Assembly: GCF_012272835.1 (NCBI RefSeq)
Contig: NZ_JAAWWK010000005.1
Coordinates: forward strand, 84,125-148,124
Reading direction: 5' to 3'
DNA length: 64,000 nt
Origin: Spongiibacter thalassae
Lineage (GTDB): Bacteria; Pseudomonadota; Gammaproteobacteria; Pseudomonadales; Spongiibacteraceae
A program made the position numbers and the translations under genes. Below, piece by piece: positions 1 to 64,000 of the stretch; the first letter of the stretch is position 1; every line of letters begins with the position of its first letter. The notes under the pieces are model-generated. The model made no database searches. It was not told the DNA's origin and saw nothing but the letters and a program-made list of their open reading frames with translations.

Positions 1-583
1 TTTCCTGGCCGTGATTGGTCAGGGTTTCCAGTATCACCGACACGTTGGGGTCGCCCTCGCGCAGGCGGAAGATGGAACTGCCACCCATGCCGTCCAGCGG
101 CTTCATAATCACGTCACCGTGCTGCCGGTAGAATTCCCGCAGGCGCCGGGGGTCGCGGCTGACCAGCTGGCGCGGCGCGCACTGGGGGAATTGCAGGGCA
201 AACAGCTTTTCGTTGCAGTCGCGCAGGCTTTGCGGCCGATTGACCACCAGTGCGCCCTGTCGTTCGGCCAGCTCCAGAATATGGGTGGCGTAGAGAAATT
301 CGTTGTCAAAGGGCGGGTCCTTGCGCATCAGGATCACGTCGAGGTCGCCGAGGTCGATATCCTGGCACTCGCCCAGCTCGTAGAACGCGTCGGGATTGCG
401 AAAAGCGCGCAGACTCTGGCTGCGGGCGCGGGCACGGCCATTTTCAATGTACAGATCTGGCAGGCACATGTAGTGAATGTCCCAGCTGCGACCCATGGCT
501 GCCCAGAGCATGGCGAGGGTGGAGTCTTTCTTGTAGTTGACCTGGGTTATGGGATCCATAACCACGCCTAGCCGGATTGTCAT
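1..583 (-). CDS. gshB: Glutathione synthetase, 3' end cut by the window edge
   Basis: Cytoplasmic ATP-grasp enzyme that joins gamma-glutamylcysteine and glycine to make glutathione. The minus-strand frame opens with ATG at 583 and reads MTIRLGVVMDPI, the typical GshB N-terminus, then TLAMLWAAMGR and the GshB-like segments LMRKDPPFDNEF, VNRPQSLRDCNEKL and IMKPLDGMGGSSIF. About 194 residues are visible; the C-terminal part of the ATP-grasp fold lies left of position 1. The gene is divergent from pilG, the same neighbourhood as in Pseudomonas aeruginosa. The plus-strand open frame over the same bases is a shadow. Confidence 0.93.
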   Translation of the reverse strand, partial: MTIRLGVVMDPITQVNYKKDSTLAMLWAAMGRSWDIHYMCLPDLYIENGRARARSQSLRAFRNPDAFYELGECQDIDLGDLDVILMRKDPPFDNEFLYATHILELAERQGALVVNRPQSLRDCNEKLFALQFPQCAPRQLVSRDPRRLREFYRQHGDVIMKPLDGMGGSSIFRLREGDPNVSVILETLTNHGQE

Positions 584-956
584 ATATAAGCCTGTGGCAG
601 ATGTTGGATGGTGCGCGCCGGTGGTCGGTCCAAAAGGCGGACAGTAAACCGCGTTACCGGATAAATGTGATAACTGTTAAAGCCGTCGCGCTATGTTAAC
701 GAAAAAAGCGTATCCTCGGGACGGTTTGGTTGAGACTTCGCCGTTTCCACTGACATAAAATAACGTATACGAGACCTGGCGCGCAATTTGAACATCGCGC
801 CTGCGATGGTGGTAAAGGGGCTGTGGGTCGGCGGCAGAGCTTGGTCACATTACCGCGCCTGTCCGCTTGTGTTTTGCCACATTTCACGGTTTTATAAGGC
901 GCGTCCGCAAGTAGATCGTGAGCGCGGCTCGTCTTTATTTTGGGGTTTAGGTGTAT
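584..956. promoter_or_regulatory. Divergent intergenic region between gshB and pilG
   Basis: About 370 bases without a coding region. It must carry the gshB promoter on the minus strand and the chemosensory operon promoter on the plus strand. A possible sigma-70 -35 element TTGAGA lies near 729, followed by an A+T-rich stretch (ACATAAAATAA) around 752-762, but the spacing is not decisive. An AGG at 949-951 is the likely ribosome site for pilG. No RNA gene or repeat is seen here. Confidence 0.45.
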
Positions 957-1352
957 ATGGACGCTAATTTTTCCGACCTTAAGGTCATGATTATCGACGA
1001 TAGCAAGACCATTCGTCGGACGACTGAGACCCTGCTGGCCAAGGCCGGGTGTACCGTCATAACTGCCATCGACGGATTTGACGCATTGGCGAAAATAGCC
1101 GATACCAAGCCGGACATTATTTTTGTCGATATTATGATGCCCCGTCTCGATGGTTATCAGACCTGTGCCTTGATCAAAAATAACAGTGAATTCAAGGACA
1201 CGCCGGTCATCATGCTGTCCAGCAAGGACGGCTTGTTCGACAAGGCCAAAGGCCGTATCGTGGGCTCGGATCAATATCTGACCAAGCCCTTCAGTAAAAA
1301 TGAGTTGCTGGACGCGATCCAGACCCACGTCGCTAACGAAGCGGTCGACTAA
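957..1352 (+). CDS. pilG: Type IV pilus response regulator PilG
   Basis: Single-domain CheY-like receiver of the Pil-Chp system. In Pseudomonas PilG receives phosphate from ChpA and promotes pilus extension and cAMP signalling. Visible receiver features are the acidic pair in MIIDDSKTIRR, the phosphoacceptor Asp in IFVDIMMPRLDG, Ser in IMLSSKD and Lys in YLTKPFS. The protein is very close to PilG of P. aeruginosa, including ITAIDGFDALAKIADT. A GTG at 951 is also in frame, but AGG at 949-951 is spaced better for ATG 957, giving 131 residues. First gene of the pilGHIJ-chpAC operon. Confidence 0.95.
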   Translation: MDANFSDLKVMIIDDSKTIRRTTETLLAKAGCTVITAIDGFDALAKIADTKPDIIFVDIMMPRLDGYQTCALIKNNSEFKDTPVIMLSSKDGLFDKAKGRIVGSDQYLTKPFSKNELLDAIQTHVANEAVD

Positions 1353-1427
1353 CCGTAGCAGCTCGATAAGCAGAGTCCGACGGCCCGGAACTGTAAGCAG
1401 GCAGATTGTTTTAGCGAGAGGGATGCA

Positions 1428-1790
1428 ATGCCACGCGTATTAATCGTAGATGATTCACCCACTGAGATTCTGAAAATCACCCAGATTCTCCATAAACGTG
1501 GCTACGAGGTCATTACCGCTGCCAGCGGTGAAGAGGGTGTAGAAATGGTCAAGACCGAGATGCCGGATGTGGTATTGATGGATATCGTGATGCCCGGTCT
1601 CAACGGTTTTCAAGCAACACGTCAGCTCAGTCGCGACCCGCAGACCAGCGGCGTGCCGGTTATCATAGTGACCACCAAGAGTCAGGACACCGACCGCCTC
1701 TGGGGACAGCGCCAGGGAGCAAAGGGGTATATCACCAAACCGGTCGATGGTCGGGTACTCATCAAAACTATCGAAGCCGTGTTGAACTGA
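1428..1790 (+). CDS. pilH: Type IV pilus response regulator PilH
   Basis: Second CheY-like receiver (120 residues) of the Pil-Chp pathway, associated with pilus retraction and with draining phosphate from ChpA. The receiver signature is complete: VLIVDDSPTE, phosphoacceptor Asp in VVLMDIVMPGLNG, Thr in IIVTTKSQDTDR and Lys in YITKPVDG. GAGAGGGATGCA precedes ATG 1428 and supplies a good ribosome site. It sits 75 bases after pilG and 14 before pilI, inside one operon. Confidence 0.95.
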   Translation: MPRVLIVDDSPTEILKITQILHKRGYEVITAASGEEGVEMVKTEMPDVVLMDIVMPGLNGFQATRQLSRDPQTSGVPVIIVTTKSQDTDRLWGQRQGAKGYITKPVDGRVLIKTIEAVLN

Positions 1791-1804
1791 GCGGGCCGAC
1801 GTCG

Positions 1805-2347
1805 ATGTCTGAGCCGCTTAATATCTTTCGATATCTCACCGAGCTTGCCCGCCGCAGTCGCGGCGGCAGCGGTAATCTCACCACGATTCAGGACGCCTCC
1901 GACTCGCTGTGGAGTGGCGTCGGTTTTTCCGTAGATGGTCATCGCTGTGTCGCCCCGATGGGGGAAATTGTCGAGGTGCTCACCGAGCCGGTGGCGACCC
2001 GTTTGCCCGGGGTGAAAAGCTGGATCAAGGGCGTGGCCAATGTGCGCGGGCGCCTGTTGCCACTGCTCGATTTAAATGCGTTCCTGGAGCGCGGCGCAGT
2101 GCAGCAGCGTTCCAGCCGGCGCGTACTGGTGGTGGAGCACGGCGATATCTATATCGGACTCATCGTTGATGAAGTGTTTGGTATGCAGCATTTCCAGCTT
2201 GACGCCTTTCAGCACGACAGCGAGAACTTTCCGCCAAGCTTGCAGCGCTATATCGATGGCCATTACAAACAGGGGGGCACCCAATGGGCGCTGTTTCGTC
2301 CCCCGTATTTAATTGAAGATGAAGATTTTTATAATGTCGCAGCCTGA
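1805..2347 (+). CDS. pilI: CheW-like adaptor PilI
   Basis: Adaptor of 180 residues that couples the receptor PilJ to the kinase ChpA. A CheW fold is evident from about residue 35 (GVGFSVDGHRCVAPMGEIVEVL) through the glycine-rich GVANVRGRLLPLLDLNAFL and the YIGLIVDEVFGMQHF strand segment. The N-terminal 30 residues, with a Ser/Arg/Gly-rich stretch, precede the domain as in other PilI proteins. It follows pilH by 14 bases and precedes pilJ. Confidence 0.93.
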   Translation: MSEPLNIFRYLTELARRSRGGSGNLTTIQDASDSLWSGVGFSVDGHRCVAPMGEIVEVLTEPVATRLPGVKSWIKGVANVRGRLLPLLDLNAFLERGAVQQRSSRRVLVVEHGDIYIGLIVDEVFGMQHFQLDAFQHDSENFPPSLQRYIDGHYKQGGTQWALFRPPYLIEDEDFYNVAA

Positions 2348-2472
2348 ATAATCGGCGGCGAATGCCGGCGCCAGTGGCGCCGTCTTTGTCTGTGTGGAAG
2401 ACAGATCAATTCGCGCACAGGCGGTCAGCATAAAACTTGAATACAACAACTGCGATTCTGGAGTCGGGGCGA

Positions 2473-4506
2473 ATGAAAGCGAATAATCAGGGGGGCAGAT
2501 CGGCGCTGCGAACAAGCCGTACTGTCAGCGTGTTGGTCGGCCTTATCCTGGTAGGGTTTGTCGGCGCAGGGTTTAATACCTATGTGATTCTGCGTGATGC
2601 GGACTATGACCAGCGCTACCTGGAATTGACCGGAGAAATGCGGTTGTATGCCCAGCAGCTGGCCAACGCCTCCCGCGAAGCCGCACTGGGTGACACTGCC
2701 TCTTTCGATACTCTGGCGCGGTCGCAGCGGAATTTCAGAGCCGTGCGTCGGCAGCTGGTTGACGGCACCAGTGACTTGCCCTCACCGGCCAATATGCTCG
2801 GGTCAGATATCAACGAGCTCAATCAGCTGTGGGAGAAAGTTGATGCGGCGGCAGAGACCATCGTCAGCAACCGCGAGCGGATTATTTTCCTCTATGAAGT
2901 CGCGACAAACCTTAACCGACTGATTCCCCAATTGCAGTCAGCAAACAACGACGTGGTGGCACTGTTGCTTAACGGAGGCGCATCTGCCAGTCAGGTTGCC
3001 CTGGCCCAGCGCCAGTCCTGGTTGCTGGAGCGAATTGCCCGAAACGTCGATCGCATGCTTCAGGGCAGCGATGAGGCGACATCGGCGGCGGAGCAGTTCA
3101 GTCTGGATGCACGGGAGTTTGGCACGGTCGTCAGTGGTCTGCTGGAGGGGAACAAAAGCCTGGGCATAGACCGTGTGAACAGCAAGGAAATCCGTGCACT
3201 GCTGATGCGTATCGGGCAGGACTTCCAGATGATTAGCGGTTCGGTAGACGAAATATTCCAGGTGTCGCCGGAGCTGTCGAAGTCCACGGAAGCCGCTGAA
3301 TCGATTGTGGTAAACGTCCCTGAAATCATGCAGGTGACCAGTGACCTTTCAGCAGCGATCAGTCGCCTGGATCAATCGCGGCCGTTGTCGGTACCCAGTG
3401 CACTGGGCTTTGCCGGTTTGATTTTCTTCGCACTGGCCTTTCTGAGTCTGAGTTCATTCCGCAGTACCCAGCGCCGTTTGAAGGCCACAGCGGAAACCAA
3501 CGAGCGCAACCAGACGGCTATTTTGCGTCTGCTCGACGAACTGGCAGATCTCGCCGATGGTGACTTGACCACGTCGGCGACGGTGACCGAGGACTTTACC
3601 GGCGCTATTGCCGACTCGATCAACTACACCATCGACCAATTGCGGGTGCTGGTGTCGCAAATTAATGAAACCGCCCAACAGGTCTCCTCGGCCGCACAGA
3701 GCTCGCAGTCGACGGCGTTGACCCTCGCTGAGGCCTCCGAGAGTCAGGCGCGGGAAATCTCCGGTGCGTCGGCGGCCATTACCGATATGGCGGTCACCAT
3801 CGACAAGGTATCCAGCAATGCGCGGGAATCCGCGGCGGTTGCCCAGCGCTCGGTTGCTATCGCAAATACCGGCGCCGAGGTGGTACAGAACACGATCAAG
3901 GGTATGGATAATATCCGCGAACAGATTCAGGAAACTTCGAAGCGTATCAAGCGTCTGGGGGAATCAACCCAGGAAATCGGCGATATCGTATCGTTGATCA
4001 ACGACATCGCCGACCAGACCAATATCCTCGCCCTTAACGCGGCCATCCAGGCGTCGATGGCCGGTGACGCCGGCCGTGGTTTCGCGGTTGTTGCCGACGA
4101 AGTTCAGCGCCTCGCAGAGCGCTCCTCCGGGGCGACCAAGCAGATTGAAGCCCTGGTTAAGACCATTCAGTCAGACACCTCCGAGGCGGTTATCTCGATG
4201 GAGCAGACGACCTCGGAGGTGGTGCGGGGTGCCCGTCTGGCGCAGGACGCCGGTGCCGCACTGACAGAGATCGAGACTGTATCCCAGGAGCTGGCGGAGT
4301 TGATCGAGACGATCTCGAACGCCGCCGCCGACCAGGCCAAGTCAGCCGGGCAAATTTCGTCTACGATGAGAATTATCCAGGAGTTCACCTCGCAAACCTC
4401 TGCCGGTACCACCGAAACCGCAAAATCAATCGGTGAGCTGGCTGAGATGACCGATGACTTGCGCAGTTCGGTAGCGGGCTTCACGCTCCCCGGCCAAACA
4501 AGCTAG
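2473..4506 (+). CDS. pilJ: Methyl-accepting chemotaxis receptor PilJ
   Basis: Inner-membrane chemoreceptor of the twitching-motility system. From ATG 2473 it has 677 residues, close to the roughly 680 of PilJ. A first membrane helix lies near residues 18-38 ([16 protein letters not shown]) and a periplasmic PilJ-type sensor domain runs to about 300. A second helix lies near 310-330, followed by HAMP and a cytoplasmic signalling domain with the conserved hairpin tip (residues about 500-540, including [18 protein letters not shown]). A TTG at 2437 would add 12 residues; GGGGCG just before ATG 2473 argues for the shorter form. pilK, which follows pilJ in Pseudomonas, is absent here. Confidence 0.94.
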
Positions 4507-4543
4507 CCAGATACAGGCCCTACAGGAAACCGGGTTCAGGGAT

Positions 4544-7500
4544 ATGAGTGATCGTCGAGACTATATTGCACTTGATTGGCTGACCGCCGAACTGCGCGCA
4601 ACGCTGCAGCAGTGCGTTGCGATGATCCGTGGCCTGGGCGGCGACGACGTCGATACCGTGGTGCTGGAGTCGGTGTCCGGGCTGCTGCATCAGGTGCACG
4701 GCAGCTTGCAAATGATCGAGTTCAGCGGTGCGGCGCTGCTCGTATCGGAAATGGAGCAGGCGGTGCGCGCGGTGATGGACGGTGCAATCGCCTCCGGCCA
4801 GCGCGCGGAATTGCTGACCACGGTTGCCAGCGTCGCCGACGATATTCCCGGTTACCTCGAAGCATTGCGCGCCCACCATTGTGAACTGCCGGTGTCGTTG
4901 ATGCTGATGCTCAACGAGCTGCGCGTTGTTCGCCGCCAGCCTCTGCTGTCCAGCGGGCTGTTGTTTTCCCCGCAGCGAGTGCCACCCCAGGGTCAGCCGC
5001 CCAAACGCGAGGATGTCGACGAGCTGCTGGAAAAATTGCGGCAAATGTTCCAGTTGGCGCTGACCAGCTATTTTCGCGGCGGCGCCGATCGGGCAAAAGG
5101 CCTGCAGTATTTACAGAAGGTAAGCCACCGAATGGTGCGCCTTAGAGCGGGCAGCAAGCAGCAGACACTGTGGTTGGCGGCAAGTGCGCTGCTCGATGGT
5201 GTCGACGCAAATGGTTCACCTGGCAACAAGGCGCTCGACAATATGCTGCGCCGCTTGGACAGAGTGCTGCGCGATGTGGCGGGTGACGACGGCACTCGAG
5301 TGGAGACGCTGCAAAAAGACGTCATGTTCTATGCCTTGTGCGGCGACTATTCTTCCGCGGCATTGCAACAGTTGCGCAGCCAGCAGCAGCTTGAAACGGG
5401 CTTGCTCGAAATCAGCGGCCAGCAGCAGTTGTTTGCCCGCGCGCTGCAAAGTCTGGTGCAGTCGTTGCAGTCAGCCTCGGTGAATGCCCTCAATGGTCCC
5501 AGTGCACCGCTGCGAATACAGATTAATGATATTGCCGACGGCATGGCTGTGCTCGGCTTGCAGGACTCGTTGTTGGCTCTGCGTGCGGTGGCAAAATTAC
5601 TTGACGATTCTACCTCGCTGCCTACGGCACAGGGTGTGAGCCGCGCGCTCCAGCGCCTGGTAGAACAGCTTGAAGCCCGCGGCGAAGACGTTGGCGAGGC
5701 CTCGCCTGCAGAGGCGCTGAATGACGCCCGGCGCAGCCTGATCACGAACGGTCGCAAGACCCTGTCGGTGTGCCAGGAGGCGATTGTTAACTATGTCGCC
5801 GAACAGTGGGACTACGAACATCTGCGCCCCCTGCCGGCACAGCTGTCGGAGCTGGCAGAGACCCTGCGCGAGGCCAATTTTGACGAGGCGGCGTCGATAC
5901 TCGACAGTGCGGCCGGTTACATCGACAACACACTGATCGGCGCGGCCGAAGGGCCAACATGGTCGACGCTCGACGCTCTTGCCGATGCACTCACTTCGGT
6001 GGATTACTATCTCGAGCGCTGCGGGGTGGGTGCCGATGGTGATGACCAGAATCTGATGGCGGTGGCCGCAGACTGTATTGCGCGCTTGAGCGATTCCGGC
6101 ATTGCGCCCACAGCGGATAATATCGTCTCCCTGAATCCGGCTGATACTCACACGCCGGCGGGCGTGGCAGAAACCGATCACGGCGCGTCGATGGTGGATG
6201 ATGCGGTTGACGGGGCCGAAGCCGAAGGCAGCGCGGTTGAGCTGGATCCGGATATTGTCGACATCTTTATTGAGGAAGCCGGAGACGTACTGAGCGCGCT
6301 CAATGAAAAGCTGCCGCGCTGGAAAAGCGGTCTGGCGTCGACCTCAATTCTTGCCGATGTGCGCCGCGCATTTCATACCCTCAAGGGCAGCGGCCGTATG
6401 GTGGGGGCTGAGCAGTGTGGTGAGCTGGGTTGGGCGGTGGAAAACATGCTCAACAAGGTTGTAGATGGCCAGTTCACCATGGACTCGCTGCGCTTTGATA
6501 CCGTCGAGGCTGCCAGCCAGTTACTACCGGAGCTGATCGAAGAACTGGCCCAGGGGCGAGCGTTGCCGCCAGCGCGCCTGCACAGTGTGTTGGTTGATGC
6601 GGCCGCGCTGAGCCGCGAACAGTCGCCCCAGCTGGTCACCCGCGCCGCGCAAAGCAGCAGTGAAGAAAGCGAGTTGACCGGTGTCTTTATTGGTGAGGCG
6701 GAAGTCCATCTCGGCGTTATCGAAAATTTCGTCAACAACGTTTATTCCTATCCCGCGCGATTGACCGACGAATTGCAGCGCTCCCTGCACACCCTTAAAG
6801 GGTCGTCAAAGATGGCCGAAGTGTGGGCCGTGGCCAGTATCATTACGCCTCTTGAGGGACTGGTGAAAGAGCTGCGGGCGATGCGAATTTACGCCGACGA
6901 GGCATTGGTGACGCTGATTGCCGATGTGTTGGCGGAAACCCGGAAATTGGTATCGCGCCTGCGCCATACCGATGCCTCGTCGCTGACTACGCCGGAGGTG
7001 TTGCGCACTCGAATCGAAGCGATGTCCCTGAAGTTGCTGGCTGAGGCCGAGGCCAATGGTGACTCGGCGTCACAGGCCGTGCCATCGGGTGCCCTGGATC
7101 GCTTTCTGCTGACCTTTGGCGATCAGATACAGTCGTTACAAGAGCGTCTGCAGCTCGCCGAGGGGAGCCCTCCGGGTAGTCTGTTTACCGAATATGCGTT
7201 GAGTATGGGGCACTTTGCCCAGCGCGCCGAGGAAATTGGCAGCGAGCCCACCGCGGAGCTTGCCCATGCGCTGGAGGTGCTGCTGAGTCATTGCAGCACA
7301 CCGGTGTCCCCCGGGTTTGTCAGTCTGGTGGAGGAGAGCCTCGACCAGCTAATGGACGACCTCAATCAGCTCGCCGCGGAAAATTCGGCGGTAGAAAACC
7401 CTCGCTTGCTTGAGCGACTGCGCGACTATGACGTGCTGGCAGAGCAGGAACAGGCAAGCCAGCCAGAGTCAGCCGGTCCATCGGATTTAACATTCGAGCC

Positions 7501-10009
7501 AGAACAACCAGACCAACCAGAACCGCCGGAATCCGAAGCAGAGTCAGAAACAGGGTTGGATGCGTTGCCGGAGGCGGCAATGCCCCTTGGCGATGTTGCC
7601 GAGAGCGATGCCAACGGCCCTGCGCTATCACCAGAGCCGCTGGCAACCTCGCGCCTCGAGGAATTTGTCGCCGAAGTCGAAGCCCAGGCTGAGACCGAGA
7701 TCCAGCTTGATGATGACGTCGACCCGGAAATCCTCGAAATCTTTCTGGAGGAGGCCCGCGACCTGTTGGAGGGGCTCGATGCCAGTCTGCAGGAATGGCG
7801 TGCAGATCTCAGCGACAAGCAACCTCTTGACGATATTCAGCGCTACTTGCATACCCTCAAGGGCGGGGCGCGTCTGTCGGGCATGAGCGCCCTTGGTGAC
7901 CGCTGTCACGATCTTGAAACGCTGATTGCCGAAGCCTTGGTGAACCGCGGTACCGACATGTCGCAGCTGTTGATACAGGTGCAGCAGGCCCAGGACACTC
8001 TGGTGCGCAGTCTTGAGGGCGTACTTGCCGGGGCGGCGCTTGAACAGCCTGAGGGCGGTGCGGCGGAGGCTGCCGATTTGGTAGAGGGTGTGCCCAATGC
8101 GGCGTCGTTGACAGCGGCAGCGGAAGCGCCGGTAGCAGGGCGGCAGCAACCCCTGGCTGCGCTGAATCGCGGTCCCCAGGAAATGATCAAAGTGCCCTCC
8201 GAACTGTTGGAGCGTCTGATTAACCTGGCAGGTGAAACCTCTATTGCCCGTGGTCGGGTAGAGGAGCAGGTTAACGAAGTTCATTTCTCCCTCGAAGAAA
8301 TGGAAATGACCGTTGAGCGCCTGCAGGAACAGGTGCGTCGGCTGGATATGGAAACTGAAGCACAGATTATCCACCGTCAGGAACAGATGGAAAGCGAGGG
8401 CGCAGAGGGATTTGATCCTCTGGAATTTGACCGTTATTCGCAGCTGCAACAGCTGTCGCGCTCACTGCTGGAGTCAGCGTCGGATCTGGTTGACCTGCGC
8501 AATACAGTGGTGGACAAGAGCCGCGATATGGAAACCCTGCTGTTGCAGCAGTCGCGGATCAACTCGGAGCTGCAGGAAGGCCTGATGCGTTCGCAGATGG
8601 TTCACTTCTCGCGCATGGTGCCGAGGTTGCGGCGGGGCATTCGCCAGCTGGCGGGGGAGCTGGGCAAACAGGTTGAATTCCAGGTTTTTAACGCCGAAGG
8701 TGAAATGGACAGGCGGGTGCTGGAACGTATTATTCCCGCGCTGGAGCATATGCTGCGCAATGCGGTCGATCACGGTGTCGAGAGCCTTGAGCAGCGCCGC
8801 GCCGCAGGCAAGCCGGATACCGCCATGGTGTCGATGCGGTTTGACCGGCAGGGCGGCGATGTACTTATTGAAATCAGCGACGACGGCGGCGGTATCGATT
8901 TTGAGGCGGTGCGTCGCAAGGCGGAGCGGCTGGGCCTGCTGAGTGCCGACGTCGAAATCGGCGAGCGGCAGTTGCTCGACTTTATCTTCCATGCGGGCTT
9001 CAGCACCTCGGACAATGTCACCCAGATATCCGGGCGTGGCGTCGGTATGGACGTTGTACGCAGCGAAATCAAACAGCTGGGCGGCTCCATCGATGTCCAC
9101 AGCGAGCGGGGCAAGGGAAGCCGCTTCGAGATTCGTCTGCCCTTTACCGTATCGGTTAACCGTGCACTGATGGTCAGCGTGGGCGGTGAAGTCTACGCCG
9201 TGCCGCTGAACAATATAGAAGGTATCGTGCGGGTCAGCCCCTACGAGCTGGAGGTCTACTACGAGGAAGGTGGGCCGGACTTCGAGTATGCCGGGCAGAG
9301 TTACCAACTGCGCTATATGGGTCAGATGATAGGCGTTAATGCGCCTCACCTGGAGGGGCATGTTGACCCTCGGCCGGTGCTGCTGATACGCAACGCTGAG
9401 CCACCCACTGCCATACAGGTCGACTCCCTGATGGGTTCCCGCGAGGTGGTGGTGAAGGCTCTCGGGCCCCAGTTCGCCGCCGTGCCGGATCTGTCCGGTG
9501 CGACAGTACTGGGTGATGGCAGCGTGGTGGTGATACTGGATATGTTGGCCAGTATTCGCGCCGATGCCGCGCGCCGGCTGAAACGTGCCGATCAGCACAT
9601 TGCGCTGGAGCAGCATCCCGCTGACGCCAAGCACGTAATGGTGGTGGACGATTCGGTGACGGTGCGCAAGGTTACCTCACGCCTGCTGGAACGTCAGCAG
9701 ATCAAGGTGAGTCTCGCCCGGGACGGTCTGGAAGCGGTGAACCTGCTTCAGGAGATGGAGACCCTGCCTGATGTGTTGCTGCTGGATATTGAAATGCCGC
9801 GCATGGACGGCTTTGAGGTGGCGAGCCGCTTGCGCAGCAGTCCCCGCCTCGCGTCCATTGCCATCATTATGATCAGTTCCCGTACCGGGCAGAAACACCG
9901 TCAGCGGGCATCCAGTCTCGGCGTGGACCGCTTCCTGGGGAAACCCTATCAGGAAATTCAGCTGTTAAAAGCGATTGAAGAAGTGTTAGCCAAGGTGGAA
10001 AACCCATGA
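4544..10009 (+). CDS. chpA: Hybrid chemotaxis kinase ChpA (CheA-type with receiver)
   Basis: Histidine kinase of 1821 residues at the core of the Pil-Chp system. Histidine phosphotransfer-type domains are recognisable around His52 (VHGSLQM), His611 (FHTLKGSGRM), His749 (LHTLKGSSKM) and His1103 (LHTLKGGARL), separated by Glu/Pro-rich linkers. Then come a dimerisation helix region near 1220-1370, the CheA-type ATPase with N-box MLRNAVDHGVES near 1403 and G-boxes (DDGGGID; GRGVGMDVV), a CheW-like regulatory domain to about 1690, and a C-terminal receiver with HVMVVDDSVTVRK and acceptor Asp1748 in LLLDIEMPRMDG. It is shorter than the 2472-residue Pseudomonas ChpA, with fewer phosphotransfer domains. 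Its end overlaps the next gene by ATGA. Confidence 0.95.
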   Translation: MSDRRDYIALDWLTAELRATLQQCVAMIRGLGGDDVDTVVLESVSGLLHQVHGSLQMIEFSGAALLVSEMEQAVRAVMDGAIASGQRAELLTTVASVADDIPGYLEALRAHHCELPVSLMLMLNELRVVRRQPLLSSGLLFSPQRVPPQGQPPKREDVDELLEKLRQMFQLALTSYFRGGADRAKGLQYLQKVSHRMVRLRAGSKQQTLWLAASALLDGVDANGSPGNKALDNMLRRLDRVLRDVAGDDGTRVETLQKDVMFYALCGDYSSAALQQLRSQQQLETGLLEISGQQQLFARALQSLVQSLQSASVNALNGPSAPLRIQINDIADGMAVLGLQDSLLALRAVAKLLDDSTSLPTAQGVSRALQRLVEQLEARGEDVGEASPAEALNDARRSLITNGRKTLSVCQEAIVNYVAEQWDYEHLRPLPAQLSELAETLREANFDEAASILDSAAGYIDNTLIGAAEGPTWSTLDALADALTSVDYYLERCGVGADGDDQNLMAVAADCIARLSDSGIAPTADNIVSLNPADTHTPAGVAETDHGASMVDDAVDGAEAEGSAVELDPDIVDIFIEEAGDVLSALNEKLPRWKSGLASTSILADVRRAFHTLKGSGRMVGAEQCGELGWAVENMLNKVVDGQFTMDSLRFDTVEAASQLLPELIEELAQGRALPPARLHSVLVDAAALSREQSPQLVTRAAQSSSEESELTGVFIGEAEVHLGVIENFVNNVYSYPARLTDELQRSLHTLKGSSKMAEVWAVASIITPLEGLVKELRAMRIYADEALVTLIADVLAETRKLVSRLRHTDASSLTTPEVLRTRIEAMSLKLLAEAEANGDSASQAVPSGALDRFLLTFGDQIQSLQERLQLAEGSPPGSLFTEYALSMGHFAQRAEEIGSEPTAELAHALEVLLSHCSTPVSPGFVSLVEESLDQLMDDLNQLAAENSAVENPRLLERLRDYDVLAEQEQASQPESAGPSDLTFEPEQPDQPEPPESEAESETGLDALPEAAMPLGDVAESDANGPALSPEPLATSRLEEFVAEVEAQAETEIQLDDDVDPEILEIFLEEARDLLEGLDASLQEWRADLSDKQPLDDIQRYLHTLKGGARLSGMSALGDRCHDLETLIAEALVNRGTDMSQLLIQVQQAQDTLVRSLEGVLAGAALEQPEGGAAEAADLVEGVPNAASLTAAAEAPVAGRQQPLAALNRGPQEMIKVPSELLERLINLAGETSIARGRVEEQVNEVHFSLEEMEMTVERLQEQVRRLDMETEAQIIHRQEQMESEGAEGFDPLEFDRYSQLQQLSRSLLESASDLVDLRNTVVDKSRDMETLLLQQSRINSELQEGLMRSQMVHFSRMVPRLRRGIRQLAGELGKQVEFQVFNAEGEMDRRVLERIIPALEHMLRNAVDHGVESLEQRRAAGKPDTAMVSMRFDRQGGDVLIEISDDGGGIDFEAVRRKAERLGLLSADVEIGERQLLDFIFHAGFSTSDNVTQISGRGVGMDVVRSEIKQLGGSIDVHSERGKGSRFEIRLPFTVSVNRALMVSVGGEVYAVPLNNIEGIVRVSPYELEVYYEEGGPDFEYAGQSYQLRYMGQMIGVNAPHLEGHVDPRPVLLIRNAEPPTAIQVDSLMGSREVVVKALGPQFAAVPDLSGATVLGDGSVVVILDMLASIRADAARRLKRADQHIALEQHPADAKHVMVVDDSVTVRKVTSRLLERQQIKVSLARDGLEAVNLLQEMETLPDVLLLDIEMPRMDGFEVASRLRSSPRLASIAIIMISSRTGQKHRQRASSLGVDRFLGKPYQEIQLLKAIEEVLAKVENP

Positions 10010-10533
10010 GCAATGCGGTGCAGGCCGGAGCATCCCTGGCCAATTTAATTATGCCGCTGAAGGGCGGTGGCCTGCTGGTGCCGAACAGCTGTGTTACCGA
10101 GGTGGCATCGGCGGGGCAATTGGTCAGTGCGCTGTCATCTGACTGCGTGGTCGGCTTGATGCGCTGGCGCAGCAAGAATATTCCATTGGTCAGTTTTGAA
10201 GCCCTGCGCGACGGTGTGATGCCAGACACGGCGTCCTTTCGTCAGGTGGCGGTGATGAGCGGTCTCACCGCCCATGAGCAGTTGCCGCACTACGCCATTA
10301 TCCTAGCCTCGGTGCCCCATTTGCTGAGCTTGCGGGAAGTGGATATTCAGCTGGACGACAATACCGATCTGGCTGAGCGCGAAGCGGTCTATGCCCAGGT
10401 GCTGGTGCATGGCCAGCGGTTGATCGTACCGAATCTCGATGCCGTCGAGGCGAAAATTCTGCATACGATTGGCGAGGCCCCGACCGAGGCCGCCAGCGAG
10501 CATACCACCGAGAACAACGATTCTTTGAGTTAG
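10006..10533 (+). CDS. chpC: CheW-like adaptor of the Pil-Chp system, ChpC type
   Basis: Protein of 175 residues with a weak CheW-like fold. The pattern LKGGGLLVPNSCVTEVAS followed by GLMRWRSKNIPLVSFEAL corresponds to the first CheW strands and the conserved glycine-rich turn. The start ATG overlaps the chpA stop (ATGA), so translation is probably coupled. In P. aeruginosa chpC encodes a CheW homologue at the end of the same locus, which supports the name. The intervening methylesterase gene chpB is missing. The C-terminal tail is Glu/Thr-rich and variable. Confidence 0.8.
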   Translation: MSNAVQAGASLANLIMPLKGGGLLVPNSCVTEVASAGQLVSALSSDCVVGLMRWRSKNIPLVSFEALRDGVMPDTASFRQVAVMSGLTAHEQLPHYAIILASVPHLLSLREVDIQLDDNTDLAEREAVYAQVLVHGQRLIVPNLDAVEAKILHTIGEAPTEAASEHTTENNDSLS

Positions 10534-10543
10534 CGCGTGGGTC

Positions 10544-11275
10544 TCAGCCCATGTCGCCCCAATGGAATTGCAGTATGCTCAGCGCTGCCAGGGGTGCGGT
10601 TTCCGTGCGTAGCACCCTGGGGCCGAGGCGCAATGAGGTAAACCCCGACGCCAGGCTGGAATCAATTTCTTCGGCGCTGAGCCCTCCCTCCGGTCCCACC
10701 AGCAGGGCGAGACTTTCCGGCTTCTGACGGGCGGAAAGTGGCGCGTCGTCGTGGGGCTGCAACACCAGTTTCAGAGCGGCGCTGCACTCCCCCAGCCAGT
10801 GCTCCAGACTTTGCAGGGGCGCCAGCTCCACCAGACGATTGCGGCCGCACTGCTCGCAGGCGCTGATCATCACCTGTTGCCAGTGGTGCCATTTCTTTTG
10901 CTCGCGAGCGTCATCCAGTTTCACGTCAACGCGGGCGGTGCGCAGCGGTACGATACGCGACACCCCAAGCTCGGTGGCCTTCTGAACCACCGTGTCCATA
11001 CGGTCGCCCTTGGAAATACCGATGGCCAGCTCAATATCGAGGGCAGGCTCGGCGTGGACATCCCCTTCGACGGCGGTAACGGTACAGCTGATGTCTCGCC
11101 GGGTAGCGGCACTGACGACGGCGTGGTAGCTGCTGCCGTCGCCGTTAAACAACCGCAGCTCGCGGCCCACCTTCATTCGCAGCACCTGCAATAAATAGTG
11201 GGCGGCACGTTCTTCGAGAGCGATGGTGGCGCCGTTTGCCAGCGCTTGGCTGGTATAAATTCTGGGTACTCGCAT
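10544..11275 (-). CDS. rsmE: 16S rRNA (uracil1498-N3)-methyltransferase RsmE
   Basis: SPOUT-class methyltransferase that modifies U1498 of 16S rRNA in assembled 30S subunits. The protein begins MRVPRIYTSQALANG and is 243 residues long, normal for RsmE. The N-terminal PUA-like part includes HYLLQVLRMKVGRELRLFNGDG. The knot region contains ATELGVSRIVPL, the SAM-loop LLVGPEGGLSAEEID and LGPRVLRTETA. The open frame continues upstream into argA, but ATG 11275 fits the family start and leaves 7 bases after the argA stop, suggesting an argA-rsmE operon. Confidence 0.95.
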   Translation of the reverse strand: MRVPRIYTSQALANGATIALEERAAHYLLQVLRMKVGRELRLFNGDGSSYHAVVSAATRRDISCTVTAVEGDVHAEPALDIELAIGISKGDRMDTVVQKATELGVSRIVPLRTARVDVKLDDAREQKKWHHWQQVMISACEQCGRNRLVELAPLQSLEHWLGECSAALKLVLQPHDDAPLSARQKPESLALLVGPEGGLSAEEIDSSLASGFTSLRLGPRVLRTETAPLAALSILQFHWGDMG

Positions 11276-11282
11276 CGCTTTG

Positions 11283-12590
11283 CTACAGTTGTTTGATAAA
11301 GGCTTTGGACTTGCGCTGAAAATTATACAGCTGCTGTTTCGCCGGTGGCAGGTCGGCGACCGCACAGTCGACATAGCCCTGTTCCTGAAACCAGTGAGAG
11401 GTTTGGGTGGTAAGCACAAACACACTTTCCAGTCCCTGGCGGCGGGCGGCGGCCTCCAGTGCCTCCAACAGGCGCTCGGCGCGATCTGCGCCGCGGTAGT
11501 CGGGGTGGGTGGCCACACAAGCGATTTCGCCGCTGCGCTGCTCCGGATAGGGGTACAGGGCGGCGCAGGCGATCACCATGCCGTCCCTGACCAATATGGT
11601 GAAGTGCTCGATCTCGTTTTCCAGCAGCTCCCGAGAGCGCTTTAGCAAGACACCGCGCTCTTCCAGGGGCTCGATGATGGCGAGGATGCCGCCGACATCG
11701 TCGATGCTGGCGGTGTGCAGTTGCTCGTAGTGTTCCTGGGTAATCAGCGTGCCCGCGCCATCCCGGGTAAACAGTTCCTGCAACAGGGCGCCGTCGCTCT
11801 TGAAGGACACCATATGGCAGCGGTCGATACCCAGGTCGCCGGCGTCAACCACCGCCTGTACGATACTGTCCCTGGCCAGCAGGGGCTGTTTTTGCAGCTC
11901 GGCATCGACATCGCGGTATTCGCACTGGCGAATCAGTTCGCCGTCAGCGTCGAGCAGGCCGGCTTCGGCGGTGAGCAGAATCAGCTTGTCCGCCTTCAGC
12001 GAGGCGGCGCAGTGCACCGCGACATCCTCTGAGGTCAGGTTGAAGATCTCCCCGGTGGGGCTGTAGCCCAGGGGGGAAAGCAGCACAATATTCTGGTGGT
12101 CGAGCTGGTGGCTGATTGCCTTCGCGTCGATTTTGCGCACGATGCCAGTGTGCTTGAAATCAACGCCGTCAATGACGCCGAGGGGGCGTGCCAATACATA
12201 GTTGCCGGAGCACACTCGAATTGCCGCGCCGTGCATGGGCGAGTTGGCGACCCCCATGGATAACAGTGCCTCGATGTGGGCGCGCATGGCGCCCGCCGCT
12301 TCGGTGACACAGCGCAGTTCCTGCTCGTTGGTCACCCGCAGGTCATTGTGGAATTGGCTCTCCAGACCACAGCTGTGCACCCGCTCCTCGATCTGTGGTC
12401 GCGCGCCGTGGGCCAGCACCAGACGCACGCCGAGGCTGTTCAGTAGGGCGATATCGTGCACAATATTGGCGAAGTTGCCGTCGGCAATGGCCTCGCCGCT
12501 AAGCATCAATACAAAGGTTTTACCGCGGTGGGCATTTATATAGGGCGCAGAGTTGCGGAACCATTTAACGTATTCAGTCTGTTCTGACAT
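11283..12590 (-). CDS. argA: Amino-acid N-acetyltransferase (N-acetylglutamate synthase)
   Basis: First step of arginine synthesis: acetyl-CoA plus glutamate to N-acetylglutamate. The 435 residues match the classical two-domain ArgA. An amino-acid-kinase fold spans about residues 20-285 (FVLMLSGEAIADGNFANIVHDI; VLAHGARPQIEERV), and a GNAT domain spans about 295-435 (MVIACAALYPYPEQRSGEIACVA; HPDYRGADRAERLLEALE; VFVLTTQTSHWFQEQGY). It starts MSEQTEYVKWFRNSAPYINAHRG, as in Pseudomonas and E. coli ArgA. It is divergent from the next plus-strand gene. Confidence 0.96.
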   Translation of the reverse strand: MSEQTEYVKWFRNSAPYINAHRGKTFVLMLSGEAIADGNFANIVHDIALLNSLGVRLVLAHGARPQIEERVHSCGLESQFHNDLRVTNEQELRCVTEAAGAMRAHIEALLSMGVANSPMHGAAIRVCSGNYVLARPLGVIDGVDFKHTGIVRKIDAKAISHQLDHQNIVLLSPLGYSPTGEIFNLTSEDVAVHCAASLKADKLILLTAEAGLLDADGELIRQCEYRDVDAELQKQPLLARDSIVQAVVDAGDLGIDRCHMVSFKSDGALLQELFTRDGAGTLITQEHYEQLHTASIDDVGGILAIIEPLEERGVLLKRSRELLENEIEHFTILVRDGMVIACAALYPYPEQRSGEIACVATHPDYRGADRAERLLEALEAAARRQGLESVFVLTTQTSHWFQEQGYVDCAVADLPPAKQQLYNFQRKSKAFIKQL

Positions 12591-12687
12591 GGCGGCGGCC
12601 GTTAGCTGTGTAGTCGCAGCTATTTTGTGTGCATGCTCAGTCGCTTACAAGGGCTTTCTGCAATATGAGTCAACCTGAAGGGCATAG

Positions 12688-13551
12688 ATGAGTCATCGGC
12701 ATTTGGACGACGAAGCGCTCTGTGAGAACTGGCGTGAGCAGTGGCAGCTGGCGCTGGACCATCATTTTGAGGATGCCCACCAGCGGCTTGATCGGGTTTA
12801 TCGACAACACTTTACCTCTCTGCCGGCGGTGTGTGATCGCCACCGCCGGCACTGGCGGGATATTCCCGGCGACCTGCTGGCCATGCCCCGCGCCCTGTGG
12901 CGGATGCTGCGCCGCCGTCCGGCAGACCGCGCCCGCCGTTTAACCGGCAAGGAGCAGGAAGTCGCGCTGCTACTGGCCAATGAGGTGTTGGACCTCAGCG
13001 GGCTGCGCCAGCGGCTGGAGGCGCAGATCCACACGTCGCCGATGTCAGCATCGCCACGTCGCGAGCCGTCGCTGCCCGACGATGAGCAAGCGACCCGGCG
13101 TTTGCATCAGGCGGTGGCGCGCTGGGGTGGCAGCCACGAGGGTGGCCGGGAGCTGTTGTTGTTTGTGTTGCTCGGGGTCGCCGGGCGCAGCCTCAGCGAC
13201 AAGGTGGTGATCGGCAGCGCGTCACTGGTCGGCGTGTCCATGGCAAGCAGCCTGTATATCAGCCAGCAGGGCATTTTGGGCGCGTGGTGGGCCTCGTGGT
13301 TCGGCGTGCCGTCGTGGGTGAGCATCACTGGAGCTGTGGTGGGCGCCTGCACCATGCTGGTTTTGACGCCGCTGCTTGCCCCGCTGATCGAATGTCTGTT
13401 TAACCGCATGTGGCGTCGGCGGCGCCTGCATCGGCTGATCGACGAAGTACATCGGGAATTATTACCACCTCGGCGCGAACAGCTCTGGCAGTGGGGGGGC
13501 TATATGCAGTATCTTCCCGACCTTCTCGCCTTGCTGCGTACCATGCCCTAG
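12688..13551 (+). CDS. Conserved membrane protein of unknown function
   Basis: No function recognised. The protein has 287 residues. The N-terminal half is rich in Arg, Trp and His (DDEALCENWREQWQLALDHHF) and looks cytoplasmic. Residues about 155-235 form hydrophobic segments (LLLFVLLGVAGRSLSDKVV; WVSITGAVVGACTMLVLTPL), giving two or three membrane helices. An Arg-rich stretch and a short hydrophilic C-terminal tail follow. GAAGGGCATAG precedes ATG 12688. It is divergent from argA and 15 bases ahead of a dioxygenase gene, so the two may be cotranscribed. Confidence 0.8.
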   Translation: MSHRHLDDEALCENWREQWQLALDHHFEDAHQRLDRVYRQHFTSLPAVCDRHRRHWRDIPGDLLAMPRALWRMLRRRPADRARRLTGKEQEVALLLANEVLDLSGLRQRLEAQIHTSPMSASPRREPSLPDDEQATRRLHQAVARWGGSHEGGRELLLFVLLGVAGRSLSDKVVIGSASLVGVSMASSLYISQQGILGAWWASWFGVPSWVSITGAVVGACTMLVLTPLLAPLIECLFNRMWRRRRLHRLIDEVHRELLPPRREQLWQWGGYMQYLPDLLALLRTMP

Positions 13552-13566
13552 TCCCCGGAAACCGCC

Positions 13567-14229
13567 GTGTCAGTTGAATTAGTCGAATACGCCGTCGACA
13601 GCGAAGCGCTGTACGACCAGATCGCCGATGGCCTTGTGGCCAGCGGCTTTGTGCACCTGCCGGTGGCCCTGCCTCCCGAGCTGAGCGAGGGCTTGTTACA
13701 GCATGTGTTGGCGATGGCCGATGAAGACTTTCGGGCCGCCGGGGTGGGGCGGGCGGATGACTTTACCCGCAACCCCTTTGTGCGCCGGGATCAAATCCGC
13801 TGGATGAGTGGCGATTCCGCCGTGGAACGGGATTACCTCGCGTGGATGGAGCAATTGCGGGTCGGGCTCAATCGCCGCTTGTTTCTTGGTTTATTCGACT
13901 ACGAGTGCCACTTTGCCCGCTATCCTGCGGGCAGTTTCTACAAGAAGCATGTTGATGCCTTTCGCGGTCGCAGCAATCGGGTGTTGTCGACGGTGCTCTA
14001 TCTCAATCCGGGGTGGACGCTGGCCGATGGTGGGCAGTTGCTGGTTTATCCCGACAGCGCATCGCTGGAGCCGGATCAGCAGGTTATTCCGTTAATGGGC
14101 ACTCTGGTGGTGTTTCTCAGCGAGAAAATCCCCCATGAGGTGGCGCTTGCGACCCGACTGCGTCACAGCATTGCCGGTTGGTTCAGAGTGAATGCCAGCT
14201 CGGCGGAGGCGGTTGATCCGCCGCGCTAG
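13567..14229 (+). CDS. 2-oxoglutarate/Fe(II) dioxygenase, prolyl-4-hydroxylase-like
   Basis: Likely cytoplasmic 2-oxoglutarate- and iron-dependent oxygenase of 220 residues in the SM-20/prolyl hydroxylase group. The iron triad is visible as His-x-Asp in FYKKHVDAF and the distal His in IPHEVALATRLRHSIAGWFR, whose Arg would bind 2-oxoglutarate. The double-stranded beta-helix context RYPAGSFY ... VLSTVLYLNPGW ... GGQLLVYPD is typical. It starts with GTG at 13567 behind GGAA; no in-frame ATG lies close by. The substrate is unknown. Family members hydroxylate proline of ribosomal protein or EF-Tu, or act on small molecules. Confidence 0.85.
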   Translation: MSVELVEYAVDSEALYDQIADGLVASGFVHLPVALPPELSEGLLQHVLAMADEDFRAAGVGRADDFTRNPFVRRDQIRWMSGDSAVERDYLAWMEQLRVGLNRRLFLGLFDYECHFARYPAGSFYKKHVDAFRGRSNRVLSTVLYLNPGWTLADGGQLLVYPDSASLEPDQQVIPLMGTLVVFLSEKIPHEVALATRLRHSIAGWFRVNASSAEAVDPPR

Positions 14230-14235
14230 CAGCGC

Positions 14236-14853
14236 TTATATTCGGCGCAGTACACCGAGGCTGTTAACCCGGCTGACCGCTTCGAACAGACCCGACGCCA
14301 GCGCCAGGCGATATACCGCAATCGGTGCCTGACCGCCCTCTTCCGGGTTGGGGAACAGATCGTGGATGGCGAGAATGCCACCGCGCTGAAGATGGGCGGC
14401 CCAGCAGCGGTAATCTTCCAATGCGGCTTCAAGGCTGTGGCCACCGTCGATAAATACCATGGCCAGCGGTGTCTGCCAGTGACGGGCACACACCGACGAG
14501 GGGGCCACCAGTGGCACCACATAGTCGGTCAGTCCGGCGGTACGCAGGTTGCGCCGAAATTCATTGAAAGTGTCGAAAATACCTTCCTGGGCGTTGTACA
14601 GCTCGGGGTCATGAAACATCTCCCCAAGCTGGTGTTCCTCCGAGCCAATATGGTGGTCTACGGCGTATACCACGCTGCCAGCCTCGCGGCAGGCGGCGGC
14701 CAGATACAGGGTAGACTTGCCACAGTAACTGCCGACCTCCAGCAGGGGGCCGTTGCCGGCCTGCTCCCGGGCGAAGTGCAGCAGGGCTTCGGCTTCATCT
14801 TCGGCGAGAAAACCTTTGATGGCGTCGATATCGATGGGTAAAGACAGGGGCAT
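14236..14853 (-). CDS. Class I SAM-dependent methyltransferase
   Basis: Protein of 205 residues of the Methyltransf_24-like group. The SAM-binding glycine motif is LLEVGSYCGKSTLYLAAA near residues 37-54, followed by the acidic strand-2 end VVYAVDHH and MVFIDGGHSLEAALEDYR at motif IV. The C-terminal part GGILAIHDLFPNPEEGGQAP resembles enzymes acting on small molecules or sugars. It converges on the dioxygenase gene with a 6-base gap. The substrate cannot be told from the sequence. Confidence 0.85.
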   Translation of the reverse strand: MPLSLPIDIDAIKGFLAEDEAEALLHFAREQAGNGPLLEVGSYCGKSTLYLAAACREAGSVVYAVDHHIGSEEHQLGEMFHDPELYNAQEGIFDTFNEFRRNLRTAGLTDYVVPLVAPSSVCARHWQTPLAMVFIDGGHSLEAALEDYRCWAAHLQRGGILAIHDLFPNPEEGGQAPIAVYRLALASGLFEAVSRVNSLGVLRRI

Positions 14854-14943
14854 GATGAAGCTCTACTGGCCAGTTTTCAGGGAAGCGAAACCATAGCGAA
14901 AGACGCCAGGCGGGGCAATGCTCGATATGGGCGGTGGCTTGCG

Positions 14944-16833
14944 TTACAACTCGTCGGCCAGGGCTTCCATTTCTTCCTGCAGGGTCAGCCAGGCCTCTTC
15001 GACGCCGTTGTTTTCTTCCCGCAGGGTGCCTTGGCGGGTGAGTAATTCCTTGAGCTTCTGCTTGTTGCTGTCTTCGTACAGGGCGGGGTCGGCCAGCTGC
15101 TGCTCAATGTCGGCCAGCTCCCGTCCTATGGTAGCCATACGGCTTTCCAGCTTTTTCACTTCCTTGCTGAGCGGAGCCAGTTTGGCGCGGCGGGCGGCGG
15201 CCTCCTGACGGGCGCGTTTCCTGTCGACCACCGGTTCCTCGGGGCTCGCCCCGGTGTCGCCATTGTCAGAGGTCTTGTCCCGGCTGAGCAGCCATTGCCG
15301 ATAGTCGTCGAGGCTGCCATCAAAGGGGGTGACGGCGCCGTCATCCACCAGCAGGAATTCATCAACGGTATTGCGCAGCAGGTGACGGTCGTGGGACACC
15401 ACAATGACCGCCCCCTCGAAATCCTGCAGGGCGCTGGTCAGCGCGTGGCACATTTCCAGGTCCAGGTGGTTGGTAGGTTCGTCCAGCAACAGCATATTGG
15501 GTTTTTGCCAGACAATAATAGCCAGTGCCAGCCGCGCCTTTTCGCCGCCGGAAAAATGCAGGCAGTCGCCTTCGGCACGGGGGCCCTTGAAGTTAAAGCC
15601 GCCGAGGAAGTTGCGTACCTCCTGTTCCCGTGCATCGGGGCGCAAGCGCTGTAATTGCAGCAGGGGGCTGGCGTGGAGGTCCAGGGATTCCAGCTGGTGC
15701 TGGTGGAAGTAGCCCATGTAAATATGTTCACCCTGCTGGCGCTGTCCGGCCAGGGGCGACAACGTGCCGGCGAGGGTTTTCATCAGTGTCGATTTACCCG
15801 CGCCATTGGCGCCGAGAAGGCCAACCCGGCTGCCCGGATGAATACTCAAATTGACGTTGCGCAGAATCGGCTCGCTGTAGCCCAGCGACGCCTGGCTAAT
15901 GCTCAGCAGGGGGTCAGAGAACTGACTTGGCGCATAAAAGCGGAACTTGAAGGGTGAATCGACGTGGGCCGGGGCGATTTCGCTCATCCGCTCCAGTGCC
16001 TTCAGGCGGCTCTGGGCCTGTTTGGCCTTGCTCGCCTTGGCGCGGAAGCGGCGCACAAAGTCTTCCATATGGGCGCGTTCGGCCTGTTGTTTTTCAAAGG
16101 CCTGTTGTTGTTGGGCGAGTCGCTCGCTGCGCTGGCGCTCAAAGGCGCTGTAGTTGCCGCGATAGCGGTACAACTGATGGTGTTCGAGATGCACCACAAA
16201 GTCACAGCAGGCGTCGATAAAATCCCGGTCGTGGGAAATCAGCAGCAGGGTGCCTTCGTAGCGGCGCAGCCATTGCTCCAGCCACATACTGGCGTCGAGG
16301 TCGAGGTGGTTGGTGGGTTCGTCGAGCAGCAGCAGATCAGAGGGACACATCAGCGCCTGGGCGAGGTTCAGGCGAATACGCCAGCCCCCCGAAAATCCGT
16401 TAACCGGGCGTTCGATCTCCTGTTGCTGAAAACCGAGGCCCTGCAGCAGTCGTTCGGCATCACTGCGAATCTGGTACGCGTTAATCAGCTCCATTTCGCC
16501 GAGCAGCTCGGCCAGTCGGTGGTCGTCGGTGCAAGCCGCTATCTCGCTCTCCAATCGGCGGAAGGCGGCGTGGCCGTCTATTACATAGTCGATGGCCGGG
16601 CGGTCGCTGGCATCGACCTCCTGGCGCATCTGCGCGATTTGCCAGTGCCCGGGCAGGTGCAGCTCGCCGCTGTCGTAGCCCAATTCCTTGCACAGCAGCT
16701 TGAACAGGCTGGACTTGCCGCTGCCGTTCGCGCCAACCAGCGCCATATGCTCGCCGGGGTTCACCCGCAGCGAGGCGTCTTCGAGCAGGGGTTTGCCCCC
16801 GCGTTGTAAGCTGAGATCGATGAGTTCTATCAT
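14944..16833 (-). CDS. yheS: ABC-F family ATPase YheS
   Basis: Soluble ATPase of 629 residues with two ABC cassettes and no membrane segments, acting on ribosomes as a translation factor. First cassette: Walker A GANGSGKSS near residue 35, signature FSGGWRIRLNLAQAL, Walker B LLLLDEPTNHLDLDA. Second cassette: GANGAGKSTLMK, FSGGEKARLALAI, LLLLDEPTNHLDLEM. The interdomain linker (about 235-290) is rich in Arg, Gln and Lys (FRAKASKAKQAQSRLKALER). A Lys/Glu-rich coiled coil forms the C-terminus. The overall sequence follows E. coli YheS closely. Confidence 0.95.
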   Translation of the reverse strand: MIELIDLSLQRGGKPLLEDASLRVNPGEHMALVGANGSGKSSLFKLLCKELGYDSGELHLPGHWQIAQMRQEVDASDRPAIDYVIDGHAAFRRLESEIAACTDDHRLAELLGEMELINAYQIRSDAERLLQGLGFQQQEIERPVNGFSGGWRIRLNLAQALMCPSDLLLLDEPTNHLDLDASMWLEQWLRRYEGTLLLISHDRDFIDACCDFVVHLEHHQLYRYRGNYSAFERQRSERLAQQQQAFEKQQAERAHMEDFVRRFRAKASKAKQAQSRLKALERMSEIAPAHVDSPFKFRFYAPSQFSDPLLSISQASLGYSEPILRNVNLSIHPGSRVGLLGANGAGKSTLMKTLAGTLSPLAGQRQQGEHIYMGYFHQHQLESLDLHASPLLQLQRLRPDAREQEVRNFLGGFNFKGPRAEGDCLHFSGGEKARLALAIIVWQKPNMLLLDEPTNHLDLEMCHALTSALQDFEGAVIVVSHDRHLLRNTVDEFLLVDDGAVTPFDGSLDDYRQWLLSRDKTSDNGDTGASPEEPVVDRKRARQEAAARRAKLAPLSKEVKKLESRMATIGRELADIEQQLADPALYEDSNKQKLKELLTRQGTLREENNGVEEAWLTLQEEMEALADEL

Positions 16834-16880
16834 GGGGCGCGATTATAGCCCGCCGCGATCCATTGACGAGAGGAATTTCG

Positions 16881-17372
16881 ATGGCCGACACACAAAACCC
16901 CCTCTGGCAGTACGCCCTGCAGGTCTATGCCCGCGACCAGGTGAAGGAAGCCTGCTTGTGCCTGCAAGACGAGACCGGTGTGGATGTCATTCTGTTGCTG
17001 GCCGCTGCTTATCTGGGGCACTGTGGCAGGCGGCTCTCTGAGGTGGAGTTGCAGCAGCTGACGGTCGCGGGAGCTGTGCCACGTGAGTCCTGTGTGGCGG
17101 TGTTGCGACAGCTGCGTCGGAAGGTGGCCGAGGAGGCCGGCAGTGCCGGCCAGCAGCGCTGCTACAACGCGCTTAAAGAGGCCGAACTGGCGGCGGAGCA
17201 CTGGCAGGTGGAGCTGATTATGGTGGAAATCGCTGGCTGGGGCGTCTCCCCTGCCGACACAGTAGCGGATCGCGCCACCATTATCTCAGCGAATATGGCC
17301 CTGTTTGTGCCGCGTTGCCACTCTTCGCGGGCGCGGGCGGCGCTGGGCCAATTCGAACGGGCGGTGGTGTAA
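16881..17372 (+). CDS. TIGR02444 family protein
   Basis: Small helical protein of 163 residues and unknown role, recognised by LWQYALQVYARDQVKEACLCLQD and DVILLLAAAYLGHCGRRL, hallmarks of the TIGR02444 (DUF2390) group found in gammaproteobacteria near ABC-F genes. The frame extends to a TTG at 16863, but GAGAGGA at 16868-16873 positions ATG 16881 as the start. It is divergent from yheS and convergent with the AlgP-like gene; the same set occurs near algP in Pseudomonas. Confidence 0.9.
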   Translation: MADTQNPLWQYALQVYARDQVKEACLCLQDETGVDVILLLAAAYLGHCGRRLSEVELQQLTVAGAVPRESCVAVLRQLRRKVAEEAGSAGQQRCYNALKEAELAAEHWQVELIMVEIAGWGVSPADTVADRATIISANMALFVPRCHSSRARAALGQFERAVV

Positions 17373-17380
17373 GTCTGGCC

Positions 17381-18058
17381 CTAATAGTCGTCAAACAGAG
17401 AGGCCAGACGGTCGGCCTGATTCTTCGGGTGGCTGGGAATATCGCTCATATGCTTGGGTACATTGCTGCGGCGGCGCACGGCCCGTGGGCCGGTAGCGGC
17501 TTTTTTGGCGGGGGCGGGGGGAGAATTTGCCGCCGCTTTGCTGATGTCAGTGACTTTTCCCGGCTTTCTCGCGGCGACCTTTTTCGCCACTGGCGTGGCG
17601 GGGACGGTAGCCGCTGCCTTGGTGTCGTTCTTTTTTGTGGTGGCTGCGGGCTTTTTCGCTGCTGCCGGTGCTTTTAGTGCCTTTTCGGCGCCAGTAATGG
17701 CCTTAAGCACGGCTTTTTCCCGACGAATGCGCAATTTCTGCTCAATGGACTCGCTGCGCAAATGGGCCAATTCATTTTGCAGGGCTTGCAGGCTCTGGGT
17801 AGCGCTCTCCAGCTTATCTGTCATGCGTCGGTGCTGACGGCTTTTGCTGTCGAGGGTGGCCAGTTTTTGTCGGGTTTCTGCGATTAAATCACGTTGCTTC
17901 TGCGTCGCGATAGACTTGGTTTTTATAGATTTTTCAATGTCTTGGAGATTTTTCTCCATTACCTCAATGGATTTTTCGCGCAGGGCGTTCAGCTCTGACT
18001 GCAGCTGCTGCAGCTGATTGATCGATCCGAGAGTGGTGCTCTTCTTGCTGGTGGCCAT
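17381..18058 (-). CDS. AlgP-like coiled-coil protein with a Lys/Ala/Pro-rich tail
   Basis: Protein of 225 residues. Residues about 10-120 form a coiled coil (LQQLQSELNALREKSIEVME and following heptads). Residues about 125-200 are basic and Ala/Lys/Pro-rich (KKPAATTKKNDTKAAATVPA), like the histone H1-like tail of AlgP, which is longer. The position next to TIGR02444/ABC-F genes and an FKBP gene is that of algP in P. aeruginosa, so it is probably a diverged, short-tailed relative that binds DNA or protein. The low-complexity tail may vary in length between strains. Confidence 0.75.
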   Translation of the reverse strand: MATSKKSTTLGSINQLQQLQSELNALREKSIEVMEKNLQDIEKSIKTKSIATQKQRDLIAETRQKLATLDSKSRQHRRMTDKLESATQSLQALQNELAHLRSESIEQKLRIRREKAVLKAITGAEKALKAPAAAKKPAATTKKNDTKAAATVPATPVAKKVAARKPGKVTDISKAAANSPPAPAKKAATGPRAVRRRSNVPKHMSDIPSHPKNQADRLASLFDDY

Positions 18059-18253
18059 AGTCAGAAACCCGAGGGCTGATTAAAAATCGGTCAATTTCCA
18101 TTATACAAACTTGTGTGTGGGATGCTATTGCCTTTGAGTTAGTGAATTCATCGCTGAGTCACTGTGTAACCGTGAACGCTTGTGGCAGACTATGGTCTGA
18201 CCCTGTGCTGCCATGGTGGCGGCAATCAATTCCTTTCCAGATAAGGTAGTTGC

Positions 18254-18949
18254 ATGAAAAAGACAGTTTTAAGTGCGGTGGTGATCAGTGGGCTGCTCGT
18301 CGCCTGCGGCGGCGAGAAAAATGCGGAGCCGTCACTCGATTCTGAAATCGCGAAGGTCAGCTATGGTATTGGCGCCAATATCGGTTCGCGTTTTGGTGAT
18401 GACTTGCCCCTGGATGTCGACGCATTCAGTGCCGGGGTGCGCGATGCACTGGCGGGCGGTGAGCTGAAAATGAGCGACGAAGAGATCATGACCACGCTGC
18501 AAAACTTCCAGCAGAAGCAAATGGCGGCGCGTCAGGAGCAGGCCCAGGCCGAGAGCGAAGTGAACAAGAAGGCCGCTGAGGAATTCCTGGCGAAAAACGC
18601 CAAAGAGGAAGGCGTGATTACGACCGAAAGCGGTCTGCAGTATAAAATTATTGAAAAAGGTGAGGGTGAGTCGCCCAGCGCCGAGGACAAGGTAGAAGTG
18701 CACTATGAGGGCACGCTGCTCGATGGCACCGTGTTTGACAGCTCCTACAAGCGCAACGAAACTGTTACCTTCCCGGTAAATGGTGTGATTCCCGGTTGGA
18801 CCGAGGCATTGCAGCTGATGAAAGTCGGCGCCAAGTGGACCCTGTATATTCCGCCCGAGTTGGCCTACGGTGCCGGTGGTGCAGGACAGATGATTGGCCC
18901 GAATTCGGCGCTGGTATTTGATGTCGAGCTGGTGGATATCGTCGAATAA
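18254..18949 (+). CDS. FKBP-type peptidyl-prolyl isomerase, lipoprotein
   Basis: Periplasmic or outer-membrane-anchored prolyl isomerase of the Mip/FkpA type, 231 residues. A lipobox is visible in ISGLLVACGG (cleavage before Cys18), followed by the FKBP N-terminal helical dimerisation domain (about 30-115) and the FKBP catalytic domain (about 125-231) with KVEVHYEGTLLDGTVFDSSY, VIPGWTEALQLMKVGAKW and IPPELAYGAGG. The start is ATG 18254 behind AAGG. It lies divergently from the AlgP-like gene and ends just before a strong terminator. Confidence 0.94.
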   Translation: MKKTVLSAVVISGLLVACGGEKNAEPSLDSEIAKVSYGIGANIGSRFGDDLPLDVDAFSAGVRDALAGGELKMSDEEIMTTLQNFQQKQMAARQEQAQAESEVNKKAAEEFLAKNAKEEGVITTESGLQYKIIEKGEGESPSAEDKVEVHYEGTLLDGTVFDSSYKRNETVTFPVNGVIPGWTEALQLMKVGAKWTLYIPPELAYGAGGAGQMIGPNSALVFDVELVDIVE

Positions 18950-18972
18950 GCCCCTTTGCTGAAATCCGGGCA

Positions 18973-19007
18973 AAAAAAACCCCAGCGCTCGCTGGGGTAG
19001 TCTTTTC
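18973..19007 (+). terminator. Rho-independent terminator after the FKBP gene
   Basis: A 7-8 bp G+C-rich stem, CCCAGCG/CGCTGGG (18981-18996), is flanked by a run of A on the left and TAGTCTTTTC on the right. It lies 24 bases after the stop codon and could also act weakly on the opposite strand because of the A run. Confidence 0.85.
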
Positions 19008-19318
19008 GGGGAGGAGACCATTCATTCCCGAATTTGCCTTTGCCGATACAGCATCCGTCCGTGGTGCCTGGGTCGGGCAAAACCTTTTCCCTGTTCTGCA
19101 TGTACCAACCCTATCGACAGGCATGGAGGTGCTTAACATCCCTGTGCGCACCCAGTCATCCCTGACAATTCCAGTGTACCCCTGTCCCGAAAAAACGACA
19201 GGCGTCATCGCCCGTGCTCGGCGTGAGATATTGTCTATGTGTTAGAAGGATGGAATGTGCAGGGAGGATTGTGAGCTGCACCCCCTGTGTCAGCGGTGGT
19301 GCAGTGATGGGAAGTACC

Positions 19319-19405
19319 TTAACCGAGGCTGGGTATAAACAGGGTCAGTACTACCATGGCGCCGACAAGCATGGCGAGGTGGTTGTGCAGGGTCGTTTCA
19401 AACAT
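19319..19405 (-). CDS. Putative 28-residue single-span membrane protein
   Basis: A very short frame begins with ATG 19405 behind an excellent ribosome site (AAGGAG, 6-7 bases upstream) and ends at TAA 19319. The product starts MFETTLHNHLAML and consists mostly of one hydrophobic helix (LVGAMVVLTLFI), ending in PSLG. Strong initiation signal, clear helix and an otherwise empty intergenic region argue for a real small protein. No homologue is recalled. Coding status is an inference. Confidence 0.55.
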   Translation of the reverse strand: MFETTLHNHLAMLVGAMVVLTLFIPSLG

Positions 19406-20048
19406 GGTCTTCTCCTTAAGGTTCCACCAAAAATGATCGTGTCGTTGATCAGCGTGTTGACACGGGTCCTTCCGCGACAACTCCATTTTGCTATACCGCT
19501 TGGCTGTCCAGTAGTGGCAAACCGGGTAATAGTCCGTACTTGCCGCCTGCATTATTTACGCAAAAAAAGCGCGACGGATGTCACGTTGTGCTGAAATTTT
19601 TAGCGGGACTATTGCGCATTTCTGAAAATAATTATCCAGAACAAGGGCTTTTATCAATGACTTCAGAATCAGGCTCAGCAGATTGTGGTGGGGGCTTGGC
19701 AGGATCGGCGGGGGCGTGTGGTACTTTCGGTCATCGCCTCGGGCGGTTTTTTCAGGAAGCTTGCGGGGCTGTATCCTTGTTATCCATTTAAGCGCATGAT
19801 TGGCCTTCATCTCGGTGCAGCTGTTTCAAAATGGTGCGTTTATATCCCTGAAATCGTCAAGGCGTCGTCTGTTTTGGATGGGACATCAGACTAGGGTTTG
19901 TGGCGCGCATAATGCATAGGGAATGCACTTGGAATTGAAAATTATATAAAACCTGTTGTTCGTTAAGCATGGAATGTCATGTTCTGGCGCTTCACTGAAC
20001 CAGGTTCAACTACGCTCGTTGGAACGGATTTATCCTTAGGGGCAAGTA
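19406..20048. other. Intergenic region upstream of the transglutaminase gene
   Basis: About 640 bases with no convincing gene; the frames over 19540-19894 have neither good starts nor protein-like composition. The left part must contain the promoter of the 28-residue frame. The last 150 bases are A+T-richer (for example AAAATTATATAAAACC near 19936-19951) and probably hold the promoter for the gene at 20049. No tRNA, repeat or terminator is seen. Bases 19008-19318 likewise hold only a weak hairpin (CCTGTC/GACAGG near 19186-19203). Confidence 0.4.
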
Positions 20049-23000
20049 ATGGCAATACGCGTTGCGATCAGGCACAACACTTACTACGAATTCGACCGCT
20101 TGGTTAAGCTGTCACCCCATGTTATTCGACTCCGCCCGGCACCCCATTGCCGCAGCAATATCCACAGCTACAGTCTCAAGGTTTCACCGGGGGAACATTT
20201 CCTGAACTGGCAGCAGGACGGTTTTGGCAATTACCTGGCGCGGGTGGTGTTTCCCGAAAAGGCCAAAAAGCTCTCTGTGGAAGTCGAAGTGATTGTCGAT
20301 ATGACGGTCATAAACCCCTTTGACTTTTTTCTGGAAGACTACGCCCAGAAATTTCCCTTCAGCTATCCGGAGCAGTTGAAGAAAGAGTTGGCGCCCTATT
20401 TGGAAGCGCAGCCACAGGGTGAAAAATTTGCCGCCCTGTTCGACCGCATCGACAAGACCAAAAGAAGCAGTAACGACTTTCTGGTGGAGTTGAATCAGAT
20501 TGTTCAGGGAGCGGTGGAATACGGTATTCGCTATGAGCCCGGAGTGCAGAAGCCGGAGGAAACCCTTGAGCTGGGCAAGGGCTCCTGCCGGGATTCCGCG
20601 TGGTTACTGGTGCAGATGTTCCGCCATCTCGGTCTGGCGGCGCGATTCGCCTCGGGCTATCTGGTGCAACTCGCCCCCGATGAAAAATCCCTTGATGGCC
20701 CCTCAGGGGCGGAAAAAGACTTTACTGATTTGCACGCCTGGTGCGAGGTGTACATGCCGGGGGCTGGATGGGTCGGCCTCGACCCCACATCCGGGCTGTT
20801 TGCCAGCGAGGGGCATATTCCTCTGGCCTGCACCCCCGATCCGGTGTCGGCGGCGGCCATTGACGGCTTCACCGATGAGTGCGAGGTGGAGTTTTCCTAT
20901 GTGAACGATGTGCGCCGGGTGCATGAAGATCCCCGGGTCACCAAGCCCTACAGCGACGAGCAGTGGGCCGAGGTACTGTTGCTTGGCAATGCGGTAGATG
21001 CGGGCCTGCTCAGCGACGATGTGCGCCTGACCATGGGCGGCGAGCCGACCTTCGTCTCTGTTGATGATATGGAGTCGGCCCAGTGGAATACCGAGGCGCT
21101 GGGTGCGGATAAACTCAGTCTGGCGAAAACCCTGTTGTTAAAGTTGCGCGACCACTTTGCCCCGCAGGGCTTGCTGCACTATGGCCAGGGTAAATGGTAT
21201 CCCGGTGAGGAAGTGCCGCGCTGGGCGCTGGGATTGTTCTGGCGCACCGATGGCGAAGCCGTGTGGCAAAGTCCCGAGTTATTCGCCCGGGTCGACAAGG
21301 ACTACGGGCACAACATCGCGCTGGCGCACAAGTTTGCCAAGCAGCTGGCCAAGCACCTGGGGGTAGAGCAGAGCTATGTTCAGCCCGCCTACGAAGATGC
21401 CCTGTACTACCTGCTGCAGGGCGAAAAAATCCCGAAGAATATCGACCTGCTGGCGGCAAAGGTGAAGGATGACCTCGGTCGTCGTCGCCTCGCACGACTG
21501 GTTGAAAAGGGCTTTTGCGAGCCCACGGGCTATGTGATACCGCTGGAATGGGACGATACCCAAAAGACCTGGTTGAGCAGTCTGTGGCCCAGTCGGCGCG
21601 AGCGCTTGATTTTGATCCCGGGTGATTCGCCTATGGGGCTTCGTCTGCCGCTGAATGAGCTTAACTTTCCGAAAGAGCCAGCGCCGGAGCGCGATCCCTT
21701 TGCGCCCCGTGAGGCCTTGCGCAGCCACGATGATTATGTGGCCAGCGGCGCGGTGCAGGCCCAGCCCCAGCGCAAGCAGCATACACGCAAGGCACCGAGC
21801 GCCGATGGGGAGCAAGCGCTGATCCGCACCGCCCTGTGTGTTGAAGTGCGTGAGGGGCGTTTGCATTTCTTCTTTCCGCCCTTTGAAGCACTGGAGCATT
21901 ACCTTGCGCTGCTCGGCGCCATCGAAGCGCTGGCGGAAAAACTCGATACGCCAGTGATTATTGAAGGCTATGAACCGCCCAAGGACCCGCGCATTCAGAA
22001 GTTACTGGTCACTCCTGACCCGGGAGTGATCGAGGTCAACGTGCAGCCGGCCGCGAGCTGGCGAGAATTGGTGGACAACACCACGGAGCTCTATCGCCTG
22101 GCCCGGGAATCGCGGCTCGCCACTGAAAAATTCATGCTCGACGGGCGACACACCGGAACCGGCGGGGGCAACCATATTACCCTTGGTGGACGCACCCCGG
22201 CGGACAGCCCGATTCTGCGCCGGCCGGATCTGCTGCGTAGCTTTGTGACTTTCTGGCAGCACCATCCCAGTCTGTCCTACCTGTTTTCCAGTGCCTTTGT
22301 CGGCCCCACCAGCCAGGCACCGCGAGCCGACGAGGGCCGCGATGAAATGCTCTACGAGATGGAAATTGCCTTTCAGCAGATGCCCGAGGGGTTGTCTGAA
22401 CAGCCCTGGTTAATCGACCGGCTGATGCGCAATCTGCTGATCGACATCACCGGCAATACCCACCGGGCGGAATTCTGCATCGACAAGCTCTACGCTCCGG
22501 GCAGTGCCAGTGGCCGCCTGGGTATTCTGGAATTCCGTGGGTTTGAAATGCCGCCCCACAGCCGCATGGGGCTGGTGCAGGCGCTGTTGATTCGCTGTCT
22601 GGTAGCGCGCTTCTGGAAGAACCCCTACCGTCAGCGGCTGGTGCGCTGGGGCACCCAGTTACACGACAAATTCATGCTGCCTCATTTTGTGTGGCAGGAT
22701 GTGCTGGAAGTGTGTGATGACCTTAAGCGCAACGGTTTTGATTTCAAGCCCGAGTGGCTGCTGCCCTTTGAGGAATTCCGCTTTCCCCATTACGGGCGAA
22801 CCAAGCTGGATGGCATGGAGCTGGAACTGCGCTGGGCAATAGAACCCTGGCATGTGCTGGGTGAAGAAGTGGGCAGTTTCGGCACCGCGCGCTATGTGGA
22901 CTCCTCGGTGGAGCGATTGCAGGTGCGCCTGAGTGGCATGACCGAGGGACGCTATGTGCTGGCCTGTAATGGTCGCCGGGTGCCACTGGAAAACACAGGG

Positions 23001-23396
23001 CGCAAGGGAGAGTTTGTCGCCGGGGTGCGCTATCGCGCCTGGGCGCCGCCGTCGTCGCTGCATCCCACCATCGGCGTGCATACGCCGCTGGTGTTCGATC
23101 TCATTGATACCTGGAATGGCTGCTCGATCGGGGGCTGTAGCTACCATGTGTCCCATCCCGGTGGCCGCAGCTACGATACCTTCCCGGTGAATGCCTTTGA
23201 GGCAGAATCCCGGCGGGTGAATCGTTTCGATACCCTCAGTCACAGCCAGGGGCCCTACACCCCTCGCCCCGAGGTCAACGCGGTGAGGGAGTTTTTCGAG
23301 GAGCCGCCACGGCCGATGGCGCCGCCGCCGGAGGAATCCCCGGGGGAGTACCCCAATACTCTGGATCTGCGCCGCAAACCGGACCGAGTTTATTAA
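20049..23396 (+). CDS. Transglutaminase-like protease with DUF2126 domain
   Basis: Large protein of 1115 residues, probably cytoplasmic as no signal peptide is seen. Residues 1-110 are the bacterial transglutaminase N-terminal beta domain (IRVAIRHNTYYEF). The cysteine-protease-like core follows with Cys180 (GKGSCRDSAW), His229 (DLHAWCEVY) and Asp245 (GLDPTSG). Residues about 330-1100 form DUF2126, with LTMGGEPTFVSVDD, GTGGGNHITLGGRTPADSP and LRFxGFEMPPHxRM-type segments (ILEFRGFEMPPHSRMGL). In many bacteria such genes neighbour a second transglutaminase and an ATP-grasp/alpha-E pair thought to make and edit a peptide tag; here the gene stands alone. The substrate is unknown. Confidence 0.92.
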   Translation: MAIRVAIRHNTYYEFDRLVKLSPHVIRLRPAPHCRSNIHSYSLKVSPGEHFLNWQQDGFGNYLARVVFPEKAKKLSVEVEVIVDMTVINPFDFFLEDYAQKFPFSYPEQLKKELAPYLEAQPQGEKFAALFDRIDKTKRSSNDFLVELNQIVQGAVEYGIRYEPGVQKPEETLELGKGSCRDSAWLLVQMFRHLGLAARFASGYLVQLAPDEKSLDGPSGAEKDFTDLHAWCEVYMPGAGWVGLDPTSGLFASEGHIPLACTPDPVSAAAIDGFTDECEVEFSYVNDVRRVHEDPRVTKPYSDEQWAEVLLLGNAVDAGLLSDDVRLTMGGEPTFVSVDDMESAQWNTEALGADKLSLAKTLLLKLRDHFAPQGLLHYGQGKWYPGEEVPRWALGLFWRTDGEAVWQSPELFARVDKDYGHNIALAHKFAKQLAKHLGVEQSYVQPAYEDALYYLLQGEKIPKNIDLLAAKVKDDLGRRRLARLVEKGFCEPTGYVIPLEWDDTQKTWLSSLWPSRRERLILIPGDSPMGLRLPLNELNFPKEPAPERDPFAPREALRSHDDYVASGAVQAQPQRKQHTRKAPSADGEQALIRTALCVEVREGRLHFFFPPFEALEHYLALLGAIEALAEKLDTPVIIEGYEPPKDPRIQKLLVTPDPGVIEVNVQPAASWRELVDNTTELYRLARESRLATEKFMLDGRHTGTGGGNHITLGGRTPADSPILRRPDLLRSFVTFWQHHPSLSYLFSSAFVGPTSQAPRADEGRDEMLYEMEIAFQQMPEGLSEQPWLIDRLMRNLLIDITGNTHRAEFCIDKLYAPGSASGRLGILEFRGFEMPPHSRMGLVQALLIRCLVARFWKNPYRQRLVRWGTQLHDKFMLPHFVWQDVLEVCDDLKRNGFDFKPEWLLPFEEFRFPHYGRTKLDGMELELRWAIEPWHVLGEEVGSFGTARYVDSSVERLQVRLSGMTEGRYVLACNGRRVPLENTGRKGEFVAGVRYRAWAPPSSLHPTIGVHTPLVFDLIDTWNGCSIGGCSYHVSHPGGRSYDTFPVNAFEAESRRVNRFDTLSHSQGPYTPRPEVNAVREFFEEPPRPMAPPPEESPGEYPNTLDLRRKPDRVY

Positions 23397-23510
23397 GCAT
23401 CGGCCTGATTGAGCGATTGCCGCTGGCTCTGGTAGCTGGCGGCAACATCTGCTAGCGTACGCTGTTGACTGTCGTGCTGACAGCAGGGTGGAAAAGGCGA
23501 AGCGCAGTAG

Positions 23511-23990
23511 ATGAAATTACCTGATTTTTTGCTCAAACGATTACAGCAACACGCGGCATCAGTGCAGGCGCGGCCGCCGGTCAAGGTGATCGGCGACAAC
23601 TATCTGAGCCGCTGGCACATCCTGCCGAAGAACCGCCTGTTCAATATCTATCTGCACCATGTGTGCGGCGATGACCCTGATATGAACCTTCACGATCACC
23701 CCTGGCTGTTCAACCTGTCAATTGTGCTGCGTGGCGATATCGAAGAAACCCTTCCCACCCGGCAGCGGTTGTTGCAGGAGGGGTCGCTGACAGCGCGCAT
23801 GAGTCGCGCCCCTCACCGTCTGGCACTGCGCTCGCCGGACAGCCTCACACTGTTTATTACCGGCCCGAAAATACGCGACTGGGGGTTTTATACCGACAAC
23901 GGCTGGGTGCCGAGTTCACGCTATTTAAGTGCCGACGGCAATGGTCGCAGTGTGAACGCCTCCTACGGCAAGGCCGTCGATTCCCGTTGA
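23511..23990 (+). CDS. Cupin-like protein of unknown function
   Basis: Protein of 159 residues. Central pattern MNLHDHPWLFNLSIVLRGDIEETLP, then RMSRAPHRLALRSPDSLTLFITGPK, then WGFYTDNGWVP has the alternation of His/Asp and beta strands expected of a small cupin barrel, with metal ligands possibly His60s and the later His. No substrate can be named. It is 114 bases after the DUF2126 gene on the same strand, and its 3' end overlaps the convergent methyltransferase gene by 28 bases. Confidence 0.75.
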   Translation: MKLPDFLLKRLQQHAASVQARPPVKVIGDNYLSRWHILPKNRLFNIYLHHVCGDDPDMNLHDHPWLFNLSIVLRGDIEETLPTRQRLLQEGSLTARMSRAPHRLALRSPDSLTLFITGPKIRDWGFYTDNGWVPSSRYLSADGNGRSVNASYGKAVDSR

Positions 23991-25219
23991 GCTTTCCCGC
24001 CGCAAGAGTCGTCGCGGCGCGCATCAATCAGAATATTGCGCGGGCTTATAGCACTGTCGCAGAACTGCGTCAGTGCGACGACGTAGCCCTGCTCACACAA
24101 ATACTGGGCGCTGTCGAGCACACAACGCATCTCCAGTAGTCGGCGAAAGACCATCGCTGCCAGTCCCAGCCGCTCGGCGTTGCGCAGGCGCAATTCCGCA
24201 GCATCCATATCCACATCGTTTACCGTCACCAGGTCTTCGGGGTATTGGTTGGCGGCCAGTTGGCGGCGGCAGAAGTCGTCAAAACCGCGTTTAACCGCGC
24301 TGTGTGGCAGGCTCTGAAAGCGGGAAAGCTCCCGCCCCTGTTGCTGGCGCTGTTCGAGCAGGGCAAGGTGCCAGACTTGCAGCTGGCGGCGAGCGTCCCG
24401 TTCGCCACGGCGTGCGGTTTTACTTTGCCGTACCGCCAGGCGCAGATCGTCGGCGCTGACGCGCAGGCTGGCGGCGCGCAAAAATTGCGAAAGGGGTTGA
24501 TAGTCGGCGATAAACCGGTGGTAGCAACAGGGTGACAGACTGATGCGGTGACACTGTTGCTCTGCGCCGAGGCTGAGCATGCGCTGGTGTAGTCCGCCGC
24601 AGGCGTGCAGTCCGAGCAGGTGATGGTCGTGGTGCAACGACCCGGAGAGGTCGTCGCCAAGCACATCGGCGCAGATTAGTTGGCGCTTTGGCACCGCTCT
24701 GTGCCGGGCGGCCTCCAGCAAGGCCGCATCGATATCGACCCCCGAAAGCACCGGGTCTGCTTCCGCATTCGCGAAACAGCCTGTTACCAGCGCCTCACCA
24801 AGAAAACTCTTGCCGCAGCACCACTCGAAATACGGCGCCCGCAGGGGGCTTGCTGCGGCCACGAAGGCGTCAATCTGCCGCCATTTATTTCCGGGTATTC
24901 CCGCTGGCGGCTCGCTGCATTGTGGTTGTGAGGCGGCGGGCAGGGCAATCAGTTGGCGAATATCAGCGCACACCGGGAAATGATTTTCGAGGGCGTCCAG
25001 CAATGCCGTATCGCTGCCCTGAAGGCGATCGACGCTGTCGTCGTCTAGGCCCAGCAGCAGTTTGGCCAGCGCGGGGTGTTCGGCAATCCAGTCAGGTACC
25101 GACTGCTCGCTAAAGGGCCGAGCTTGCCAGAATGGGCGATGCCGAGTGAGCACGTCATCAATGCGGGACAGCGCGTCGCGGCAATCGTTGATGGGGGAAT
25201 AGTCCAGGGCTGGGGTCAT
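23963..25219 (-). CDS. Methyltransferase, Methyltransf_32 / METTL25-like
   Basis: Protein of 418 residues. The SAM motif region is FEWCCGKSFLGEAL (about residues 130-145), then LSGVDIDAALLEAARHRAV. The signature LLGLHACGGLHQRML and ISLSPCCYHRF resembles the CCYH-type segment of the METTL25/RRNAD1-like methyltransferase group, in which a cysteine pair sits near the active site. The N-terminal 100 residues are helical and unassigned. The target (RNA, protein or small molecule) is unknown. It overlaps the cupin-like gene tail to tail. Confidence 0.78.
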   Translation of the reverse strand: MTPALDYSPINDCRDALSRIDDVLTRHRPFWQARPFSEQSVPDWIAEHPALAKLLLGLDDDSVDRLQGSDTALLDALENHFPVCADIRQLIALPAASQPQCSEPPAGIPGNKWRQIDAFVAAASPLRAPYFEWCCGKSFLGEALVTGCFANAEADPVLSGVDIDAALLEAARHRAVPKRQLICADVLGDDLSGSLHHDHHLLGLHACGGLHQRMLSLGAEQQCHRISLSPCCYHRFIADYQPLSQFLRAASLRVSADDLRLAVRQSKTARRGERDARRQLQVWHLALLEQRQQQGRELSRFQSLPHSAVKRGFDDFCRRQLAANQYPEDLVTVNDVDMDAAELRLRNAERLGLAAMVFRRLLEMRCVLDSAQYLCEQGYVVALTQFCDSAISPRNILIDARRDDSCGGKAQRESTALP

Positions 25220-25262
25220 GGGCGCCAGTATAGCGGCTGCGAACCGCTGCGGGAATGTATAC

Positions 25263-28200
25263 TCAGGCGAGGGCCTGGCGCTGGGCTGCGTGGTCCTCGA
25301 GGTAGTCGTTGAACAGGCGAGTAAGGGCTTCGCAGGTGGATTTCACCTGCTCGTGGTGCTTGTCGATATCGGCGGTATTGCCCTCGCGCGCGGTGGCCTC
25401 GAGAGCCACCGCCGCCTCCCGCAATGCAGTGGCCTGTAATTGCCCCGAGCTTCCCTTGAGGGTGTGGGCGAGGTCGCCAATAGCCTTCAGATCCCGCGCG
25501 CTGACCGCAGCATCCAGCTTGCTCAGCTGCTCCCGGCTGAGATCGACAAATAGGCCGAGCATCTTGTTCAGGGTTTTCTGCTGACCCATGACCGCTTCGA
25601 GTGCGGCGGCCTCATTCCAGATAGCGCTGCCGGCTTTCTGCGGGGAAGGTATAGCCGTAGCAGCGCGCGGTGCTCCGAGCGCGGGCAGGGCGTCGGCGGG
25701 GAGCCACTCCATGATTTTATCGCTGAGCCGCTGGGGGTCGATGGGCTTGCTGAGGTAGTCATTCATGCCCGCGTTCAGGCAGGCCGTGCGGTCGGACTCC
25801 AGCGCGTTGGCGGTGAGCGCGATAATCGGTATATTGCGCGCGGCGCGGCCAGCGCTGCCATCGCGAATGTGGCGAGTGCAGGCGTAACCGTCCATCTCCG
25901 GCATCTGGCAATCCATCAATATCGCCATATAGTGGCTCTGTTCATCGAAGTGGTTTTGCGCCAGATAGTCCAGGGCTACTTTGCCGTTCTCGGCGACGTG
26001 TACCGCAATGCCCAGCTCCTGTAGCAGGCAGCGCACAACCTCCTGATTAACCGGATTGTCCTCAACCAAAAGAACGCGCCGCCCCCGCAATACACTGTAG
26101 TCTTGCTTGTTTGTATCTTCCAACGAGTTACATATGTCATGCTGATGATCGGTGTCGGTGGTTCGCTCTAGTTGGAGGAAATCAGCCATCGCCGAGCGGG
26201 TAACGGGTTTGGGATACCAGGCGTCAAAGCCCAGTTCCCGAAAATGGTCATTGGTGCCGTGACTGTTGATATTACACATCAGCACCATTGGTACGTCGCT
26301 CAGTTGTGGCGCCTGGCGCAGGAACTGTACAAGTTCGGTGCCATCCAGGCCGGGCAGGTTACGGTCGATAATGCACAGGTCGCAGCGGGCGAGGCAGGCG
26401 TCGCGCTGTTCCACCAGGGCAAGTGCGGCTTCCGCCGAGGCGGCGGTGTGGACGGTGGCTCCCCAGTGGGTGTACTGCCGAGCAATGGCCTCGCGAGAGC
26501 TTTGATTGTCATCCACGACAAGAATGGTGCGCCCAGTGGCGATCCGGGAGTGCCGCTGATCGCTGGAGGCCGCCTTTAGCGGCAAGTAAAAGCTGAAGGT
26601 GCTGCCATCGCCGGCATTGCTGGAAAGTTTAATTTCGCCACCCATCAGCGTACACAGTTTATGGCAGATCGACAGTCCCAGCCCGGAGCCGCCGTATTTG
26701 CGTGTCGTGCTGGCATCCACCTGGGTAAAGGCGCAGAACAGCAGGCCCTGTTTGTTCAGCGGTATGCCGATGCCGGTGTCGCGTACTGCGCAGCTCAGGG
26801 CAAGACCGTTGCTGGTCTCGCGCACTGCTGCGCGGATCACCACCTCGCCGTATTCAGTGAATTTGATCGCGTTACCGGTAAGGTTGTTCAGAATCTGGCG
26901 TATTCTCGCCGGATCGCCAATCACGTACTCCGGCTCGACCTCGCTGAGATCCAGTACCAGTTCCAGACCTTTTTCCTGAGCCCGCAGCGACATGCTTTCG
27001 GCGACATCTTCAAACAGCTGGTGTAGTGGGAAGCGGATGGATTCAGTTTCGAGTTTGCCCGCGTCGATGCGGGAAAAATCGAGAATATCGTCGATCAGCG
27101 ACAGCAGGGTCTGGGCACTGGTCTTGGCGATATGTACCCGCTTGCTCTGCTCGTAATTCAGCTCGGAATTACCCAGCAAACTCAACATACCCATGATGCC
27201 GTTCATCGGAGTGCGAATTTCGTGGCTCATGGTGGCGAGGAACTCGCTCTTGCTCACGGCGGCTTGCTCGGCGGCGTCCCTGGCGCGAATGAGTTCCAGC
27301 TCGGTCAGTTTCTGTGTGTTGATATTCTGGAAGGAGCCGTATACCCGCACGCAGCTGTCGTCTTTGAACTCCCCGCGACCGGTGATTTTCACCCACAGGG
27401 TTTCGCCATTGGCCCGGTTAATACGCAGCTCGCCGCTAAAATCCCGCTGTTCGGCGATGCAGCGCGCGACCATGCTGCGGGCGAGTTGACGGGATTCGTC
27501 GTCGGCATAAAACTCATCAGCCAGTTTAGGAGTGGGCTGGTAGTCGGGGCCGACGCCGTAAATCTCCCGGGTCATCTCCGACCAGGTCAGCTCGCCGTGG
27601 GTGATGTCTAGCTCCCAGGCGCCAATGCTGGCCTGCTCGCTCATCGAGGATAGAATTTCCTTCTGGCGGGAAATGGCCGTTTCCGCCTGTTTTCTGGCAC
27701 TGATGTTCTCGAACAGCGACCAGATATAATCCTGGCCCCTGTGGTCTTTGATAATCACACTGCTTGTCAGTACCGGAACTTCCTGACCTTGGGCGTTGCG
27801 CAGGGTCGTTTCCAGCGGCCCGAGCTGGCCGTTGGTGTATTGCCCTTCGTCGAGAATGTCCAGTGCGGAAGTCGGAAGGAAATAGCTTAAATGGCGGTCT
27901 GTCAAATCGTCGGCGCTGCAGCCCAACTCGTCAAGCACCGCGCCGTTAAAGGTTGAAATTTCACCGCTGGCTTTATTCGTCAGAAGTATGCCCATAGGCG
28001 ACAGCTCAAACATATTGTGCAGGAGCACATTGCTTTCCTGGCGCCGCTTCATTAGTCCCGCCATAACGATCATGGCGGAAAATAACAAAAGTGAGGCAGC
28101 GATCAGAGCGGTGCGGAACAAGCGGTTGTTTATCGCCACCGATTGCCAGCCGTGCCGGGGTAGTGCCGCCAGCTCCCAGCCACTGCTATACATCAGGCCG

Positions 28201-28976
28201 ACGCTGCTTTTCAATGCTCCGGTACTAGGCAGGAATAGTGCCTCGTCGCCGTAGACCAGAATATGTTCACCAGTGAGCGGATCGGCTTTTCTGATGGCGA
28301 TATTAAGCGGTGCATCGTGGTGAATGCCGCTTGCCAGCAGCAAACGGTCGATATCTATCACCGCAGACAGGGAGCCCCAGGCCTCGGGATTGTCGCCGGC
28401 CAGAACATCGCGGTTGCGCACCGGAATACGCGCGATCAGGCCGCGACCGCCCTGCACCAGGTTAATCGGCCCGACCAGCATCGGGGTCATGGTGTCGAGG
28501 GAGCGTTTTAAATCCGCGAGCTGATCCGGCTGTTGACGGAAATTTAAACCAATTGCCCCCTCGTTGCCCTTCAGGGGGTGGACATATAGCAGCACATAGT
28601 CGCGGATTACCCCAATACTGCGCAGCTGAACTTCGTCGTCGAACAGGGGCGCAGCGTAATCGGAAAATGCGCGTTGATCGAGGTCGGGAATATAGCTGAT
28701 CGCAGCGATCAGGGCCTTGACGGTTTGTACATTGCCCTTAACGTTGCTTTCCAGGCGTGCGGTGACCTCGCTGAGGTGCTGGCGCACGATGTCCTGGGCT
28801 TGAATGCGGGTGTTGAGGCTGTCGATATACAGTGCAGCCATTGCCAGCAGTGCAAAGGCTGCAGTGAGCACCAGTTTGTAAGAGCGATGAAAACGCGTGC
28901 GCCGAAGCAAGGGCCCCGGTGGGTTGCCACCGTCGTAACGGTGGCGTTGTTTTGCGCTTTTCGCTGAAAACTTCAA
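25263..28976 (-). CDS. CHASE-domain hybrid sensor histidine kinase
   Basis: Inner-membrane hybrid kinase of 1237 residues. Order: membrane helix (about 32-52), periplasmic CHASE domain (about 75-260, with [19 protein letters not shown] and [15 protein letters not shown]), second helix (about 287-308), two PAS/PAC units (about 320-560), HisKA with phospho-His585 ([11 protein letters not shown]), HATPase ([31 protein letters not shown]), receiver 1 ([20 protein letters not shown]), receiver 2 ([24 protein letters not shown]) and a C-terminal Hpt with His1171 (AHTLKGSSG). This is a BarA-like phosphorelay. The start is TTG 28976: GGGAGG lies 7 bases upstream, whereas the out-of-frame ATG at 28983 touches that site. 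No partner regulator is adjacent. Confidence 0.92.
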
Positions 28977-29150
28977 TTCTCATCCTCCCGGCCTAAGCGG
29001 GATGTCGTGGTGCCTGGGTTTAGCAGTATTGCCTCCACCGTGCACACGGAGCACACGGGAAGGTTAGCGTACCGGGTACGCAGGCATGGCAGAATCCGTA
29101 ATTACACCTGTTACACTCACGGACTTATGTGTTGTTGTGAGGGCGCGCTG

Positions 29151-29600
29151 TTGAAAATCTGGGTAGATGCCGACGCTTGTCCGGTGGTGGTAAGGGATAT
29201 TTTGTTCAAGGCGGCAGAGCGCACCGGGGTGGAGCTGATTCTGGTGGCCAACCAGTCACTGCGGGTGCCGCCATTGCCAATGATTCGCGCGGTGCAGGTG
29301 AGTGCCGGGTTTGACGTTGCTGATAATCACATTGTACAGAGCTGTGCGGCGGGGGATCTGGTGATTACCAGTGACATACCGCTGGCCGCCGAGGTGATCG
29401 ACAAGGGCGCCCTGGCGCTCAATCCCAGAGGCGACCGCTACACTCGGGAAAATATTCGCGGGCGGCTAAATATGCGCGACTTTATGGAAACCCTGCGGTC
29501 GTCTGGTATACAGAGTGGTGGTCAGGGCAGTTTCGGCCAGCGGGAGAAGCAGGCCTTCGCTAACCAGCTCGATCAGATTCTGGCCCGCCGTCCCACTTAA
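29151..29600 (+). CDS. yaiI: YaiI/YqxD family protein (DUF188, PIN-like)
   Basis: Protein of 149 residues in the conserved UPF0178 group, a PIN-like nuclease fold of unknown role. It begins [16 protein letters not shown] and contains [25 protein letters not shown] and [13 protein letters not shown], all typical. The start is taken as TTG 29151: GAGGG lies 7 bases upstream and family members begin at this residue. An in-frame ATG at 29127 would add eight residues with three Cys in a row, which is less likely. Confidence 0.9.
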
Positions 29601-29649
29601 GCCCCTCAGTTGACTGGCCGGGGTATAGCGGTATGATGCACCCGCAAGT

Positions 29650-29876
29650 TTCAGGTGCCCGGCTGGTGTCAACCAGCGGGGTTAAACGGGAAACAGGTGC
29701 GTTCGGCGGTCTTTTGGCTGCCTGACAAGTCCTGTGCTGCCCCCGCAACGGTAAGCAGAAAGACTCGTCTCAGGTCGTGCGCACTCGGCGCGCGACAGCC
29801 ACTGTGCCCTCGGCGCGGGAAGGTGAGGGAGGGTGTTGGCGTCAGCTGACACAACTGCAAGCCCGGAGACCGGCCC
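29650..29876 (+). ncRNA. Cobalamin riboswitch (AdoCbl class)
   Basis: The conserved elements occur in order: AGGTGCCC at 29653, GGGTTAAACGGGAAACAGGTG (29679-29699 region), GCTGCCCCCGCAACGGTAAGC near 29737-29757, AGCCACTGTG near 29799, GGGAAGGTGAG, and the B12 box AGCCCGGAGACCGGCC at about 29860-29875. The element sits about 110 bases ahead of the CobN-like start. In bacteria this RNA lowers expression of the downstream gene when adenosylcobalamin is plentiful, so the whole three-gene unit is expected to be B12-repressed. Confidence 0.96.
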
Positions 29877-29985
29877 GAAACGCAAGACGAGTCGCGGCGG
29901 GGTGCCTGTTATCGCAATATCTCATTTGCCTCCCCCTGCGTCGGTTTCCAGTTTATCGAGCCGCTGTGCTCCCACGGACGACCAG

Positions 29986-32900
29986 ATGCCCAACTATTTC
30001 AATTTTCCCCGGCTTGTTTTCAGCCTGCTGCTGACCCTGGTAATGACACCTGCAATGGCTGCTGAGGTACTGGTACTGGTGTCTGATCGTTCGACGCCGG
30101 TGGTGGTTGCCGCCGCTCACCGGCATTTGGCGACCCACCCCGACCACAGCGTGGTCGTGCGCAGTGTCAGCCAGCTTAATGAGCTGGGCGAGGAGGCTCT
30201 TCATACCCTCGCGGCGCAAAGCAATGCCGTGCTGATGCTGGGGGTGTTCGGCGATGTGGTTGAGCGTCTGCACAGCCTGAACTGGCCGGCGTCACAGCAT
30301 CGCTATGTCTTGCACAGCGACCGCCGTTTGCTCGCCCTGCATCGCGACCGCCACGGAGCGATTTTCAGTAAGGGTATTCCCGAGTCGGTGGTGGGCGACC
30401 GGGAGGCGGTTGGCGACCCGCAACACTTGCGAGACAAGCAGCAGAGCTTCGCATCGTTCCGCGACTGGCTACAGGCCAGGGCCTATTGGGTGAATCGCTC
30501 GGTGGCGAATACACAGGCGCTGCTGGCGCTGGCTGCATCGGCTGGGGCCGAGCAAGCGCCCGTGCAGGATGTTGCCCCGCTGCGTTTTGCGCTGCATCAA
30601 CCGAGCGCCGAGCCGCGCTGGTTGACGGCGGAGCAACTTCCGGAGGTGTTGGCCCGCAAGGCAACCGCGTGGATCGTTGACCATGACTCCGGCGATCTGG
30701 CGGGAGAGTGGCAGTTACACCGGGAGCTGTGTCGTGAGCTGGCGGTGCAATGTGTGTCGGTGCTGGCCGCCTGGGGGCAGGCAAGTGTCGAGGCGATTGC
30801 CACAATTCAGCAGCTAGTGAGTGGTCACCTGCAGGGCGTGGCCACCGGGGTGCTGGCCCTACAGGACTTTGTAATCGGCGGCGGCGAAGGCCGTGCGCCG
30901 GTCACTGATCTGCTCGCCGCCATAAATGTGCCGGTGCTGAAGGGTGTGCGCCTGGGTGAGTGGAGCGGTGCTGACTACCGTCTGTCGCCGGAGGGTATTC
31001 CACGGCAGTCGGTGCACTACCGTGTGGCAATGCCTGAGTTACAGGGGGTGAGTCAACCCGTGGTGTTGGCCCTTGCGGACGATGCCCGTATCGACTCGGT
31101 GACCGGAGCCAGGGTCGCGAATAGCGTGCCTCAAACCGCCGAAGTTGCCCGTCAGGCCCGGCGGCTGCGGGGATGGCTGAACCTCAGTCAAAAGGCGAAT
31201 GGGCAAAAACGCCTCGCCATCGTGTACTACAACCACCCGCCGGGCCGACACAACATCGGCGCCGACAACCTCAACGTGCCCGAGAGCCTGCTGGAAATTC
31301 TGCGTGGGCTGAAAGCCGCGGGCTACGACACCGGCACTCTGCCGAAAGACGCCGATGCGTTGCTGGATATTCTGCAAGCCCGTGGGGTGAATTTGCCCGA
31401 GGATGCCGCCGCCCTGGCGCGCATGTCCGGTGAGGTTGCCACAATGAGTGCCGAGGGTTACGGAAGTTGGTTTGCCACGCTGCCGGCGGCGGTGCAGGCC
31501 GAAATGCGCAACGGCCCTCTGGCGGCACTGGATGTGCGGCTGCGGGCCGCCGTAGCCGAGGCGCAGAAGCTGGATAGCAATACCCTGCGTCAGTCCCGCC
31601 TCGATATGTTGCAGGACAATCTGCACAACGCGGTGCGCGATTTACACCACGCCCTCGATGGCCTGCGCCACCCGGGGCGGGAGCGTGCCCTTGCCCTGCT
31701 TGAGCAGCTTGAGGTCAGTTACCAGCGGGCTATCGATCAAGCCCGGGCGGGGGCCGAGCCGGACTGGTCAGACAGCGAGCCCCGTTTGCGAGCCCTGCTT
31801 GCGATGGGTATTGAGGGAATTCGCGGCTGGGGGGAGGTGCCCGGCAAGGTGATGGTGTGGGAGAAGCAGCTGCTGATTCCCGGAGTCCAGTTCGGCAAAA
31901 TATTTGTTGGCCCGCAACCGCCACGGGGCTGGGAGATCAACGAAGAATTGCTGCACGCCAACCTCAGCTTTCCACCACCCCACCAGTATCTGGCCTTCTA
32001 CCACCATATTCAGCACACCGTAAAAGCGGATGCGGTAATCCACCTGGGGCGGCACTCAACCTATGAATTTCTGCCCCGGCGCAGCCTCGGCCTGAGCGCC
32101 GACGACTACCCGTCGATTGTCGCCGGCGATCTGCCGGGCCTTTATCCCTACATCGTCGACGGTGTAGGCGAGGGGATTCAGGCCAAACGCCGGGGGTTGG
32201 CGGTGATGATCGACCATTTGACACCGCCACTGGCAATTACCGAGCTGTATGACGAGCTACTGGAGCTGCGCCAACTGATCGAGAGCGCCGAAGCGGCCAC
32301 CGATGACGCCACTCGCGATCGCGCCATTGTTCGTTTGCGCCGGGTCATCGACGAGGCCGGCCTGCGCGAGGAGTTGATTGCCAGCATGGACGAAGAATTG
32401 CAGGTGCGCGGGGTGGGCTTTGACGATATTGACGAGGACTTTCTGCTTCACGAGGTCGGCCATTACCTGACCAAACTGCAAGAGAGCTTCATGCCCCTCG
32501 GGCTGCATGTATTCGGTCGGGACTGGAGCGACACGGCGGTGGACACCATGCTTGCCTCCATGCGGGATGGCGATGCCGGGCAGAGCGACAGCGAGCGCTG
32601 GCGAGAGGACCTGCGCCGTTCCCCCGCAGCGGAAATGGCCGCGCTGCTCAATGGCCTCAACGGCGGTTTTGTCGCGCCGGGCAAGGGTAACGACCCCATT
32701 CGCACCCCGGAGGCGCTGCCCACCGGACGCAATTTTTACGCGCTGGATGGCAGTTTGCTGCCCACCCGCACCGGCTACGATATTGGCCAGCAGTTGGCCG
32801 CGAGGGTGCTGTCTGGCGAGGACACCAACATTGAGGGCCACCAGCCCGGTGAGCGCAACAAACAGGGGGTTATTCTGTGGGCCTCCGATGCGGTGCGTGA

Positions 32901-34347
32901 CGAGGGGGCGATGATCGCCTTTGGTTTGAAACTGCTGGGAGTGCGCCCAGTGTGGAACAGCCGAGGCATTATCAAGGGACTGGAGCGACTGCCCCTGGGC
33001 AAGAGCCAGCCCCGGCGGCTGGATGTGCTGTTTACCACCTCCGGGCTATTCCGCGATCTTTACGGCGAACATCTGGTGTTACTTGAACGGGCCAGCTTGA
33101 TGGCGCTTGCCGCCAGCCGCGACACCATTGTGGCGCAATACCCCGCACTGGCGCTGGCCTTGCGGGGGGCGTTGGCGCCATTGGGTGACGAGTACGACGC
33201 CGGGCAGGAGCCCCTCGAGCACAATCTGGTGGCGACCAACTGGGTGAATGAAGCCAGAGCGATGTTGCGGGCACAGCCCGAACAGGATGGCGCAGCGCTG
33301 GGTCGTCAGGCCAGCCTGCGGGTGTTCGGCATTGCGCCGGGGGCCTACGGTGCCGGAGTTAACCGTCTGGCGGAGCGCTCGTCGGCATGGCAGGAGCGCC
33401 GGGAGCTGGCCGACGTGTTTATCCAGCGCATGGGCCATGTCTACGGCAGCGATCTCGCCGGCGAGTCGGCCCAGAACCTGTTCCGGCAACAGCTGGCGGG
33501 GGTGTCGCAGACCTATCTGGGGCGGGCCAGCAATCTCTACGGACTGATCGACAACAACGACGCCTTCGACTATCTCGGCGGTTTGAATCTTGCGGTCGAG
33601 GCGGTTACCGGAAGCCAGCCGGGGAGTGCGGTGATAAACCACGCCGACAATCGAAAGCTGCGTATCGAATCCTTGAGCGAGGCCCTGCTTGGTGAATTGC
33701 GTGGGCGTTTTCTCAATCCCCAGTGGATCAAGCCGCTGATGGACGAGGGCTATGCCGGCGCACGCACCATGGGCAGCGAATTTGTGGAATACCTGTGGGG
33801 CTGGCAGGTGACCAGCCCCGAGATTGTTAACGACCGAGTGTGGGAGGAGGTCAAGGCGGTGTATATCGACGACCGACTCGACCTCGGCGTGGACACCTTT
33901 CTTGCCGAGGGGCATCGGCGGCATGTGCAGAGCAATATTCTGGCGATTATGCTGGTCGCCATCGACAAGGGTTTCTGGAATGCCGATGCCACCGCACGTC
34001 AGCAGCTGGCCGAACAGTTCGCGACCAATATCATCGAGCGGGGGCTGCCCGGCAGTGGCCATACCCACCCCGACCACCCCATGTACGACCTGGTGAAATC
34101 ACTGGTGACACCGGAGCAGGCGGCGGCGCTTGAGCAGGTGCTGGCGCGCAGCCGCATTGCTGCCCCAAGCCCGGCCAGTAGCCCGAGCCGGATTCGCCAG
34201 CTGGAGATCAACGACGCCCCCGCCCAGGATGCCACCGACGGGGAGAGCACCGCCTCGGCGGGTGAGCCCTCCTGGTTGCCCCTGTTGTTCGGCCTGGCGC
34301 TTGTCATTGCCGCCGCCGGGGTTTGGCGCGGACGCAGAGGAGGATAG
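29986..34347 (+). CDS. Exported CobN/HmuS-like chelatase subunit
   Basis: Giant protein of 1453 residues of the CobN / magnesium-chelatase H family. Unlike biosynthetic CobN it has an N-terminal signal peptide (FSLLLTLVMTPAMAAE) and a C-terminal membrane helix (WLPLLFGLALVIAAAGVW) followed by GRRGG, so it should sit in the periplasm, tethered to the inner membrane. Family segments include GADNLNVPESLLEILRGLKA, WGEVPGKVMVW, VIHLGRHSTYEFLPRRSLGL and GSGHTHPDHPMYDL. The open frame begins at 29833 inside the riboswitch; ATG 29986, directly before the signal peptide, is the credible start. It may insert or remove a metal from a corrinoid or porphyrin; the riboswitch favours a corrinoid. Confidence 0.9.
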   Translation: MPNYFNFPRLVFSLLLTLVMTPAMAAEVLVLVSDRSTPVVVAAAHRHLATHPDHSVVVRSVSQLNELGEEALHTLAAQSNAVLMLGVFGDVVERLHSLNWPASQHRYVLHSDRRLLALHRDRHGAIFSKGIPESVVGDREAVGDPQHLRDKQQSFASFRDWLQARAYWVNRSVANTQALLALAASAGAEQAPVQDVAPLRFALHQPSAEPRWLTAEQLPEVLARKATAWIVDHDSGDLAGEWQLHRELCRELAVQCVSVLAAWGQASVEAIATIQQLVSGHLQGVATGVLALQDFVIGGGEGRAPVTDLLAAINVPVLKGVRLGEWSGADYRLSPEGIPRQSVHYRVAMPELQGVSQPVVLALADDARIDSVTGARVANSVPQTAEVARQARRLRGWLNLSQKANGQKRLAIVYYNHPPGRHNIGADNLNVPESLLEILRGLKAAGYDTGTLPKDADALLDILQARGVNLPEDAAALARMSGEVATMSAEGYGSWFATLPAAVQAEMRNGPLAALDVRLRAAVAEAQKLDSNTLRQSRLDMLQDNLHNAVRDLHHALDGLRHPGRERALALLEQLEVSYQRAIDQARAGAEPDWSDSEPRLRALLAMGIEGIRGWGEVPGKVMVWEKQLLIPGVQFGKIFVGPQPPRGWEINEELLHANLSFPPPHQYLAFYHHIQHTVKADAVIHLGRHSTYEFLPRRSLGLSADDYPSIVAGDLPGLYPYIVDGVGEGIQAKRRGLAVMIDHLTPPLAITELYDELLELRQLIESAEAATDDATRDRAIVRLRRVIDEAGLREELIASMDEELQVRGVGFDDIDEDFLLHEVGHYLTKLQESFMPLGLHVFGRDWSDTAVDTMLASMRDGDAGQSDSERWREDLRRSPAAEMAALLNGLNGGFVAPGKGNDPIRTPEALPTGRNFYALDGSLLPTRTGYDIGQQLAARVLSGEDTNIEGHQPGERNKQGVILWASDAVRDEGAMIAFGLKLLGVRPVWNSRGIIKGLERLPLGKSQPRRLDVLFTTSGLFRDLYGEHLVLLERASLMALAASRDTIVAQYPALALALRGALAPLGDEYDAGQEPLEHNLVATNWVNEARAMLRAQPEQDGAALGRQASLRVFGIAPGAYGAGVNRLAERSSAWQERRELADVFIQRMGHVYGSDLAGESAQNLFRQQLAGVSQTYLGRASNLYGLIDNNDAFDYLGGLNLAVEAVTGSQPGSAVINHADNRKLRIESLSEALLGELRGRFLNPQWIKPLMDEGYAGARTMGSEFVEYLWGWQVTSPEIVNDRVWEEVKAVYIDDRLDLGVDTFLAEGHRRHVQSNILAIMLVAIDKGFWNADATARQQLAEQFATNIIERGLPGSGHTHPDHPMYDLVKSLVTPEQAAALEQVLARSRIAAPSPASSPSRIRQLEINDAPAQDATDGESTASAGEPSWLPLLFGLALVIAAAGVWRGRRGG

Positions 34348-34348
34348 G

Positions 34349-34792
34349 ATGAACACAAGTTTATCGCTGGGCATCATGCACAGCATTACCACCTGGTTAT
34401 TGGAGCCGGTGGTGTGGGGGCTGTTATTGTTTGTCGTGCTCGCGGTCTATGAATCCGGGCTGGCCATTGGTGAACGTTTTGGCGGCATCAGGCGATTGTC
34501 CCGGCGGGGGCAGGGGGCACTGCTGGAGGCGGGGAAGCGGCGTATCGAACGGGCGGATTTTATCACTCGGCTGGCGCCTATGCTTGGGCTGATGGGCACC
34601 CTGATTCCGCTGGGGCCGGGGCTGGCGGCACTGGGTGAGGGGGAGCTGAGCATTCTGACCACCGCCATGACCGTTGCCTTTGATACCACGGTAATCGGTC
34701 TGCTGGTGGGTATGGTGGGCTTTGTGCTGGGTCGCTTGCGCCGCCGTTGGTACGATGCGGCGCTGGCTGCGGAGGCGGGCAGCGATGGATAA
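34349..34792 (+). CDS. MotA/TolQ/ExbB-like proton channel subunit
   Basis: Membrane protein of 147 residues with three helices: near 15-35 (WGLLLFVVLAVYESGLAI), near 68-90, and near 105-130. It carries the MotA/ExbB core pattern APMLGLMGTLIPLGPGLAALG and TTAMTVAFDTTVIGLLVGMVGF. ATG 34349 follows AGGAGGATAGG and is one base after the cobN-like stop. It corresponds in type to HmuU of CobN-like chelatase loci. With the next gene it may form a proton-driven motor that energises the chelatase or its transport step. Confidence 0.9.
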   Translation: MNTSLSLGIMHSITTWLLEPVVWGLLLFVVLAVYESGLAIGERFGGIRRLSRRGQGALLEAGKRRIERADFITRLAPMLGLMGTLIPLGPGLAALGEGELSILTTAMTVAFDTTVIGLLVGMVGFVLGRLRRRWYDAALAAEAGSDG

Positions 34793-35090
34793 GTGGCGGC
34801 GCAGCAGTTTTCTCGACCACGACGAAGACCCGCTGGGGCCGTTGGCGAATCTGGTGGATATTATTCTGGTGTTCGCCTGTGGTTTGATCGCCGCGCTGGT
34901 CGCATTCAGCCCAGACTTGCAGCGGCACTTTGATGCGCGCCCGGACACGAGGGCGATTACCCTTGGCGAGGAACTGGTCGAAGTGCCCGAGAGCGTTGAG
35001 CGCGAGCGGCAGAGTGGCGCGGGCTACGAGTCCTTGGGCGAGGTCTATCGCGACCCGGCAACCGGCAAGCTTATTCTGATCGGCGATTGA
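34785..35090 (+). CDS. DUF2149 family membrane protein
   Basis: Protein of 101 residues starting MDKWRRSSFLDHDEDPLGPL. One membrane helix follows (VDIILVFACGLIAALVAF), then a periplasmic tail with VYRDPATGKLILIGD. This architecture (short cytoplasmic start, one helix, periplasmic domain) is that of ExbD-like DUF2149 proteins such as HmuV, which accompany CobN-like and ExbB-like genes. Its ATG overlaps the end of the previous gene by 8 bases, so translation is probably coupled. The upstream in-frame extension lacks a ribosome site. Confidence 0.88.
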   Translation: MDKWRRSSFLDHDEDPLGPLANLVDIILVFACGLIAALVAFSPDLQRHFDARPDTRAITLGEELVEVPESVERERQSGAGYESLGEVYRDPATGKLILIGD

Positions 35091-35157
35091 GCTGAGTTTC
35101 CCGCCGCGCCGTCGGGTCGCGTACAATAAGGCCACTCTCAGGTTAAGGCGTTAGGTC

Positions 35158-36168
35158 ATGGCGATTCAGTGGTACCCCGGGCATATGCACAAGGCCCAGA
35201 AGGACATCAAAAAAATCCTGCCGACAGTGGATTTGCTGATTGAGGTGCTCGACGCTCGCATCCCCTTCTCCAGCGAGAACCCGGCCATCGCCTCCCTGCG
35301 CGGCGACAAACCCTGTATCAAGGTGCTGAACAAGGCCGACCTGGCCGATCCCGAGGCAACCGCCGCCTGGCAGACCTATCTGGAACAGGAGCGGGGGGTG
35401 CGCGCCATTGCCACCACCAACAACAACCCCGGCGAGATCAAACAGATCCTCGACCTGTGCAAGAAAATGCTGCCGGAAAAGGCCGCTGGCCCGCGGGACA
35501 TCGACACCATGATTGTCGGCATACCCAATGTCGGCAAATCCACGCTGATCAATATTCTGGCGGGCAGGATTATCGCCAAAACCGGCAACGAGCCGGCTGT
35601 GACCAAAAGCCAGCAGCGCATCAAAATTGGCGACGGTATTGCCCTGCTGGATACCCCCGGCATTCTCTGGCCGAAGATTGAAAATCCCAACAGCGCCTAC
35701 CGCCTGGCGGTCACCGGGGCGATCAAAAATACGGCAATGGAATTCGATGATGTCGGTTTCTATGCCGCCGAATACTTGATCAAAGCCTACCCGGAATTAC
35801 TCAAAGTCCGCTACAAGCTGGAAGATATTCCCAACACCGACCTGGCATTTCTTGAAGCCGCTGCCCTCAGTCGCGGCGCGCTGGGTGCCAAGGGACGGGT
35901 GAACCTGCACAAAATCTGCGAGCTGCTGATTAACGAACTGCGGTCGGGAATGATCGGACGAATCACTCTAGAATCACCGGAGATGGTCGAGGCGGAACTG
36001 CTGGAAGTCGAAGCGGAAAAGGCCCGTAAAGAAGCGGAAAAGGCCGAGCGCAAACGGCGCTTTAAGGCGGGTTCGCGCAACCCCGATCCCGACGGTAAAT
36101 CGACAGCGGCGGGCCAGAATCCGTCAGGCCCCGCCGGGAAGGGTGGAGCGCGCCGCAAGCGACGCTGA
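35158..36168 (+). CDS. rbgA: Ribosome biogenesis GTPase YlqF/RbgA
   Basis: Circularly permuted GTPase of 336 residues that helps mature the 50S subunit. The G motifs appear in permuted order: G4 LNKADLAD near residue 61, G1 IPNVGKSTLIN near 122, G2/G3 VTKSQQRIK and LLDTPGILWPK. The start MAIQWYPGHMHKAQKDIKKI is diagnostic for the family. The C-terminal tail is Arg/Lys-rich (KARKEAEKAERKRRFKAG) and probably contacts rRNA. It converges on the following lipoprotein gene with a 10-base gap. Confidence 0.95.
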   Translation: MAIQWYPGHMHKAQKDIKKILPTVDLLIEVLDARIPFSSENPAIASLRGDKPCIKVLNKADLADPEATAAWQTYLEQERGVRAIATTNNNPGEIKQILDLCKKMLPEKAAGPRDIDTMIVGIPNVGKSTLINILAGRIIAKTGNEPAVTKSQQRIKIGDGIALLDTPGILWPKIENPNSAYRLAVTGAIKNTAMEFDDVGFYAAEYLIKAYPELLKVRYKLEDIPNTDLAFLEAAALSRGALGAKGRVNLHKICELLINELRSGMIGRITLESPEMVEAELLEVEAEKARKEAEKAERKRRFKAGSRNPDPDGKSTAAGQNPSGPAGKGGARRKRR

Positions 36169-36178
36169 ACCGTGCAGC

Positions 36179-38092
36179 TTACAAGGCGCCTTCTTTGTAG
36201 GGCACTTTCTGAAACAGCACATCGGTTATCTGCACCGTGCCGCTAGTGCGCTGGTCGAAGTGAACTTCAATATCGGTCAGCGCGGTAAGGTCCAGCCCGC
36301 CATCCACAATCGCCGTGGCATCGAGGGGAAACGGCAGCATATTGATCACCGTTTTGGCGCCGGTGTCCCGTGCTGAAACCGTCAGGCCGGGGGGAAAGTA
36401 CAGCGCCTTACTGAACTCACTGGCCAGCAGTGTGACCTCCTTGCCGGCGGCATCCCGAAGCAGTAATGTAAAGTCCTGACCCTCCGCATTTTCCGGTGTC
36501 ACGCTGACCCCCATCCGCAGGGTGAAGTAATCGCTGTCGCTGACATCCAGCCCTGAGTCGGGCAGTTCATAGTGAATCATTGAGCCGCTGCCCAGGTAGC
36601 TGGCAAACACCTGAGGTGCCTTGGAAATGGTCGAGGGCGAGGGGCAGCGGTCCTCGTTCATTCCCAGGGTGTCGTCAAGACTGCCGCCGTTGGGCTCACA
36701 CCAGCCGGTTAGTACAAAGCCGTTATAGGCATTACTGGCAAAACGGTTCTGCGACAGAGAGGCATCGGTGAGGGTGTCGTCCACCACAATCAGGTGCTCG
36801 GCAGACTGGTGGAAGGACAGGTGCAGCAATTCCTGACACTCATCGACACCCTCAGGGCAGGCATTGACGGGAGCCGGTTCCGCACCGCTCCAGTATCCGG
36901 CGAACTGAGTCTCACCGCCGGCGAACAGCCGCAGAAAACTGCTGATAAGGAAGGCGCCGTGGCGTTTCTGGTCGCTGCGGCTGAAGCGTCCCGAGGTCGG
37001 TGAGCTTTCGGTACAGTAAGGGTCAAAGCCATTCAGGGTGGCATCGTCGTTAAACCAGAAGTCGTTGTAGTAATTGTGGTTGGCGCCCATCGCGGTAATC
37101 ATAAATTGCGGCTGAGCGGTGTCGTTTTCGTTGTAGCGCACATTGTCGTACATATACACGCCGTGCAGGGTTGAAACATCGCCGTCGCAATAGGGCGACA
37201 GGGTGACCCACGCCGTGTCCAGCGGCAGCTCGGAGTCGAAATCTGTGGGCGCCAGGGAAAACACCGCCTTGATCTCGTGGGCCTGGTCAAAATCGCTCTG
37301 GCGTCTGAAGCGGGTGTCCTTGTTGTAGGTAATGGTTTTGGCCACACCATTGCCGCCCCGCGAGTGTCCCATCAGGCCAACCCGACTCATATCAATTGCA
37401 CCGGCCAGCGGGCTGAAGTCATTGCCGTGGGAATCGGTGATGTAAGCGGAAGTGGGGTTTTCGCTGATATCCCGAAAAATATCCAAATGATGCAGAATGA
37501 CTTCGGCGCGGGCGGTAATGCCCTGGTCGTTCGAGCCGGAATCCTGGGCGTTGATGTCATTCACATCAATGGAAATAACCACATAGCCCTGGGCCGCCAT
37601 GGTTTCGGCAATATAGTCATAGCCCTTGTCAGAACGTATCGGCACCAGCCCATTGGCTTCGCAATCGGTGCCCGAGGATTCATCACCGTTGGCATCGCCG
37701 GTGGTCGAGCAGGTTGAGTGCCGACCGTGCTGAAACAGTATCAGCGGAAAACCCTCAGCAGGGGGCGCGTGCTCCGCGTCGATAAGGGGATAGTGGATCA
37801 CACCAAGAATATCGACCGGGTCGCTGAATTCACTGGTGGAAAGCCCGGTATCGTCGTCGATATTTTGCGTGGCAACCACTGGCTCGTAGCGATAGTCGAT
37901 AGCACCGCTGGCGGGGTAGGAACGGGGCAGGTCAGGGGTGCTGTTGTCGGGGGTGGTGTCGCCGGAATTTGCGATGGGCGCCGAGGGCGACGAACCACCG
38001 CCGCCGCAGGACACCGCGCCCAAGGCGAACAGTGTAAAAATCAGTGTGTGGCGAAAGAGTGACCGACGTTGCGGCGTGAATGGGCTTTCCAT
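36179..38092 (-). CDS. Secreted alpha/beta-hydrolase lipoprotein
   Basis: Protein of 637 residues. An Arg-containing N-terminus and hydrophobic stretch (HTLIFTLFALGAVSC) end in a lipobox, so Cys is lipidated, then a Gly/Ser/Pro linker. The hydrolase core has the oxyanion-side FPLILFQHGRHSTC, the nucleophile elbow GLMGHSRGGNG near residue 245, several Cys suggesting disulfides, and GANHNYYNDFW near the expected catalytic His. Residues about 480-637 look like a beta-sandwich (DFTLLLRDAAGKEVTLLA). Likely an esterase or lipase of the cell envelope; the substrate is unknown. ATG 38092 has AGGAG 6 bases upstream; the TTG at 38095 is too close. Confidence 0.85.
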   Translation of the reverse strand: MESPFTPQRRSLFRHTLIFTLFALGAVSCGGGGSSPSAPIANSGDTTPDNSTPDLPRSYPASGAIDYRYEPVVATQNIDDDTGLSTSEFSDPVDILGVIHYPLIDAEHAPPAEGFPLILFQHGRHSTCSTTGDANGDESSGTDCEANGLVPIRSDKGYDYIAETMAAQGYVVISIDVNDINAQDSGSNDQGITARAEVILHHLDIFRDISENPTSAYITDSHGNDFSPLAGAIDMSRVGLMGHSRGGNGVAKTITYNKDTRFRRQSDFDQAHEIKAVFSLAPTDFDSELPLDTAWVTLSPYCDGDVSTLHGVYMYDNVRYNENDTAQPQFMITAMGANHNYYNDFWFNDDATLNGFDPYCTESSPTSGRFSRSDQKRHGAFLISSFLRLFAGGETQFAGYWSGAEPAPVNACPEGVDECQELLHLSFHQSAEHLIVVDDTLTDASLSQNRFASNAYNGFVLTGWCEPNGGSLDDTLGMNEDRCPSPSTISKAPQVFASYLGSGSMIHYELPDSGLDVSDSDYFTLRMGVSVTPENAEGQDFTLLLRDAAGKEVTLLASEFSKALYFPPGLTVSARDTGAKTVINMLPFPLDATAIVDGGLDLTALTDIEVHFDQRTSGTVQITDVLFQKVPYKEGAL

Positions 38093-38816
38093 CAAATGCT
38101 CCTACTGGGAATCGAGGTACGTCATGCATTGAGTGACAGGCGACAAGCGGGGCCCCGGTTATTCGGCTGTGACATCTGTTTGAGTGCAGTGCTATTTGCA
38201 GCATTGCTATAGAGGCATTGCAGTTTTGGTGCCAGCGTGCCCCGACCTGCACCAAAGCGAGAACAGTGCCGCAAATTTCGCCGAATTAGCCGAAAAATCC
38301 CTGTCGATGTGCGTGGTAACAGTGCGGGTAAATGTGGTTGTGCACCGAAATGTGTTCGGTGAATATATTTCGAGGTCTTTTGGAATCTTTCGCTATCGTG
38401 CTGCTGTGATAGATGCGGCGTTTGCACGCCAGGCCTGGATTGACCCTTTTAAAGCACCAACAAAAGCGGGCAGTCAAACGCATGGCCACGGCCATGAGCT
38501 GAGGCAGTTGACTACCTGCGTGAACATTTCCAATGTCGAAATATGCGTGCGTTCAGTCAGTGGTGGCTCGTTAACGCGGCAGGGCGTCGTATAAGTTGTT
38601 GATTTTTTAGAGTGCGTGTTTATGATCATAAGAAAGGAATGAAGAAAAAGTACAGGGAGCAAGTCTTGCTAACGTCGACAGTCCATTCCATGAAATACAT
38701 TCCAGCCCTTTATATTGCTGGGGTTTTTGATCGCTCTTCAAATTTTGTCCCCGAGATAGGGAGCCGAAGTAATATAAGGTTCTGCTCTTCGTTAAAAACT
38801 GTTAGCTGATAAAAGC
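38093..38816. other. Intergenic region at the left edge of an accessory patch
   Basis: About 720 bases with no supportable gene. Frames of up to 136 codons exist, but none has a clear ribosome site or protein-like pattern. Base composition shifts from G+C-rich to A+T-richer at about 38.3 kb, near where the accessory genes begin. No integrase, direct repeat or tRNA end was found that would mark an insertion site. Confidence 0.4.
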
Positions 38817-39548
38817 ATGAGTAGCGAAGTAGACCTGGCCGCGCTGGCGGAAGAAATCGAACAACTGGAGGGTAAGTTCGTCCATTCCAGCAGTTCTGGC
38901 TATTTCCTCAAAACTGATGATCAGGCCGAGTTTAAACGCATCGTCGTTGAGGCCAAGTCAATCTTGGACGCTGAACTTGGGCGCGCAAACGATTTTTCGA
39001 TGAACCTGATTAGTTCAATAAATTCAGGGAGCGATGGGTTTTTCGGTGGCCCGTCCATGGCTAAGGTGAAGGAAACACGTAAAGTTTTGGTCGGAAGTCT
39101 CAATCATCTACGACGAAGGCATAACTTTGGGGTGCTGCAAAGAAAGCCAACTTCACCGGCATATATTGATACAACCCGCCTTGCAGAGTTACGGGGCATA
39201 GTAGGTCAAAATTGGGATATGGCTCGCTTGGTTCGGCTTTGCGAGGAATTGAACATCGCACACGAGAATGGTTGCCTCATGAGCATTGCGATGCTCGTTC
39301 GCGCAATCTTGGATCACATTCCACCGATCTTCGGGTGCAAGAATTTTGCTGAGGTGGTAAATAACTATCCGGGTAGTAAGTCCTTCCGAGGCTCGATGCA
39401 GCATTTGGATAAAGCGTTAAGGCACGTTGCAGACTCACTTCTGCACCAACAAATCCGGAAGCGTGAATCGTTGCCGAGTCCTACTCAGGTAGATTTCAGG
39501 GCAGGTGTTGATGTCTTGCTTGGAGAAATAGTCCGTGTGCTTGGGTGA
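38817..39548 (+). CDS. Uncharacterised accessory protein
   Basis: Protein of 243 residues; no named family recognised. It is mostly helical, with an acidic N-terminal helix (LAALAEEIEQLEGKF) and a C-terminal part (MSIAMLVRAILDHIPPIFG; GSMQHLDKALRHVADSLLHQ) that resembles unnamed proteins scattered through bacterial accessory and defence regions. No catalytic motif, signal peptide or membrane helix is visible. The neighbours (DUF3800, HNH) suggest a mobile or defence setting; that is inference only. Confidence 0.75.
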   Translation: MSSEVDLAALAEEIEQLEGKFVHSSSSGYFLKTDDQAEFKRIVVEAKSILDAELGRANDFSMNLISSINSGSDGFFGGPSMAKVKETRKVLVGSLNHLRRRHNFGVLQRKPTSPAYIDTTRLAELRGIVGQNWDMARLVRLCEELNIAHENGCLMSIAMLVRAILDHIPPIFGCKNFAEVVNNYPGSKSFRGSMQHLDKALRHVADSLLHQQIRKRESLPSPTQVDFRAGVDVLLGEIVRVLG

Positions 39549-39667
39549 GTTGTCAGTAAGCGAATGACTGCAGGTGACTGTTGGCCCGCCACCTAATGTC
39601 GCTTCCCCAAAAGTAGGCGTTGCCTCAAGCGCACCTAATCTAAGGCGTTGTGGATAAGAGGTGAACG

Positions 39668-40501
39668 ATGGAGTTGTTCTTTGCTGATGATTCTACGCAC
39701 AACGGTGTTCGTGATGGAATGGGAAAAATCATCTCGTTCGGTGGTGTTTTTGTATCGCCGTTGGCGCTAATGCCACTAGAACAAAAAATTACAGATATTT
39801 GTCAAAAAAATTATGGGGTTCCTGACGGCGAAGAAATAAAGTGGTCTCCGAAGAAAAAGTCATGGATTTATGAAAATTTACATGGCGAGAAAAGGACGGA
39901 GTGTTATCGCGAAATCTTACAGTCAGCCCTAGATCACGGTGTCAAAGCAATTGTAATTTGTTGGGACGAAGGAAGAACGACATTAAAAGGCGAGCGCGCT
40001 TTCAATAAAGCCCTAGACTTTGCCTTTGAACGTATTTCACTTCATCTAGAGAAGCAAGATACCATAGGCCTTATGATCGCAGATCGTCCAGGCGGTAGTC
40101 ACAAGCAAGATGAGGCATTTCTGGCAGAGTTTCTTGAGCGCGTTAACGGCGGTACGGTTCATGTAGGTCCAGACCGAATAGCACTCAATATACTTACCAC
40201 CCCTTCTCACCTTGTTAAGCATCTACAGCTAGCTGACTTGGTCACGTCTATTACTGCAGCTATGGTTGCAGGACAAGATAGGTACGCTGGCGAGTTATTC
40301 CCCTTAGTTAAATATATGCTTATTAGCAATCATTTCGGATACATCGGTGGCTCAGGGTTAAAGCTATTTCCGGATGAGCTGTGGAATCTCTACCACTGGG
40401 TTCTAGGTGAGGACGCATATGTAAAAGTCAGCAGCGCGGCGGGTATTATTCTTCCAAAAACAGGGCTGCCTTATGCCGAAAATTCACGCAAAGCAAAATA
40501 G
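39668..40501 (+). CDS. DUF3800 domain protein
   Basis: Protein of 277 residues. It opens MELFFADDSTHNG, the Asp-Asp/Glu-Ser motif on the first strand of DUF3800 domains, followed by IISFGGVFVSPLAL. A later strand ends in TIGLMIADRPGG and a conserved HLQLADLVTSI segment completes the acidic pocket. DUF3800 is thought to have an RNase H-like nuclease fold and is common in mobile and antiphage loci. AGAGGTGA precedes ATG 39668. Codon use is more A+T-rich than the flanking core genes, consistent with transfer. Confidence 0.85.
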   Translation: MELFFADDSTHNGVRDGMGKIISFGGVFVSPLALMPLEQKITDICQKNYGVPDGEEIKWSPKKKSWIYENLHGEKRTECYREILQSALDHGVKAIVICWDEGRTTLKGERAFNKALDFAFERISLHLEKQDTIGLMIADRPGGSHKQDEAFLAEFLERVNGGTVHVGPDRIALNILTTPSHLVKHLQLADLVTSITAAMVAGQDRYAGELFPLVKYMLISNHFGYIGGSGLKLFPDELWNLYHWVLGEDAYVKVSSAAGIILPKTGLPYAENSRKAK

Positions 40502-40548
40502 GTGGAAAGGCGACGTGGCTGCTTGCGGCGTTTTGAGTAAAGGCGATC

Positions 40549-40863
40549 ATGGCAAATAACTGGAATATCCCAGCATGGCTGGAGGCAGAGGTTCGCGAGC
40601 GGGATAAAGTCTGCGTGTACTGCAAACAAGCGTTTCTTTCGACAAAAGACTCAGCCAAGCATTCTGCGAGTTGGGAGCACATCATCAATGATGCAAAAAT
40701 TATTAGCAGAGAAAATATTGCGCTATGCTGTAGGGGGTGTAATGCGAGCAAGGGTCAAAAGCAATTGTCGGTTTGGCTCCAGTCAAAGTATTGCAAAGAA
40801 CGCGGTATATCGCCGGAAACAGTAGCACCCATTATTAAGCAGGCAATCGGAAATGGGCAGTGA
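40549..40863 (+). CDS. HNH endonuclease
   Basis: Small nuclease of 104 residues. Zinc-binding Cys pairs occur in DKVCVYCKQAF and LCCRGCNASKG, with the HNH-type WEHIIND and an Asn/Glu between them, which would hold the catalytic metal. ATG 40549 follows AAAGGCGATC. It is 47 bases after the DUF3800 gene and in the same direction, so the two may form a unit. The target is unknown. Confidence 0.87.
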   Translation: MANNWNIPAWLEAEVRERDKVCVYCKQAFLSTKDSAKHSASWEHIINDAKIISRENIALCCRGCNASKGQKQLSVWLQSKYCKERGISPETVAPIIKQAIGNGQ

Positions 40864-41018
40864 GTATACGCGTAGCAAGGCCAATCATCACCGCAGCGTA
40901 TTTTCGTTCCCGATCTCTACAATTGGTGAGGGCAGGTATTTGGGGGCGTCATTACATCCTGTGCCAGAGAAATTGCAAATAGCCGTAATAATAAACACTG
41001 ACCACCTGCGGTAACTGA

Positions 41019-41489
41019 ATGAATATTTTTATTCTTGACGAAGACGTCGAGCGCTGTGCGGCGTATCACTGCGACCAGCATGTGGTGAAGATGATTTTGG
41101 AGAGCGTGCAGCTGTTGTGTACGGCCCTTAATAAAAAGCAGTTTGAAACCCCCTATAAATCCACCCACAGCCAGCACCCCTGTGTGCTCTGGGTAGAGGA
41201 GTCCTGGGATAATTTTCAGTGGTTGGTTGCGCTGACCCACGCGCTGAACCGGGAATACCGCTACCGCTACAACAAGGATGTTGATCACAAGTCGATGGCG
41301 GTGCTGGCGCAGATCGAGGGGCTACGCTATGAATCGAAGGGGTTGATGCCCTTTGCCCAGGCGATGCCGGAACATTATAAAGTGCCCGGCGATGCGGTGC
41401 GGGCCTACCGGCAGTTTTATCGTGGTGATAAACAGCATTTTGCGCGCTGGAGCAAACGCGAGGCGCCGGACTGGCTGTTCGAGGAATAG
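41019..41489 (+). CDS. Conserved protein shared with marine phages
   Basis: Protein of 156 residues starting MNIFILDEDVERCAAYHCDQ, with VKMILESVQLLCTALN, HPCVLWVEESWDNFQWLVAL and MPEHYKVPGDAVRAYRQFY. This pattern recurs, to my recollection, in unnamed proteins of marine bacteriophages and their hosts; the function is not known. The clustered His/Cys/Asp residues near the N-terminus could bind metal. It ends shortly before a perfect hairpin and the minCDE operon. Confidence 0.8.
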   Translation: MNIFILDEDVERCAAYHCDQHVVKMILESVQLLCTALNKKQFETPYKSTHSQHPCVLWVEESWDNFQWLVALTHALNREYRYRYNKDVDHKSMAVLAQIEGLRYESKGLMPFAQAMPEHYKVPGDAVRAYRQFYRGDKQHFARWSKREAPDWLFEE

Positions 41490-41507
41490 GGGTGTGTCAT
41501 GTTGCTT

Positions 41508-41553
41508 GCGGGCAAGCTCCTGAAGCCTGAAAGCGTTTCAGGAGCTTGCCCGC
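41508..41553. repeat. Perfect 17-bp inverted repeat between convergent genes
   Basis: Arms 41508-41524 and 41537-41553 are exact reverse complements (GCGGGCAAGCTCCTGAA and its partner) around a 12-base loop. It lies between the convergent phage-like gene and minE and may terminate transcription from both sides, though no T run follows. The arm sequence also resembles extragenic palindromic elements of pseudomonads. Confidence 0.75.
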
Positions 41554-41568
41554 GAGGGGAGGGGCGGC

Positions 41569-41820
41569 TTAGCGGTCCGGCAATGTGATGTTCAGTTCCA
41601 GAACCGAGCAGTTGCCGTTGTTGTCCAGGGCGACCTCAACTTGATCCTGATCGACATCAACATACTTGCGGATTACCTCCAGTAATTCCTGCTGGAGCTT
41701 GGGCAGGTAGTCCGGCTGATTACGCTGATTGCGTTCGTGGGCAACAATAATTTGCAGTCGCTCTTTGGCGACCGAAGCGCTGTCTTTCTTGTTGTTGCGG
41801 AAGTAGTCAAAAATACTCAT
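41569..41820 (-). CDS. minE: Cell division topological specificity factor MinE
   Basis: Protein of 83 residues. The N-terminal membrane-binding and anti-MinCD region reads [20 protein letters not shown] and [13 protein letters not shown]; the C-terminal dimerisation domain includes [17 protein letters not shown]. MinE drives the pole-to-pole oscillation of MinCD so that division occurs mid-cell. Its ATG overlaps the minD stop by 4 bases. Confidence 0.97.
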
Positions 41821-42632
41821 GCACTCCTCCGAAACAGACGCTTGAACAAACCTTTGTGCTCCATGTTGATAAAGCGGTGCTCTACATCGTCGCCCAGCAA
41901 TCTTGCTACCGCGTCGGTGTAGGCTTGGCCGGCGGTGCTGGTGGCGTCGTGGATTACCGGCACACCCTGGTTCGAGGCCTTCAATACGGTTTCTGACTCG
42001 GGAATGACCCCCAGCAGTTTGGTGGCGAGTATTTCCTCGACGTCGGCCACGGCGAGCATTTCACCCTTGGCGACCCGCTCGGGGTTGTAGCGGGTCAGCA
42101 GCAGGCATTCTTCAACACGTTCGCCGTTTTCCGCGCGGCGGGACTTGCTCTGCAAAATGCCGAGGATGCGGTCGGAGTCGCGTACCGAGCTTACCTCTGG
42201 GTTGGCAACCACAATGGCGGTGTCGGCAAAATACAGGGCCATAAAGGCGCCGTGCTCGATACCTGCGGGGGAATCGCAAATAATATATTCAAAGCCGTCG
42301 GCGGCGAGGTCGGTGAGGACTTTTTCAACCCCTTCTACCGTCAGTGCATCCTTGTCGCGGGTTTGGGAGGCGGGCAGGATGTACAGATTCTCGACGCGCT
42401 TGTCTTTAATCAATGCCTGGCGCAGGTTGGCATCGCCGTTGATAACATTGACGAAGTCGTACACCACTCGGCGTTCGCAGTTCATCACAATGTCGAGGTT
42501 GCGCAGGCCGATGTCGAAGTCGATGACAGCGGTTTTATGGCCGCGCAGGGCCAGGCCACTGCTGATTGCGGCGCTGGTGGTGGTTTTGCCCACGCCGCCT
42601 TTACCTGAGGTCACTACAATTATTCTTGCCAA
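41817..42632 (-). CDS. minD: Septum-site determining ATPase MinD
   Basis: Membrane-associated ParA-type ATPase of 271 residues. The deviant Walker A is [17 protein letters not shown], the switch regions are [11 protein letters not shown] and [12 protein letters not shown], and the C-terminal amphipathic targeting helix is [11 protein letters not shown]. It recruits MinC and is released by MinE. Central gene of the minC-minD-minE operon on the minus strand. Confidence 0.98.
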
Positions 42633-42692
42633 AATAAGACTCCCTTAAGACGTTGGGCGTTGGACTGCGAACGCCGGCTAAGTGGTGTTGGT

Positions 42693-43463
42693 TCAGCTCA
42701 GCGGCTGAATCACTAAAGTTTGTTCATCCAGATGGATTTGCCGTGGGGCCTTCCAGTGCTCTGCGCGCATATCCTCGTCGAGTTTGAAGTTGCCGGCAAT
42801 AGAGACCAGTTCGGCTTCCAGACTCTGACAGAAAATTCGCGCCGAGGTGTCGCCACGGACCCCCGCCAATGCACGACCGCGCAGTGCGCCATACACGTGG
42901 ATATTGCCATCGGCCAGCACCTCGGCGCCCGCCGACACAGAAGACAGCACAATCAAGTCACCCCCGGCGGCATATACCTGCTGGCCAGATCGAATCGGGG
43001 TGTTCACCACTTTGGTGGGGCCGGCGGAGGGCAGCGGTTCGGGGCTGGGGGCTTCCTCTTTGGCCGGGGCCGGGTCCGGTGCGGGGGGCGCCGTGCTGGC
43101 CACCTCGCTTACCTTGGTTTTTCCGGCGGGCATGATGGCCAGTGCCAGGTCTGTTGCCTGGGTGAGAATGGCGTCGTCGCCGCTGCGCAGCGCCGCAGGC
43201 ATCAGCCCGTGCTCACGGCACAGGCCGCAAATCTCGCCAAGGGGCGGTGTCAGGGTGCCCTCGAAGGTGTCAAAATTGAGTACCACCGGGGTGTGCTGAA
43301 AAAAAGCCGGGGCCTCGGCGGCCTTCTGGGCGAGTTGTTCGGTGAAAGCGTCACGTTCGTAGTGGCTGATATCCAGTTGGGTCAGCGGAAAGAGACCGGC
43401 TTTCAGGCGAAATTGCGCCGTGCTGGCAAAGGGAAGTTCGGCATTTTGCGATTTTGAATCCAT
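42693..43463 (-). CDS. minC: Septum-site determining protein MinC
   Basis: FtsZ assembly inhibitor of 256 residues. The N-terminal domain (about 8-110) carries LFPLTQLDISHYE and VVLNFDTFEGT. A Pro/Ala/Glu-rich linker (about 115-150) follows, then the C-terminal beta-helix with RSGQQVYAAGGDLIVLSSVS, GAEVLADGNIHVYGALRGRA and AELVSIAGNFKLDED, which binds MinD. 60 bases separate it from minD. Confidence 0.97.
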   Translation of the reverse strand: MDSKSQNAELPFASTAQFRLKAGLFPLTQLDISHYERDAFTEQLAQKAAEAPAFFQHTPVVLNFDTFEGTLTPPLGEICGLCREHGLMPAALRSGDDAILTQATDLALAIMPAGKTKVSEVASTAPPAPDPAPAKEEAPSPEPLPSAGPTKVVNTPIRSGQQVYAAGGDLIVLSSVSAGAEVLADGNIHVYGALRGRALAGVRGDTSARIFCQSLEAELVSIAGNFKLDEDMRAEHWKAPRQIHLDEQTLVIQPLS

Positions 43464-43540
43464 ACGGCGGAGTTTACCGGAATCTGTAACGAAAGAGGCG
43501 ATTTCTTATAGCCCTTTGACGGTAGATTGGCAAGATAGTG

Positions 43541-43568
43541 CGGCGCAGGGGCGAGTTTTCCTGCGCCG
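43541..43568. terminator. Hairpin between the thioesterase gene and minC
   Basis: Nine-bp arms CGGCGCAGG (43541-43549) and CCTGCGCCG (43560-43568) enclose a 10-base loop. It lies just past the thioesterase stop and upstream of minC. No clear T run follows on the minus strand, so termination is only possible, not shown. Confidence 0.4.
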
Positions 43569-43572
43569 GCCC

Positions 43573-44010
43573 CTAGCTGCTCATCAAACTGGCCAGTGTG
43601 TCGCGCAGGCTGCCGGAGATGGGCACGGGCTTTTCGGTTTCGCGGTTGACAAAAACATGGGTGAAACGGCCGTGGGCGGCGGCGGTGTCTTCCCCCTGAC
43701 GGAAAATTGCCAGGCCGTATTCCACTGAGCTGTTGCCCAGTCGATTCACCCGCAACGCCCCGTCGAGGGTGTCGGGAAAGGCCACCGCGCTGCGGTAAAA
43801 ACACTCGCTGTGCACGATGTAGCCAATTTCCTTGCCGTGGTGAATATCCAGACCACCTTGCTCAATTAAAAAGGTATTGGCGGTGGTGTCGAACCAGGAG
43901 TAGTAGTTGACGTTGTTGGCGTGGCCGTAAACATCGTTGTCCATCCAGCGCAGGGTAATGGGCGTAAACCAGTGGTAGTGGTCACGCCGCAGCAGGGTAT
44001 CGTCTGACAT
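43573..44010 (-). CDS. Acyl-CoA thioesterase, 4-hydroxybenzoyl-CoA thioesterase type
   Basis: Hot-dog fold thioesterase of 145 residues. The active-site region ITLRWMDNDVYGHANNVNYY has the catalytic Asp and the conserved His-Val/Ala-Asn-Asn turn, followed by YIVHSECFYRSAVAFPDTL. It would hydrolyse an acyl-CoA in the cytoplasm; chain preference cannot be told. It is 20 bases downstream of the alcohol dehydrogenase gene on the same strand, so the two probably form an operon. Confidence 0.93.
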   Translation of the reverse strand: MSDDTLLRRDHYHWFTPITLRWMDNDVYGHANNVNYYSWFDTTANTFLIEQGGLDIHHGKEIGYIVHSECFYRSAVAFPDTLDGALRVNRLGNSSVEYGLAIFRQGEDTAAAHGRFTHVFVNRETEKPVPISGSLRDTLASLMSS

Positions 44011-44030
44011 AGGGCTTACCGTGTGAGAAT

Positions 44031-45182
44031 TTAATAGGCCGCGCGGTACAGGGCGAGGGCGTCAGCCTCGCTGACCGTGCGGGGATTGTTAACCAGCAGC
44101 CGCTGTTGTTGCAGGGCGTCGCTGGCCAGAAGGGGCAAATCTGCCTCAGCAATGGCGCAATCGCGCAGACGCTGGCTGAGGCCGAGTGCGGCGGTCAGCT
44201 CATCGAAATACGCCGCGAGCACCAGCCCGCCGTCGGCTTTGCAGTGTGTGCCCGTAATGAGACTGGCCAGCTCACTGTACCAGTGGTTGGCCTGAGCATT
44301 GGCGTTATTGAAGCGCAGCACATGGGGCAGCATCAGTGAGTTGCTTAACCCGTGGGGCAAATGGTAATTGCCACCCAGAGGATAGGCCAGCGCGTGCACG
44401 GCGGCGACGGGGGCATTGGCGAAGGCCTGTCCGGCCAGGCAGGCGCCAAACAGCATGGCCTGGCGGGCATCGAGATCGTCACCCTGTTGGCAGGCTCGGC
44501 GAAGATGCCCGGCCATCAACCCCAGTGTTTCCCGGGCGAGCATATCGGAATAGGGGTTTTTGCGGTGGATGCTGGTGTAGGCCTCAATGGCGTGCACCAT
44601 CGCGTCGATGCCGGTCATGGCGGTAATTGCACTGGGTAAACCCACGGTTAGCTCGGCGTCGAGCAGGGCGACATCGGGGAATAACTGGGGAGCGACGACC
44701 CCCATCTTGCTGGTGCTGCCGGTGGTGACAATGGCCACGGCGGTCACCTCTGAACCGGTGCCCGCGGTGGTCGGAATCAGAATCAGTGGCAGGCGTTGTC
44801 CCTGGGCCTGATTGACGCCGTAGATCTCTGTTAGCGACTGCCCCGATCGCGCCAGCAGGGCGACCAGCTTGGCGGTGTCCATCGAGCTGCCGCCACCAAA
44901 GCCAATAATGCCGTCGGCGGCAAAGTCTTTGGCCTGGGACAGGCCGGCGTAGATAATTGCCTCGGGTGGGTCGGCGACGACCTCGGCAAAGCTGCTAAAG
45001 GGCATGTTGGCTTGGCTGAGCAGGGTTTCCAGCCGCTGCAGCAGCCCCAGCTGTTGAATACCGGGGTCGGTGACGATCAGTGGCCGGGTGATGCCCTGCT
45101 GTCGGCAGAGGTCGGCGATATGTTGAATGCCGCCCAGCTCGTTGACCAGTGAGCGGCAGGTGGTAAAGCTGAAATTGTTCAT
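44031..45182 (-). CDS. Iron-containing alcohol dehydrogenase
   Basis: NAD(P)-dependent group III alcohol dehydrogenase of 383 residues. The nucleotide-binding motif is GIIGFGGGSSMDTAKLVALL. The iron ligands are in ALLDAELTVGLPS, GIDAMVHAIEAY, VAAVHALAYPLGGNYHLPHG (two His) and the nearby LMLPHVLRFN. Natural substrate unknown. The next gene downstream is a thioesterase, which suggests turnover of a small alcohol or acyl compound. Confidence 0.93.
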   Translation of the reverse strand: MNNFSFTTCRSLVNELGGIQHIADLCRQQGITRPLIVTDPGIQQLGLLQRLETLLSQANMPFSSFAEVVADPPEAIIYAGLSQAKDFAADGIIGFGGGSSMDTAKLVALLARSGQSLTEIYGVNQAQGQRLPLILIPTTAGTGSEVTAVAIVTTGSTSKMGVVAPQLFPDVALLDAELTVGLPSAITAMTGIDAMVHAIEAYTSIHRKNPYSDMLARETLGLMAGHLRRACQQGDDLDARQAMLFGACLAGQAFANAPVAAVHALAYPLGGNYHLPHGLSNSLMLPHVLRFNNANAQANHWYSELASLITGTHCKADGGLVLAAYFDELTAALGLSQRLRDCAIAEADLPLLASDALQQQRLLVNNPRTVSEADALALYRAAY

Positions 45183-45304
45183 ACACGCGGGCCAATACAG
45201 GTTGTGAACAGGCCCAGCTTAGCAGACCCGCCGCAATCGAGTCTTCGCTGGGCTGAATACCCTCTATTCAACAGGAGAATATTCCTGCAGGAAAGCCTCG
45301 CGTC

Positions 45305-45985
45305 CTACACTGTGGCCCAGTCGCGCAGCAGGTTGTGGTAAAGGGCGCTCAGGTTAAGCACCTCGGCATCGTCGGCGCCCCGTTCGCTACTGAGCACCTG
45401 TATGCTTTGGTCGAGGCTGAACAGTTTCTCACGGTGGTCGTCGCTGGCGACCATGCTCTGTACCCAGAAGAAGGCGGCCAAACGCTGTCCGCTGGTGACG
45501 GGCCGTACTTCGTGCAGGCTGGAGGCGGGATACAGTAGCAGGTCGCCGGCGGCGAGCTTGACCGACTGCGCGCCAAAGCGGGTTTCAATCATCAGTTCGC
45601 CCCCTTCATAGCTGTCGGGTTCGGATAAAAACAAGGTGCCGGATATATCTCCGCGCAGGGCCTCGCCGTTATCCAGTCGCAGAATCGCGCTGTCGGTGTG
45701 CAGGCCGTAGTGGCCGCCCTGCTGGTAACAGTTGAAGCGGGGTGGAAAGATTTTGTGGGGCAGCGCCGCAGAGACAAACTCTGGCCAGGTGTGAAGTTTT
45801 TTGACTAACGCGGAAGACAGGGCGCGGGCGATATCACAGTGGGGGTCAACCTGCAGATTGGTTTTTACCCGCGCGGCACTGGCGCCTGCGGTCAGCGCCC
45901 CCGCCTGCCAGGTGGCCGAGGCCAGTTGTTGGCGGCAGTGCTCCACTTCCTGGAGGCTCAATACCTTATTAATGGTCAGTAGCAT
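45305..45985 (-). CDS. piuC: Fe(II)/2-oxoglutarate PKHD-type hydroxylase, PiuC/YbiX family
   Basis: Dioxygenase of 226 residues. The iron ligands appear as His-x-Asp in YGLHTDSAIL and the distal His in YPASSLHEVRPVTSGQRLA, where Arg binds 2-oxoglutarate. The start LLTINKVLSLQEVEHCRQQL is typical. In pseudomonads PiuC is encoded beside the PiuA siderophore receptor and both respond to iron limitation; here the receptor gene lies upstream in the same direction. Its ATG lies 17 bases inside the preceding oxidase gene, so the two are probably translated together. Confidence 0.93.
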   Translation of the reverse strand: MLLTINKVLSLQEVEHCRQQLASATWQAGALTAGASAARVKTNLQVDPHCDIARALSSALVKKLHTWPEFVSAALPHKIFPPRFNCYQQGGHYGLHTDSAILRLDNGEALRGDISGTLFLSEPDSYEGGELMIETRFGAQSVKLAAGDLLLYPASSLHEVRPVTSGQRLAAFFWVQSMVASDDHREKLFSLDQSIQVLSSERGADDAEVLNLSALYHNLLRDWATV

Positions 45986-47168
45986 GATTGGTCTCGCAGC
46001 CTGGAATATCAGGGGAAAAATCTCGGGGAATGATTACCGCGTCGCGGGAAATATCCGCCGGTGTCTGGCAGCCGCTTAGCGCGAGGGTGAGTTCGAATTC
46101 CTCCTTCAATGTTCGCAGCAAATGGGCGACCCCCAGTGCGCCGGCTACCGACAGTGCGTAAAAGCAGGGTCGCCCCAGCAGCACCGCATCGGCTCCCAGA
46201 GCCAGTGCCTTGAACACGTCGCTGCCCCGGCGAATGCCGCTGTCCAGCAGCACTGTTGCAGCGGTGCGGTGCGGATGGCTGGCGGCGAAGGCATCAACGG
46301 TGCGGCGAATTAATGGCAGCATACGCAGACTGGCGGGGCAGCCGTCGAGACTGCGCCCACCGTGATTGGAAACCACCAGACCGTCCGCGCCAAGGAGCAG
46401 GGCCTGGCGGGCATCCTCGGGGTGAATAATGCCTTTTACAATCAGCGGCAGAGCGGTTTGGCTGCGCAGCCACGCCAGTTCGTCCCAGTCCGGGGCGTCG
46501 GCCATAATGCCGTTGAGAATAATGCTTTCATCTTGTTTCAGCGGGCGTGGAGGTGGCGGGGCAAGCTCCCGCAGGTTTGCCGCCTGAACATTGTCGGGCA
46601 GGGCGAATCCGGCGCGCTGGCTGCGGTTGCGAATGCCGGTAACGCTGCTGTCAACGGTGACCACAATGGCGCGGTAGCCCGCTTGCTCGGCGCGCCTCAC
46701 CAAGGCCAGGGTATTCGCCCTTGACGCCTGAAAATACAGCTGAAACCACTTGGGGGAGCGGCCCGCCGATGCCACTCGCTCAAGGCTGCAGGAGGCCAGA
46801 GTGCTGCATACAAAACCGCAATCCAGTGCGTCAGCGGCGGCGGCCGTGGCCAGTTCGCCCTCGGGGTGGGCGAGTTGCTGATAGGCCAATGGTGCGACAA
46901 CCATCGGGCTGGCGTAGCGGTCGCCAAACAGACTCAGCTGCGCCGAAGCTCGATCAAAACGGCGCAGCATACGCGGCAGTATCTGCACTTGCTGAAAGGC
47001 ATCGCGATTACCGCGCAGGGTGATTTCATCGCCGCTGCCAGAGGCGATATGTTCGTAGGTGGAGTGGGGCAGCGCTTCACGGGCGTGGCGCTCGTAATCG
47101 TCGGCGCAGACGATGTCCGGGGGAATTTCGCTTAAAGGGTAGTGGGTGGTCATGGTTGCATTGCCCAT
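45969..47168 (-). CDS. FMN-dependent alpha-hydroxy-acid oxidase/dehydrogenase
   Basis: Flavoprotein of up to 399 residues in the lactate dehydrogenase/glycolate oxidase family. FMN-barrel segments are SPMVVAPLAYQQLAHPEGE, FQLYF, IVVTVDS, LPLIVKGI, the catalytic His/Arg in VSNHGGRSLDG and LDSGIRRGSDVFKALALGAD. It oxidises a 2-hydroxy acid to the 2-keto acid; substrate not determinable. Two ATGs are in frame, 47168 and 47153, and neither has a clear ribosome site. Such genes are recurrent neighbours of piuC and TonB receptors, but their role in iron uptake is unclear. Confidence 0.9.
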   Translation of the reverse strand: MGNATMTTHYPLSEIPPDIVCADDYERHAREALPHSTYEHIASGSGDEITLRGNRDAFQQVQILPRMLRRFDRASAQLSLFGDRYASPMVVAPLAYQQLAHPEGELATAAAADALDCGFVCSTLASCSLERVASAGRSPKWFQLYFQASRANTLALVRRAEQAGYRAIVVTVDSSVTGIRNRSQRAGFALPDNVQAANLRELAPPPPRPLKQDESIILNGIMADAPDWDELAWLRSQTALPLIVKGIIHPEDARQALLLGADGLVVSNHGGRSLDGCPASLRMLPLIRRTVDAFAASHPHRTAATVLLDSGIRRGSDVFKALALGADAVLLGRPCFYALSVAGALGVAHLLRTLKEEFELTLALSGCQTPADISRDAVIIPRDFSPDIPGCETNHATDH

Positions 47169-47224
47169 TGGTGTTTTTGCTTGCCGGGTACTGCGTTGCT
47201 TACGAGTTTTATTGAAAGCATTTG

Positions 47225-47520
47225 TTTCGCCCAGTTGGGCGAGTTACGTTTTTAGCCAACGGTACTTTCAACCTGCGTGGAGTCCCTTCAGCGCCGCCGA
47301 GCACTGGAGCACGTCACGGATGAAGCGTAAAGCTGTCTGAGGCCGCAGGCCGAGTTCTTTACGCGCCGTGACGTGTGAAGCGCGCAGGGGATCGATGGCG
47401 TTTTTTTTGCCATCGACGGTGATGCAGGGACGGGTTTTCTTGGTGACTTCTTTTCCGAAAAGAAGTCACTCGCCCAGCAGGACGAAACCCAGGCAATCAA
47501 CCCCCCGCGCTAATCAGCAG
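47225..47520. repeat. Highly structured intergenic repeat, MITE/REP-like
   Basis: Several inverted repeats lie in under 300 bases: CGCCCA/TGGGCG near 47230-47243; a long stem with arms 47310-47319/47366-47375 (10 bp) and 47325-47332/47357-47364 (8 bp); TCGATGGC/GCCATCGA (47392-47416) around eight T; and a 13-bp arm pair 47443-47455/47457-47469 with a one-base centre. It separates the receptor gene from the hydroxy-acid oxidase gene. The sequence style is that of dispersed intergenic repeats in gammaproteobacteria; copies elsewhere cannot be checked here. Confidence 0.7.
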
Positions 47521-47548
47521 TGCTTATGCCGGTGTTTAACCTCGCCGA

Positions 47549-49846
47549 TCAGAACTCATACTGCACACTCAACTGAGCATTCCTCCGATCCCCAATATAC
47601 GCAAACGAGCCACTGCGATATGCCGTCAGGTAGTAGTCCTCGTCGCTTACGTTACCAATATTCAAACGAGTGCTCAGCTGCTCGTTAAAGCGGTAGCTGG
47701 CAAACAGGTCGAACACGGTATAGCTGGGCACGCTGCGCTCCTCGTTGGCGGCGCTGTCGGGCTGGCCGACAAAGGCTTCGCTGGAGTAGGTGGCGGTTGC
47801 CCCGACCGAGAAGGCGTCAACCGGCTGGTAGCGCAGTTGCAGGAACAGGCTCTTGTCAGCGAAGTTCGCCAGGGTTTTGCCCTCGTTTGCAGGGTCAACG
47901 CTGTTGAGTATTTTGGCGTTCATCAGCGCGGCGCCAAACTGTGTGCTCAGGCGTGGAGTGATATTGCCGACCAGCGACACTTCCACGCCGTCTACGCGGT
48001 TTTTACCGGTGTTGAGTGTGCCGGTGGTGTCGTAGTCGGCACCTTCCATCACATCGTCTTTAGTGATCTGGAAGACGGCGGCGCTGGCCAATAGTTTGTT
48101 GTCGAGAATATTCCACTTGGTGCCCAGCTCCAGATTTTCCGTTTGCTCCGGCTTGCTCTGGTCAACCACGTCGCTACTGCCACACAGGCCGCCATAGCCG
48201 CAGTTGCCGCCAACGTCGGATTCGCCGCCGTTGATATTGGCGGAGCTGCTGTAGGTAAGGTAGACATTGGCGTCTTCGTTGATGTTGTAGACCAGACCGA
48301 TATGGCCGTTCCACAATTCATCGGAATAGGTGTAGTCAGAGACTACGCCACGGCTGTTAACGGTGTTGCTGTAGTCGAAGCTGTCCAGGCGCAGACCCAG
48401 AAATACACTCCAGTACTCACTCAGGTCGATGGTGTCCATTACCGCCAGCGATACGGTATCGATGCTGTAGTCGACATCGGCATCGCCACGGCTGATTTGA
48501 CGGCCCATCAAGGTATTGATATTGGAGACTTCGTTGCCGCTGGGGTCGATGATGCAATAGCTGTCCCTGGGGCCGCCGCGACCGCTGACCACACAGTTGG
48601 TGGCGCCGTTATTGGTGACGTTGTAATTGCCGTTTATTACATCGTGCTGGCTGTATTCTGCACTGAACAGCCATTGGTGCTGCTGCCCGGCGAGTTCGGT
48701 GTTCCAGTACAGGTTCAGTTGGTTGACGAAATAGTCCACCTCCTGCCAGCCCTGGTGGGTGCTGAGGCTGATGGTGGCCGCACCGGGGGCGTCGGGGTCG
48801 CTGGCGTCGCGATTGGTGCCGCGGGCGCCGGTGACGACGTAGCCGTTTTCGGTGGTGCCATAGCGGGTGGCGTTTTCCAGGCGCAGGGCGTCGTTAAAGG
48901 TGTAGCCGACACGCAGGGTCAGCGTTTGTACATCGGACTCCAGAAAGTCTTCGTTCTGACTGTACACAGGGATGGCGTCGTTGGCTTTGCCAGTGCTGCC
49001 ATCTATGTAGGAACCGAGGTCGGGCTGGTCGTCTGCGCTCAGGTAGTAAGCGTCGGCGGTGATGTCGAGACGTTCGCTGGCCTGGGTGGTGGCGGAAATT
49101 GCCGTGCCATTGCGTTCGCGGTCGGCGGGGGCGCGGTCGGGGACATCTTCATAGGCGTGCAGCACATTGACCCGCACCGCAGTGGTGTCGGATACCGGCT
49201 GGTTGCTGTCCAGAGTCACGCGGCGGTAATTGTCGGTACCCAGGCCCGCTTCAATCTTGTTAAAGCTGTAGTCGGTGCTCGCCTGCTTGGTAATGCTGTT
49301 GACCGCGCCGCCGGTGGAACCGCGTCCGGCAAAGGTCGAGCTGGGGCCCTTGGTGATTTCGATCTGTTCCACCGCAAAGCTCTCGCGGGTGGTCATGCCG
49401 GGGTCGCGCAGGCCATCGACGAACACATCGCTGCGGGCCTCGTGACCGCGAATCACATAGCGGTCGCCAAAGGCATTGCCGTTCTCACCGGTGCCCAGGG
49501 TAATACCGGGTTGGGCGGCGAGTATGTCCTTGAGGTCGGCACGGCCAGACTCCTGAATTTGTACCTGGGTTAATACCTGAATGGTTTGCGGAGTGTCGGC
49601 CAATGCTTTGACATGGCGGCGATCACCGGAAATGCGTGCCTTGTAGGGCGCGCCGGGCTCTGCGTAGGGGTTGGTGTCGAGGGTGCGTTCTTCCACCTGC
49701 AGAGTGTCCAGCTCAAAGGGTTCGTCGGCGGCCTGTTGCGCCAGGGCACTGCCGGTGATCAGTATGCTGCCCATGGTGAAGGCGCTGTGGGCGGCGCGAA
49801 AACGTCGTTTGCGCAAACTCAGCGCGGTGGCGGTGTTGTCAGTCAT
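47549..49846 (-). CDS. TonB-dependent siderophore receptor, PiuA/Fiu-like
   Basis: Outer-membrane receptor of 765 residues. A signal peptide (about 1-37, ending GSALAQQ) precedes the TonB-box/plug region with TPQTIQVLTQVQIQESG, DILAAQPGITLGTGENGN, YVIRGHEARSDVFVDGLRD and EQIEITKGPSSTFAGRGSTGG. A 22-strand barrel ends in LSVQYEF with the terminal Phe. The plug sequence resembles catecholate siderophore receptors (PiuA, Fiu), and the nearby piuC supports that. Excellent ribosome site AAGGAG before ATG 49846. Last gene of the exbB-exbD-exbD-tonB unit, 3 bases after tonB. Confidence 0.94.
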   Translation of the reverse strand: MTDNTATALSLRKRRFRAAHSAFTMGSILITGSALAQQAADEPFELDTLQVEERTLDTNPYAEPGAPYKARISGDRRHVKALADTPQTIQVLTQVQIQESGRADLKDILAAQPGITLGTGENGNAFGDRYVIRGHEARSDVFVDGLRDPGMTTRESFAVEQIEITKGPSSTFAGRGSTGGAVNSITKQASTDYSFNKIEAGLGTDNYRRVTLDSNQPVSDTTAVRVNVLHAYEDVPDRAPADRERNGTAISATTQASERLDITADAYYLSADDQPDLGSYIDGSTGKANDAIPVYSQNEDFLESDVQTLTLRVGYTFNDALRLENATRYGTTENGYVVTGARGTNRDASDPDAPGAATISLSTHQGWQEVDYFVNQLNLYWNTELAGQQHQWLFSAEYSQHDVINGNYNVTNNGATNCVVSGRGGPRDSYCIIDPSGNEVSNINTLMGRQISRGDADVDYSIDTVSLAVMDTIDLSEYWSVFLGLRLDSFDYSNTVNSRGVVSDYTYSDELWNGHIGLVYNINEDANVYLTYSSSANINGGESDVGGNCGYGGLCGSSDVVDQSKPEQTENLELGTKWNILDNKLLASAAVFQITKDDVMEGADYDTTGTLNTGKNRVDGVEVSLVGNITPRLSTQFGAALMNAKILNSVDPANEGKTLANFADKSLFLQLRYQPVDAFSVGATATYSSEAFVGQPDSAANEERSVPSYTVFDLFASYRFNEQLSTRLNIGNVSDEDYYLTAYRSGSFAYIGDRRNAQLSVQYEF

Positions 49847-49849
49847 GTC

Positions 49850-50653
49850 CTACTCCTTGAAAGAGGTGTTGGTAATTAAGGAAAACTCTATTGGTATAAC
49901 GATGCTTATCTGCTCGCGTCCGAGCTTGTCGGGTAGCGCGGGCACCGGACTGGCGGCGGCCAGCATGTCGAGTGCTGCCCGGTCCAGTAACGGATGGCCC
50001 GAGCTGGCGCGCAGCTGGGCATCGCTGATTTCTCCGTTGCGATGGATGGTGAACTGCAATTTCACAGTTCCCTCCTGCTTTTCTTTTTTTGCTGTTATGG
50101 GATAGGTTTTGTGCCGATTCAGCCAGGCGCTGAGTTCGGCAAAATAGCCCCGCGCGCCGCCTGCCTTGCCCCCGGCCTGGCGTTGCTCGCCGCTGCCGGT
50201 GGCGCGCTGCTGGTTTACCGTGGCGTCGGCGTCGGAGGTGTGCGGATTTGGCGACTCGGTTGCCCGGTTAGATTCCTTCCTTGGCGCGTCTTCTTCCACC
50301 GGTGTGGTGGCGCTATCGCGCTCGTTTGTCGTCGGCGCTTTCGGCTCGGCGGCGACCGCTGGCTGAGTGGCGGCCTGTGCAATAGGGGGTGCTTGTACCG
50401 ATTGGAGTGTCGGCGCTGGCACGGGGGCAGGCCGGGGCGCGGGTGGGCTTTCCGGTTTGGCGGGGGGAGTTGAGCGCGCCTGTAATTCGGCATAGGAGCC
50501 GGCCAGACCAATGCCGACATCCAGACCGTGGTCGCCATCGGCCTTTGCGCCCTCCGTGTTGTGCTCAGTGTGAGACAAAAGGGTGTTGGCCACGGCCAGA
50601 TGAATCAGTGCGGCGATACCGATGCTGAATGCCCAGGGTGCAGAGGTATTCAT
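49850..50653 (-). CDS. tonB: Energy transducer TonB
   Basis: TonB protein of 267 residues. It has a short cytoplasmic start, a membrane helix (WAFSIGIAALIHLAVANTLL), a long Pro/Ala/Glu-rich periplasmic spacer (about 60-165) and the C-terminal TonB domain (AWLNRHKTYPITAKKEKQEG; VKLQFTIHRNGEISDAQL; SSGHPLLDRAALDMLAAASP). It carries proton-motive energy from ExbBD to the receptor encoded next. Its ATG overlaps the exbD stop by 4 bases. Confidence 0.95.
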   Translation of the reverse strand: MNTSAPWAFSIGIAALIHLAVANTLLSHTEHNTEGAKADGDHGLDVGIGLAGSYAELQARSTPPAKPESPPAPRPAPVPAPTLQSVQAPPIAQAATQPAVAAEPKAPTTNERDSATTPVEEDAPRKESNRATESPNPHTSDADATVNQQRATGSGEQRQAGGKAGGARGYFAELSAWLNRHKTYPITAKKEKQEGTVKLQFTIHRNGEISDAQLRASSGHPLLDRAALDMLAAASPVPALPDKLGREQISIVIPIEFSLITNTSFKE

Positions 50654-51102
50654 TGCGCGGCCGTGTCCGATGAGCTGGAGTCTGCTTCTGTGAGCAGATG
50701 CAGGGTCAGGTTCTGCGCGGGCAGGCTGCTCAACACCGTCGATAACGCGGCGGCGGTAACTGCGCGGTCGGCGTAGAGCTTTACCTGCTGACCAGCTTCC
50801 AATGACGCGAGAGCCGCGCGCAGTTGCTTGTCGGCCACGGGGCTGCCATCAACCCAGATTTGTCCCTGAGCATTAAGGTGGATTGCCACCCTTGTTTGGT
50901 GAGACGCTGCGGGGGCTGCGTTGGTCGCGACACGGGCCAACTCCACCCCGGTGGGCGCGGCGGGGCGGAGTTGCCCGGCCACCATAAAAAAGACCAGCAA
51001 TAGAAAGACAATATTAATCAGTGGAATCAGGTTGTCGTCGCCCTGGTTTCGCCGCCGGGGTTGAACGATGGTCCCGCTTTCAGAAGACATCTCGCTGGTC
51101 AT
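50650..51102 (-). CDS. exbD: ExbD/TolR family protein, second copy
   Basis: Protein of 150 residues with one N-terminal membrane helix (NLIPLINIVFLLLVFFMVAG), preceded by a charged cytoplasmic end, and a periplasmic ExbD domain (VAIHLNAQGQIWVDGSPV). The proton-path Asp common at the start of the ExbD helix (LIDVVF in the neighbour) is replaced here by Asn (LINIVF). It overlaps both neighbours by 4 bases. Confidence 0.92.
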   Translation of the reverse strand: MTSEMSSESGTIVQPRRRNQGDDNLIPLINIVFLLLVFFMVAGQLRPAAPTGVELARVATNAAPAASHQTRVAIHLNAQGQIWVDGSPVADKQLRAALASLEAGQQVKLYADRAVTAAALSTVLSSLPAQNLTLHLLTEADSSSSDTAAQ

Positions 51103-51512
51103 AACCCGTCCTCTCCAGCAAGGGGGTGAGAGCGTCCGAGCAGCACCTTTACGCCCGCCGTTTGTAGGGCTGTCAGTGTTGTCACCATCTGTTGCAGGGA
51201 AACCTCGGGCGCGGGGAGCAGGGTGATGCTTTGCCGGGTGTCGATGCGGGCTAACAGGGTTTCCAGTGGAGCGTCCTGCCGTTGTTGGCCGCGTTGGTAG
51301 CTCATGGTGCTGTCGCTGTGAAGCAGCAGGAACTGCGGCGTAGTGCCGTTATCGACACCTCCCTCTCCAGCGAGTGCCAGAGGCAGGGCCTGCCAGCGGC
51401 TGAAGCTGCTCGTTAACATAAAAAACATCAGCAGAATGAACACCACGTCTATCAATGCTGTAAGGCTAATTGGTTTGGCTTTTCGTGCGGGGAGAAGTGT
51501 GGTCGTGCTCAT
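51099..51512 (-). CDS. exbD: ExbD/TolR family protein, first copy
   Basis: Protein of 137 residues. The membrane helix carries the conserved proton-accepting Asp in SLTALIDVVFILLMFFML. The periplasmic domain includes FLLLHSDSTMSYQRG and SITLLPAPEVSLQQMV. It lies between exbB and a second exbD with 4-base overlaps at both ends, so the complex may contain two different ExbD chains. Confidence 0.93.
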   Translation of the reverse strand: MSTTTLLPARKAKPISLTALIDVVFILLMFFMLTSSFSRWQALPLALAGEGGVDNGTTPQFLLLHSDSTMSYQRGQQRQDAPLETLLARIDTRQSITLLPAPEVSLQQMVTTLTALQTAGVKVLLGRSHPLAGEDGL

Positions 51513-52201
51513 GGTACGGCTACGGCATTGTGTGTTGTTTCCGGGGTTGGCGCGGTGGCCAGGGAGTTGCGCAGTTGCGGCTGGGCAGCATAGAGGCCGA
51601 GAAATCGTTCAAGGTCGTTTTGTAACGCCATGGTCTCGCGTTCGACTCGGCGCTCCAGCCAGCTGTGGGCGAGAGACACCGGAATAGCAACAAGCAAGCC
51701 GGCGGCGGTGGTCAACAGGGCCTGCCAGATGCCACCGGATAGAATGGCCGGATTTACCTGGCTCCCTGCGGCTTCCATTGCACGAAAAGCGTCGATCATA
51801 CCGAGTACGGTGCCGAGCAGACCCAATAGTGGTGCAAGATTGGCGATCACTTCGAGAATGCGCAGGTGACTGGCCATGTGCTGTGCGCTGAGGCGGGCCT
51901 GGCGCAGCAGTTCGTTGCGCAGCTCCGGTTGCGGGAGCGCGCCGCTCGCAGCGAGTGAAATCCCCGCTGACAGCAGTTGTGCGCGCGGGCCTTTGGGCGT
52001 GTTAAGCCGCATTTTGGCTTCGCGGTGTTTACCCTGGCCTAGCAGTGCGAACGCGGGGTCGGTATTGTCGCGGTGAACCCTGAATGCAATAAACAAGTGC
52101 CATAGTTTGTACAACACGGTACTCAGGGCGCACAGGGAGAACAGGCCAAGCACGACAATAACCGGGTCGGCTGCGACAAGGGTGGTGAGGGGGTTGGGCA
52201 T
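51509..52201 (-). CDS. exbB: MotA/TolQ/ExbB proton channel protein
   Basis: Inner-membrane protein of 230 residues with three helices: about 15-35 (VIVVLGLFSLCALSTVLYKL), about 118-140 and about 155-180. The conserved ExbB/TolQ core is ANLAPLLGLLGTVLGMIDAF and ALLTTAAGLLVAIPVSLAHSW. First gene of the exbB-exbD-exbD-tonB-receptor operon, immediately downstream of a Fur box. Confidence 0.95.
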   Translation of the reverse strand: MPNPLTTLVAADPVIVVLGLFSLCALSTVLYKLWHLFIAFRVHRDNTDPAFALLGQGKHREAKMRLNTPKGPRAQLLSAGISLAASGALPQPELRNELLRQARLSAQHMASHLRILEVIANLAPLLGLLGTVLGMIDAFRAMEAAGSQVNPAILSGGIWQALLTTAAGLLVAIPVSLAHSWLERRVERETMALQNDLERFLGLYAAQPQLRNSLATAPTPETTHNAVAVP

Positions 52202-52220
52202 GTTAATCTCTTGTGCGAAT

Positions 52221-52239
52221 GATAATAGTTCTCAATATT
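52221..52239 (-). promoter_or_regulatory. Putative Fur box upstream of exbB
   Basis: Read on the minus strand, the 19 bases AATATTGAGAACTATTATC match the Fur consensus at 14 of 19 positions. The site begins 19 bases before the exbB ATG, where binding would block transcription start or elongation. It predicts iron repression of the whole TonB system. Confidence 0.8.
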
Positions 52240-52646
52240 ATTCGTAATTGCGCGTTGGGGTCAAGGGCTCTGTAGAGCAGTCTTTTGCGAAAGACTGTGT
52301 TCATTGTGCGCTGGCCCTCATTGGTGTTGTCAGGGCGGGGAGAGTGATCGACAGTAAATGCGCGGGTGAACTAAAATGTGTCTTAGAGGTCACTGCTTAT
52401 GTAAGGCGCGTCACACGACCTTTGTGACATCAGTTCGCAGCCCGCTACAAGTAGCGCGGGATTAAGTTACTTGGAGTGTGTTTGCCTGCGATCTGTAGCG
52501 TCGACAGTTGAACTTGCAGAACGGTATGTTCTGACGGCCCTGACAACATCAATATTCAGAGCCGCGGCGATGTAACAGTCTCCTTATGCGAGACGTTGCC
52601 GACACTTCTATATATAGCGCCGTGGATGAAGGGCTATACCAACAAA
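52240..52646. other. Intergenic region between the TonB operon and the repeat-protein pair
   Basis: About 400 bases. The left end should hold the exbB promoter. The right part carries TATATATA at 52609-52616, a possible -10 element for the gene at 52690, without a convincing -35. A TGTGACATCAGTTCGCA stretch near 52424 weakly resembles a CRP half-site pattern. No gene seen. Confidence 0.35.
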
Positions 52647-52667
52647 ATATTCGGGAAACTCGAATAT
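52647..52667 (+). promoter_or_regulatory. 21-nt inverted repeat in the leader of repeat-protein gene 1
   Basis: Arms ATATTCG (52647-52653) and CGAATAT (52661-52667) enclose GGAAACT. The element ends 7 bases before the ribosome site GAGGAG. An equivalent element precedes the paralogous gene at the same distance, with its first base pair changed from A-T to G-C while pairing is kept. It may be an operator for a dimeric regulator or an RNA hairpin near the ribosome site. Confidence 0.75.
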
Positions 52668-52689
52668 GGATTTTGAGGAGTTACGAAAT

Positions 52690-53853
52690 ATGTCATTTCG
52701 CATAGCGAAAAACAGTTTGGCACTGGGTGTTTCACTGGTGATTTCCGGGATGAGTCACGCGCAGCTGGAGGCCTTGCCGGTTCCGACCGATGCGCTCGGG
52801 GGCGTACCTGGTATCGACGGTGCGGGCCTCGATGCCCTGCCAAGTCTTGATGCCCTGCCCACCGACGCACTGCCGGTGGATATTCTGGGTATGATCCCCT
52901 CTGGCGGTGGTGGCGGAGCGCCGTCGCCAGATGACCTGCCGGGTCTTGACGCTCTGCCAGGCGCCGATGCGCTACCGGGGCCAGAGGCCCTTCCAGCTGA
53001 TGTGCTCAGCATGATTCCCGCTGGCAATGAAGAAGGCGAAGATGGTGAAGGTGAACAGGGTGGCGATGCGCCGTCACTGGATGCGCTGCCTGGTCCTGAT
53101 GCCTTACCTGGAGCCGACGCACTGCCGGTGGATGTTCTGGGCATGATTCCCTCTGGCGGTGATGGCGGTGCGCCGTCGCCTGATGCGTTGCCCGGCCCGG
53201 ACGCTTTGCCGGGCCTTGATGCCTTGCCCGGAGCTGATGCACTGCCGGTGGATGTTCTGGGTATGATTCCCTCCGGCGGTGGCGGCGGAGCGCCGTCGCC
53301 CGATGCACTGCCTGGTGCTGATGCCCTGCCTGGCCCCGACGATCTTCCCGCGCCGAGTGGGGGTGGTGGCGATGCGCCTGCGCTGCCTGGTCAGGAGATC
53401 GTTGAACAATATATTCAGGAATACCAGGCCTATCTCGACCCGGCCAAGGTCGATATGGTCGCGGGTGCCGTGCAGAACTTTGTCAATGTAGTGGCTGCCG
53501 ACCCGACCGTGCTGGCCAATTCCGGGTCGTCACTCACACCTGAATTGATTTTGCAGATGTTCCCGGTGCTGGGAGTGATGCAGGATGATCCGGCAGCCTT
53601 GCCCGCTTATTTCGCTGAAGGGGGAACCCTGGTGAACCCGACGATTGCCATTGTGCCTCCGGCGCCTCTGGTAAATCGTTCAGCGCCAATGCCAGAAGGT
53701 GGCGGTGGCCTTCCCCTGGGCTCGCCTTCGATGGACAGTGGCGACGATGAAGAAGCTCTGCCCGCTCCCAGCGCAGACGCTCTGCCTGTAGATGTTGCGG
53801 GCATGCTTCCCGAGGGCGAACTGCCTGGTCCTGAAGCGCTTCCTGCACCCTAA
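52690..53853 (+). CDS. Secreted Ala-Leu-Pro repeat protein, paralogue 1
   Basis: Unrecognised protein of 387 residues from ATG 52690 (GAGGAG 9 bases upstream). A signal peptide (about 1-24, ending MSHAQ) is followed by about 215 residues of low-complexity repeats built on DALPG. A larger unit DALPVDVLGMIPSGG recurs about four times, with one Glu-rich insert (GNEEGEDGEGEQGG). Then comes a non-repetitive domain (about 235-330; EYQAYLDPAKVDMVAGAVQN, AADPTVLANSGSS, TPELILQMFPVL, AEGGTLVNPT) and a short acidic Pro-rich tail. The protein has almost no Lys or Arg after the signal peptide, so it is strongly acidic. It is likely exported; it could be a surface, matrix or calcium-binding protein, but no function can be claimed. 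Confidence 0.85.
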   Translation: MSFRIAKNSLALGVSLVISGMSHAQLEALPVPTDALGGVPGIDGAGLDALPSLDALPTDALPVDILGMIPSGGGGGAPSPDDLPGLDALPGADALPGPEALPADVLSMIPAGNEEGEDGEGEQGGDAPSLDALPGPDALPGADALPVDVLGMIPSGGDGGAPSPDALPGPDALPGLDALPGADALPVDVLGMIPSGGGGGAPSPDALPGADALPGPDDLPAPSGGGGDAPALPGQEIVEQYIQEYQAYLDPAKVDMVAGAVQNFVNVVAADPTVLANSGSSLTPELILQMFPVLGVMQDDPAALPAYFAEGGTLVNPTIAIVPPAPLVNRSAPMPEGGGGLPLGSPSMDSGDDEEALPAPSADALPVDVAGMLPEGELPGPEALPAP

Positions 53854-53894
53854 CTAATAGACTAAACCGCAATTGCGGTGTCTGTTGCAATGCT

Positions 53895-53922
53895 ACGGCC
53901 CGGACTCTCCGGGCCGTTTTTT
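53895..53922 (+). terminator. Rho-independent terminator after paralogue 1
   Basis: Stem CGGCCCGG (53896-53903) / CCGGGCCG (53909-53916) with a 5-base loop, followed by TTTTTT. It lies 42 bases after the stop, so the two paralogues are separate transcription units. Confidence 0.92.
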
Positions 53923-54228
53923 ATCAAGCCTTTTCCCTTTTCGCCGCGTTTGTTTTTCTCGTGGACTCTGCGTTTACCTCCTCTCTCTATCGCAACAAGT
54001 GATGTGCGTCACTTTTTGTCGTGCAAATTTTGTGGGCCAGCGCTCATAACGTCGCCCGATAGGTAGAAGTGCGTATGGGAATACGCTTCTTTCCTTAGTA
54101 GTTTCAGCAATGTCACATTCACTGCTATGTGAACCGCTACATAAAAATTTGCTCTGCCGCGATTGGCTACATGCGCACGACTCCGTTGAAAAGAGAGTTG
54201 GCGTGACGAATCGTTAACGGGCTGGAGA

Positions 54229-54249
54229 GTATTCGGAAATTTCGAATAC
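54229..54249 (+). promoter_or_regulatory. 21-nt inverted repeat in the leader of repeat-protein gene 2
   Basis: Arms GTATTCG (54229-54235) and CGAATAC (54243-54249) enclose GAAATTT; the ribosome site GAGGAG starts 6 bases later. It differs from the element ahead of paralogue 1 by a compensatory outer base pair and by loop changes, while the core ATTCGG-AAA-T-CGAAT is kept. The rest of the 416-base gap before this gene holds the terminator of paralogue 1 and presumably a promoter; nothing else is seen. Confidence 0.75.
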
Positions 54250-54269
54250 AACTACGAGGAGCTACAACC

Positions 54270-55493
54270 ATGTTAATTCGCAAAGCAAAAACCAGCTTGG
54301 CGTTCGGTATTACCCTGGCAATTTCCGGTTTGAGTCACGCCCAGCTTGGCGGCTTACCTATTCCTACCGACGCTTTGGGTGCTGTTCCCGGCGTTGGCGC
54401 ACTGCCTGGTCTGGGCGCGCTGCCCAGTCTCGACAGCTTACCCCTCGATGCGCTGGGCGGAGCGGGTCTGCCCAGCCTGGATGGCCTGCCGGTTCCCGGA
54501 CTGGATGCGCTGCCTATTCCCAGTGGCGGTGGTCTGCCCGGGCTTGATGCCTTGCCGGTAGATCCAACATCGCTGCTCAGTGGTGGTTTGCCGAGTCTGC
54601 CAGGAGTGGGAGCCTTGCCGGTAGACCCAACGTCGCTGTTGAGCGGGGGCTTGCCAAGCCTTCCCGGAACTGGAGCCTTGCCTGTTGATCCTGCGTCGCT
54701 AGCCTTGCCTGTTGATCCTACGTCGATAGCGTTGCTGGGTGATGTGCCGGGCCTGGACATTATCATGGTCTATGTGAATGAATATCAGGCCTATCTCGAC
54801 CCCGCCAAGGCAACTCAAATTGCCGGAGCGGTGCAAACCTTTGTTGAAACGATTGCCGCCGATCCTACAGTATTGGCCAACTCCGGGTCGTCGATTACCC
54901 CGGAATTGATACTGTCGATGCTGCCGGTGCTTGAGCAATTGGCGAATGACCCCGCCGGGCTGGCCAATTATTTTGCCAACGGCGGCACTCTGGTGAACCC
55001 CACCATTTCGCTGGTGCCACCACTGCCGCTGGTGAGTCGCTCATTGCCGAACGTGTCGGGCGGTGGTTTGCCCAGCCTGCCAGGTGCAGGTTCGTTGCCG
55101 GTTGATCCAACGTCCTTGCTGGGTGGCGGCGTACCGAGCCTGCCTGGTGTAGGTTCGTTGCCCGTTGATCCGACGTCCTTGCTGGGCGGTGGCCTGCCCA
55201 GCTTACCTGGCCTTGGCGCATTGCCGGTAGACCCGACATCATTGCTGGGTGGCGGCGTACCAAGCTTGCCCCTGGGTGCCTTGCCAGTTGACCCGCTGTC
55301 TTTGCTTGGCGGTGGCCTGCCCAGCCTGCCTGGCCTTGGTGCGCTGCCAGTAGACCCGACGTCGCTGTTGGGCGGCGGTGTACCCAGCCTGCCGGGTTTG
55401 GGTGCCTTGCCGGTTGATCCCACTTCGCTGCTGGCAGGTGGTTTACCCTCCCTCCCAGGAACAGGCGCTCTGCCTGTCGGTCTCCCGCTGTAA
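54270..55493 (+). CDS. Secreted Ala-Leu-Pro repeat protein, paralogue 2
   Basis: Unrecognised protein of 407 residues. The signal peptide (about 1-25, LAFGITLAISGLSHAQ) and the following LPIPTDALGAVPG align with paralogue 1. Repeats of about 21 residues, type GGLPSLPGVGALPVDPTSLL, occur about three times before and about seven times after the shared domain (about 170-265; EYQAYLDPAKATQIAGAVQT, AADPTVLANSGSS, TPELILSMLPVL, ANGGTLVNPT). The domain is thus embedded in repeats, whereas in paralogue 1 most repeats precede it. Charged residues are nearly confined to Asp. Ribosome site GAGGAG lies 8 bases before ATG. Function unknown. Confidence 0.86.
   Translation: MLIRKAKTSLAFGITLAISGLSHAQLGGLPIPTDALGAVPGVGALPGLGALPSLDSLPLDALGGAGLPSLDGLPVPGLDALPIPSGGGLPGLDALPVDPTSLLSGGLPSLPGVGALPVDPTSLLSGGLPSLPGTGALPVDPASLALPVDPTSIALLGDVPGLDIIMVYVNEYQAYLDPAKATQIAGAVQTFVETIAADPTVLANSGSSITPELILSMLPVLEQLANDPAGLANYFANGGTLVNPTISLVPPLPLVSRSLPNVSGGGLPSLPGAGSLPVDPTSLLGGGVPSLPGVGSLPVDPTSLLGGGLPSLPGLGALPVDPTSLLGGGVPSLPLGALPVDPLSLLGGGLPSLPGLGALPVDPTSLLGGGVPSLPGLGALPVDPTSLLAGGLPSLPGTGALPVGLPL
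55062..55480 (+). repeat. Tandem 60-63 bp coding repeats in paralogue 2
   Basis: About seven copies of a unit encoding PSLPG-x-G-x-LPVDPTSLLGGG. Copies differ at third positions and in a few residues (one lacks a codon), so they are old enough to have drifted but still similar enough to recombine. A shorter set (about three units) lies at 54570-54710. Confidence 0.85.
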
Positions 55494-55520
55494 ATCAGGC
55501 TGATGCCTTGATTCTTGTTT

Positions 55521-55542
55521 GCCCGGCTTGCCGGGCTTTTTT
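55521..55542 (+). terminator. Rho-independent terminator after paralogue 2
   Basis: Stem GCCCGG (55521-55526) / CCGGGC (55531-55536) with loop CTTG and six T. It ends transcription 28 bases after the stop codon, just before the convergent P450 gene. Confidence 0.92.
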
Positions 55543-55611
55543 ATGCCCTTTGCAAGGGGACGGTGCACATTCGCCTTGAGATGAATAATGGCGCTCGCCA
55601 TTCCTGACAGC

Positions 55612-56853
55612 TCAGGTGTGGACCGGTAAGGCCTCCAGCCAGCGGTGTCCGGCACGCTGGGTCCATCGGCTGTTGGGTTGACTCAAACGGAGCGTGTGCG
55701 GCTGCGCCGCTAGGGCGCGCAGACTGGCGGCAAGCAGCTGCCTCACCAGTTGACGTCCGACGCAGCTGTGTTCTCCCCGGCCAAAGCTTATCGGGGCTGG
55801 ACCACTGCGCAGGGGGTTGATCTCGTCGGCTTGATCGAAAACCCGAGGGTCGCGATTGCCCGCTGCAAGCATGAGAAATACCCCTCGGTTTTTCTCGATA
55901 ACGGTATCGCCAATGCTTACTGCCTCAGAAGTGCGTCGAGCGATAAACAGGGTGGGCGAGTCGAAACGCAGCAGTTCGTCGGCGAGGTCCAGTGCGCGAT
56001 AGCGCTGTTCACGCAGCCCGGTGAGCAGCTCCGGTTGCAGAATACAGTGGCGCAGCGCATTGCCAATCCCGTGGTCGCTATTAAGGCCATCGGCGATCAG
56101 CAGCAGGGTATTGTCGCGAATAAAACCGGTGGGTGAGGTGAACTCGCCGAGGTCGGCACCTTCCAGCACAGACATTAAAGGCGACGTAGATGTCGTGTGC
56201 AGCGTCTCGGCAAAATGGCGAAAGTCCGTCAATTCGCGGTTGAGGGTGTCGCGAACCTCCTCAGAGGGAATAATGGAGAACAGATAGAAAAAGGTTTCCG
56301 ACCAACGCTTCAGTTGCTTTGCGAGCGCGGGGTCGGCGTTGAATCCGAGAAGTTTACCCATGATCTCAGCGCAGAGGGGGGTGGCGAAGTCGTGTAGCAC
56401 ATCGAACTCGCGTCGCGCCATCAGTGCCTGTAGCCGTGTCTGGGCCAATGCTTCAATATCAATGGCGCAATCGCGCAATAGCTGATGAAAGCCGCGGGTT
56501 AATGCTGCTCGGGGCAGGGTGTGCTGCGGCGCATCGAGGAAGGGCAGAATATTATTGGCAACATCGGCGCACACCTGGCTGTGTCGGTGGCGCTGGTGCA
56601 CCACCGCGTAGTCCGAGGGGCTATTGCACAGGTGTGGGTGAGCCAGCGCCTCCTGAATATCGTTATAGCGGCTGATTACCCAGCTGCCATTATCCAGGGG
56701 AAATGCGGCGCTGTGTTCACGCAGGGCGCTCAGATAGGGAAATGGGTCGTTGATAAAGGTTGGATCGAAGGGCGAAAACCCTGTCAGATCAATAGATTCA
56801 GCTGGCCCGCGCGGTGCGCGTCGCGACCAGCGATGACGTAAGCGTTTTAGCAT
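55612..56853 (-). CDS. Cytochrome P450
   Basis: Soluble bacterial P450 of 413 residues. The haem-ligand loop ISFGRGEHSCVGRQLVRQ gives the axial Cys near residue 358. The K-helix ExxR is in ADELLRFDSPTLFIARR. The I-helix LLLIADGLNSDHGIGNAL lacks the usual acid-Thr pair for oxygen activation. The ATG at 56853 shares one base with the amidohydrolase stop (TGATG), so it is the coupled last gene of the biosynthetic operon. It probably oxidises the pathway intermediate, perhaps while bound to the carrier domain. No ferredoxin gene is nearby. Confidence 0.93.
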   Translation of the reverse strand: MLKRLRHRWSRRAPRGPAESIDLTGFSPFDPTFINDPFPYLSALREHSAAFPLDNGSWVISRYNDIQEALAHPHLCNSPSDYAVVHQRHRHSQVCADVANNILPFLDAPQHTLPRAALTRGFHQLLRDCAIDIEALAQTRLQALMARREFDVLHDFATPLCAEIMGKLLGFNADPALAKQLKRWSETFFYLFSIIPSEEVRDTLNRELTDFRHFAETLHTTSTSPLMSVLEGADLGEFTSPTGFIRDNTLLLIADGLNSDHGIGNALRHCILQPELLTGLREQRYRALDLADELLRFDSPTLFIARRTSEAVSIGDTVIEKNRGVFLMLAAGNRDPRVFDQADEINPLRSGPAPISFGRGEHSCVGRQLVRQLLAASLRALAAQPHTLRLSQPNSRWTQRAGHRWLEALPVHT

Positions 56854-57959
56854 CAAGCTGTGACCACTTTGCGGATTTCGCCGTTGTTGCGCTCAAGGTG
56901 ATCGGCGATATGCTCGCGCTCTGCACTGTTGAGCGCGGTACCCGTGGCCAGTTTGGCGAGGATTTCGGGATGGTAGAAACGAATTGCGGCGGAAAGAACA
57001 AAGACCTCGTCGATCAGATCGGCGGTGGTGCTCGGCGAGCAAATGTCGGCAATATTGTCTGAGGCGAGGCGTACCGGCACGCCGGCAACCAGCAACTCCA
57101 GCACCCGGGGAATACTGTTGTAGGTGGGCGTGTTGATGGGTCGCAGCTGACGCATGCCCAGTGCTGCCGACGGGCAGCAGATAACACCCACTCCAAACTC
57201 CTTCATGCCTTCTGTCAACGCAGTAAAACGCCCGTCGTCGTAGGTCGAGGGCGAAATCATATGCACCGCCCACACCAGCGTGTCGTCTCCTTGTGGGCCA
57301 CCGTAGCGAGCCAGGGCTTCGATCAACTGCTCTGTGCCGGTTTCCGATGGCTCGTTGCGCTGGTCGGTGTGAACATGAATCATGCACTGTTTGTGGCGGG
57401 CCAGTTCAAGGGTGCGGCGCAGGTGTTCATCAAAGCCGATATGCCTGGGATACTCGCGGCGATCATCGGCTTCGGGCAGGGCCGCAATAAAGTCGGCGGA
57501 CTCGGCACCTTCGGCGAAGACTTCCCACATTTCCGGGTGGCTATCGTCGAAGCCAAAGGGCGAGTAGGCGGCGATATTCAGGTCTATTTCGTCGGCGCGC
57601 TGACGCTTGATGTCCTGCATCATTGCCAGTGCGCGCAAGCCAATAGCATCGGCGGTAACATCGACAAGGGTGTCTGCGCGGCGGGTGTTGACCTCTACCA
57701 TGTGATCGAGATACAGGTTCACCCGTCGATGGAAGTCGGCTTCACTATAGGCGGGGCTGGCGTGCAGGTTGTTGATCAGGCTGTGTTTTTCGTGCAGAGA
57801 CACATGCGAGCTTGCCAGTACGTGGCTGTTGTCCACGGTGAGGTAGTGTTCGTCGGTGGTGCCTGCACGATCCAGATGAAGGTGGGCGTTGTGCATCCCC
57901 CCTGTCTTGGCAATATGGTGTTCCAGTTCAATATAAAAAGGCGAGCGGCGATGAGACAT
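56853..57959 (-). CDS. Amidohydrolase-superfamily enzyme, cytosine-deaminase-like
   Basis: Metal-dependent hydrolase of 368 residues. The metal motifs are visible in order: HxH in NAHLHLDRAG, His in MIHVHTDQRNE, His in WAVHMISPS and Asp in LASDNIADIC. The arrangement is closest to cytosine deaminase and related amidohydrolases. It probably opens or removes an amide, amidine or imino group in the pathway product; the substrate is unknown. CAGGAG lies 7 bases before ATG 57959, inside the end of the adenylation gene, one base after its stop. Confidence 0.88.
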   Translation of the reverse strand: MSHRRSPFYIELEHHIAKTGGMHNAHLHLDRAGTTDEHYLTVDNSHVLASSHVSLHEKHSLINNLHASPAYSEADFHRRVNLYLDHMVEVNTRRADTLVDVTADAIGLRALAMMQDIKRQRADEIDLNIAAYSPFGFDDSHPEMWEVFAEGAESADFIAALPEADDRREYPRHIGFDEHLRRTLELARHKQCMIHVHTDQRNEPSETGTEQLIEALARYGGPQGDDTLVWAVHMISPSTYDDGRFTALTEGMKEFGVGVICCPSAALGMRQLRPINTPTYNSIPRVLELLVAGVPVRLASDNIADICSPSTTADLIDEVFVLSAAIRFYHPEILAKLATGTALNSAEREHIADHLERNNGEIRKVVTA

Positions 57960-57960
57960 A

Positions 57961-60921
57961 TTAATGCTCCTGAGTGGCGGTCGCTGGCGGGCGCAGTTGT
58001 GGGGAAAAATGCCGGCCGCCGTACACGACCAGGCAGGGAAGTTGGCACAGGGTCGAGCCGGATTCAGCGAAGAAAATCAGACCCTCACAGGCGACATCCA
58101 GTTCGAGGTACCAGCGCCCTATTCGGGTTGGCGCGGTGACTGTCATGGCAATGATGGCGTCGCTGCCGGGGCTGATTGGGTGTGTGAGTTCGGCGACTCC
58201 TGCCTTCCAGTCCCTTACCCGTCCACTGCCCTGCCGCCGCCAGCGCGCGTAAAGCCGCAAGCCGCTGCGGTGTCCGGGGAGCCAGCACTGGTCGCTGCGA
58301 TTGGCCACGGCAACCTGCAGGCAAACGCTTTGCCCTGGAGAAAGTGTCGCAGGTAAAGTGGCCTGAATATCAGCCTGGCGGGCGGACTCCGGCGGATACT
58401 CGGGCAAAGTGCTGTCTGTCAGGGGCAGGCCATTGGCGGAGGGGAGGCCACGGCGGGCGGCGGCGATTTCTGCACGGAGTATTTCTCCCAGCGACTCCAC
58501 GCAGGGTGACGCCATAAATGACCGGTGCTTCCATTTTCTGCGATAGCAGCTTACCTCGCCGGAATACAGGGTAGGCCAAAGGGTTTGCGGTTGGTCAAAA
58601 CGACGAAACGGGCTGTGGCTGCTGTGTTCGCTGAAGACATAACAGAGGCGGCCATCGTAGGGCTCGGCGATAAAACGCTCGACGGCCATCAGCAGGCAGA
58701 CTTCTTCGCCCCGTTCACGCAGTGCCTCGGCGATATAAAAAGCGAAGCAGGCCCCTTCGCAGAAGCCGCCCAGCACGTAGGGGCCGCAAGCTTGTAGTTG
58801 TTGTACTTCATCGCAGTAATAGCGCGCCAGCGCACGGTTGCTGCGGGTGTCTTTGTTGTTCACCCTGAACAGCGAGCGAAACCCGTAGATTGGCTGGTCA
58901 CTGGAAAACTGCGCGCAAAAACCGGAAAACTCCTCATAGGATTGGCAGCCCCAGAAAACAGGGGGTTGCGAGCCCCGGGTGTTCACCCCCACCAGCAGGC
59001 TTTGCGACCCTTGTCGCTTGCCTTGCCAGCCGGCGAGATAGCCGGACAGCTCCCGCAACATGGTTTGGGGAAAGTCGGCGGATAGTGCAGGGTGACAGGC
59101 AAGGCTGTCGTCGGGCAGGGCCGTGAGCAGGGCTTGTTCAAGAGCCACCAGCGTCGGATTGTCGAACAGCAGGGCAGGGGGGATGGCGACGCCGAGCATG
59201 TCAGACAGTGTGGCCATCAAGGTTGCCGCTTTGAGTGAGTCGCCGCCAAGGTCAAAAAAGTTCGCATCGATATCGGCGTTGCTGAGCGTTACGCCCAGAG
59301 ACTGTTGCCACAGGGGGCGCAGCTGCTCACCCAGTGGGCCAAGTTGGTTTGTCGGGGAGGTACTTCTGACGGTGGGTATGAACTGTTCACGCAGTCGATG
59401 GCGTTGGACCTTACCGCTGGCGTTTTTGGGCAGGCTATCAACCTGGAAAATGTGTCGCGGAATTTTATAGGCTGCCAGTTGCTCCCCTAAAACCTGGTGG
59501 ATCAGCTCGGTGTCCACGGGCTTTTCGGCAACCACTGCGAGGGCGGGTTCCTCTCCCAGGCTGGGGTGAGGCAAGGCGAAACAGGCTGCATCGCTAACAC
59601 TTGCGATGGTTTGAAGTGGAATTTCAACTTCCAGTGGCGAGAATTTCTCCCCGCCGCGGTTGATAAGTTCCTTGATGCGTCCGGTGAGAAATAGTCGCCC
59701 GGCGTCGTCGACATAGCCCTGGTCGCCGCTGCGAAACCAGCCATCGATAAACACGCCATCCTGCTGCGTGGTTGACTCGCCACCGAGGTAGCCGGCAAAC
59801 ACGTGTTCGCCGCGAATCAGCACCTCGCCGCGGGTGCCTGTTGGCAGGGGCTTGCCGAGAGTATCGGCAATGCGTACCGCAGTGGCCACCGGTGTGCCCA
59901 CCGACGCCGGCACCTGCGTTCCTTCCTCAACGGGGTTGCTGCAAATCAAACCGCAGGTTTCGGTCATGCCGTAAATTTCAACAATCGGCACGCCAAAGCC
60001 CCGGCGGAGTTGGGCGAGCTGGGCGGGCAACAATGGCGCCGACACCGAGCGCACAAATCGCAGCTTGCGAAAGGGCGTGAGGGTGTCCGGGGCGTCTGTA
60101 CGACTGTACTCCAGCAACATGGTGGGCACGCCCTGCAGCCAGGTAACAGGTGACGTGGCCAGCAGTTTGCGCACCGCCAAGCGCTCCGTGTGACTGCTGA
60201 GGACGACACTGCCGCCCACGCTCAAGGGGGCGAGCAGGACATCCATGAGTCCACCAATATGAAATAGCGGCAGCAGATTCAGCGCGCAATCCTTGTCGCT
60301 GAGACGCAGCGACATCACCGTACGGCGAATCGCAGAAAGCAGCATGGTGTGGCTGAGGGCTACCGCTTTTGCGCGCCCGGTGGAGCCGGAGGTATGCAGA
60401 ACCAGAGCAGTGTCAACGCGGAGAACGGTGGAAACAGGTGGAGAGCGAAAAGCAGGCGTTGGAGGCAATAAGTGAAAGCTGCCACTCGGCCCGGCTCGAG
60501 CCTCGAGCAGTGCATGGGGAATCGCACTGAGCAGTGAGCTTTTGTCTAATTTCGCGCGCAGAATGGTGTCGGTGATAATCAGTGTTGGCCGCAAGGGGTC
60601 GAGCTGTTGCTCCAGCTCCGGGTTTGTCGCAACCGGGTTGAGGGGAATGCATTGGTATCGCCGCATTAAGGCCAGGCATAACAGGGCGTTTTGTGGCGAC
60701 TGCGGTAACAGCACCGCAACCGCACTGGGGGCAGGAATATTCCAGCCCGCAAGTGTCTCATCCACATAGCGGCACAACTGCGCCAGCTGCGTGAAACTGA
60801 GCGGTGGGCTATCGCCGGTGAGTACGGCGGGGAGATGGCCAAATTCTCGGCAAGCATCTTCCATGAGATTGCAGATAGAATTGCGGTGCATGACAAAAGG
60901 TATTAACGCGGTCCTGCGCAT
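57961..60921 (-). CDS. One-module adenylation / carrier / thioesterase protein
   Basis: NRPS-like protein of 986 residues. The adenylation domain (about 10-515) has LVLHTSGSTGRAKAVALSH, IYGMTETCGL, WFRSGDQGYVDDAGRLFLTG, LINRGGEKFSPLEVE and PKNASGKVQR; its style is nearer to acyl-CoA synthetases than to amino-acid A domains. The carrier domain (about 535-610) has Ser562 in FFDLGGDSLKAA for phosphopantetheine. The thioesterase-like domain (about 640-850) has GGFCEGACFAF, with Cys721 where Ser is usual. A C-terminal beta-sandwich (about 860-970; VAVANRSDQCWLPGHRSGL) resembles the NBR1-type FW fold. There is no condensation domain, so a single acid is activated, modified on the carrier and released. 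Other in-frame ATGs follow the chosen start. Confidence 0.9.
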   Translation of the reverse strand: MRRTALIPFVMHRNSICNLMEDACREFGHLPAVLTGDSPPLSFTQLAQLCRYVDETLAGWNIPAPSAVAVLLPQSPQNALLCLALMRRYQCIPLNPVATNPELEQQLDPLRPTLIITDTILRAKLDKSSLLSAIPHALLEARAGPSGSFHLLPPTPAFRSPPVSTVLRVDTALVLHTSGSTGRAKAVALSHTMLLSAIRRTVMSLRLSDKDCALNLLPLFHIGGLMDVLLAPLSVGGSVVLSSHTERLAVRKLLATSPVTWLQGVPTMLLEYSRTDAPDTLTPFRKLRFVRSVSAPLLPAQLAQLRRGFGVPIVEIYGMTETCGLICSNPVEEGTQVPASVGTPVATAVRIADTLGKPLPTGTRGEVLIRGEHVFAGYLGGESTTQQDGVFIDGWFRSGDQGYVDDAGRLFLTGRIKELINRGGEKFSPLEVEIPLQTIASVSDAACFALPHPSLGEEPALAVVAEKPVDTELIHQVLGEQLAAYKIPRHIFQVDSLPKNASGKVQRHRLREQFIPTVRSTSPTNQLGPLGEQLRPLWQQSLGVTLSNADIDANFFDLGGDSLKAATLMATLSDMLGVAIPPALLFDNPTLVALEQALLTALPDDSLACHPALSADFPQTMLRELSGYLAGWQGKRQGSQSLLVGVNTRGSQPPVFWGCQSYEEFSGFCAQFSSDQPIYGFRSLFRVNNKDTRSNRALARYYCDEVQQLQACGPYVLGGFCEGACFAFYIAEALRERGEEVCLLMAVERFIAEPYDGRLCYVFSEHSSHSPFRRFDQPQTLWPTLYSGEVSCYRRKWKHRSFMASPCVESLGEILRAEIAAARRGLPSANGLPLTDSTLPEYPPESARQADIQATLPATLSPGQSVCLQVAVANRSDQCWLPGHRSGLRLYARWRRQGSGRVRDWKAGVAELTHPISPGSDAIIAMTVTAPTRIGRWYLELDVACEGLIFFAESGSTLCQLPCLVVYGGRHFSPQLRPPATATQEH

Positions 60922-61009
60922 CGTTGTTTAGGGTAGATTTTGACACCCGCTCAGCATCCTGCAAGCCCTGCCTGCCGCATTGCGGGAAATTTACCCAAAC
61001 ATCGCTGGC

Positions 61010-61717
61010 TTAGCGCCTGAGCATAACCGCCGTGAGTACCCCGTCGTCGAGGAGGCAGTAATCCACCTTCACGGTGTGCGGGCAAGCAGGATGTCGCTGT
61101 AGCTGATGGGAAAGCGTGAAATGCAGCTGGCGAGTGGTGCAATCCAATGCGGTTAATTCCGCTTCACGGTAACCAAAAAATCGCTGAACATGAGGGTGAA
61201 AGGCTTTATAAATGCTTTCCTTGGCGGAAAACACCAAACTCAGACCCTCGGCGAGCGGCACATCGGATTCGGTTAGCAGGGTTTTCTCGCCGGGTGATAA
61301 AATTCGGCGGCTCAGCCTCGGCGCGCTTTCTTCGCTGATCCACGCCTGGGCGTCAATGCCCAGCGCCAGGTAGTGTTCGGCGCGGGCGAGTGCGCAACAG
61401 GCAAAGTCGTCGGTGTGGCTGATGCTGCCGACAAAGCCCTTTGGCCAAACCGGGCCGCGCTTGTTGTTGCTGCGCAGCGTCACATTGTCCAGGCCAAAGC
61501 GGGCAAAGGCCCGTGCGGCGAGATAGCGCCCGGCAAAATATTCTGCCTGACGCTTTTCTACTGCCTGGGAGATATTGTCGGGTTGATAAATGCCGTAGTC
61601 GGCGAAGAGTTTTTTATCAAAACGGCTGAGCGCAAAGCGCGCGCCGAGAATAGCTAACGGCGCGGGTGGCGATAACTCGTCGAGCCCAACAGTCTGTAAA
61701 AACCTTCCAATCTCCAT
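61010..61717 (-). CDS. 4'-phosphopantetheinyl transferase, EntD/Sfp type
   Basis: Enzyme of 235 residues that would activate the carrier domain encoded next. Motifs: FVGSISHTDDFACCAL, the metal-binding ALGIDAQAW and FSAKESIYKAFHP. The N-terminus matches EntD-type enzymes (PLAILGARFALSRFD; KRQAEYFAGRYLAARAF). The frame extends to TTG 61735, but ATG 61717, five bases after the arsH stop, is preferred. Its place between arsH and the carrier gene indicates a dedicated role in this pathway, though such enzymes can also serve others. Confidence 0.93.
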   Translation of the reverse strand: MEIGRFLQTVGLDELSPPAPLAILGARFALSRFDKKLFADYGIYQPDNISQAVEKRQAEYFAGRYLAARAFARFGLDNVTLRSNNKRGPVWPKGFVGSISHTDDFACCALARAEHYLALGIDAQAWISEESAPRLSRRILSPGEKTLLTESDVPLAEGLSLVFSAKESIYKAFHPHVQRFFGYREAELTALDCTTRQLHFTLSHQLQRHPACPHTVKVDYCLLDDGVLTAVMLRR

Positions 61718-61721
61718 CGGC

Positions 61722-62426
61722 TCAGCGCTGCGCAACGCGCTTGCTTTGTTCCTCGGCGGTTTCGACCCGCTCGGAATAGCGGTCTACGAAATACTCTTTG
61801 CGATCGCGCAACAGCAACGTGAACTTCATCAGCTCTTCCATCACATCCACCACACGGTTGTAATACGACGAGGGTTTCATGCGGTCGTTGTCGTCAAACT
61901 CCAACCAGGCCTTGGCCACCGACGATTGGTTGGGGATGGTCACCATACGCATCCAGCGGCCGAGCACCCGCAACTGATTCACCGCGTTAAACGACTGTGA
62001 ACCGCCGGAAACCTGCATTACTGCCAGCGTTTTGCCCTGGGTGGGTCGCACTGCGCCAATTGCCAGCGGAATCCAGTCGATCTGCGCCTTCATAATGCCG
62101 GTCATCGCGCCGTGCCGCTCGGGAGAGCACCACACCATGCCCTCTGCCCACTCCGCCAACTGCCGCAACTCTTGAACCTTGGGGTGAGAGGCATCCTCGG
62201 CATCCGGCAACGGCAGGCCCCGAGGGTCGAAAATACGGGTTTCCGCGCCAAAATGCTCCAGCAGGCGCGCCGCTTCCTGAGTGAGCAAACGGCTAAACGA
62301 CCGCTCCCGCAGTGAACCGTAAAGCAGCAAAATACGTGGAGGGTGAGTGGATGAAGGCGCGGCAAACAGGGCCTCGCGGTCAATGTCGTGCAGAGAATCC
62401 GCCTGAATATTGGGTAGATCAGTCAT
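61722..62426 (-). CDS. arsH: NADPH-dependent FMN reductase, ArsH type
   Basis: Flavodoxin-like reductase of 234 residues. Typical ArsH segments: [51 protein letters not shown] and the C-terminal [21 protein letters not shown]. ArsH oxidises methylarsenite or reduces quinones and flavins. No other arsenic gene is seen around it; it heads the biosynthetic operon and could supply reduced flavin or electrons for the P450. Its end is 4 bases before the transferase ATG. Confidence 0.93.
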
Positions 62427-62595
62427 GGTTCATGTTCGGCTAATTTCAGAATAGGGCTATTGTAGGGGGTGGGGGAGGTGTTGTCTTGCACGCTGGGTGT
62501 ATGAGGATATCTCAAGGGTGAAATTTAATACTGATTATACATACAGCTTTTGTTAATATTGAGAGCAGGCAGCAACGAAACAAGGAGGGGTTCAT

Positions 62596-62895
62596 ATGCT
62601 GAATGCAAGTCAGGTTCCAGACTGGACAGTCGGTGACAGCATAGAAGAATGGTGGTCTGAGATGGCCGGGCAGGGAGTGGCTTTTCATCCAGATGATATG
62701 CCAGACACGATAGTGTTCCAGGATAGTGGCAGGTCGTGTTTTGGCACAGACGCGTGCACGAAGCTGGAGCGAATACTGTCGAGTATGCTGAATATTCATG
62801 GCGACGAGGTTTATGACGTCGGGCAGGCTGCCATCATGGGTATGCTGGGCTGGGCGGAGTCGCCGGATAAGTCTGAATGGGTCAGGTCTGGCTAA
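62596..62895 (+). CDS. Small acidic protein of unknown function
   Basis: Protein of 99 residues beginning MLNASQVPDWTVGDSIEEWW, rich in Asp, Glu and Trp, without membrane or signal features. AAGGAGGGG 7 bases before ATG 62596 is the strongest ribosome site in this part of the window, which makes a real gene likely. No homologue is recognised. Its 3' end overlaps vsr by 4 bases tail to tail. It could be a regulator or an immunity or antitoxin-type protein of the restriction locus; that is a guess. Confidence 0.7.
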   Translation: MLNASQVPDWTVGDSIEEWWSEMAGQGVAFHPDDMPDTIVFQDSGRSCFGTDACTKLERILSSMLNIHGDEVYDVGQAAIMGMLGWAESPDKSEWVRSG

Positions 62896-63353
62896 TCCGG
62901 AGTTCTCCCGGTGATTTCGGCGTCCATCGTGTCGAACTGTATCCAGCGGGTGGTGGTTTCAATTACCTGCTCCAGGCCCAGTCGAGTTTTCCCTTTTAAA
63001 GAGCACTCCCAGATTGTCAGTGTTTTCCAACCCAGACGCCGGTATTGCGCGATGTTTCGTTGGTCGCGAAGTTTGTTTTCGGTGATTTTTTTGTGCCAAA
63101 ACTCCTTGCGCGTAGACGGCCATTTGAACAGGTGACAGTCGTGGCAGTGCCAAAAGCAACCATTTAATAAAACTATTGCGGAGTACTTAGGGAGCACAAG
63201 ATCGGGTTTGCCTGGCAGTCGTTTGTAATGCAAACAGTAGCGAAATCCTCGTTTATGCAAAGCCAAGCGAATCTGCAATTCAGGCTTGGTGTCTTTTCCG
63301 CGAATGCCGGACATCATGCGTAAACGGGTTTGAGAATTGACAGTGTCAGTCAT
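62892..63353 (-). CDS. vsr: Very short patch repair endonuclease Vsr
   Basis: Nicking endonuclease of 153 residues that starts repair of T:G mismatches arising from deaminated 5-methylcytosine. Family motifs: TRLRMMSGIRGKDTKPELQI, YRLPGKPDLVLP-type segment (YKRLPGKPDLVLPKYSAIVL), NGCFWHCHDCHLFKWP and FWHKKITENKLRD, with zinc-binding Cys/His. It sits beside an EcoRII-type nuclease, matching the CCWGG methylation context in which Vsr normally works. Confidence 0.95.
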   Translation of the reverse strand: MTDTVNSQTRLRMMSGIRGKDTKPELQIRLALHKRGFRYCLHYKRLPGKPDLVLPKYSAIVLLNGCFWHCHDCHLFKWPSTRKEFWHKKITENKLRDQRNIAQYRRLGWKTLTIWECSLKGKTRLGLEQVIETTTRWIQFDTMDAEITGRTPD

Positions 63354-63382
63354 ATTTTCATTGGTGGGTCGCTCGGGGATGG

Positions 63383-64000
63383 CTAAATTGCTTTCGTTTC
63401 TTCGATAAATCGAGTCAGTGTATAGAGGTGTTCCCTGATGGAGCTTGGAAAAGACTTATGTATAGGAGAAGGAACAACGAGTTTGACTTTTTCACTTGTC
63501 ATTTCTCGAAATTGGTTTTCAGATACACCTTGTTGTAGTGTGAATAGATACGATGTTTCTATTTTTCGGGCTTCATTGAGGATTTGACGCCAACGGTCTT
63601 TTACCGTGGTTTTGACGGCCAGTACCCGTAGCTTTTCAGTGGGGAAGTTGGGGTCATGGTACTCGTCACAGCCCGGAAATAAGAAGTCTGGCTTTTTATT
63701 TTCTTCCGTACGACATTGGACGCCAAAAAGGGTCAGCCCTTCTTCTTTAAATATGTTTTCCAAATGTAGCTCAAGAGACTTTCCTGATCTCGATTTACGT
63801 CGATTTGATATCGAGTTAGCGAGCTTGATGAAACTTTCTACGTCATCAAAACCCTGTTTTATTAGCGGGATCGTGTGGTGATGTTCAATGAGTTTAAATA
63901 AATCAAATTCATGGCTTCTTCTCTTCAATATCCGCTCATCGGCAGTTAGGTCTGCATGGAGGCCCTGTTCGAATAAGTGGTTAATGATCGCAGCCCCTGA
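63383..64000 (-). CDS. EcoRII-type restriction endonuclease, 5' end beyond the window
   Basis: At least 205 residues of the catalytic C-terminal domain. Key segments: SRSGKSLELHLENIFKEEGL, QCRTEENKKPDFLFPGCDEY, FPTEKLRVLAVKTTVKDRW and GVSENQFREM, which give the PD-(D/E)xK-type centre of EcoRII-C enzymes. A frame start at 63928 is only an internal TTG: the frame stays open to base 64000 (HLFEQGLHADLTADER), so the gene is truncated by the edge. EcoRII cuts at CCWGG; the matching cytosine methylase is probably encoded to the right. Confidence 0.92.
   Translation of the reverse strand, partial: SGAAIINHLFEQGLHADLTADERILKRRSHEFDLFKLIEHHHTIPLIKQGFDDVESFIKLANSISNRRKSRSGKSLELHLENIFKEEGLTLFGVQCRTEENKKPDFLFPGCDEYHDPNFPTEKLRVLAVKTTVKDRWRQILNEARKIETSYLFTLQQGVSENQFREMTSEKVKLVVPSPIHKSFPSSIREHLYTLTRFIEETKAI

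Follow-up and report, generated by a model that had tools for sequence, protein, structure and literature searches.

SusD-type proteins and other surface lipoproteins are exported partners encoded beside TonB-dependent transporters, where they serve in substrate capture. Marine hydrocarbon users such as Marinobacter have a two-gene unit for alkane uptake, AupA/AupB, in which a FadL-like protein (AupA) is paired with an inner-membrane protein (AupB); some genomes carry as many as six copies of it (PMC5989066). For Thalassolituus and Alcanivorax, TonB-dependent receptors have been implicated in the uptake of alkanes by a source that describes the mechanism as unclear where long-chain alkanes are concerned (PMC6304351). 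The marine genus Zhongshania is named in the abstract of a paper on oil degradation in the Labrador Sea (PMC8478444).

Here we describe two adjacent genes, orfA and orfB, in a window of 64,000 nucleotides (the whole stretch of DNA that was analysed), together with the protein family to which they belong. The family resembles the SusD type in that an exported protein with a proposed role in substrate capture is encoded beside a receptor gene (33 of 49 relatives; for orfA and orfB the receptor gene is part of a neighbouring operon). It differs in having no match to the SusD profile (Pfam), no lipid-anchor cysteine after the signal peptide and mostly short members. With AupA/AupB it shares the pairing of an outer-membrane protein with a second protein in a unit of two genes, and by description it is set apart from that pair by a TonB-dependent receptor as the outer-membrane protein and an exported partner; the seven receptors checked were Plug/TonB receptors (Pfam) and not FadL-like. 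The OmpS-type receptors of alkane degraders are likewise TonB-dependent and tied to alkane sensing and uptake, but the passages on them in PMC6304351, compared by description, mention no comparable exported companion. A literature search (subscription journals mostly lay outside its reach) found no description of the domain family and no paper linking Zhongshania with TonB-dependent systems.

The features of the gene pair are as follows.

52647-52667, no strand: palindrome ATATTCG-N7-CGAATAT, 5' of orfA
52690-53853, plus strand: orfA, putative exported repeat protein with the shared domain, 387 amino acids (ATG at 52690, stop at 53853)
53383-53697, plus strand: shared domain in orfA
53895-53917, plus strand: terminator-like G+C-rich stem followed by a T run, after orfA
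54229-54249, no strand: palindrome GTATTCG-N7-CGAATAC, 5' of orfB
54270-55493, plus strand: orfB, putative exported repeat protein with the shared domain, 407 amino acids (ATG at 54270, stop at 55493)
54549-54700, plus strand: shorter array of 63-nt repeats, 5' of the orfB domain
54738-55049, plus strand: shared domain in orfB
55058-55448, plus strand: 63-nt (21-residue) tandem repeats, 3' of the orfB domain
55521-55536, plus strand: terminator-like G+C-rich stem followed by a T run, after orfB

An earlier note on this DNA had proposed tandem neighbouring genes, each with a signal peptide and with a mature N-terminal motif in common. Both frames are indeed open at these positions and the motif is real. 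Each gene is preceded by a GAGGAG-type ribosome site and begins with a signal-peptide-like segment (both judged by eye), so that export of the two proteins, as the note had suggested, is supported and probable. A longer orfA could start at 52666; the start at 52690 agrees better with the signal peptide and with the alignment to orfB, and is favoured. The palindromes lie 22 nt (orfA) and 20 nt (orfB) before the ATG and differ in their outer pair, on both arms; the exact core is found nowhere else in the genome. As a family-wide mark the palindrome was rejected, since 50 relatives showed no copy within 150 nt of their predicted starts (arms of at least 7, exact). Terminator-like sites in the region number five, not above shuffled sequences (mean 4.1).

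The region that the note saw in both genes is a domain of approximately 100 amino acids whose two copies, taken alone, are 68% identical. Across 102 codons pN is 0.22 and pS 0.67, giving a dN/dS of approximately 0.16, and the domain is therefore conserved as protein. The whole proteins match each other at 4e-65 in BLASTP, a score to which the repeats contribute, and the orfB domain alone as query recovers orfA at 3.3e-41. In a tree of the domain the two pair together (100/98), which supports the view, also taken in the note, that they are paralogues that diverged after a tandem duplication. Profile searches with the domain agreed with its further claim that no family could be recognised. In Pfam, orfA and orfB matched nothing at E values up to 10, and the matches of 36 family members were confined to three unrelated families (best E 0.11); the best NCBIfam value for family members was 0.0015. 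These single weak matches were judged to be due to chance, each touching one or two members, and a match of orfA to PsaC in NCBIfam was rejected, its 16.9 bits lying far below the cut-off of 130.65. For calcium-binding repeat profiles of the RTX type there was no match in Pfam and one stray 14-residue match, of another family, in NCBIfam. Among solved structures there was no match to the domain (best E 0.99), and two AlphaFold predictions had mean pLDDT values of 53 and 38, too low for the models to be used. The domain thus appears to be undescribed, being found in none of the curated libraries searched (Pfam and NCBIfam).

Within our samples, this domain defines a family confined to Zhongshania. 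Of 18 Zhongshania genomes, 17 contain matches to the domain profile (A2), at 52 places in all, with values over approximately 82 core positions of 2.1e-25 for orfB and 1.0e-24 for orfA, both of which are themselves rows of the profile. No convincing match was found in the other genera sampled. Three weak matches from beyond the genus were left out of account: G842, G341 (a stop inside) and G930 (a 149-residue frame in which no signal peptide was seen by eye). The two window domains gave no relative when used to scan a public genome collection, a scan that may omit near records; four loci came from scanning a subset of closer relatives. Members begin with a signal-peptide-like segment, are nearly devoid of positive charge and lack cysteine; of the first 34 relatives, 30 are 121 to 205 amino acids long. 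Mean column identity is 14% over whole proteins against 40% in the domain. By these comparisons orfA and orfB are repeat-expanded members of the family.

The long repeats are a variable add-on and not the common trait of the family. Repeats of unlike period have been expanded several times (orfA, orfB, L021 and L097). The note's picture of repeats around the domain holds for orfB, with its 63-nt arrays on both sides; in orfA the repeat program detects short arrays only (for example, at 53179-53240, where an 18-nt unit is present 3.4 times) and the longer repetition is seen by eye. The near-absence of Lys, Arg and Cys claimed there is borne out: each mature protein has one Lys, one Arg and no Cys, the last being missing also from all 49 relatives. 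The mature proteins have no His or Trp either, and few other aromatic residues. 'Acidic' is a description that suits orfA best, since Asp and Glu make up 15.4% of its mature part and 6.5% of that of orfB.

The position of most members of this genus-wide family beside a receptor points to uptake. A TonB-dependent receptor is the immediate neighbour in the 33 relatives mentioned above and not in the other 16; a 54-residue fragment is left out of this count, as is L106, where a regulator-like frame separates the two genes, and with them the count becomes 35 of 50. In 29 of the 33 the member is encoded on the strand of the receptor, its open frame starting no more than 174 nt downstream, and four are divergent. 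Zhongshania marina ZX-21 carries one of the receptor-linked members, L077. With a chance rate set at a generous 5%, receptors are present in 10 of 21 synteny groups (p 2e-8), or 9 of 20 (p approximately 2e-7) once L100 is counted with the group to which it probably belongs. All seven representative receptors carry a Plug domain in Pfam and six carry the barrel too. Divergence of receptor and domain is correlated when 32 pairs are compared (r 0.78). When each synteny group contributes a single pair the correlation is not significant (10 pairs, r 0.24, p 0.06), and the same holds for a less strict set of 12 that includes two groups twice (r 0.15, p 0.12). Some of the loci include genes for the oxidation of hydrophobic substrates, among them P450 genes, a class that is frequent in every genome (5 to 25 each). 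The P450 at L047 scores 611 bits to CYP153A7 (3rwl) and 814 to 6hqd, and the L049 and L037 loci encode P450, SnoaL-like and desaturase-like proteins; a ferredoxin-like frame at L049 had no Pfam match at 1e-4.

The surroundings of orfA and orfB are different. On one side lies a divergent operon, annotated from Pfam, whose functional link with the pair is putative.

47549-52201, minus strand: the whole operon
47549-49846, minus strand: TonB-dependent receptor
49850-50653, minus strand: TonB
50650-51102, minus strand: first ExbD
51099-51512, minus strand: second ExbD
51509-52201, minus strand: ExbB, the closest neighbour of the pair on that side

The pair stands outside this operon. Downstream are genes for an adenylation-carrier-thioesterase protein, a P450 and a phosphopantetheinyl transferase. 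The window receptor belongs to another clade than the usual receptors of the family: no alignment over 150 residues was obtained with the receptor of L049, and none of the 65 other receptors compared gave more than 71.6 bits. The subclade of orfA and orfB (with L021 to L023) is repeat-expanded and free-standing. The positional counterparts of the pair, L022 and L023, are flanked by apparently the same thioesterase-like and transferase genes, without the ExbB-ExbD-TonB-receptor operon and with no receptor within the 18 kb taken for each, so the association with the operon does not look ancestral. At L021 a distant receptor (112 bits to the L049 receptor) is convergent and 506 bp away.

The receptor linkage, together with CYP153 and other P450s at some loci, leads us to favour, tentatively, an exported partner of TonB-dependent uptake of a poorly soluble (hydrocarbon- or lipid-like) substrate as the likeliest role. 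The low-charge, hydrophobic protein would bind or concentrate such a substrate and then pass it to the receptor, or would receive it on the periplasmic side; the repeats of the orfA/orfB subclade would supply extra binding or spacer units. We infer the type of substrate, the direction of action, the location after export and the retention of the family role by this subclade. The reading is weakest for orfA and orfB themselves, because their subclade is free-standing and the neighbouring receptor is of another clade. That same free-standing position of the repeat-rich subclade, and the repeated expansion of unlike periods, as in structural proteins, would suit a matrix, surface-layer or adhesive role, in which repeat-rich low-charge proteins coat the cell or biofilm and the domain anchors or assembles them. 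We consider this less likely but still a serious rival, with a surface role of the repeat-rich subclade itself being possible: most of the first relatives are short, linkage to receptors is unexpected for matrix proteins, and the matrix, scaffold, calcium-binding or surface-layer role proposed in the earlier note found no positive evidence, with no such family, or adhesin family, matched in Pfam or NCBIfam.

The position of 29 of the 49 relatives directly after a receptor on the same strand would also suit a periplasmic assembly, plug or regulatory factor that does not itself bind substrate. Such a role seems improbable given the free-standing subclade, the wide variation outside the domain and the 17 loci of the genus where receptors related to that of L049 adjoin no family member. 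For the window pair alone, the adjoining receptor-TonB-ExbD-ExbD-ExbB operon and the adenylation-carrier-thioesterase, P450 and phosphopantetheinyl transferase genes downstream suggest a carrier or binder for the siderophore of the neighbouring receptor. This iron-linked role is very unlikely, as L022 and L023 lack the operon between what look like the same flanking genes and the mature proteins are without Cys, His or Trp and poor in other aromatic residues.

Receptors related to that of L049 but without a known family member beside them were examined at 20 loci (L108-L127; 17 in the genus and three outside, with no more than three receptors scored per genome). A similar-looking protein directly follows the receptor at five of these (L108, L109, L114, L116 and L121) and lies farther away at L117 and L119; the other 13, including the three outside the genus, have none (by eye, among frames of at least 70 residues). 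The five proteins lack the domain and have zero to three Lys plus Arg and no Cys beyond approximately residue 35, a composition matched by none of 238 other frames of 110 to 300 residues around family members. It is conceivable, if doubtful, that Zhongshania has a class of exported, nearly uncharged Leu/Gly/Pro/Ala-rich partners of TonB-dependent receptors. The domain family would be one branch of this class, whose members would act as hydrophobic-substrate traps tuned by repeat expansion.

The analysis adds an undescribed protein domain whose taxonomic range is defined, together with repeat expansions that form a natural series. Should the role prove different from uptake, the gene-order linkage would still call for explanation. 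The passage of long hydrocarbons through the outer membrane is poorly understood, and the receptor-linked exported family provides concrete genes to delete and assay.

The earlier note had reported two adjacent genes, here called orfA and orfB; both are confirmed on the + strand, each with a palindrome before it:

52647-52667: palindrome ATATTCG-N7-CGAATAT, before orfA, 22 nt from the ATG
52690-53853, + strand: orfA, 387 aa, in tandem with orfB
54229-54249: palindrome GTATTCG-N7-CGAATAC, before orfB, 20 nt from the ATG
54270-55493, + strand: orfB, 407 aa, in tandem with orfA

The observation as a whole is confirmed as real. Each protein starts with a signal peptide (read by eye) ending in SHAQ and is apparently exported. 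The common mature motif (P-T-D-A-L-G-x-V-P-G) follows directly, then repeats, then the shared region, a domain of about 100 residues with 68% identity between the two. Because this pair gives pN 0.22, pS 0.67 and dN/dS of about 0.16 (102 codons), the domain evolves as protein. The near-absence of Lys, Arg and Cys also stands (one Lys, one Arg and no Cys in each mature protein); Asp and Glu make up 15.4% of mature orfA and 6.5% of mature orfB. The gene with repeats around the domain is orfB, with 63-nt repeats on its two sides; in orfA, the program detects only short arrays (for example, an 18-nt unit in 3.4 copies). A terminator-like stem lies 3' of each gene, and terminator-like sites in the region are not above shuffles (5 found versus a mean of 4.1).

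Pfam returns no match for either protein at E up to 10, and NCBIfam a single stray match of 14 residues in orfA. Scans of 36 members of the family (proteins with this domain) turn up hits to three families in Pfam, the best at E 0.11, and to six in NCBIfam, the best at E 0.0015; none of these families is hit by more than two members. The domain, in which the earlier note recognised no family, matches no curated Pfam or NCBIfam family. A search of solved structures with the domain profile found none (best E 0.99), and structure prediction gave no usable model. The two genes are real, conserved and undescribed in the libraries searched.

The orfB domain alone matches in 16 of the 18 genomes of the genus (Zhongshania). 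A profile of 36 rows built from the shared domain finds 52 places in 17 of the 18, with one to six per positive genome; these include orfA, orfB, one 54-aa fragment and two weak matches (E 3.9e-5 and 3.6e-4). In the order sample 11/293 genomes match, and every one of them belongs to this genus, out of 118 genera covered; in the family sample the other genus gives none in three genomes. At E 0.01 the class sample gives 2/369, the window's own genome and one outside the genus (G341), set aside for a stop inside the frame. The phylum sample gives 3/398, the window's own and two marginal matches (E 0.0018, a frame in which no signal peptide is seen by eye, and E 0.0055). Confinement to the genus is thus strong, but not absolute given samples of one genome per species. 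The 54-aa frame, which carries part of the domain directly 3' of an intact member (L034:7396-7530; G003:C13:306395-306529), is perhaps a decayed copy; a comparable 41-aa piece (E 0.0017) adjoins the G010 counterpart.

Predicted length is 121-205 aa in 30 of the first 34 relatives, and in 35/51 members the domain match stops within 6 residues of the C-terminus. Mature Lys plus Arg has a median of 0.9% (range 0-3.2%) in 49 relatives, none of which has Cys in the mature part. The region from the signal peptide to the domain varies among members and frequently includes an IPVLG-LLGGG-like motif; on several occasions it has grown into repeats (in orfA, in orfB and at the loci L021 and L097; the L097 unit is IPVVGGLLGGDLLGGG). 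In a domain tree of 51 members, where 11 of 48 inner branches are without resolution, orfA and orfB are sisters (100/98) and cluster with L021, L022 and L023 (99/97). By eye, L022 is flanked by a thioesterase-like and a transferase-like gene, and look-alikes of both lie on either side of the pair in the window, at 43573-44010 and 61010-61735 (Pfam identifies the second as a phosphopantetheinyl transferase); the genes flanking L023 equal those of L022 in size. L022 and L023 look like positional counterparts of the pair, which itself looks like a tandem duplication of later date.

The 4.4-Mb genome has just two exact copies of the palindrome core TATTCG-N7-CGAATA, one before each gene of this pair (about 0.1-0.3 expected). 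It marks the pair, since it was not seen before 50 relatives. The two copies differ in the outer base pair, which is altered on each arm, and the upstream DNA around them is less similar than the palindromes. Folded as RNA, each copy would make a hairpin of nine pairs (z -4.8 and -5.1 over 25 nt; only -1.7 and -2.0 over longer segments of 54-56 nt), and a putative operator or leader hairpin is suggested. Between 52150 and 55700 there are seven sigma-70-like promoter matches versus a shuffle mean of 1.3, two of them on the + strand upstream of orfA (52348-52377 and 52501-52530).

The strongest new fact is the gene-order link to TonB-dependent receptors. Neighbours of 50 relatives were listed using a simple open-frame caller and BLAST clustering. 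By script, a receptor is the immediate neighbour in 35/50 and lies within 3 kb in 40/50; with the 54-aa fragment dropped and L106 not counted (a regulator-like frame intervenes), the immediate count is 33/49. In 29 of these 33 the two genes share a strand and the member's frame opens downstream, no more than 174 nt beyond the receptor, a distance that runs to where the open frame begins and not to the ATG (two overlap); in the remaining four the genes are divergent. The L101 receptor frame is cut off by the end of the fetched stretch. Of seven representative receptors, Pfam finds the Plug in all and the barrel as well in six. Since many rows are orthologous, loci were grouped by shared neighbours: 10/21 groups have an immediate receptor, or 9/20 if L100, probably part of an existing group, is merged. 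At least 35-54 receptors were scored per genome, with up to 92 first-look candidates. Because 92 would place 4.7% of genes beside a receptor (at our estimate of about 3,900 genes per genome), a 5% chance rate was used, giving p of 2e-8 (10/21) or 2e-7 (9/20).

The link is indirect for orfA and orfB themselves, whose neighbour is a divergent ExbB-ExbD-ExbD-TonB-receptor operon. Its receptor shows no alignment over 150 residues with that of L049 and scores no higher than 71.6 bits against any of the other 65. L022 and L023 have no receptor within the 18 kb fetched for each, and L021 has a distant receptor, convergent and 506 bp off. An immediate receptor is absent in 16/49 relatives, and at 17 loci of the genus a receptor related to that of L049 has no family member beside it. 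Receptor and domain divergence correlate across 32 pairs, L101 being excluded (r 0.78); the correlation is not significant with a single pair from each group (r 0.24, p 0.06, 10 pairs) or in a less strict set of 12 (r 0.15, p 0.12). On balance an uptake partner is the best reading, though a tentative one; that the family is matrix or surface material ranks next and seems rather unlikely.

For such a partner a hydrophobic substrate is plausible, judging from oxidation-type genes at family loci and from alkane uptake elsewhere, which one paper ties to TonB-dependent receptors (PMC6304351). The L047 P450 scores 814 bits against 6hqd and 611 against CYP153A7; other loci carry a P450, a SnoaL-like protein, desaturase-like enzymes and a PF10118 hydrolase and, by eye, aldehyde dehydrogenase-like, ferredoxin-like and CoA-pathway genes. 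The background is 5-25 P450s per genome, and the L049 ferredoxin-like frame has no Pfam match at 1e-4.

Elsewhere in the window, an AT-rich, Fur box-like stretch (by eye) lies upstream of the exbB operon (52210-52250). Consecutive genes at 55612-61735 encode a P450, a protein that Pfam does not match, an adenylation-carrier-thioesterase protein and a phosphopantetheinyl transferase; they may form a small cluster for non-ribosomal synthesis close to the receptor-TonB operon. The start called for a very long frame, cobaltochelatase subunit-like by eye (29833-34347), falls inside a cobalamin riboswitch (29636-29892, 94.3 bits), and the frame's true start is probably further down. At 38001-42000, G+C is 48-51% versus about 59% on both sides, with several frames of unknown kind, possibly an acquired segment. 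At 62892-63928, within a stretch of lower G+C (49.6%), there are frames that by eye resemble a Vsr-type repair endonuclease and a restriction enzyme.

At five further loci (L108, L109, L114, L116 and L121) a receptor is followed directly by a protein of family-like make-up with no convincing match to the domain profile (best E 2.9). These proteins have 0-3 Lys plus Arg and no Cys beyond about residue 35, and L, G, P, A, V, D and S make up 72-86%. Among 238 other called frames (110-300 aa, near family members), none combines Lys plus Arg of at most 3.2% with absence of Cys (median Lys plus Arg 9.8%). If this is general, the common feature would be composition, not the domain.
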